Below are positions 1 through 23,695 of a stretch of DNA of 23,695 nucleotides, one piece after another. The position numbers were made by a program, and so were the translations under genes. How positions within the stretch are numbered: position 1 is the first letter of the stretch; every line of letters begins with the position of its first letter. The notes beneath the pieces are model-generated. The model did not search any database and had not been told where the DNA came from. It saw only the letters and a program-made list of their open reading frames with translations. Source of the stretch: a virus; the IMG/VR virus record IMGVR_UViG_3300036770_003991, positions 1 through 23,695 of that record. One strand, written 5' to 3'.

Positions 1-421
1 GAATAAGGAAAGAATGCTGCTTCTAGCAGATCTGCTAGATACAATTCAACCACAACAGTTTAATATTCAGTATTGGACTTCTGATTATGACGAAGATAGC
101 GGAGATCATTTTTGTCAAGACATGGTTGATTTGTCTGCTTACAAGTGTAATACTGCTGCTTGTATTGCTGGTTGGGCTGTTGCTCTTGAAAATGATTTAG
201 AAGTTGTTGATTGCAACATTAATACTATTGAAGATAGAGCTGTAAATTATTTGGACCTTACTGATGAACAGCGTCATCGACTCTTTTACTATTCTTCTCT
301 TAGTATATGGGCTGAGCATGCTTATGAGGTTGGTTTGGGTGAAGATAGTGCTGATGATTTAAGCAGTAAAGGTGCTGCCTATGGTTTGCGTAAGATTGTA
401 AGTGGCGAGTGGGAACTCTGA
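1..421 (+). CDS. Small hypothetical protein with a CIAGWA motif, 5' end cut by the window
   Basis: The start codon lies across the window edge. Base 1 is probably the G of the ATG, because the following in-frame residues NKERM match MNKERM at the start of the next gene. About 140 residues would be complete. Visible features are an N-terminal LLADLLD helix, a central Cys followed by AACIAGWAV, and a C-terminal SGEWEL. The same three blocks recur in the downstream gene, so the two are tandem paralogues. The (G/A)CIAGWA signature occurs in many actinophage hypothetical proteins; I know of no assigned function. The gene is AT-rich and ends 15 nt before the next ATG, so the two are probably co-transcribed. 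Confidence 0.8.
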   Translation, partial: NKERMLLLADLLDTIQPQQFNIQYWTSDYDEDSGDHFCQDMVDLSAYKCNTAACIAGWAVALENDLEVVDCNINTIEDRAVNYLDLTDEQRHRLFYYSSLSIWAEHAYEVGLGEDSADDLSSKGAAYGLRKIVSGEWEL

Positions 422-436
422 TCAAAGGAGAATATG

Positions 437-1009
437 ATGAATAAAGAAAGAATGTCACTATTGGCCGATCTTCTTGACAGCCTTAAGCCTATGAAGTTTG
501 ATATGGGCAACTGGTTTTCCACATACCGTGGTGAAACTGTTGTTCCTAGCACTTACGGTGAAGATCCTGAAGAGCATAAGGATCTTCCTTTTGTTACGAA
601 TACTATCCAGAAGATGAATGGGTATGACTGCGATAGTGCTGCATGTATTGCTGGCTGGGCTGTTGTTCTAAAGCATGATTTTGCTGTCAATCGTCCACAT
701 GCTGAAACGGTACAAGATCGTACTGGCGGTCAGTTGTATGACAATACAGTTGATTCATATGCTGCTCATCTTCCTATTTTGCTTGAGGCTTGTGATTACC
801 TTGGTCTGACAAAAGAGGAAGGTGCTGCTCTATTTACTGATGACGAGCACAATCGGTTCTGGCAGGAATATGCAAGTGATCTTGGTCTTGATCTAGACCC
901 TTATATTGGCTTTGATCTGTCTCTTGTCACTCCAAAGATTGCGGCTAAAGCAATTCGTGGTGTTCTAAGCGGTGACTATGAACTTCTTTGCGGTAGGGGT
1001 GATTACTGA
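437..1009 (+). CDS. Hypothetical protein, tandem paralogue of the preceding gene
   Basis: About 190 residues. Two ATGs stand side by side at 434 and 437. The ribosome site AAGGAG at 425-430 is 6 nt from the second, so 437 is preferred. N-terminal MNKERMSLLADLLDSLKP and central DSAACIAGWAVVLKHD align with the upstream gene. This copy has about 50 extra residues, including a segment like LGLTKEEGAALF that is typical of the longer members of this phage family. The C-terminus LSGDYEL also matches. Function is unknown. The stop overlaps the next start (TGATG), indicating translational coupling. Confidence 0.85.
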   Translation: MNKERMSLLADLLDSLKPMKFDMGNWFSTYRGETVVPSTYGEDPEEHKDLPFVTNTIQKMNGYDCDSAACIAGWAVVLKHDFAVNRPHAETVQDRTGGQLYDNTVDSYAAHLPILLEACDYLGLTKEEGAALFTDDEHNRFWQEYASDLGLDLDPYIGFDLSLVTPKIAAKAIRGVLSGDYELLCGRGDY

Positions 1010-1338
1010 TGCTTTATGATGGTGCAAAGAGATCTTTGATTGCTCAGGCAGATTGGATCAAGGGATATTACAAATCTCTTGTTGGTTGTAAAGTTGTCGG
1101 GGTCAAGGCTCGATACGATGAATATGATAATTCATTCTGGACTGTTCTTGTTCTTGAGGATAAAGACAAGAACACATTTGACTGTGAGCTTTCACAAGAT
1201 CCAGAAGGTAATGGTCCCGGGTTTATGTTCGGTCTTCCAGAGTTCTTTCATGAAGAAGAATATTTCGATATGATTAAGAATCTTGAAGGCGATGATCTTG
1301 ATAGAATGTTCCACACAAAAGTAAAGGATGGTGAGTGA
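1009..1338 (+). CDS. Hypothetical phage protein, 109 aa
   Basis: Starts in a TGATG overlap with the preceding stop and ends in another TGATG overlap. It is soluble and acidic with no membrane segment. A beta-rich middle (VVGVKARYDEYDNSFWTVLVL) is followed by a Gly/Pro turn (GNGPGFMFGLP) and an acidic helical end. I do not recognise the family. Tight coupling on both sides supports a real gene in one polycistronic unit. Confidence 0.75.
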   Translation: MLYDGAKRSLIAQADWIKGYYKSLVGCKVVGVKARYDEYDNSFWTVLVLEDKDKNTFDCELSQDPEGNGPGFMFGLPEFFHEEEYFDMIKNLEGDDLDRMFHTKVKDGE

Positions 1339-1538
1339 TGGCAGGTAAGAAGCCGGCAAAGTTGGCTAGCAATGAGAAGCAGAAGAATGAGACGATTGGT
1401 AAGCATGTTCGTTACATTGGTATGGGTAATAGGTGGTATGTTTGCCCTTCTTGTGACAGGAAGTTCCTTCGTGGGTTTTTCTGGGAAGAAGGTCAAAAGA
1501 ATGGATGCTCGCAAGGGTGTCTCAAGGTCCAACTCTAA
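1338..1538 (+). CDS. Small zinc-ribbon-like protein, 66 aa
   Basis: The ATG at 1338 overlaps the previous stop; a GTG one codon upstream is the alternative. A basic N-terminal tail (AGKKPAKLA) precedes CPSC and a second half CSQGC. This gives a CxxC...CxxxC pattern that could bind one zinc. Such mini zinc ribbons are common in phage early regions and may bind nucleic acid or proteins, but no specific role can be assigned. Confidence 0.7.
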   Translation: MAGKKPAKLASNEKQKNETIGKHVRYIGMGNRWYVCPSCDRKFLRGFFWEEGQKNGCSQGCLKVQL

Positions 1539-1555
1539 TTACATGTGGGAGTGAT

Positions 1556-1828
1556 GTGAACAATCTAACTATTTACACTATGGCGTTTGATGATGAAACT
1601 TTTATTGAGTTGGATGATTTGATATCCGATCTGGACGGTGTTCATTTGGATATGGGTCGTCCTGTGGGTGATGCTCTGGATCAGAGCATTGATATGATGA
1701 TGTTTAGGCTTGCGAATAAACACGAAATTAGCTTTACCTGTATCGATGGAAACAACTATGTTTTCCATCCACGAAATTTGTCATCTGATTTTGTGAATGA
1801 GCAATGGGTCATCAATCATAATGGGTGA
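1556..1828 (+). CDS. Hypothetical acidic protein, 90 aa, GTG start
   Basis: The reading frame is open from 1505, but translation most likely begins at GTG 1556, 4 nt after GGGAG at 1547-1551 and after the previous stop. An in-frame ATG at 1580 lacks a ribosome site. The product is acidic (DDETFIELDDLISDLDG) with no transmembrane segment. I do not recognise the family. It overlaps the next gene by 8 nt if that one starts at 1821. Confidence 0.65.
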   Translation: MNNLTIYTMAFDDETFIELDDLISDLDGVHLDMGRPVGDALDQSIDMMMFRLANKHEISFTCIDGNNYVFHPRNLSSDFVNEQWVINHNG

Positions 1829-1994
1829 TGATATTGTTGTTTCTGACGGAGGTGAAGTGCTTGTGAGAAGGGCCGGTTCTGGTCAATTCGATATTCCAGC
1901 ACTTTACGAATACTTCTATGAGGAAAGAAACATGGAACTCTTTGAAGATTTTTCTTTCGAAGAATTTGTTCTTTATCTCAAGAATCATACCTAA
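1821..1994 (+). CDS. Hypothetical small acidic protein
   Basis: The frame is open from 1797. Three starts are plausible: ATG 1821, overlapping the preceding stop, or GTG 1857 or 1863, downstream of GGAGG at 1848-1852. The product has 43-57 residues and ends in a helical, aromatic and acidic segment (FEDFSFEEFVLYLKNHT). Function is unknown. It is the last gene before a hairpin at 2052-2078. Confidence 0.55.
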   Translation: MGDDIVVSDGGEVLVRRAGSGQFDIPALYEYFYEERNMELFEDFSFEEFVLYLKNHT

Positions 1995-2051
1995 GAATAA
2001 TCCTAATACTACAAAACAATTATCATAAGGACAATTGTAATTTAAGAATGG

Positions 2052-2085
2052 GCATGGGGTGTTTTGCAAGCCCCATGCTTTATTC
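2052..2085 (+). terminator. Hairpin, possible rightward terminator
   Basis: GCATGGGG at 2052-2059 pairs with CCCCATGC at 2071-2078 (8 bp, 11-nt loop), followed by a T-rich tail TTTATTCG. It lies in the 143-bp gap between two gene clusters. The interrupted T-tract makes it a weak or attenuating terminator. Confidence 0.5.
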
Positions 2086-2137
2086 GTCTTAGAAGCAAAA
2101 TTAGAGGGGTCTGAGAGGACTGTGGAGGTAGTTTGCT

Positions 2138-2344
2138 ATGCATTTGGATAGGACTTTAGCCGGTCGAAGGGTCATTCTTCAGCATTGTACTGATCCTTAC
2201 ACTGATCTTAAGTGTGGGGATAAGGGAACTGTTTTATATGAGGATGATGCTTTGACTTTGCATGTGAAGTGGGACCGTGGTGGTACTTTAGGTATGACTA
2301 TGGAAGATAGTTATTCGATTATGCCGGAGGGTTATGATGGATAA
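2138..2344 (+). CDS. DUF4314-like small protein
   Basis: 68 residues, with GGAGG at 2124-2128 placed 9 nt before the ATG. The pattern GRRVILQHCTDPYTDLK, GDKGTVLYEDD, LHVKWDRGGTLGM matches the DUF4314 fold: a small SH3-like beta barrel with a GxGTV turn and a final WDxGxTLG strand. This domain is common in phages and plasmids. Its function is unknown, though the fold suggests a binding role. It overlaps the next gene by 8 nt. Confidence 0.8.
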   Translation: MHLDRTLAGRRVILQHCTDPYTDLKCGDKGTVLYEDDALTLHVKWDRGGTLGMTMEDSYSIMPEGYDG

Positions 2345-2561
2345 GATTTATATAGTTTTATCGGGAAATATCTTTGAGGGGTTCGAGCTTTTTGGTCCTT
2401 TCGCAAGTTTTGATGATGCTTGTGAGTGGGCTGAAGGATCTAGGGAACTCGAATGGTATGTCGCTACTTTGAAGCATCCTATTGATGCGATGGACAAAGG
2501 TGGCGAGTATTGGTCAGATGCGGCTAAGGAAATTGCGAAAAGGATCGTTGTCAATGGATAA
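2337..2561 (+). CDS. Hypothetical small protein, 74 aa
   Basis: ATG 2337 lies 6 nt from GGAGG at 2326-2330; ATG 2334 is the alternative, at only 3 nt. The sequence YIVLSGNIFEGFELFGPF followed by DDACEWAEG resembles a recurring phage hypothetical family in which a short beta hairpin precedes an acidic helix. No catalytic motif is seen. It overlaps the upstream gene, and its end carries the ribosome site of the next. Confidence 0.7.
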   Translation: MDKIYIVLSGNIFEGFELFGPFASFDDACEWAEGSRELEWYVATLKHPIDAMDKGGEYWSDAAKEIAKRIVVNG

Positions 2562-2571
2562 GGAGAACATG

Positions 2572-2778
2572 ATGAAGAATGATATGCCGGAATACTTTGA
2601 TGCTGTTCTGAGTGTTCGTTATGTGACTGAGGATATTGTTCGGGAGCTTATTGCTTCTGGTAATGAGAATCCTGATCTTGATGATGTTTTGATTCATATC
2701 GACAATCTTCTGCATACAGAGTTTAGGTCAACGAGTAGGACTTTTTCTTTGTTTGATTCTAGCGGGGAGGAGTACTGA
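2572..2778 (+). CDS. Hypothetical small acidic protein, 68 aa
   Basis: The open frame runs from 2482, but that part overlaps the preceding gene. AAGGAG at 2560-2565 sits 6 nt before ATG 2572 (ATG 2569 is next to it). The product is acidic and probably helical (VTEDIVRELIAS, LDDVLIHIDNLL). The family is not recognised. Its stop overlaps the next ATG (TGATG). Confidence 0.65.
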   Translation: MKNDMPEYFDAVLSVRYVTEDIVRELIASGNENPDLDDVLIHIDNLLHTEFRSTSRTFSLFDSSGEEY

Positions 2779-2981
2779 TGGATAATAGGCTTTTGTTCTC
2801 TCAGGGTACAAGGTTGGGTGCCTGGTTGGCTTCTAATGATTACCTTAATCTTGAAGAGTGGGGTTGGGATTCTGATTACTACAAGGATTCTTCGGGGGTT
2901 TGGTTTGATTCTTTGGGTAATGAAGTGAATCTGTTCGAGTGTGCTTTCCATGCTATGGAGGCGGCTAATGAAAGAGCCTGA
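2778..2981 (+). CDS. Hypothetical small protein, 67 aa
   Basis: Begins in a TGATG overlap. It is rich in aromatic and acidic residues (LEEWGWDSDYYKDSSGVWFD), with a C-terminal helix FECAFHAMEAANERA. It has no membrane segment or metal motif. The family is not recognised. It overlaps the following gene by 14 nt. Confidence 0.65.
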   Translation: MDNRLLFSQGTRLGAWLASNDYLNLEEWGWDSDYYKDSSGVWFDSLGNEVNLFECAFHAMEAANERA

Positions 2982-3192
2982 TATGTGTCCTGAGTGCGGG
3001 GAATCGTATGGTGATTTTCAGTCACGTATGGATATGCCTCCTAATGAGATGATTGAAGAGTATGAGTGTGTTGGCTGTGATACACGATGGACTGTTGTAT
3101 ATCAGATAAGGTCGGTCCGTTGGGAAACATATGCCGGTATTCATGAGAATACGTATCCTAATAAGCAATACGATCCGAATGAACCTTTCTGA
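2968..3192 (+). CDS. Small zinc-ribbon-like protein, 74 aa
   Basis: ATG 2968 follows GGAGG at 2957-2961 by 6 nt and is preferred over the longer open frame from 2941. CPEC near the N-terminus and CVGC about 32 residues later form a CxxC...CxxC zinc ribbon. The segment CDTRWTVVY after the second pair is typical of ribbon proteins. It may bind nucleic acid, but a specific role is unknown. It is the last gene of the left rightward cluster. Confidence 0.7.
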   Translation: MKEPDMCPECGESYGDFQSRMDMPPNEMIEEYECVGCDTRWTVVYQIRSVRWETYAGIHENTYPNKQYDPNEPF

Positions 3193-3294
3193 ATAGAGGT
3201 ACGAACCCCGGCGGGGTTAGGGTAGGTATTATGTATATAGGAACATACATAGATAGATGTATCTACACTCCCCAGATATCGATACACCTCTATT
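3192..3294 (+). ncRNA. Possible folded RNA element after the left gene cluster
   Basis: AATAGAGGT at 3192-3200 can pair with ACCTCTATT at 3286-3294. Inside are three further hairpins: AACCCC-GGC-GGGGTT (3204-3218), ATGTAT/ATACAT (3231-3250) and AGATA-GATG-TATCT (3251-3264). It lacks the arms and invariant bases of a tRNA. It could be a 3' UTR structure or a small RNA. The region is AT-rich, so chance pairing is a real alternative. Confidence 0.25.
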
Positions 3295-3456
3295 AATTCC
3301 TTCATAGATTGATACAGCAAATACCCTAAACGTGTCCAGCGTTCTCGGTTTATGTGCACAATAAAGCTCAGGATGTGTTGAATTTGCTGGTGTTTTTGCT
3401 CAGAAAGGTACGCTTTTTGTTATTTTCCTAGGGATTTTTAACAGTTTTAAGAAATT

Positions 3457-3521
3457 AGGCGGGTTAGGTGTTGTGTTCTCCCCTATATAGGAGAATAGAA
3501 ACACTTAACCCGCCTTTTTTT
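3457..3521 (+). terminator. Strong rightward intrinsic terminator
   Basis: AGGCGGGTTAGGTGT pairs with ACACTTAACCCGCCT (15 bp, one G-U) around an inner TTCTCC/GGAGAA stem, and is followed by seven T residues. It would stop transcripts leaving the left gene cluster. Its loop carries one of the CCTATATAGG palindromes. Confidence 0.8.
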
Positions 3522-3922
3522 ATCTATCCCTAGGTAAATTAATAGATAGGCTTATTGGTTGTGTGTATACCCCTATATAGGAAGAAGAACACTTTAACCC
3601 GGCCGGGTTGGGTAAGGGTTTATCTATGTCTTCAGTAACCTAACGTAGTGTAGGTACGCCCATAAAGGGATCTACGTTAAATAAAAAAAGAACTGATAGA
3701 TATAACTATCGTACAACCGGCAAATGTGGGGGGAAATGTGTCGATTTGGACGGTGATCGATTTAATGACCCTATTAGTCCAAATTACAACGATGATATAT
3801 ACAACGAAAGTTGCGGGGGATTTTGGGGGTCTATTAAGTGTTCTTATTCCCTAGAGATATAGACATCTAATCCGCCAGGGTTTAGGTACCTATACTGCTA
3901 CCTATACTGCTCCCTATATAGG
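3482..3922. repeat. Three copies of the palindrome CCTATATAGG
   Basis: Copies at 3482-3491, 3572-3581 and 3913-3922. The third is preceded by a direct repeat of CCTATACTGCT. A perfect AACCCGGCCGGGTT palindrome (3596-3609) lies just after the second copy. They could be protein-binding sites or hairpin arms. They occur only in the gene-free stretch. Confidence 0.6.
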
Positions 3923-3983
3923 TCGAGCATAAAGGTAACAAGAGATAAGGGATTGAGTAAGGGAATAGATCAGTCATAGGAAC

Positions 3984-4030
3984 TTAACGTTAAGACCGCA
4001 TACTCCACCTGAACCCATTCTTAACGTTAA
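3984..4030 (-). promoter_or_regulatory. Orphan leftward promoter module
   Basis: Reading leftward: TTAACG (complement of 4025-4030), a 19-bp spacer, GAGTAT (complement of 4000-4005), then a second palindrome at 3984-3993. The two palindromes lie 37 bp apart. The plan matches the modules upstream of genes to the right, but no gene follows; transcription would enter the gene-free region. Confidence 0.5.
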
Positions 4031-4155
4031 AAACGAACCAGTATTAGCATAACGTTACCCATAAAGGTAATTAGAATTAATAGATTGGATAAATGATGAG
4101 AAAACGGATTAGGAAATACATTAAACTTTTTGAATTCTTAACGTTAAAAATAAAC

Positions 4156-4190
4156 GGGCGTGTCATTTCACCGATCAATCGGTCACGCCC
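4156..4190 (-). terminator. GGGCGT/ACGCCC hairpin
   Basis: GGGCGTG at 4156-4162 pairs with CACGCCC at 4184-4190, with an inner ACCGAT/ATCGGT stem. On the minus strand it is followed, after a short gap, by TTTTTAACGTTAA. It is the first member of the covarying hairpin series. Confidence 0.55.
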
Positions 4191-4303
4191 GCCGGTTCTT
4201 AACGTTAAGTTCTGACTCGGGTTGTTTCTTAACGTTAACTTCTTCTCCCCTGGCTTTTAACGTTAAGAAACTCGACCGAAAAAAAATTTAACGGTAGACC
4301 CTG

Positions 4304-4333
4304 GCCGGTGAGGGTCACTCGACCCTCACCGGC
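4304..4333 (-). terminator. 13-bp hairpin after the gene at 4341-4640
   Basis: GCCGGTGAGGGTC pairs perfectly with GACCCTCACCGGC around the tetraloop ACTC. It starts 7 nt after the stop codon. On the minus strand a run of eight T residues follows about 15 nt later, so it may act as a terminator or as an RNA-stabilising 3' hairpin. Confidence 0.65.
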
Positions 4334-4340
4334 ACACCGG

Positions 4341-4640
4341 TCACTTCAGGCGAATCTGCGGAACGCCGTCGGGCGAGAAGATGATGGCGAAGGAGGTGTG
4401 CCCCGCCGCGCGCATGGCGACCCGCAGGGATGCGGACACGCGCGCCTTCTCCGTCCGGTAGTTGGCCGCGGTCGGGTCCAACTTCTGCGAGGGGATGCGG
4501 ATGGCGCGACCCGGCGTGAGGGTCCGCAGTCCGTCCACCAGAGCCGGGTCCACGTTGGACTTCCGTCCACGCCTGACCGCCTGAATCTCGTCCTCAGGGA
4601 TCTCCTCGAAGTCCCATCCGTGAGTCGTCTTTCCTGCCAT
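4341..4640 (-). CDS. Hypothetical basic protein, 99 aa, paralogue of the gene at 5629-5928
   Basis: GGAG sits 6 nt before the ATG. The product shares about two thirds of its residues with the 99-residue protein two genes away, with no length change. Conserved blocks are AVRRGRKSNVDP, TPGRAIRIP, KARVSASLRxAMRAAGHTSF and GVPQIRLK at the C-terminus. The RRGRKS patch and basic helix hint at nucleic-acid binding, but I recognise no named domain. The gene is GC-rich, unlike the AT-rich genes at either end of the window. It forms its own transcription unit with an upstream palindrome module and a 3' hairpin. Confidence 0.8.
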   Translation of the reverse strand: MAGKTTHGWDFEEIPEDEIQAVRRGRKSNVDPALVDGLRTLTPGRAIRIPSQKLDPTAANYRTEKARVSASLRVAMRAAGHTSFAIIFSPDGVPQIRLK

Positions 4641-4831
4641 GTCATTCTCCGTTCTGGACCTACTTCCGTTTCAGTCCCTTAGGTGACATTGGAAACGCTA
4701 TCGCCCATCCCAACATTTCCACCCTATCCGATAGTTGCAAATGCAACCAGGAGGCGGTCGAGTGCGGTCGAGTATGTATCGTTAAGAGCTCATAAAGAGA
4801 TTGGTTAACGTTAAGTCCCATAAAGGCCGGG

Positions 4832-4875
4832 TTAACGTTAAGAATTCATACTCAACTTCATAATCTTAACGTTAA
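4832..4875 (-). promoter_or_regulatory. Palindrome-flanked promoter for the gene at 4341-4640
   Basis: Minus-strand TTAACG (4870-4875), 16-bp spacer, GAGTAT (4848-4853), then a palindrome at the expected start point (4832-4841). The palindromes are 34 bp apart. Further downstream lie two CTTTATG heptamers (4791, 4819) and another palindrome (4805). These elements occupy the 351-bp gap 4641-4991; no gene was found in it. Confidence 0.55.
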
Positions 4876-4884
4876 AAACCGCTC

Positions 4885-4918
4885 GGGTGTAACGTTAAGG
4901 GCTTTTAACGTTACACCC
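4885..4918 (-). terminator. 14-bp GGGTGT hairpin containing palindrome halves
   Basis: GGGTGTAACGTTAA (4885-4898) pairs with TTAACGTTACACCC (4905-4918) around a 6-nt loop. On the minus strand it is followed by GAGCGG and TTTTTAACG, so it could end transcription just before the next promoter. Confidence 0.6.
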
Positions 4919-4951
4919 TCCGATTTTAACGTTAACATATTTTTAAGCGTT

Positions 4952-4983
4952 AAAAAGCCCCGACTGGATGCCGGGGTTTTTAA
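4952..4983 (-). terminator. Terminator after the gene at 4992-5306
   Basis: CCCCG (4958-4962) pairs with CGGGG (4972-4976). T-tracts flank both sides, so it could work in both directions; on the minus strand the tail reads CTTTTTAACG. Confidence 0.6.
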
Positions 4984-4991
4984 CGGTAGGA

Positions 4992-5306
4992 CTATGCCCT
5001 GTATTTACCGAAGTTAATCCGATTATCACAGTACCTGATCGAAACGTTAAGAGTGTCCTCTTCCTCGACCTCGTCGTTCTTAACGACAAAGTGATCGAAG
5101 TAGTCGGAAATGTCACCGGTCACGCAATAGATGAATGCGAGCATGCGCTCGGTATGGGTCAGGTCGGTCAGGTCAAGGTCGGCCGGAGTCCAAACGTTAA
5201 ACTGTTCCCGAATCTCTCTGGACGCCGCACAGCGGGTGCAGAGCACAGCGGGGACGGCCATCCGGAGACCGCAGTTCTGACATGGGGTACGTTCACTCAT
5301 TCGCAT
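4992..5306 (-). CDS. Hypothetical zinc-ribbon protein, 104 aa
   Basis: The N-terminus carries CQNC and CTRC 14 residues apart, a CxxC...CxxC zinc-binding pair. An acidic helical middle (LTDLTHTERMLAFIYCVTG) and a short basic tail follow. Starts at 5306 and 5300 both lack a clear ribosome site. Upstream, TAACCT lies 6 nt before ATG 5306 with TTGTGA 16 bp further up, so a leaderless transcript starting at 5306 is likely. Function is unknown. The gene is separated from its neighbours by palindrome modules. Confidence 0.7.
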   Translation of the reverse strand: MRMSERTPCQNCGLRMAVPAVLCTRCAASREIREQFNVWTPADLDLTDLTHTERMLAFIYCVTGDISDYFDHFVVKNDEVEEEDTLNVSIRYCDNRINFGKYRA

Positions 5307-5391
5307 ACCAGTAGGTTATCAGATTAGGCCAGGATCACAAGCCTTTTTTTCTAATGTTAATTGGTCGAGGTGTAAAGTTTATGGCTAAGGT

Positions 5392-5436
5392 TTAACGTTA
5401 AAAACACATAATAAAGATAGCAACATTTAACGTTAA
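5392..5436 (-). promoter_or_regulatory. Palindrome-flanked promoter for the gene at 4992-5306
   Basis: Minus-strand TTAACG (5431-5436), a 17-bp spacer, TATTAT (5408-5413), and a palindrome at the start point (5392-5401). Spacing between palindromes is exactly 35 bp. The rest of the 322-bp gap 5307-5628 holds a dyad, four more palindromes and a terminator; no gene was found. Confidence 0.65.
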
Positions 5437-5444
5437 AAATCCAC

Positions 5445-5478
5445 GGGCGTAACACTACTTGTTGTTACGGTTACGCCC
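5445..5478 (-). terminator. GGGCGTAAC/GTTACGCCC hairpin
   Basis: A 9-bp stem (5445-5453 with 5470-5478). Minus-strand continuation is GTGGATTTTTAACG. It corresponds to the GGGTGT hairpins in neighbouring modules, with the third base pair from the 5' side changed on both arms. Confidence 0.55.
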
Positions 5479-5584
5479 GCCGTTCTTAACGTTAAGGAAT
5501 GAGTCTTTAACGTTAAGATTCTATCGTCAAAAAAAATTAACGTTAGGAGGTTCTTAACGTTAGGAGTACTCGACCACGAACAAA

Positions 5585-5606
5585 CCCCCGGCCTGTTGGC
5601 CGGGGG
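5585..5606 (-). terminator. Terminator after the gene at 5629-5928
   Basis: CCCCCGGCC pairs with GGCCGGGGG around TGTT (9 bp). On the minus strand the tail is TTTGTT, a moderate T-tract. Confidence 0.65.
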
Positions 5607-5628
5607 CTGTCCGGGGGGGGATGGGGGG

Positions 5629-5928
5629 TCACTTGAGACGGATCTGCGGGACACCCTCCGGGGAGAACACGATCGTGAACGACGTGTGACCGGCCGCACG
5701 CATCGCCGTGCGGAGCGAGGCCGAGACCCGGGCCTTGTCGGTCTTGTAGGTCGGTGCCTTGGGATCGAGAGCCTGCGCCGGGATGCGGATCGCCCGGCCG
5801 GGGGTCATCCCCTTGAGAGCCTCCACAAACGCCGGATCGACGTTGCTCTTGCGCCCCCGGCGCACGGCCGTGATCTCGCTCTCGTCGATCTCTTCGAATG
5901 CCCAGTCGTTGTTCTTGTTCGCTGCCAT
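5629..5928 (-). CDS. Hypothetical basic protein, 99 aa, paralogue of the gene at 4341-4640
   Basis: The ATG at 5928 is preceded by AAAGGGTGA and by a GTGTTGGG/CCCAACAC hairpin in the 5' leader, so the longer open frame to 5973 is not used. Sequence blocks match the paralogue: EEIDESEITAVRRGRKSNVD, TPGRAIRIPAQALDP, KARVSASLRTAMRAAGHTSF, GVPQIRLK. Identity is high across the full length, suggesting fairly recent duplication of a whole cassette or strong constraint. Function is unknown; the basic patch suggests nucleic-acid contact. GC-rich. Confidence 0.8.
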   Translation of the reverse strand: MAANKNNDWAFEEIDESEITAVRRGRKSNVDPAFVEALKGMTPGRAIRIPAQALDPKAPTYKTDKARVSASLRTAMRAAGHTSFTIVFSPEGVPQIRLK

Positions 5929-5951
5929 GTCGGTCACCCTTTCGGTGCTCT

Positions 5952-5973
5952 GTGTTGGGCTTGTTCCCAACAC
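5952..5973 (-). promoter_or_regulatory. 5' leader hairpin
   Basis: GTGTTGGG (5952-5959) pairs with CCCAACAC (5966-5973), loop CTTGTT. It lies about 24 nt before the start codon and just upstream of the ribosome site of the gene at 5629-5928. Confidence 0.5.
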
Positions 5974-6140
5974 CTAGAACGATACCTAATCCGACTGCGT
6001 TTGTGGTGACAGACACGTTACAGGATTATTACGATCTCATTACGGTGATCTGGGTCGAGTTTGCCCCGTAACGTTAACTTCCGGCTATCGTTAATAAAGC
6101 TCATGTCGATTGCCTAACGTTAAGCTCCATAAAGGGCGGG

Positions 6141-6186
6141 CTAACGTTAAAAACATAAACTCAAGCCAGACGAATCTTAACGTTAA
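6141..6186 (-). promoter_or_regulatory. Palindrome-flanked promoter-like module for the gene at 5629-5928
   Basis: Minus-strand TTAACG (6181-6186), a long 20-bp spacer, GTTTAT (6155-6160), and a second palindrome (6141-6150). Palindrome spacing is 36 bp. The wide spacer makes it a weaker promoter candidate. CTTTATG follows at 6128-6134. No gene was found in the 374-bp gap 5929-6302. Confidence 0.45.
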
Positions 6187-6193
6187 AAACCCC

Positions 6194-6229
6194 GGGTGTA
6201 ACGTTAATGGTGTGCTTAACGTTACACCC
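6194..6229 (-). terminator. 14-bp GGGTGT hairpin containing palindrome halves
   Basis: GGGTGTAACGTTAA (6194-6207) pairs with TTAACGTTACACCC (6216-6229), 8-nt loop. On the minus strand it is followed by GGGGTTTTTAACG. Confidence 0.6.
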
Positions 6230-6263
6230 GCATTTTAACGTTAACTTTTGTCTAAGCGTTAAA

Positions 6264-6294
6264 AATCCGGCTCTCGGGGGGTAAGAGCCGGATT
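6264..6294 (-). terminator. Terminator after the gene at 6303-6458
   Basis: AATCCGGCTCT pairs with AGAGCCGGATT (11 bp) 8 nt after the stop codon. On the minus strand it is followed by TTTAACGCTTAGAC. Confidence 0.7.
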
Positions 6295-6302
6295 CTTAAC
6301 GT

Positions 6303-6458
6303 TCAGGCGGGGACGTAACGTCCGTTCTTCTGGATGACGATGGACAGGCCGGTCGTGCCGAACATGTACTTAGCGTTACGGATGAACTCCTCGCAGGACT
6401 CCTTCGTGCCCTGATGTTCGACGTAGTAGCCATTCCAGACGTAATACATCTTCTTCAT
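6303..6458 (-). CDS. Small hypothetical protein, 51 aa
   Basis: ATG 6458 is chosen because the upstream gene stops at 6460-6462 and its last codons contain AAGGAGGTG, a near-perfect ribosome site 9-10 nt before this ATG. A longer frame from 6488 would overlap that gene. The sequence MKKMYYVWNGYYVEH is aromatic, followed by a short helix (TKESCEEFIRNAKYMF) and a beta end. The stop codon is built into TGAACGTTAA, a variant of the regional palindrome. It may act with the HicA-like product upstream, but it does not resemble HicB. Function is unknown. Confidence 0.65.
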   Translation of the reverse strand: MKKMYYVWNGYYVEHQGTKESCEEFIRNAKYMFGTTGLSIVIQKNGRYVPA

Positions 6459-6459
6459 T

Positions 6460-6663
6460 TTAACGTTCACCTCCTTCCCGGTTGTCATGTCGCCGTAGAT
6501 CCCGACGAGTATTCTTTAACGTTCTGAAGTCTGATGGTGTGGAAGAAACGAACACCGGTTGAGAGCCAGGGCGAACTAGTTTGTAGTGACCACCGTTTGT
6601 CTTAACGATAGCCCTGCCGAACTCGGCTGCTAGTTCGGCTATTTCCTTCTCCCATTTCTTCAT
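6460..6663 (-). CDS. HicA-like small RNA-binding or mRNA-interferase-fold protein
   Basis: 67 residues. KTNGGHYKLVRP is the HicA/YcfA-type signature, with His26 where the catalytic His of HicA toxins lies. It is followed by VFVSSTPSDFRTLKNTRRDLRR, typical of phage-borne HicA-like proteins. HicA enzymes adopt a dsRBD-like fold and cut mRNA. No HicB antitoxin is adjacent, so this may be a standalone phage effector or an inactive relative. TAGGAT lies 6 nt before the ATG with TTGACT 16 bp further up, suggesting a leaderless start. Its stop codon TAA falls inside AACGTTAA and lies one base before the next start. Confidence 0.7.
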   Translation of the reverse strand: MKKWEKEIAELAAEFGRAIVKTNGGHYKLVRPGSQPVFVSSTPSDFRTLKNTRRDLRRHDNREGGER

Positions 6664-6749
6664 ACCGGAATCCTAGCAGAACGGCATACATAGTCAACAC
6701 TTTTTTTGTAATGTTAAATTGGTAATCCATAAAGTGTATTAAGTGAATA

Positions 6750-6794
6750 GTAACGTTAGAATCTCATAATAAACTTGTGCTTTCTTATCGTTAA
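6750..6794 (-). promoter_or_regulatory. Palindrome-flanked promoter for the two genes at 6303-6663
   Basis: Minus-strand TTAACG (6789-6794), 17-bp spacer, TATTAT (6766-6771), palindrome at the start point (6750-6759). Centre spacing is exactly 35 bp, although the upstream palindrome is imperfect (TTATCGTTAA). CTTTATG follows at 6728-6734. Confidence 0.65.
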
Positions 6795-6802
6795 AAATCT
6801 GC

Positions 6803-6837
6803 GGGCGTAACGTTAAGCGTCGTTTAACGTTACGCCC
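6803..6837 (-). terminator. 14-bp GGGCGT hairpin containing palindrome halves
   Basis: GGGCGTAACGTTAA (6803-6816) pairs with TTAACGTTACGCCC (6824-6837), 7-nt loop. Minus-strand continuation is GCAGATTTTTAACG. Confidence 0.6.
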
Positions 6838-6875
6838 GCCAGCTTTTAACGTTAAGAATATTTCAAGCGTTAAAA

Positions 6876-6900
6876 AACCCGGGGTCCACCTCCCCGGGTT
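6876..6900 (-). terminator. Terminator after the gene at 6909-7010
   Basis: AACCCGGGG pairs with CCCCGGGTT (9 bp, 7-nt loop) and is followed on the minus strand by TTTTAACGC. It lies 8 nt after the stop codon. Confidence 0.75.
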
Positions 6901-6908
6901 CTTAACGT

Positions 6909-7010
6909 TCAGTCCCCCTTCCCTCTGAGTACCAGACCGATGATGCCCCATGTACAGAGCACCACGATCCAGAAGTTAACGGTGAACTCCCATCCCAACG
7001 GGTGGTTCAT
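6909..7010 (-). CDS. 33-residue predicted single-pass membrane microprotein
   Basis: Read directly from the minus strand: ATG at 7010, stop TGA at 6909-6911. GGAG sits 5 nt before the ATG. The sequence is MNHPLGWEF, then a hydrophobic stretch TVNFWIVVLCTWGIIGLVL of about 20 residues, then RGKGD. The positive C-terminal end suggests that the tail stays in the cytoplasm. Only 19 nt separate it from the upstream stop, so the two genes form one operon. The stop is followed by the variant palindrome TGAACGTTAA and a strong terminator, as for neighbouring genes, which supports reality. It could disturb or sense the host membrane; the family is unknown. Confidence 0.7.
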   Translation of the reverse strand: MNHPLGWEFTVNFWIVVLCTWGIIGLVLRGKGD

Positions 7011-7029
7011 GGCTTCTCCTTTTTAACGG

Positions 7030-7299
7030 TCAGATGTTCCACTCGTAGTCAAGGGTCATGAAGGCATGCGCCGTGACCCATTCGGGCTTGTTGTACAGGT
7101 CGCACAGACCGCTAGCGTTAACAAGCCCGGCGGTAGCAACAAGATGACGGAGAACCCGGAACGTGTCGTTCAGAGGCTCGGCGTTGGTGCAGGCCGAATC
7201 GGCGCACTCCTCGTAGTAGACCGAATCGATTGCCTCGGCCAGTTCGTGGAGTCTGTCCACGATGTTGTTAGCCAGTTCGGAAATTTCGCGGTTCGTCAT
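7030..7299 (-). CDS. Hypothetical acidic helical protein, 89 aa
   Basis: ATG 7299 follows AAAGGA by 7 nt and a GGGATT/AATCCC leader hairpin; the open frame to 7359 has no ribosome site. The sequence is helical and acidic (SELANNIVDRLHELAEAIDSVYYEE). Four cysteines (residues 34, 39, 68 and one nearby) are not arranged in a known zinc motif. The stop is followed by the palindrome variant ACCGTTAAAA, which also forms the leader of the next small gene. Function is unknown. Confidence 0.7.
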   Translation of the reverse strand: MTNREISELANNIVDRLHELAEAIDSVYYEECADSACTNAEPLNDTFRVLRHLVATAGLVNASGLCDLYNKPEWVTAHAFMTLDYEWNI

Positions 7300-7317
7300 T
7301 GCGGTTCCTTTCGGGTC

Positions 7318-7335
7318 GGGATTGCTTGGAATCCC
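7318..7335 (-). promoter_or_regulatory. 5' leader hairpin
   Basis: GGGATT (7318-7323) pairs with AATCCC (7330-7335), loop GCTTGG, about 19 nt before the start at 7299. A TAGGCT element (-10-like) lies just upstream, with TTGCTT 18 bp before it. Confidence 0.45.
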
Positions 7336-7419
7336 TAGCCTAGTTCCATTGGTAAGCAAAAAGCAACTCTATCAATCTACCGTTAGGATTGATTTTCCCC
7401 ATAAAGGTAACGACGACAA

Positions 7420-7464
7420 TTAACGTTAAGATCACATAATAAACTTGAGGATAGTTAACGTTAA
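7420..7464 (-). promoter_or_regulatory. Palindrome-flanked promoter for the two genes at 6909-7299
   Basis: Minus-strand TTAACG (7459-7464), 17-bp spacer, TATTAT (7436-7441), palindrome at the start point (7420-7429). Spacing is 35 bp. CTTTATG follows at 7400-7406. No gene was found in the 308-bp gap 7300-7607. Confidence 0.65.
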
Positions 7465-7472
7465 AAACTCGC

Positions 7473-7507
7473 GGGTGCAATGTCATGGTATTCTGACGGA
7501 AGCACCC
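7473..7507 (-). terminator. GGGTGC/GCACCC hairpin
   Basis: 6-bp stem (7473-7478 with 7502-7507) followed on the minus strand by GCGAGTTTTTAACG. It occupies the same place in the module as the GGGTGT and GGGCGT hairpins, with changed but still paired bases. Confidence 0.5.
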
Positions 7508-7561
7508 GCCTTCTTAACGTTAGGATGTTCTTAACGTTAGAATATTTTTAACGCAAAGAAA

Positions 7562-7583
7562 GCTCCGGCCTTTCGACCGGAGC
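7562..7583 (-). terminator. Terminator after the gene at 7608-7970
   Basis: GCTCCGG pairs with CCGGAGC, followed on the minus strand by TTTCTTTGCG. Confidence 0.65.
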
Positions 7584-7607
7584 CTCTCTGACGTTCTTAA
7601 CGGTAGA

Positions 7608-7970
7608 TTACTTCTTGTAACGCTCGAACGTGCAGTCCGGGTCGAGGATAGCGGCGATGCCCCGGGCCGCGCACTGGTAGCCGTCCTCCAGAGAATCCCA
7701 CCGGCACTCAACGTGCAATTCGATGCCTGCATCGCCGTACTCCGATTCCTGTACCACACCGGCAGGCAGGGTGCCGATCACGATCACTTCCGGCCTGCGG
7801 AATTGATTCATAACGAACGTGTTCCCGATGACATGGTCGGCGTCCAACGTCAGATTGTGGGTCACGATGATGGACGTCCAGACCTTTTCATTCTTCTCGA
7901 TGAAATCCGGTGCCAGTCTGTCACCGTTCTCCAGATTCGTGACCTTGACGTACTCTGTTCCGTTCTTCAC
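7608..7970 (-). CDS. Hypothetical protein, about 120 aa, probable GTG start
   Basis: GTG 7970 lies 8 nt after GGAGGGAG and just downstream of a CCGGTGGG/CCCACCGG leader hairpin, the same plan as neighbouring genes. ATGs further up (8033, 8024) have no ribosome site, and the second lies by the hairpin. The product is mixed alpha/beta (WTSIIVTHNLTLDADHVIG, RRPEVIVIGTLPAG) with an acidic C-terminal half. Two cysteines near the end are not in a zinc motif. No recognised family. The stop is followed by TACCGTTAAG and then the terminator. Confidence 0.65.
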   Translation of the reverse strand: MKNGTEYVKVTNLENGDRLAPDFIEKNEKVWTSIIVTHNLTLDADHVIGNTFVMNQFRRPEVIVIGTLPAGVVQESEYGDAGIELHVECRWDSLEDGYQCAARGIAAILDPDCTFERYKK

Positions 7971-7992
7971 GTTGGGTTCTCCCTCCGTCCTG

Positions 7993-8013
7993 CCGGTGGG
8001 CCATTCCCACCGG
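7993..8013 (-). promoter_or_regulatory. 5' leader hairpin
   Basis: CCGGTGGG (7993-8000) pairs with CCCACCGG (8006-8013), loop CCATT, immediately upstream of the ribosome site for GTG 7970. Confidence 0.5.
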
Positions 8014-8104
8014 GCTTCGCCCATTTTATGCATGGTCGAGTCCAATACGCAATACTTTTCTTCTATCGTTAAATTGGTAATTCATAAAGTGTATTTGCTG
8101 AAGG

Positions 8105-8149
8105 GTAACGTTAAGATCCCATAATCAATTTCAGTATGGTTAACGTTAA
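8105..8149 (-). promoter_or_regulatory. Palindrome-flanked promoter for the gene at 7608-7970
   Basis: Minus-strand TTAACG (8144-8149), 17-bp spacer, GATTAT (8121-8126), palindrome at the start point (8105-8114). Spacing is 35 bp. CTTTATG follows at 8083-8089. No gene was found in the 325-bp gap 7971-8295. Confidence 0.65.
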
Positions 8150-8157
8150 AAACTCAC

Positions 8158-8192
8158 GGGTGCAAGGCGCTGGTATTCGCACCGAAGCACCC
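8158..8192 (-). terminator. GGGTGC/GCACCC hairpin
   Basis: 6-bp outer stem (8158-8163 with 8187-8192), 23-nt loop, followed on the minus strand by GTGAGTTTTTAACG. Confidence 0.5.
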
Positions 8193-8248
8193 GCCATTTT
8201 TTAACGTTACGTGTTTTTTAACGTTAGTATGTTTTTAACGTAAGAAAA

Positions 8249-8270
8249 ACCCCGGCCAGATGGCCGGGGT
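8249..8270 (-). terminator. Terminator after the gene at 8296-8676
   Basis: ACCCCGGCC pairs with GGCCGGGGT around AGAT (9 bp), followed on the minus strand by TTTTCTTACG. Confidence 0.75.
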
Positions 8271-8295
8271 CTTTCCGTTTCTTAACGGTAGGTGG

Positions 8296-8676
8296 TTACA
8301 AGAACAAGGTTTCGAAACAGTCTTGGCACAGACTCTTCTCTTCGTTGATGGTTGAGCAGATTACATCAGCAGTATTGGTGCACGAATCACAGGGTCCATC
8401 TGCCCGACTCGGCTTCCCCGAATACGGATCATCCGCCCAAACTGCAGGCGCACATGCCCAACCTTGTGGAGAAATCCACTCTCCACAAAGAATCCCCCCG
8501 TCGTTGTAGGGGGGGATGAACTTGAAGAAATCGACGGGGAGACGGCCTTCGCAGATCCGGCCGAAGATTTCCACCTTGAAGTGCACCTCGCCGTTGTTAA
8601 CGGTAAGGATCTGGACGGGGAAATCGGTAATCCAATCTTGGATTCCGATGGCATTCGGGATGATTGAATCGGACAT
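8296..8676 (-). CDS. Hypothetical protein with C-terminal zinc-binding cysteines, 126 aa
   Basis: ATG 8676 is 8 nt after AAGGAG, so the open frame to 8724 is not needed. The N-terminal half is beta-rich (VQILTVNNGEVHFKVEIFG). The C-terminal 35 residues hold CDSC, a further Cys, and CQDC, a CxxC...CxxC ribbon able to bind zinc, before a hydrophobic end (FETLFL). Phage proteins with such a tail often recruit nucleic acid or host proteins, but this cannot be specified here. An independent cassette in the palindrome array. Confidence 0.75.
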   Translation of the reverse strand: MSDSIIPNAIGIQDWITDFPVQILTVNNGEVHFKVEIFGRICEGRLPVDFFKFIPPYNDGGILCGEWISPQGWACAPAVWADDPYSGKPSRADGPCDSCTNTADVICSTINEEKSLCQDCFETLFL

Positions 8677-8795
8677 ATCGAACACTCCTTGGTAGGAAAC
8701 ATTGGGACAGTAGTAGTAAACCAAATCTCGAAAGCAATTGCAACCTATTTCTTGTAACGTTAAATTAAAATCCCATAAAGTGTATCTGACTGAAG

Positions 8796-8842
8796 TTAAC
8801 GTTAAAGCCCCATAATAAACATCGTAAATAATTTAACGTTAA
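8796..8842 (-). promoter_or_regulatory. Palindrome-flanked promoter for the gene at 8296-8676
   Basis: Minus-strand TTAACG (8837-8842), 19-bp spacer, TATTAT (8812-8817), palindrome (8796-8805). Spacing is 37 bp. CTTTATG follows at 8774-8780. The neighbouring GGGCGT arm near 8850 has no partner, so this module is incomplete. No gene was found in the 302-bp gap 8677-8978. Confidence 0.55.
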
Positions 8843-8927
8843 AAACGTGGGCGTAGCTTATCTTATTTCTTAACGTTAAAAACGTTGGTGGATGATCCTG
8901 GCTCGACTGGCACCGGTACATGACAAA

Positions 8928-8955
8928 GGGAGCCGATGCCGTAGCACCGGCTCCC
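8928..8955 (-). terminator. Terminator after the gene at 8979-9347
   Basis: GGGAGCCG (8928-8935) pairs with CGGCTCCC (8948-8955), extended by ACAA/TTGT across one unpaired base; the minus-strand tail is TTTGTCAT. Confidence 0.65.
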
Positions 8956-8978
8956 TTGTGGGAGGGTACCGCTCCGGC

Positions 8979-9347
8979 TCAGCCGGTGCGGACGATGTAG
9001 AAGGTATCCCCGATGCGGCACCAATCGAGCCGCACCTTCGCTCCGGTGAGAGCCAGAGCCGACATGAGCCGACGCTGCACCTTCTGGTCGGGTCGGCTCT
9101 CACCTTCCACCAGAGCGTCCCACTCTGCGGTGAACGCTTCCACCGCTCCGCTCTTCACCGCCTCCCGACGCTCTGCGAGCGGAGCCGGAGCGACCTTCAT
9201 CCGGGTCGCGCTCAGAGCGAGAGCGGTGAGCAAGACGTTCGCCTTGTCCACCTTGTACCGATTCGAAGCGGCACCGCTCTCCTTCCACTCTGTGCAGAGA
9301 GCCAGAGCCTGCTCCTGCTCTTCCTTGCTGACCTTGTGAGCCTTCAT
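8979..9347 (-). CDS. Hypothetical protein, 122 aa, paralogue of the gene at 10384-10782
   Basis: AAAGGGGAG lies 3-4 nt before the ATG. Shared blocks with the paralogue are SGAASNR, ALALS/IALTL, LAERREAVKSG, SRPDQKVQRRLMSALAL, RLDW and TFYIVRT near the C-terminus. The fold is probably mostly helical with a short beta end. The family is not recognised. It is GC-rich. The related copy lies on the other side of the DnaA-box cluster in a different regulatory setting. A -10-like TAGGCT with TTGGAA 18 bp upstream precedes the leader hairpin at 9360-9383. Confidence 0.75.
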   Translation of the reverse strand: MKAHKVSKEEQEQALALCTEWKESGAASNRYKVDKANVLLTALALSATRMKVAPAPLAERREAVKSGAVEAFTAEWDALVEGESRPDQKVQRRLMSALALTGAKVRLDWCRIGDTFYIVRTG

Positions 9348-9359
9348 GGCTCCCCTTTC

Positions 9360-9383
9360 TGTTGGCTCGCTTGTTCACCAACA
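9360..9383 (-). promoter_or_regulatory. 5' leader hairpin
   Basis: TGTTGG (9360-9365) pairs with CCAACA (9378-9383). Its loop shares AACAAGC with the leader hairpin at 5952-5973, so the two leaders are related. Confidence 0.45.
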
Positions 9384-9581
9384 AGGTCAGCCTATCTAGT
9401 CAGATTGGCCAATTCCAAACTCTGCTCGATTGCAAATGCAACCAGAAAACCTACCCATAATCCAAACATGGTTTCATAATGCTGTTGCATAATGGTATTG
9501 GTTTCACAACACCTGTACCATAACAACGTTCGATAACATTACATTTGCTCAATTTCTAACGGTGTTTCTTAACATAGTTGC

Positions 9582-9621
9582 GGGTGTGGGCGCAATTTCG
9601 AAAGAGCGTCGCCCAACACCC
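9582..9621 (-). terminator. GGGTGT hairpin of a decayed cassette module
   Basis: GGGTGT (9582-9587) pairs with ACACCC (9616-9621), continued by GGGC/GCCC across one unpaired A. Same outer pairs as the hairpins at 4885 and 6194, but with no T-tract. Confidence 0.4.
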
Positions 9622-9628
9622 GGCAAAG

Positions 9629-9901
9629 TTTTCCACAGGGCTGTGGATAACCCTGTGGACAAAAAGTTTTCCACAGATTTCCTGGGGTTTTCCACAGGTT
9701 GTACACAGTGTTTTCCACAGGTTGTGGACAATTCTGGGGGTAACGTTGTGGAAAACCCTGTGGATATCACCCATAATCTGTGGATTGTGGATAAGCCTGT
9801 GGACAACCCCTGTGGATTTGTGGATAACTCGGGTTTTCCACAGGTGTGGACAAACATGTGGATATGCCGTTGTCCACAGCCTGTGGATATGTTGTGGATA
9901 C
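9629..9901. other. oriC-like cluster of DnaA boxes, putative replication origin
   Basis: By eye, 20 nonamers with the core TCCACA/TGTGGA plus one TTGTACACA lie in 273 bp. Perfect TTATCCACA (as TGTGGATAA): 9642, 9786, 9819. TTGTCCACA, the actinobacterial form: 9654, 9723, 9798, 9845, 9870. TTTTCCACA: 9629, 9667, 9688, 9711, 9747, 9834. Others (ATATCCACA and similar): 9759, 9779, 9811, 9857, 9882, 9893. Fourteen point one way and seven the other, with irregular spacing. Known biology: bacterial oriC regions carry such clusters, and Streptomyces oriC has about 19 boxes. Inference: a phage origin fired by host DnaA, or a DnaA-titration site. Confidence 0.8.
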
Positions 9902-9939
9902 CCTGGCCTACTCGACCGGCCCGACCTTGGCCGGTACAT

Positions 9940-9981
9940 GGCCGTAGCCCCGGGGCCGTAGCCCCGGGGCCGTAGCCCCGG
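9940..9981. repeat. Three tandem 14-bp GC-rich repeats
   Basis: GGCCGTAGCCCCGG is repeated exactly three times (9940, 9954, 9968), then partly. Each junction forms a CCCCGGGG palindrome. It lies between the DnaA boxes and the stop codon of the next leftward gene, so it could fold as a 3' hairpin or belong to the origin. Confidence 0.8.
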
Positions 9982-9992
9982 GGCCGTTCCGG

Positions 9993-10280
9993 TCATTCGG
10001 GGAGATCCACCCCGGTGCGGTAGTTGGTACAGGCGGGGCACCAGCAGTGCCAACCGCCCAAGCACTCCCGGCTCTCCCGGGCCATGTCCTCCCGGTACAT
10101 GGCGACCGTGAGTCCGACGACCGTGCCCATCCCGGGCAGGGCGACGAATGCGAGGACGATAAACGCCCCGACCAACTCGCCCGATGCGATGGTATCCCAT
10201 GCGAGATCCATCCCGATAGCGGCGATGATGATGCCGCAGGCGAGGCCGAAACCGGCCCCGATACGCTGTAGTGTGGACAT
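9993..10280 (-). CDS. Predicted two-pass membrane protein with C-terminal Cys motif, 95 aa
   Basis: ATG 10280 is preceded by AAAGGGGG and a GGGCGCA hairpin; the open frame running to 10739 overlaps another gene and is rejected. There are two hydrophobic segments (about residues 6-27 and 36-60: IGAGFGLACGIIIAAIG and LVGAFIVLAFVALPGMGTVV). A basic tail then ends in CLGGWHCWCPACTNYRTG, with CxC and CxxC spacing that could bind a metal. The composition is very GC-rich. Function is unknown; membrane location is inferred. Confidence 0.7.
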   Translation of the reverse strand: MSTLQRIGAGFGLACGIIIAAIGMDLAWDTIASGELVGAFIVLAFVALPGMGTVVGLTVAMYREDMARESRECLGGWHCWCPACTNYRTGVDLPE

Positions 10281-10301
10281 TGCGTCCCCCTTTCGGGTCA
10301 T

Positions 10302-10320
10302 GGGCGCATTCCGTGCGCCC
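10302..10320 (-). promoter_or_regulatory. 5' leader hairpin GGGCGCA/TGCGCCC
   Basis: 7-bp stem, loop TTCCG, about 20 nt before the start at 10280. The same stem occurs before the next gene (10805-10824). Confidence 0.6.
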
Positions 10321-10351
10321 GGTCGGTATTCGATACTCCCGGGGTGACCCG

Positions 10352-10378
10352 GGTCGGGGGGATCGCACCCCCCCGACC
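10352..10378 (-). terminator. 10-bp GC hairpin after the gene at 10384-10782
   Basis: GGTCGGGGGG (10352-10361) pairs with CCCCCCGACC (10369-10378), 5 nt after the stop codon. No T-tract, so it may be a 3' stabilising hairpin or a factor-dependent end. Confidence 0.5.
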
Positions 10379-10383
10379 GTCGG

Positions 10384-10782
10384 TCACCGTGTCCGGACCA
10401 GCCAGAATGTCCCATCGACGTTGACCCAGTCGAGGCGGATCGCCCGGCCGGTCCGCAGTGCCAGTGCCGACATAAGCCGACGCTGGCACCGTTGGTCCGG
10501 TCGTGAACCGCCCGGGACCAGTCGGTCCCAGTCACCGTCGCGGGCCGTGACTGCCGAACCGCCCGACCGGACCCAGTCTCGCCGGTCGGCCAGTCCGGCC
10601 GGGGCGAGATCCATCCGGTCGGCCAGCGTGAGTGCGATGAGAAACATCGCAACGTTGCCAGCGTCCCGGGCGAACCGGTTCGATGCGGCGCCGCTCCCGG
10701 CGTACTCTGTGACCGCAGTAGCGGCCGCAGTGTACTCATCCCGGGTCGGCTTGGACATACCCTGCGTGAGCAGTGCGTCCAT
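10384..10782 (-). CDS. Hypothetical protein, 132 aa, paralogue of the gene at 8979-9347
   Basis: ATG 10782 is preceded by AAAGGGGGTG and the GGGCGCA leader hairpin; an ATG at 10758 lacks a ribosome site. Shared blocks with the paralogue: SGAASNR, LAPAGLADRRDWVRSG, SRPDQRCQRRLMSALAL, RLDW, TFWLVRT. It is rich in Ala, Arg and Asp with strongly GC-biased codons. Its promoter region lacks the TTAACGTTAA palindrome, so the two copies are probably expressed under different control. Function is unknown. Confidence 0.75.
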   Translation of the reverse strand: MDALLTQGMSKPTRDEYTAAATAVTEYAGSGAASNRFARDAGNVAMFLIALTLADRMDLAPAGLADRRDWVRSGGSAVTARDGDWDRLVPGGSRPDQRCQRRLMSALALRTGRAIRLDWVNVDGTFWLVRTR

Positions 10783-10804
10783 TGGACACCCCCTTTGGGG
10801 TCGT

Positions 10805-10824
10805 GGGCGCATCGCCATGCGCCC
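10805..10824 (-). promoter_or_regulatory. 5' leader hairpin GGGCGCA/TGCGCCC
   Basis: 7-bp stem, loop TCGCCA, same arms as at 10302-10320. TACCCT lies just upstream on the minus strand as a possible -10, which would place the hairpin at the very 5' end of the RNA. Confidence 0.6.
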
Positions 10825-11246
10825 CCAGTAGGGTACCGGGCTACCTAGATCCCGGCCCGATCGGGGGGGCATCGCACCTAGGTGCTCGGTCGCCCCGACC
10901 GGCCTCCGCCGCTATGGCCCGGTGCCCCGGGGCGGCTTCGATGAGTGGAACCGTAATGACCCCATCGCCCAACGTCAACCCCCTATCTCACCCTGTTGGT
11001 GATTGACCCAGGGTAAGACAAGTAAATACAAGGGTCGGAGCCTTCGCATTACCCTCTTCCAATATATATTAAATTTTTTTGCTGTTTTGGGTCGGCGTTT
11101 CCTTAGGATAGTTTTGCTGGAAGTTTGAGGGAATGGAAAAAGCCCGGGGGTTAGCCGGGCTGGGGAAGACTTTGGGAAAAATCTGGGGGGTTAGAGCTGG
11201 TTTTAAGTTTTGTTAGGCTCTACAGAATAGGGAGCTATAGGTTGAG
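10825..11246. other. Gene-free junction between GC-rich and AT-rich regions
   Basis: No credible gene. It holds a GCACCTAGGTGC palindrome (10874-10885). Composition switches near 11030-11060 from GC-rich to AT-rich (ATATATATTAAATTTTTTT). A leftward terminator follows at 11136-11161. This could be a boundary of a terminal repeat or an acquired segment. Confidence 0.5.
11136..11161 (-). terminator. Leftward intrinsic terminator of the thyX operon
   Basis: AGCCCGG (11141-11147) pairs with CCGGGCT (11155-11161), followed on the minus strand by TTTTT. It would end the long leftward transcript after the dCMP deaminase. Confidence 0.75.
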
Positions 11247-11783
11247 TCACAAGATAGACGATATGTGTTGATCGATAATCTGACGGATTTTCCGGTTTTC
11301 ATTTTTCTTCAGCAGAATTGTGTCAATTCTGTTCTGAAGTAGGAAGCTGTATACGTGCTGCTCTTGTGCGTAGGTTTCGTCTGATTGCCCTATAATTCGC
11401 CGTATGCCGCTGTTAACTATCAATTTGGCACATCCATAGCAGGGAGAGCCATTTATAATAAGCGTGGCGTCTTTGCGGGCGTGCGGGTCGGCCCACATGA
11501 TGGCGTTTGCTTCGGCGTGTGTGGCGATGCAGTCGTCATATATGCTGCCCGACGGGGAACCGTTTTTGTATCTCGGACAATATCCTTCGTTACAATGCCC
11601 CATGCCGGGCGGTGACCCGTTGTATCCTTGTGATAACAAACGTTTGTTGTCACCGATGATAACGGCAAAATATTGGCGTTTCGCACATGTTGAAAACGTT
11701 TTGGCAAGATGGTCGCATGACATAAGCCATTTGGCCTCATGAGGCCGGATGCCGTATTTGAAGTCAAGATATTGAAGATTCAT
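11247..11783 (-). CDS. dCMP deaminase (ComEB/deoxycytidylate deaminase family)
   Basis: Converts dCMP to dUMP, the substrate of thymidylate synthase. The 178 residues carry the zinc-dependent deaminase signature: His89-Ala-Glu91 in CIATHAEANAI and Pro114-Cys115-Tyr-Gly-Cys118 in GSPCYGCAKLI. Extra cysteines (64, 69) in the GHCNEGYCP segment match a second metal site seen in many dCMP deaminases. The N-terminus (KWLMSCDHLAKTFSTCAKRQ) is typical of the family. AGGG lies 8 nt before the ATG. It is the last gene of the leftward operon, and together with ThyX at the other end it completes dCMP to dTMP. 10-bp tandem repeats lie just upstream. Confidence 0.92.
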   Translation of the reverse strand: MNLQYLDFKYGIRPHEAKWLMSCDHLAKTFSTCAKRQYFAVIIGDNKRLLSQGYNGSPPGMGHCNEGYCPRYKNGSPSGSIYDDCIATHAEANAIMWADPHARKDATLIINGSPCYGCAKLIVNSGIRRIIGQSDETYAQEQHVYSFLLQNRIDTILLKKNENRKIRQIIDQHISSIL

Positions 11784-11794
11784 TAATCAACCCT

Positions 11795-11840
11795 ACGCAA
11801 CTGCACGCAACTGCACGCAACTGCACGCAATTGCACGCAA
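11795..11840. repeat. 10-bp tandem repeat upstream of the dCMP deaminase
   Basis: CTGCACGCAA occurs at 11801, 11811 and 11821, then TTGCACGCAA at 11831; a partial unit precedes them. The 10-bp period places each unit on the same DNA face, which would suit cooperative protein binding. Slippage during replication is another explanation. Confidence 0.75.
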
Positions 11841-11851
11841 TCCCTAGTAGT

Positions 11852-12397
11852 TCAGTCGGCCACACGGTAAAGGAAGGCCCGCCGCCCCTCGGCATCGATT
11901 GTTGACCACATGATAGCGATAGCCGAATACCCGATAATATCGATAAGGGTATCGATAATGGTTTCGTCCTCTACCATATTGACAGAAACCGCCGTGTTGA
12001 AATTATTCTTGGAACGTTCAAGAATGTTTTCTAACCGGGCAATCTTGTCGTGCATTCTGATAAGAAGACCCACATTCCCAAACCGGGCAATGTTCTCAGG
12101 ACCATAATCCTTTTGCTTGCGAATCAAAAGTTCTACAACATAGTTTTGAGCAGGATAGTATCCTTCAAGATACAATAGCCTAAGAGCATGACGACCAATA
12201 AAGCTCCAGACTGAAGGGTCTGTTTCTACGGTCATAGATTGATTAAATTCAAACTTTTGAATTTCTTGATTAAACCGATGACGCATAAAACGAACGAGTG
12301 TTTGGCTTTGATCAAAGTTCTTTTCTACAGTCATCGTGTAGATTTGAGAAATAGCCTCATTGGCTGCTTCTTGCCATGTCTTATCAATTGTTTTCAA
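11852..12397 (-). CDS. DUF1599/Nmad1-like protein
   Basis: The start is probably TTG 12397, inside the end of the upstream gene, with AAAGGA about 10 nt before it. 181 residues. The C-terminal half has the family pattern LLIRKQKDYGPENIARFG, GLLIRMHDKIARLENI and DETIIDTLIDIIGYSAIAIM. I recall this domain (DUF1599) being grouped with nucleotide-modification systems in phages; the exact reaction is unknown. The N-terminal 80 residues are helical and not recognised. It lies between a deaminase and small genes of the thyX operon, consistent with nucleotide metabolism. Confidence 0.7.
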   Translation of the reverse strand: MKTIDKTWQEAANEAISQIYTMTVEKNFDQSQTLVRFMRHRFNQEIQKFEFNQSMTVETDPSVWSFIGRHALRLLYLEGYYPAQNYVVELLIRKQKDYGPENIARFGNVGLLIRMHDKIARLENILERSKNNFNTAVSVNMVEDETIIDTLIDIIGYSAIAIMWSTIDAEGRRAFLYRVAD

Positions 12398-12779
12398 GAT
12401 ACTCTGTTCCTTTAATGATTCCCTTTATTACATATGTTGAAATTGCGCCTTCAATAAGCTCTCTAGAAACCCACTCATCAAGCACAGTGATTACTTCACC
12501 TTGCTCGTCAGTGATTTCAAGTTTACCGAAGACATATCTTTCAACGCCTTTCTTGGCACCATCAAGCATAATCTCGAGCTCATTAATCCGGGCTTTGAGT
12601 TCTATAACTTCTTGTGCTGCTGAATAATAAAAATCTGATGGGTGCTTCATTTTAACTTCAGCACCGCTTTCTATCTCAGCAGCAATGTCACCTAAAATAG
12701 AGAGAACTTCCTCTAAAGGTTCATCACTGTCTTGTGTATCGTTCAAAGACGACTTCTGGATCTCTTCCGCAGAATCCAC
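12384..12779 (-). CDS. Hypothetical acidic coiled-coil protein, 131 aa
   Basis: GTG 12779 follows a perfect AAAGGAGG by 5 nt, a strong case for the GTG start. A long acidic N-terminus (SLNDTQDSDEPLEEVLSILGDI) is followed by a helical segment AAQEVIELKARINELEIMLDGAKKG with coiled-coil character, then a beta-type end. The family is not recognised. It overlaps the next gene by 14 nt. Confidence 0.7.
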   Translation of the reverse strand: MDSAEEIQKSSLNDTQDSDEPLEEVLSILGDIAAEIESGAEVKMKHPSDFYYSAAQEVIELKARINELEIMLDGAKKGVERYVFGKLEITDEQGEVITVLDEWVSRELIEGAISTYVIKGIIKGTEYLENN

Positions 12780-12884
12780 ATCTGCCTCCTTTTCTCATAG
12801 CGATCATAGCCTGAACCGGCCAGTCCCGGCAGCATCTTAGAATAATAATTGATTCTGGCCCGATGGGGTCTGAACCTTTATCGT

Positions 12885-13181
12885 TCATGACTTATAGTAT
12901 ATAACAGACCCTGTCTTCGTTGTGTCAACATGGGCTGTTTTTGGTGGGTTACGACGTGCCCGAACAGTATCATTTTCACCGTACACTTTACGTTCTTCTC
13001 TTCTTATTTCCTCAACGAACTGAAGTGCGTCAACAATCTCCCAGCAATAATCTGCGGGACCAGTAACCATATCATGCCAAGGCCCATTCTTACCATAAAC
13101 TGTATACATTACAGTTCCCTGAACTAAGTCTTCTTCATTGGTTACGTCATGTTCACGGACAGCGTATTCTATTTCACCCAT
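12885..13181 (-). CDS. Hypothetical protein, 98 aa
   Basis: ATG 13181 overlaps the previous gene by 8 nt and has AAGG about 9 nt upstream; the open frame to 13313 lies inside that gene and is rejected. Sequence: beta segment GTVMYTVYGKNGPWHDM, helix ADYCWEIVDALQFVEEIRREER, then a basic disordered tail (RARRNPPKTAHVDTTKTG). No recognised domain. A 105-bp gap with no clear promoter follows before the next gene. Confidence 0.65.
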   Translation of the reverse strand: MGEIEYAVREHDVTNEEDLVQGTVMYTVYGKNGPWHDMVTGPADYCWEIVDALQFVEEIRREERKVYGENDTVRARRNPPKTAHVDTTKTGSVIYYKS

Positions 13182-13611
13182 TGCTCTTTGCCTTCTTTCT
13201 TTCTTCATCAGCATCGACAATAAGGTATAAACCTCGTTTAACTTTTTTGAACCATCCAATATTATCGTTAACAAACTTGTATGCTGTTGGCTGGCTAATA
13301 GAACACTTATCACAAAGATCTTTTACAGTAATCTCTGAACCGGCATTCTCTTTAAGAAACTCAAAGATATGATTCTTTTTCCGGGTCTTTGTTTTCTTCT
13401 CAACAGAACTACCAGAGAAGCCAAAATACTCCCACCAATACTTTGCGTCATCTTCATTTATTTGATAGTGAGCAATAATTTGCTTTAAAGACTTTTCATC
13501 CTTAAAGCCGACAATAACACTAGCTCCAGCCCGGGTCTTTTCCGAATTTTTTAAAGAGTGCTGTGCGTTTACGATTTTCATCAGACGCTCTTGTTCCTGA
13601 AAACTGATCAT
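13174..13611 (-). CDS. Winged-helix DNA-binding protein, 145 aa
   Basis: Residues about 80-131 (HIFEFLKENAGSEITVKDLC, SISQPTAYKFVNDNIGWFKK, RGLYLI) match a winged helix-turn-helix: helix, turn, recognition helix at SQPTAYKFV and a beta wing ending in GLYLI. The N-terminal half is helical (LKQIIAHYQINEDDAKYWW), perhaps for dimerisation. It may regulate phage genes. Starts 13611 or 13581 are possible; both overlap the upstream gene in another frame (by 92 or 62 nt). AAAGG lies 10 nt before 13611. Confidence 0.65.
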   Translation of the reverse strand: MISFQEQERLMKIVNAQHSLKNSEKTRAGASVIVGFKDEKSLKQIIAHYQINEDDAKYWWEYFGFSGSSVEKKTKTRKKNHIFEFLKENAGSEITVKDLCDKCSISQPTAYKFVNDNIGWFKKVKRGLYLIVDADEERKKAKSNG

Positions 13612-13867
13612 AGTTAAATTTACCTTTACTGAGTACCCTTCTTCTTATTATGCAATTTTTTAAAACAGCAGTCCCAGAGGAAAAAGTATGATTTCCAAAA
13701 TCGTAGTTGGCAGCAATGTAGTAATAGTCTTCGTCTTCATCAACAAGATATCCGATAGCGGAAATAATCCTGACATCCCTTTTCCCGACCTCATCATACC
13801 ACTCGTCACCGATGGCGTAGTGATCTTTCCAGAAAACTTCAACGATGGGGTAAAAAGGGGTTTCCAT
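13520..13867 (-). CDS. Hypothetical phage protein of the WxDxx-beta type, about 115 aa
   Basis: ATG 13867 has GAGG 4 nt upstream; ATG 13900 is the alternative but has none. The pattern PIVEVFWKDHYAIGDEWYDE, VRIISAIGYLVDEDEDYYYI, AANYDF, then GTAVLKNCIIRRRVL matches a common phage family with a WxDA(H/Y) motif, a (V/I)G(Y/F)LV strand and a C-terminal (P/L)Kxx(I/V) strand. Its function is unknown to me. A perfect extended -10 lies upstream at 13949-13957. It overlaps the next gene by 92 nt. Confidence 0.7.
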   Translation of the reverse strand: METPFYPIVEVFWKDHYAIGDEWYDEVGKRDVRIISAIGYLVDEDEDYYYIAANYDFGNHTFSSGTAVLKNCIIRRRVLSKGKFNYDQFSGTRASDENRKRTALFKKFGKDPGWS

Positions 13868-13948
13868 ATAACCTCGAAAATGGGTAAGCCCCCGCACCAT
13901 AAATAATCTTACGAAATACTTACAGCCAAGGGCTTTACCACGAACTAT

Positions 13949-13957
13949 ATTATATCA
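13949..13957 (-). promoter_or_regulatory. Extended -10 promoter inside the leftward operon
   Basis: The minus strand reads TGATATAAT, a perfect TGnTATAAT. It lies at the end of the holin-like gene and about 50-80 nt before the following gene. No good -35 is seen, as is usual for extended -10 promoters. Confidence 0.5.
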
Positions 13958-14161
13958 CTTATCGTCAAGGTGCCATTGAATATGATCATCAAGTTTGTTA
14001 TCAATATGCTTGATATCTTCATCCAATTTTTCTAGCTTGTCCCTAACGACATTGTGATCTTGCCGATTTTCTTTTCTAAGCGAGTTAAACATTGCAACAA
14101 GTACCGCACCTAATGTCGTTATAAGCGCGACAATAATTGCGGACATACCTGCCGAGTCCAT
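13955..14161 (-). CDS. Holin-like / DUF2746-type membrane protein, 68 aa
   Basis: ATG 14161 overlaps the previous stop (TGATG). One transmembrane helix (about residues 6-26, MSAIIVALITTLGAVLVAMF) is followed by a charged coiled-coil-like region (VVRDKLEKLDEDIKHIDNKL) and a final HIQWHLDD. This plan and the terminal His-Trp-His segment are typical of actinophage holin-like proteins of the DUF2746 type. A role in lysis is plausible but not shown: no endolysin is visible in the window. Confidence 0.65.
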   Translation of the reverse strand: MDSAGMSAIIVALITTLGAVLVAMFNSLRKENRQDHNVVRDKLEKLDEDIKHIDNKLDDHIQWHLDDK

Positions 14162-14532
14162 CACTCACCAAGGATAAGCTCAGCAATCTCTTCAACCGAC
14201 TTGGAAAAATCACCAAATTGAGCGGCATGATCCTCAAGAATGCTAATCAGGTCTGCCTTCTTCATAGGATCAAGCGGTACCTGAACTGGTGCAGGAGCGG
14301 CAGCATCTGGGCCATCAGTCGATGAACCACGGGAACCGCCTGCGCTAGGTGCTGGCTTCTGCTCAGGCTCTAAAGGAACTCTTACCATTGCCTTCTCAAG
14401 CTCTTCAATTTGTGATTGATGCCATGAGGCAGCAGCTTCATGCTGCTTCATCATGTTCTCATTCCATGTCTTCATGCGTTCATGCTGAGACTTCATAACC
14501 TCAACATTATCGTACGGTAGATTAATGATCAT
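14161..14532 (-). CDS. Hypothetical protein, 123 aa, with Pro/Ala/Gly linker
   Basis: AAGGAG lies 6 nt before the ATG. An N-terminal coiled-coil-like segment rich in Met, His and Gln (VMKSQHERMKTWNENMMKQH) is followed by a low-complexity linker (KPAPSAGGSRGSSTDGPDAA) and a C-terminal helical domain (LISILEDHAAQFGDFSKSVE). It sits between a head-type gene and a holin-like gene, so a virion or assembly role is possible. The family is not recognised. Confidence 0.65.
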   Translation of the reverse strand: MIINLPYDNVEVMKSQHERMKTWNENMMKQHEAAASWHQSQIEELEKAMVRVPLEPEQKPAPSAGGSRGSSTDGPDAAAPAPVQVPLDPMKKADLISILEDHAAQFGDFSKSVEEIAELILGE

Positions 14533-14545
14533 TTTTATCTCCTTA

Positions 14546-15595
14546 TTACTTCTTGCTGCTTCTGGGGTGACCCTTCGGCAAAAGATCGTTATCTGTATTG
14601 TAGTTTGGATTTGACGGTCTGCCGTTTCTTAGCAGATAAAGGTAAGCATTGACTCTCGCCATTGCCCATTGACCTCTTGTCATACCCGGACGGTGTGAGG
14701 TTGAAAAAGCCCCAGCACCACGCCTGTAAACCGCTTTCAGAGCGGCCATTGTAGCACGCTTTGATGCTGCATCGCCGTGCTTGTCGTTATGAGTATCCAT
14801 CTTTGTCTTAAGAGAGCGTGTTACTGCATCCGAGAATGTTACAGATGAACCGCCTTCTGCAGAACCAGATCGGTTTCTAGAAGATCCTCTACGCCTTTCG
14901 GATGGCTTAGCAGGAGTCTTTCTTGGATCATTTGGACCGGGACGACCGTAGGTCACCTTGTCCATTTCTTCATCGTCCTCATCTTCGTCGTCTTCGTCGT
15001 CCATATCTGGTTGGACAAGACCTTTAGGAATAACAGCAAGCCTGCATTTACCATTTGGCTCAATCTCTTGCTCAATAATCATACAAACCTTTTCGCTGTG
15101 AGCAAAAACACAATTAGAGCACTTTACGCCAATCTCTGCATCTTCATTATCTTCACCAGTTTCAAACCCTACCCATACACCCTCGTCATCTGCATTAAAC
15201 TTTCCATACTTCTGAGTAATAGCAAGAAGTGCGTTTGCAAACATTCTCTCTTCGGCATCTAAACGATCAAGCATCATATGCTCATGACCTTCTTCTTCTT
15301 GATCATCTGGCGGAAGAACTATTTCATACTCAGCCTCTTTGATAACATCTTCAAGGAATTCTTCGTATGTTGAAACTTCTTCTTTTAGAAGGAATTCATT
15401 AAGAAAGTCGTATTCAGTATCGTCATACGATTTTCCTGTGAAGCCAGAGGCATAAGCGGCTCTTTCTTGAGCACGGGCCTTGTCTCTTGCGCTTCTCATA
15501 CCCGCCTGATCACCTTGCGTGTATGTATAGCATTTACCGGAATCACCAAATCTAAAACCCGGCTTCCCACCGTCTGAGCATCTTTCAACTGGCAT
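14546..15595 (-). CDS. Actinophage structural-type protein with acidic tract and four-Cys centre, 349 aa
   Basis: N-terminal PVERCSDGGKPGFRFGDSGK with GKCYTYT is a conserved opening in many actinophage virion-region proteins. Cys159, Cys162, Cys171 and Cys184 lie in a KCSNCVFA...GKCRLAVIP segment resembling a small metal-binding domain found in phage head-maturation proteins. Residues about 197-212 are almost all Asp/Glu. The C-terminus (YRRGAGAFSTSHRPGMTRGQ, DNDLLPKGHPRS) is again a known actinophage block. A head or prohead role is likely; no protease catalytic motif is seen. Lies in the thyX operon with only a weak ribosome site (GAAAG). Confidence 0.7.
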   Translation of the reverse strand: MPVERCSDGGKPGFRFGDSGKCYTYTQGDQAGMRSARDKARAQERAAYASGFTGKSYDDTEYDFLNEFLLKEEVSTYEEFLEDVIKEAEYEIVLPPDDQEEEGHEHMMLDRLDAEERMFANALLAITQKYGKFNADDEGVWVGFETGEDNEDAEIGVKCSNCVFAHSEKVCMIIEQEIEPNGKCRLAVIPKGLVQPDMDDEDDEDEDDEEMDKVTYGRPGPNDPRKTPAKPSERRRGSSRNRSGSAEGGSSVTFSDAVTRSLKTKMDTHNDKHGDAASKRATMAALKAVYRRGAGAFSTSHRPGMTRGQWAMARVNAYLYLLRNGRPSNPNYNTDNDLLPKGHPRSSKK

Positions 15596-15616
15596 AGTAC
15601 TTTCTATTTTATCAGA

Positions 15617-15898
15617 TTACTTGTAAATCGTATACAAGTCTTCACGATTCCATCTTTGAACCGGAATCTTTACATCTCCGTAATACCAGTATGCCTCTTC
15701 TGAGGAATAGTATATGCGAGCATATCCTTTTAATGCACCTTCGTCGTAAACCGGACAGTTAGGATTTGGATCTAAATATAAAGCTTTAAAATGATATGGA
15801 TCATTTTCGTAATGAATTGCATTAACTAGAGTTAGTTTGGTGTTGCAGTAAGGACATCTTTTTTCTGGATAAGGAAAATCCTTAATCACCTTCCCCAT
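15617..15898 (-). CDS. Hypothetical protein with CPYC motif, about 93 aa
   Basis: ATG 15898 (or 15904, nine bases after GGAGG) starts inside the end of the upstream gene. CPYC near the N-terminus and a later Cys in NPNCPVYDEG could hold zinc. The aromatic stretch ARIYYSSEEAYWYYG follows. No family assignment. The overlap with the preceding gene indicates coupled translation. Confidence 0.65.
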   Translation of the reverse strand: MGKVIKDFPYPEKRCPYCNTKLTLVNAIHYENDPYHFKALYLDPNPNCPVYDEGALKGYARIYYSSEEAYWYYGDVKIPVQRWNREDLYTIYK

Positions 15899-16196
15899 TA
15901 TCATCTTCTTCGTCCTCCTCATCTTGGTCATACAAGATAATTTGCTGCTCAGCAAAACGTTCCGCAATCTTAGATTGTAGCATTAAAGCAATAAGTTCAT
16001 CGACTCTATCACGGGCTATTTCAATCCCATCCATTAAACAATTTGCTTCATCAATGGAAATAAAGTGATCGTCAGTTGGAGCAACTAGCGTAAAAGCTGG
16101 AGCATAGCCGTCTTCAAAAGGTATTGCTTTAATCAAGATAGATAAGGTAGGAATATCCTCTATCTCTTCATCTCCATCGTAAGGAACAATTCTCAT
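15882..16196 (-). CDS. Hypothetical acidic protein, 104 aa
   Basis: Begins in a TAATG overlap with the thyX stop. The beta-rich first half (LSILIKAIPFEDGYAPAFTL) is followed by helices (SIDEANCLMDGIEIARDRVD) and a very acidic tail (DQDEEDEEDDNGEGD). The family is not recognised. Coupling to thyX suggests it is made at the same time. Confidence 0.7.
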   Translation of the reverse strand: MRIVPYDGDEEIEDIPTLSILIKAIPFEDGYAPAFTLVAPTDDHFISIDEANCLMDGIEIARDRVDELIALMLQSKIAERFAEQQIILYDQDEEDEEDDNGEGD

Positions 16197-16891
16197 TAGA
16201 TCGCTGACCTGCCGTTATTAATAAACGATTCCATTGTTACAGGCACATGAGCATAAATAAGGTTTTCAATTACTTCTGCATACTGTCTAATTTCTTTCTG
16301 TGCGTTTTCATCATTTCTTAACGCAAGAAAGTTAATTACACTACGTAGATTTACCGTCCAGACAAATTCTGTGTACTGACCAACTGGTAGGACTGATCTT
16401 GCAATCTCTTTTGCAATACCAGCCTCAATCATTTCATAATAGTTATTTTCAGCAACGGTGTAAGCTTCTTGAAACTTTTCTGTCACAAAATCGTAAACTG
16501 CTGGATCATCAATCTTCTCAAACGTATAATGACCCGGCTTACCAACTTGCTTACGAATAGACTCATCACTTGGAAAAAAGAAGTCTAATGAATCTGGAAC
16601 ATAGTATCTCATGCTCATCTCATTGAATGAAGACCACCTATGCCTAAACCATTCTCTTGCAACAAAGATTGGGCACTTAATGTAAAACTTAAACAAAACA
16701 TGCTCAAACGGTGTTGCATGGTTATTCTTAAGAAGATAATTAACAAGACCCGCTGCTTTATCATTCATCTCGTCTTGGTATGCAGAAAAACTAACTCTGG
16801 CAGCATTGACAACATCTAAGTCGCTACCCATAACTTCAATCAGAGATACTGCACCTTCGTTTAAAACCTTGACACTGTTTCCGTAGTTCAT
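16196..16891 (-). CDS. thyX: Flavin-dependent thymidylate synthase ThyX
   Basis: Makes dTMP from dUMP using methylene-tetrahydrofolate, FAD and NADPH (EC 2.1.1.148). The 231 residues contain the full ThyX motif RHRxxSxNExSxR at residues 83-95 (RHRWSSFNEMSMR), with the conserved FEH region (residues 62-64) before it and LRSVINFLALR, the C-terminal substrate-binding block, after it. Length is normal for the family. First gene of the leftward operon. No ribosome site precedes the ATG; a divergent intergenic region lies upstream. The dCMP deaminase at the end of the same operon supplies dUMP. Confidence 0.97.
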   Translation of the reverse strand: MNYGNSVKVLNEGAVSLIEVMGSDLDVVNAARVSFSAYQDEMNDKAAGLVNYLLKNNHATPFEHVLFKFYIKCPIFVAREWFRHRWSSFNEMSMRYYVPDSLDFFFPSDESIRKQVGKPGHYTFEKIDDPAVYDFVTEKFQEAYTVAENNYYEMIEAGIAKEIARSVLPVGQYTEFVWTVNLRSVINFLALRNDENAQKEIRQYAEVIENLIYAHVPVTMESFINNGRSAI

Positions 16892-17073
16892 GGGTATGAT
16901 GCTATCACTGAATCATCCAGATTCCGGCTTTTTGGAAAAAATTCCGTAAAACGAGACGGACCGCCAAAATCTGTGATACCTTCTCACACTATAATACGCG
17001 AAGCACACAGCGTTAGACAGTGTTACGCGTAACGTCATTATCGTTTTATTGCTTAGAGTGATAACATATATCT
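16892..17073. promoter_or_regulatory. Divergent intergenic region between thyX and the rightward genes
   Basis: Holds TATAAT on the plus strand (16990-16995), TATTAT-like sequence on the minus strand, and a perfect 12-bp palindrome GTTACGCGTAAC (17022-17033) that could be an operator. No consensus -35 is evident for either direction. The rightward gene also lacks a ribosome site; TAACAT 6 nt before its ATG could give a leaderless transcript. Confidence 0.5.
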
Positions 17074-17292
17074 ATGAACATTGTTGCAATCGTTGAATCA
17101 GACGACTGCGGTCCCGCCGTGGTTTTAGACTCTGATTATATTTCTATTATGAAGTGTGATGGGTTTTACATAGCAGCTACTCGCTGCGTTTACCGAGGGA
17201 CACCAGTTACCTGTGAAATTTCTGAGGAGGATGCACAGAAACTGATTCGTAAGGGTGTAAAATGTCTGGACATGCAAACTTACACTAAGTAA
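17074..17292 (+). CDS. Hypothetical small protein, 72 aa
   Basis: First gene rightward from the divergent region. Beta-rich (MNIVAIVESDDCGPAVVLD, YISIMKCDGFYIAATRCVY) with a helical end (SEEDAQKLIRKGVKC). Four cysteines, not arranged as a zinc motif. The family is not recognised. It is followed after 9 nt by the glycosyltransferase. Confidence 0.6.
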   Translation: MNIVAIVESDDCGPAVVLDSDYISIMKCDGFYIAATRCVYRGTPVTCEISEEDAQKLIRKGVKCLDMQTYTK

Positions 17293-17301
17293 TAAGGTTC
17301 T

Positions 17302-18312
17302 ATGAAAAAAATAAGTTGGTTCACGCCAAGTAATGTGGATGAAAGCGGAGAACTCTGGTACAGTCAAGGGTATTCTAATGCCGCAATTAGTACAATTAAG
17401 GGTCTACAATCTCGCGGGGTAGGTGTATTCTATAACCGTAGAGATATTCCCTATCATATCAATTTCTGTCAGCCTATGTATTACCAGACTGGTAGAAGTT
17501 ATACTGTAGGCTATACACCTTGGGAATCAACTAAAGTTCCTGAGTCATGGAAACAGCCTATATCGGAGTGTGACGAACTTTGGGCTACCTCAGAATTTGT
17601 AAAAGAGGTTTATGAAAAGAATAATCTTCATCATAACATTCATGTTATACCTCACGGCATTTCAGATGAATTTGAAATATACGATAGAGAGATTACGGGA
17701 AAGTTTAACTTTCTACACGTAGGTGGTGAATCAAAGCGTAAGAATGTTCAACTTGTTGTTGATGCTTTCCTAGACCTGTATGAAGGTCAAGATGATTTTC
17801 AACTTGTATTAAAGTACAATAAGTTTTGTGATGCAGAGGTTTATCTTAATGGCAGAATGGTTCCTGCCTATAATCATCCTCAGATTTATGCTGTAAGTCA
17901 TAACTTAACAACTGAAGAAATGGTTCAGTTATACCACAAGTGTCATTGCTTAGTTTATCCGACTAAGGGTGAAGGCTTTGGCATGATTCCATTTGAAGCT
18001 ATTGCTACAGGAATGCCAAGCATTGTCACAAACTTAACTGGTACTGCTGACTTTGCTAATTACTCTATTCCTTTAGAAGCTGAGTGGGATGATGCTAATC
18101 AGCAAAGTAGTATGTACGCTTTTGATGCTGGTCAATGGGCTTCTCCGAGTTATGATGCTTTATGTGATCTTATGGAGCATGTCGTCAATGAATACGACGA
18201 CTTTAAAAAATATACTCTGCAATCCGCAAGAATTCTTCACGAAACCCGCTCATGGGGCGCTGTCGCTGATATGATCATCAATCGGCTAGACGAGTACGAG
18301 AAGAATTTTTAA
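17302..18312 (+). CDS. GT-B glycosyltransferase (GT4-like)
   Basis: 336 residues with AAGG 5 nt before the ATG. Rossmann-type N-terminus (KKISWFTPSNVDESGELWYS), then HVIPHGISDEF (residues 114-124), the linker to the C-terminal domain with FLHVGGESKRKNV, and the nucleotide-sugar site GEGFGMIPFEAIATGMPS with an EX7E pair (Glu224, Glu232). These are features of retaining GT4-type enzymes. The acceptor is unknown: hypermodified DNA bases, virion proteins and host surface glycans are all possible. It is slightly shorter than usual for GT4 (about 350-400). Confidence 0.85.
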   Translation: MKKISWFTPSNVDESGELWYSQGYSNAAISTIKGLQSRGVGVFYNRRDIPYHINFCQPMYYQTGRSYTVGYTPWESTKVPESWKQPISECDELWATSEFVKEVYEKNNLHHNIHVIPHGISDEFEIYDREITGKFNFLHVGGESKRKNVQLVVDAFLDLYEGQDDFQLVLKYNKFCDAEVYLNGRMVPAYNHPQIYAVSHNLTTEEMVQLYHKCHCLVYPTKGEGFGMIPFEAIATGMPSIVTNLTGTADFANYSIPLEAEWDDANQQSSMYAFDAGQWASPSYDALCDLMEHVVNEYDDFKKYTLQSARILHETRSWGAVADMIINRLDEYEKNF

Positions 18313-18357
18313 TACCCCCTAGCATTTTTTCTTTATCAGTAGTGTCCTAGTTGATAC

Positions 18358-18371
18358 GATAGATATCTATC
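18358..18371. promoter_or_regulatory. 14-bp palindrome upstream of the ribonucleotide reductase gene
   Basis: GATAGATATCTATC is a perfect palindrome, 5 nt before the GGAGG ribosome site of the reductase gene. It could be an operator for a transcription factor. No riboswitch-like B12 box is seen. Confidence 0.5.
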
Positions 18372-18386
18372 ACTTTGGAGGTTTGA

Positions 18387-21368
18387 ATGAGTAACGTTAT
18401 TACACCAGATTTTGTCGCACAGTATGTGGACAAGACCCCGCCGTGGGGATTCAACGGCATGGGCGAGATTGTTTATCGCCGCACATATTCAAGAGATATC
18501 GAAGCTCTTGGGCGTAAGGAATATTGGTTTGAAACAATTGCTAGGGCAATCAATGGTGCTCAAGAGATTGGCGCTGGGTATACGAAAGAAGAGGCTGAGC
18601 GCCTATTTGATTACATCTTTAATTTAAAGGGCATTTTTGCTGGACGTGCCCTTTGGCAATTGGGTACTCCGCTGGTACGAAAGATGAGTGGAGTTAGTCT
18701 TGTCAATTGTTGGATGACAACTATTTCTAAGGTTGAGGATTTCCAATTCCTTATGGATCATCTTATGGTTGGCGGTGGTGTTGGATTTACTGTCGAAAGA
18801 GCAGTTGTCCATGATCTACCTAAGATTAAGCCAGTAGCAAGAATTGTTCATGAGCGCACAAATGATGCTGACTTTATTGTCCCAGATTCTCGTCAGGGAT
18901 GGTCGGCTCTGCTTGGTAAGGTTCTAGACAGTTACTTCAATACTGGTGCTTCGTTCTCGTATAGTACTATTTTGATTCGTGGTTTTGGAGCTCCACTTAA
19001 GACTTTTGGTGGCACAGCCTCTGGACCAGAAGTTTTAATTGAGGGTATTGCCGATATTTGTAAGATTCTTGATGCAAGAATTGGTAAGAAGATTCGTTCT
19101 GTAGACGCTCTTGATATTTGCAACATTATCGGAAAGATTGTTGTTGCTGGCTCTGCTCGTCGCTCTGCACAGATTGCGATTGGTGATCCAGATGATTTCT
19201 TGTATCTTCGTGCAAAGAATTGGGCCAAGGGTGACATTCCTGCATGGCGTGGTAATTCTAATAACTCAATTTTTGCAGATTCATACGACGAGATAATTGA
19301 CGAATTTTGGAAGGGGTATGATGGCTCAGGTGAACCTTACGGACTTATTAATCGTGATCTTATTCGCAAGACTGGTCGTCTTGGTGAAAAGATTAATGAC
19401 AGCAAGGTGATCGGCACAAATCCATGTGTCACTGCTGACACTTGGATTCTAACAGACGAGGGTCCACGCATAGTTGGGGATCTTCTTGATTCTGGTTTTA
19501 TTGCTATCGTTGATGGTAAGCCATTCTCTGCTACGAGTTTCTGGAAGACTGGCACAAAGCCTGTTTTGAAGCTTGTTACTTCAAGCGGATACTCTGTTCG
19601 TCTAACCGATAATCACAAGGTAATGACACCAGATCGAGGCTGGGTTGAGGCGGGCAGTTTGGTCGCTGGCGATCAGGTTGTTTTGCACAATCATAAGAAC
19701 TCTTCTTGGTTTGGTGAAGGTACTGAGGATGATGGATACATTCTTGGTCACCTTGTTGGTGATGGTACCTTCTATCCGAATGGAACCCCTGCGGTTGCTG
19801 TCTGGCCAGAGTCTGATGGCGGCGACGGCCCAGAGAACCGCTTGACAAGAATTATGGATTTATTACCTCATCGCTCTGATTTTTCTGGGTGGTTTAATGT
19901 TTCTGATTCTGGTCAGAAACGGTCTATGCACACTGGTTTGCGTGATTTAGCAAAGAAGTATTCAATTGTTAAGGGTAACAAGACTGTTACTCCTGATGTT
20001 GAGCAAGCATCTTCTGCTTTCTATGTTGGTTTTTTGCGAGGGCTTTTTGATGCCGATGGTCATGTTGAAGGTTTCTCGGATAAGGGGGGCGTGTCGATTA
20101 GACTGTCGCAAAGTAATTACGAAATGCTTATTGCTGTACAAAGAATGCTTGCAAGGCTTGGTATTATCTCAAATATTTATTTGAATCGTGAAGCCGGATA
20201 CAAAAACATGCCCGGTGGAACATATTTTACGCAGGAAAGTTATAGGCTTGTTATTACCGGCAAGAATGCTGTTGCTTTCATGGATACGGTTGGTTTTGAA
20301 AATACAAGAAAGATGGGTTCTTGGACTTCAAAGACTTCTGACATGAAGCGGGGTTTTTACGATAAGCCATATACTGCAACAATTGTTGACATTGTTGAAG
20401 ATGGTGTTGAAGATGTTTATGACTGCACCGTCAGTGATGTTCATGCTTTTGATGCAAACGGTTTTTATGTCCACAACTGTGGTGAGATTGGTTTGGAAGA
20501 TGGTGAGCCGTGCAATCTTGCTGAGATTTTCCTGCCAAATATTGAAAGCAAGGAAGAACTTCTTGACCTTAGTCGTCTTCTGTACAAGACTCAGAAGGCT
20601 ATTACGACTCTTGATTACCCATATGCCAAGTCTCAAACGGTCATTACAAGAAACCGTCGGCTTGGTCAAGGTATTACTGGATGGCTTCAGGCTACTGATG
20701 AGCAACTGTCATGGATTTCGGATTGTTATGAGGCTCTTCGTGAATACGATAAGACTTGGTCAAAGGAACTTGGCATTAATGCTTCAATCAAGTTAACTAC
20801 GGTTAAGCCTTCTGGCACTCTAAGCCTTCTGGCCGGTGTAACTCCGGGTATTCATCCTGCTTACTCTCAATACTACATCCGCAGAGTTCGTATGGGTAGC
20901 AGTGATCCTCTTGTGAATTACTGTCGTGATAAGGGATACGATGTTCAGTATGATGTTGGTCTTGATGGTAAGGAGAATCATACTGTCTGTGTGGTCTCAT
21001 TCCCTTGTGAAACGCCAGAGCATGCTGTGCTTGCTAAGGAACTTACTGCAGTGGATCAGTTGAATTGGGTTGTGAAGGCTCAGTCCGAATGGGCGGATAA
21101 TAATGTTTCTGTAACTGTTTACTATAGAAAGGAAGAACTTCCTGAGATTCAGGAATGGATGAAGCAAAACTATAAGGATAAGCTCAAGTCTGTATCCTTC
21201 CTTCTACACAGTGATCATGGCTTTGCACTTGCTCCTTATGAAGAGATTGACAAGGATCAGTATCTTAAGATGAAGTCAAAGATTAAGAATATTGACTTTG
21301 TTGATCGTATCAATGAGTATGCTCTAGAGGATTTAGAGTGCGAGGGCGGTGCCTGTCCAATAAAGTAG
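18387..21368 (+). CDS. nrdJ: Adenosylcobalamin-dependent (class II) ribonucleotide reductase with an intein
   Basis: Reduces ribonucleotides to deoxyribonucleotides with a cobalamin-derived radical; similar to the monomeric triphosphate reductase of Lactobacillus leichmannii. GGAGG lies 5 nt before the ATG. The 993 residues include a 351-residue intein (347-697); the spliced protein has 642. Catalytic residues by analogy: Cys108 (VNCWM), the radical Cys698 with Glu700 (NP/CGEI after splicing), Cys709 (GEPCNLAE), and the C-terminal redox pair Cys985/Cys990 (ECEGGACPIK). The spacing from 698 to 709 (11) equals that of Cys408-Cys419 in the Lactobacillus enzyme. Works with or without oxygen but needs host B12. 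Confidence 0.95.
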   Translation: MSNVITPDFVAQYVDKTPPWGFNGMGEIVYRRTYSRDIEALGRKEYWFETIARAINGAQEIGAGYTKEEAERLFDYIFNLKGIFAGRALWQLGTPLVRKMSGVSLVNCWMTTISKVEDFQFLMDHLMVGGGVGFTVERAVVHDLPKIKPVARIVHERTNDADFIVPDSRQGWSALLGKVLDSYFNTGASFSYSTILIRGFGAPLKTFGGTASGPEVLIEGIADICKILDARIGKKIRSVDALDICNIIGKIVVAGSARRSAQIAIGDPDDFLYLRAKNWAKGDIPAWRGNSNNSIFADSYDEIIDEFWKGYDGSGEPYGLINRDLIRKTGRLGEKINDSKVIGTNPCVTADTWILTDEGPRIVGDLLDSGFIAIVDGKPFSATSFWKTGTKPVLKLVTSSGYSVRLTDNHKVMTPDRGWVEAGSLVAGDQVVLHNHKNSSWFGEGTEDDGYILGHLVGDGTFYPNGTPAVAVWPESDGGDGPENRLTRIMDLLPHRSDFSGWFNVSDSGQKRSMHTGLRDLAKKYSIVKGNKTVTPDVEQASSAFYVGFLRGLFDADGHVEGFSDKGGVSIRLSQSNYEMLIAVQRMLARLGIISNIYLNREAGYKNMPGGTYFTQESYRLVITGKNAVAFMDTVGFENTRKMGSWTSKTSDMKRGFYDKPYTATIVDIVEDGVEDVYDCTVSDVHAFDANGFYVHNCGEIGLEDGEPCNLAEIFLPNIESKEELLDLSRLLYKTQKAITTLDYPYAKSQTVITRNRRLGQGITGWLQATDEQLSWISDCYEALREYDKTWSKELGINASIKLTTVKPSGTLSLLAGVTPGIHPAYSQYYIRRVRMGSSDPLVNYCRDKGYDVQYDVGLDGKENHTVCVVSFPCETPEHAVLAKELTAVDQLNWVVKAQSEWADNNVSVTVYYRKEELPEIQEWMKQNYKDKLKSVSFLLHSDHGFALAPYEEIDKDQYLKMKSKIKNIDFVDRINEYALEDLECEGGACPIK
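19425..20477 (+). mobile_element. LAGLIDADG intein inside nrdJ
   Basis: 351 codons. Begins with Cys347 (CVTADTWILT), with the TxxH motif at 407-410 (TDNH) and two LAGLIDADG-type helices: GYILGHLVGDG (450-460) and GFLRGLFDADG (548-558). It ends VYDCTVSDVHAFDANGFYVHN; His-Asn precedes Cys698, the first residue of the following extein. Splicing residues look intact. Both endonuclease motifs keep an acidic residue (GDG, DADG), so the homing nuclease may be active. It interrupts the enzyme exactly before its radical cysteine. Confidence 0.95.
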
Positions 21369-21404
21369 CGGTTTTGTAGGCACCATTTCTACATTCTGGC
21401 GAGA

Positions 21405-21429
21405 AGCGTACCGTAATGGTACGCTTTTT
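21405..21429 (+). terminator. Terminator after nrdJ
   Basis: AGCGTACC (21405-21412) pairs with GGTACGCT (21418-21425), loop GTAAT, followed by TTTTTG. A compact intrinsic terminator 37 nt after the stop. Confidence 0.85.
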
Positions 21430-21476
21430 GCCGTTTACCGATGCTTTTTTACACAAGATGGTGTATTATTTCAAAG

Positions 21477-21821
21477 ATGAACTCTGATTACGTCAAGAAT
21501 AAGAAACTTTATGTCCCACAACGGGCTTTTGGTGTATGCATCTGGATTATGGCAGATGGTAAGCCCCTCTCTGATGGCGATGGTGTTCTTTGTGCAGAGG
21601 GTATCGTTGGTGACAAGAGTGTTGAAGAACAGGTCCGGAAGGCTGCTCTTTATTGGACCGGTTCTGAGGAAGGATACGCAACTTGGGTTGGCGGGGCTAG
21701 AAAAGTTACTGCATCTGAAAAAGATGACCAAGCAGAGCGTTTGGCCAATGGCTTAATGCCAGATCCTTACGAAGACATTATTGAAGCAGCCGTCAAAAAG
21801 GAACTTAATAGGAGAAAGTAA
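21477..21821 (+). CDS. Hypothetical protein upstream of portal, 114 aa
   Basis: ATG 21477 is preferred over 21441, which lies in the terminator-proximal leader. No ribosome site precedes it, but TATTAT lies 7 nt upstream, so a leaderless transcript is likely. Sequence: FGVCIWIMADGKPLSDGDGVL then ALYWTGSEEGYATWVGGARK, a helical acidic middle and a basic end KKELNRRK. Genes like this stand before the portal in other actinophages; function is unknown. The stop overlaps the portal start (TAATG). Confidence 0.7.
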   Translation: MNSDYVKNKKLYVPQRAFGVCIWIMADGKPLSDGDGVLCAEGIVGDKSVEEQVRKAALYWTGSEEGYATWVGGARKVTASEKDDQAERLANGLMPDPYEDIIEAAVKKELNRRK

Positions 21822-23437
21822 TGAATAAGGGAATGAGTCATATTGACGATGAGGCTGAAGAGATTCTTGTTGATGATGTAAATTATTATCAAACAATCAG
21901 AAAGATTGAAAACAACGATCCTTTCAAGACAGTTAAGTATTCTTCTCTTTCTCCAAGAATGAAAAGAAAGGCTACTCGTCTCTCTAAAAAGTTTGAAGGC
22001 GTAGAGGGAGCCGAAGCCAAGTATATTGATCCAGAAGAACTTGATGGATATTCACTATATGATGTTGTAAGTCCTCCATATGATCTATATACGCTTGCCG
22101 AGTTGTACGATTCAAGTGCAATTCATAATGCAGCAATAAATGCTAGGGTTATGAATACTGTAGGACTTGGGTATCATTTCCCTGAAACCCTTAAGGCGAG
22201 AAGAAGGCTGGAGAAGGCACAGTCTAATCCTGATAGGATGGATCGTGTAAGGAAAGCAATTCAGGACGTTCGTCAGGATTTAGAAACAAAGTTTGAAAAC
22301 TTCAATGAAGAAGAAACTTTTATTGAAACTATCAATAAAGTCTGGCTTGATGCCCTAACAACGGGAAATGGCTATTTAGAAATAGGTCGAACCAATTCAG
22401 GAGAGATCGGCTATATCGGCCATATTCCTTCAGTTCTTATGCGTGTCAGACGCCATCGTGATGGCTATGTCCAGATCGCCAAGAGTAACAAGATTCAAGC
22501 GGTCTTTTTTAGAAACTTTCAGGACACAGAGACAGAAGATCCGATTAACTCAGATCCTAAGCCTAATGAGATAATTCATTTTAAGATTTATTCTCCTAAT
22601 AATTCATATTACGGAATCCCTTCAAGTGTTTCCGCTGCCGCTGCGATTGTTGGTGACAAGTTTGCAAAAGAATACAATATTGACTATTTCGAAAATAAGG
22701 CTATTCCAAGATATGCAATTATTGTTAAGGGTGCTAAGCTAAGTCAAAGATCAAAGCAGGAACTGGTTAATTACTTCCGTCAAGAGGTAAAGGGGCGCAA
22801 TCATGGTACGCTAATCGTCCCACTTCCAGCATCTCTTGGTGGAGACACAGACATTAAGTTTGAAAAGCTTGAGGCTGGTATTCAAGATGCTTCATTTGAC
22901 AAGTATCGCAAATCAAACAGGGATGAGATCCTTGTTGCCAACAGAGTTCCTGCTCCAAAAGTAGGTGTTTATGATAATGCAAACTTGGCGGTTTCAAGGG
23001 ATGCTGATAAGACATTTAAGACTCAAGTAATCGGTCCAGATCAATCTATTATTGAAAAGAAACTTAATAGACTTATTGCCGAGTTTACTGATCTGGTAAG
23101 CATCAAGTTTGATAGGATTGATCTTGTTGATGAAGACATTCAGTCAAGGATTTATGATAGATACCTTCGTACCGAGGTTGTCACACCTAATGAGGTTCGT
23201 AATGAACTTGGTCTACCGGAAAGAACAGACGGCGATGAGCCTCTGCCTTATCCAACAAAGTTAAAGAAAGAGCAGGGCGGTAATGGGCCAGGTGCTCCTA
23301 TAGGCAATAACAATAACGAGTCTGCAGTTCCAAGGAATGCTAGGGCAGACAGCCCCGGAGGTTCATCTGATCCAAGAGAATCTGGTGATCAGGCGGAAAG
23401 AGGGGAAAATCAAGATAATGGAGGAAATAATGATTGA
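21821..23437 (+). CDS. Phage portal protein (PBSX/HK97-like)
   Basis: Forms the dodecameric ring at the capsid vertex through which DNA enters and leaves. 538 residues, GGAG 6 nt before the ATG. Family features are the N-terminal LYTLAELYDSSAIHNAAINA segment, the TGNGYLEIGR strand (181-190), and the characteristic NSYYGIPSSVSAAAAI...YFENKAIPRYAIIVKG block (about 261-304). A helical stem and a C-terminal disordered Gly/Asn/Asp-rich tail (from about 475) follow. Marks the start of the rightward head-gene region. Overlaps the next gene by 8 nt. Confidence 0.93.
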   Translation: MNKGMSHIDDEAEEILVDDVNYYQTIRKIENNDPFKTVKYSSLSPRMKRKATRLSKKFEGVEGAEAKYIDPEELDGYSLYDVVSPPYDLYTLAELYDSSAIHNAAINARVMNTVGLGYHFPETLKARRRLEKAQSNPDRMDRVRKAIQDVRQDLETKFENFNEEETFIETINKVWLDALTTGNGYLEIGRTNSGEIGYIGHIPSVLMRVRRHRDGYVQIAKSNKIQAVFFRNFQDTETEDPINSDPKPNEIIHFKIYSPNNSYYGIPSSVSAAAAIVGDKFAKEYNIDYFENKAIPRYAIIVKGAKLSQRSKQELVNYFRQEVKGRNHGTLIVPLPASLGGDTDIKFEKLEAGIQDASFDKYRKSNRDEILVANRVPAPKVGVYDNANLAVSRDADKTFKTQVIGPDQSIIEKKLNRLIAEFTDLVSIKFDRIDLVDEDIQSRIYDRYLRTEVVTPNEVRNELGLPERTDGDEPLPYPTKLKKEQGGNGPGAPIGNNNNESAVPRNARADSPGGSSDPRESGDQAERGENQDNGGNND

Positions 23438-23690
23438 TGGACATATTGTGTTTTCAAACACAAGCTTAGAAACAGCAGATGGTGCGGTCAGCATCGCTCA
23501 TCACACTTACAGTATTCATATGCTTTGTACGGTGAACAATGATGTTGAGGTGAAACTTAATGGAAAGCATTCTGTAATGCTTCCTGCAAGAAATGATCAC
23601 GGCCATGCTTATGTTGTTGTTCCGGGTGATTACAACACAATTGAAGTTGTTACTGCTGCATCAACAATTGCTGTATTCGCTGTAGGCTGA
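23430..23690 (+). CDS. Hypothetical beta-rich protein, 86 aa
   Basis: ATG 23430 follows GGAGG by 5 nt at the end of the portal gene; the open frame from 23337 is a shadow of the portal. Sequence: IDGHIVFSNTSLETADG, TYSIHMLCTVNNDVEVKLNG, HAYVVVPGDYNTIEVVTA, an alternating pattern typical of a small beta sandwich. A virion-associated or decoration role is possible from its place after portal. The family is not recognised. Confidence 0.7.
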   Translation: MIDGHIVFSNTSLETADGAVSIAHHTYSIHMLCTVNNDVEVKLNGKHSVMLPARNDHGHAYVVVPGDYNTIEVVTAASTIAVFAVG

Positions 23691-23695
23691 TCGTT

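Follow-up and report, generated by a model that had tools for sequence, protein, structure and literature searches.

The oriR of phage P1 uses host DnaA alongside RepA iterons. Bacterial origins of the continuous type span about 250 bp in E. coli and reach about 950 bp in Streptomyces; E. coli and B. subtilis have TTATCCACA as the high-affinity DnaA box, and that of Streptomyces and Mycobacterium is TTGTCCACA (PMC4285127). In phage lambda, DnaA-box-like sites lie downstream of pO, and DnaA protects them in vitro (PMC3985674). For the Streptomyces phages of the Stanwilliamsviridae we found no described replication origin, and no open-access paper that links DnaA boxes to this family or describes the box locus reported here; well over 100 cultured Streptomyces phage records carry related portals. 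Terminal repeats of about 11 kb have been reported for the cluster to which Samisti12 belongs, in a paper that does not mention DnaA (PMC5764925). Here we compare these systems with a dense DnaA-box cluster in an uncultured phage, which is probably a host-DnaA-dependent phage replication origin, or the initiator-binding half of one, grown to the scale of oriC.

The DNA analysed, referred to as the window, is a linear IMG/VR record of 23.7 kb (23,695 nt) that encodes a portal, a class II ribonucleotide reductase with an intein, ThyX, a dCMP deaminase and a glycosyltransferase. The original prediction took it to be an actinophage. Its phage nature is borne out by the portal and by its IMG/VR record, and the assignment to actinophages is supported by kinship with the Stanwilliamsviridae. 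No known phage in the collection searched matched the whole window at the nucleotide level. Judged by the portal (44–50% identity), its closest cultured relatives are Streptomyces phages of this family, and the gene order ThyX(–), glycosyltransferase(+), class II ribonucleotide reductase(+), portal(+) is the same in the window, Wakanda and Samisti12. The window thus appears to come from an uncultured relative of the Stanwilliamsviridae, although a separate but related family is possible because the portal is only 44–50% identical and the window is only a 23.7-kb fragment. Kinship points to an actinobacterium as the probable host. Uncultured relatives are numerous, with 368 portal matches. A first portal scan of genome contigs returned nothing, and an alignment scan returned three binned contigs with conflicting taxonomy. 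The ribonucleotide reductase gene (18387–21368) contains an in-frame intein with a LAGLIDADG domain; the intein appears to be missing from the related loci L203, L205 and L206, because these match residues 1–347 and 698–993 only, at adjacent coordinates.

Table 1. Coordinates of features in the window and of DnaA boxes in cultured phages.
Feature	Genome	Position	Strand	Remarks
Small island gene, 122 aa	Window	8979..9347	–	Other side of cluster; a DNA repeat relates the 8979 gene to 10384–10872
Moderately AT-rich flank, candidate unwinding region	Window	9450..9560	.	64.5% AT, weak evidence
GC-rich hairpin GCGGGTGTGGGCG...CGCCCAACACCCGGC	Window	9578..9625	.	From folding; between AT-rich flank and first box
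DnaA-box cluster	Window	9629..9901	.	20 TCCACA cores, 8 perfect TTRTCCACA, plus TTGTACACA, both orientations
14-bp GC-rich unit GGGGCCGTAGCCCC, three copies	Window	9939..9981	.	Other flank of cluster
Small predicted membrane protein, 95 aa	Window	9993..10280	–	Adjoins cluster; from translation
dCMP deaminase	Window	11247..11783	–	Synteny anchor with L203–L206
ThyX thymidylate synthase	Window	16196..16891	–	Synteny anchor with Stanwilliamsviridae
Portal protein	Window	21821..23437	+	44–50% identical to Loccivirinae portals
Two perfect boxes in gap	Comrade	121979/122182		
Boxes	Faust	123605/123617/123870		
Boxes	Wakanda	119039/119051/119307		
Boxes	DekoNeimoidia	57457/57469/57724		

The original prediction of at least 20 boxes in 273 bp was confirmed by counting, which gave exactly 20 TCCACA/TGTGGA nonamers in the cluster and the additional TTGTACACA at 9699–9707. 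Three of the boxes are TTATCCACA (9642, 9786, 9819) and five are TTGTCCACA (9654, 9723, 9798, 9845, 9870); the others are TTTTCCACA (six), ATATCCACA (three) and one each of GTATCCACA, CAATCCACA and AAATCCACA. This density is far above chance. Against the 20 cores observed in 280 bp, first-order Markov shuffling of the whole window (500 times) never gave more than 4, and shuffling of the local stretch (1000 times) never more than 3. The box search gave 33 matches where 11.6 were expected, a number reached by none of 100 shuffles. As in oriC, the boxes exceed chance in non-coding DNA, lying between small genes. They occur in both orientations, and 11 of the 19 start-to-start spacings are 11–13 bp. 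Within the nonamer, position 1 is T in 14 of the 20 boxes, position 2 is T in 18 of 20 and position 3 is A, G or T, with positions 4–9 invariant by construction of the search. Preferences in the flanking columns are weaker (at most about 0.7 bits), so that the information is concentrated in the 9-mer, a pattern that fits DnaA boxes better than long iterons. When the cluster was compared with plasmids and phages by blastn, short matches at the level of single boxes were all that was returned, and Rfam searches that covered the window and cultured loci gave no RNA match.

The AT-rich stretch named in the original prediction stands out locally, but at just 64.5% AT (9450–9559) it is matched by 11% of the 110-bp windows in this DNA; it is therefore not exceptional, which counts against reading the locus as an origin. 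The GC-rich tandem repeats on the other side are real, with three units at about 9939–9981, but are absent beside the cluster of L205, the related locus described below.

The cluster lies in an island of small genes with several features of its own. Island genes at 4308–10872 have 55–70% GC compared with 36–44% over most of the fragment, and include the paralogue pairs 4341/5629 and 8979/10384. The word TAACGTTA occurs 42 times in a 5.4-kb stretch of the island (3985–8900), in intergenic and some coding DNA, and once elsewhere. Syntenic islands carry other words, ACCTAACA in L204 and AATATTAC/AACATTAC in G015 (L392). A CTTTATG motif on the gene strand is common to the island genes of the window (3600–8800) and L204 (3500–8400), and intergenic GCGGGYG...CRCCCGC hairpins recur in both islands despite the differing word. 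A search with gene 434–1009 as query found no further island relatives. A single phage may be the source of both G003 and G023, which come from the same sample, have complementary ends and share the TAACGTTA word.

According to the original prediction, no such cluster was known from a described actinophage. This has to be qualified, because a smaller version with two to four perfect TTATCCACA boxes is present in cultured Stanwilliamsviridae, at the equivalent map position and in a gap of usually 1.3–1.5 kb. In Comrade, Faust and Wakanda, all Loccivirinae, the gap is non-coding, 1.4–1.5 kb long and near 119–124 kb; DekoNeimoidia of this subfamily likewise has its boxes in a long non-coding stretch (Table 1). 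The usual layout is two TTATCCACA boxes about 12 bp apart and a third about 255 bp further. Small ORFs are annotated inside the stretch in BillNye, and small genes lie close to it in Annadreamy, Limpid and TunaTartare. The locus occurs in Comrade, Gilson, Faust, Wakanda, Annadreamy, BillNye and Samisti12, and in the records examined its boxes are not annotated. In an alignment of 14 phages with a mean column identity of 67%, the longest invariant runs were AAAAGCTCTGT, TGTGGATAA and GTGGATAA, and two of these three (TGTGGATAA and GTGGATAA) are box 9-mers. A 321-bp Comrade probe matched 39 Streptomyces phage records. Among these, two genomes (three records) are 18-kb tectiviruses that match in a side block only; WheeHeim, the tectivirus examined, shares just this neighbouring 43-nt block and has no boxes. 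The block beside the boxes (43–50 nt, AAGTTAC..GACAGTATGTGAGAAAAGCTCTGTACGCC; Comrade L319 122022–122070, WheeHeim L388 1501–1543) adjoins the DNA polymerase gene of this unrelated Streptomyces tectivirus and has no Rfam match.

The locus is also found in the other subfamily. Samisti12 has three TTATCCACA boxes at 122951–122995 in a 1.3-kb gap between convergent gene blocks, and they end about 50 bp before a 10,666-bp direct terminal repeat starting at 123045. The box locus and the packaging end therefore adjoin in this phage (L387, 100000–133710; locus 22952–23046). On a circular map, the boxes always lie left of ThyX, at a distance of about 6 kb in the window compared with about 9 kb for Wakanda and about 11 kb for Samisti12. 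From this shared position we infer that the window cluster descends from the locus of the cultured phages; the sequences themselves are not alignable. Because the box locus lies in a non-coding gap of dozens of cultured relatives, the Stanwilliamsviridae probably start replication via host DnaA. Two observations count against this or fail to add to it. These Streptomyces phages use TTATCCACA, and the high-affinity box listed for Streptomyces is TTGTCCACA (PMC4285127). GC skew in Wakanda shows no switch at the 119-kb box locus and mostly tracks the gene strand.

The replication genes of these phages bear on which initiator is used. Wakanda encodes a DnaB-like helicase, primase, SSB, DnaE polymerase and DnaQ. 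Among uncultured relatives, genes for DnaB and DnaE occur in G002, G015 and G023, and one block of G023 also holds those for a DnaG-type primase, SSB and a RecA/UvsX-like protein. The window ends before the replication genes, and its phage presumably encodes DnaB and DnaE as well. A phage-encoded DnaA was sought and not found: no match to DnaA domains (PF00308, PF08299) was found in the window, its relatives or the cultured phages searched, and controls gave matches. No recognised initiator family was found among the replication-block proteins searched. Ahead of DnaB lie a 101-aa protein and a MerR-like gene, the latter (HTH/MerR-like) upstream of DnaB in both Wakanda and G023; each of the two might act as a loader or initiator of an unrecognised type. 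A gene with a PAPS-reductase domain lies within a phage replication block, beside DnaE (L396, 8148–9077).

We propose that host DnaA would bind the dense boxes and form a filament, that the filament would open nearby DNA beside the array, and that the phage-type DnaB helicase, primase, SSB and DnaE polymerase would load at the opened DNA. The phage would provide the replisome and borrow the initiator. DnaA binding, strand opening and helicase loading would presumably all take place at the window cluster, where, as in L205, the locus would have expanded from the family's two to four boxes to 16–20. That the phage fires replication with host DnaA, one of two explanations in the original prediction, is favoured indirectly by the box locus at the same position in cultured relatives and by a replisome that lacks a recognised initiator, but the other explanation, in which the cluster soaks up DnaA, remains the main rival.

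Close uncultured relatives bear on both explanations. The dCMP deaminase is found at 69–75% identity in four loci (L203–L206). L205, which has about 70–77% DNA identity to the window, carries its own cluster, with 16 cores and 12 strict boxes, at the same place. This cluster is at the contig end, about 1.1–1.3 kb beyond the deaminase, and is flanked as in the window by an inverted repeat (GCGGGTGTG/CACACCCG, similar to the window hairpin) and TTAACGTTAA; a small gene likewise directly adjoins it. The boxes are arranged differently, and therefore it is the cluster that has been kept and not its sequence. The L203 and L206 contigs stop short of the cluster position. L204 (contig G002, 70 kb) has no TTDTCCACA between the deaminase and g14/g434/g1009, orthologues of which lie on both island sides, and TTDTCCACA does not occur on any part of contig G015 (105 kb, portal 72%), in which the island paralogues are present. 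The original prediction had named loss of the cluster from close relatives that replicate normally as evidence against it, and such loss was partly found: the cluster is seen in L205, as is the box locus in the cultured family, and is missing from G002/L204 and G015, which have the same gene island. The cluster is thus patchy, and in this close clade the locus is dispensable or replaceable.

This patchiness suits an optional host-takeover function, in which the cluster would titrate or inactivate host DnaA, as datA does, and block host initiation, with the phage itself replicating in some different way. A number of boxes similar to that of an entire oriC, and larger than at any other of the 197 viral loci listed by box patterns, is in keeping with this, as is a position among small genes of unassigned function near the genome end. 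We nonetheless consider it doubtful, since the two to four boxes of cultured relatives are too few for a strong sink and are conserved in position and spacing. Nor is another replication route evident, because the searches turned up neither a DnaA-like protein nor any other recognised initiator. It is equally doubtful that the cluster is an oriC mimic with two jobs, firing phage replication and, by its copy number, stripping DnaA from the host chromosome so that host replication stops. Overall, conservation of the small version among cultured phages speaks for an origin; the patchiness and extreme size seen here leave room for a sink or for both.

A role in transcription is less likely again. 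DnaA or host factors on the boxes could regulate early small genes, in the way that lambda promoters near ori-lambda respond to DnaA; the sites downstream of pO are a precedent (PMC3985674). The locus does sit amid many small genes, but the Samisti12 gap lies between convergent gene blocks. To our knowledge, 20 boxes in 273 bp is also far above known DnaA-regulated promoters.

It is very unlikely that a phage-encoded protein (an initiator, partition or packaging factor) uses the repeats as its iterons and favours TCCACA by chance. The strong folding of the two-orientation repeats (z –7.2), the closeness of the Samisti12 boxes to the terminal repeat and the HTH/MerR-like gene upstream of DnaB would agree with such a protein, but letters vary at nonamer positions 1–3 only, most of the information is inside the nonamer, and identical TTATCCACA boxes recur in cultured phages of different genera. 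Unlike a P1 oriR-type iteron array, the cluster consists of 9-mer units that face either way at variable spacing, and no initiator family was recognised in the replication blocks searched. Capture of a host chromosomal oriC by misassembly or recombination, suggested by the oriC-like density, can be rejected given phage island genes on both sides, a record without a DnaA gene and an independent contig (L205) arranged alike.

Phage DnaA-box clusters are not unique, because triplets and dense loci recur among the IMG/VR matches listed. At least 120 IMG/VR stretches contain three strict boxes within some 70 bp. Among the matches listed the window cluster is the densest, with 15 strict boxes per 300 bp compared with 12 for the next. 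Of 21 dense viral box loci checked, none had a DnaA C-terminal domain and seven had a DnaB domain, accepted if it passed the cut-off or had E < 0.001. L106, L264 and L086 have 7–11 strict boxes per 300 bp with a DnaB domain about 5 kb away, which suggests another phage group with putative DnaA-box origins.

If the window cluster is a DnaA-dependent origin, these would be tailed phages with a full replisome that outsource the initiator alone. Phage replication would be tied to the host's replication licence, and the presence of an oriC-like array on a phage would be explained. The fixed place of the DnaA-box locus in cultured isolates makes it an origin candidate that can be tested at once.

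The locus can be set against four known systems. Like E. coli datA, which inactivates DnaA, it is a non-coding box cluster that could draw DnaA off oriC, but it is on a phage genome and has many more boxes. P1 oriR and lambda (PMC3985674) are likewise phage replicons with DnaA sites, but these have few DnaA boxes and a dedicated initiator, and none is recognised for the window phage. With bacterial oriC it shares dense DnaA boxes in both orientations, a non-coding stretch and a similar length; it differs in being on a phage genome, without dnaA/dnaN neighbours or a recognised strong unwinding element. Compared with the locus of cultured Stanwilliamsviridae, the window has 20 boxes and not two to four, a mixture of TTATCCACA, TTGTCCACA and TTTTCCACA, and nothing alignable beyond the boxes; both have perfect nonamers in non-coding DNA, left of ThyX near the genome end, within the same core gene order.
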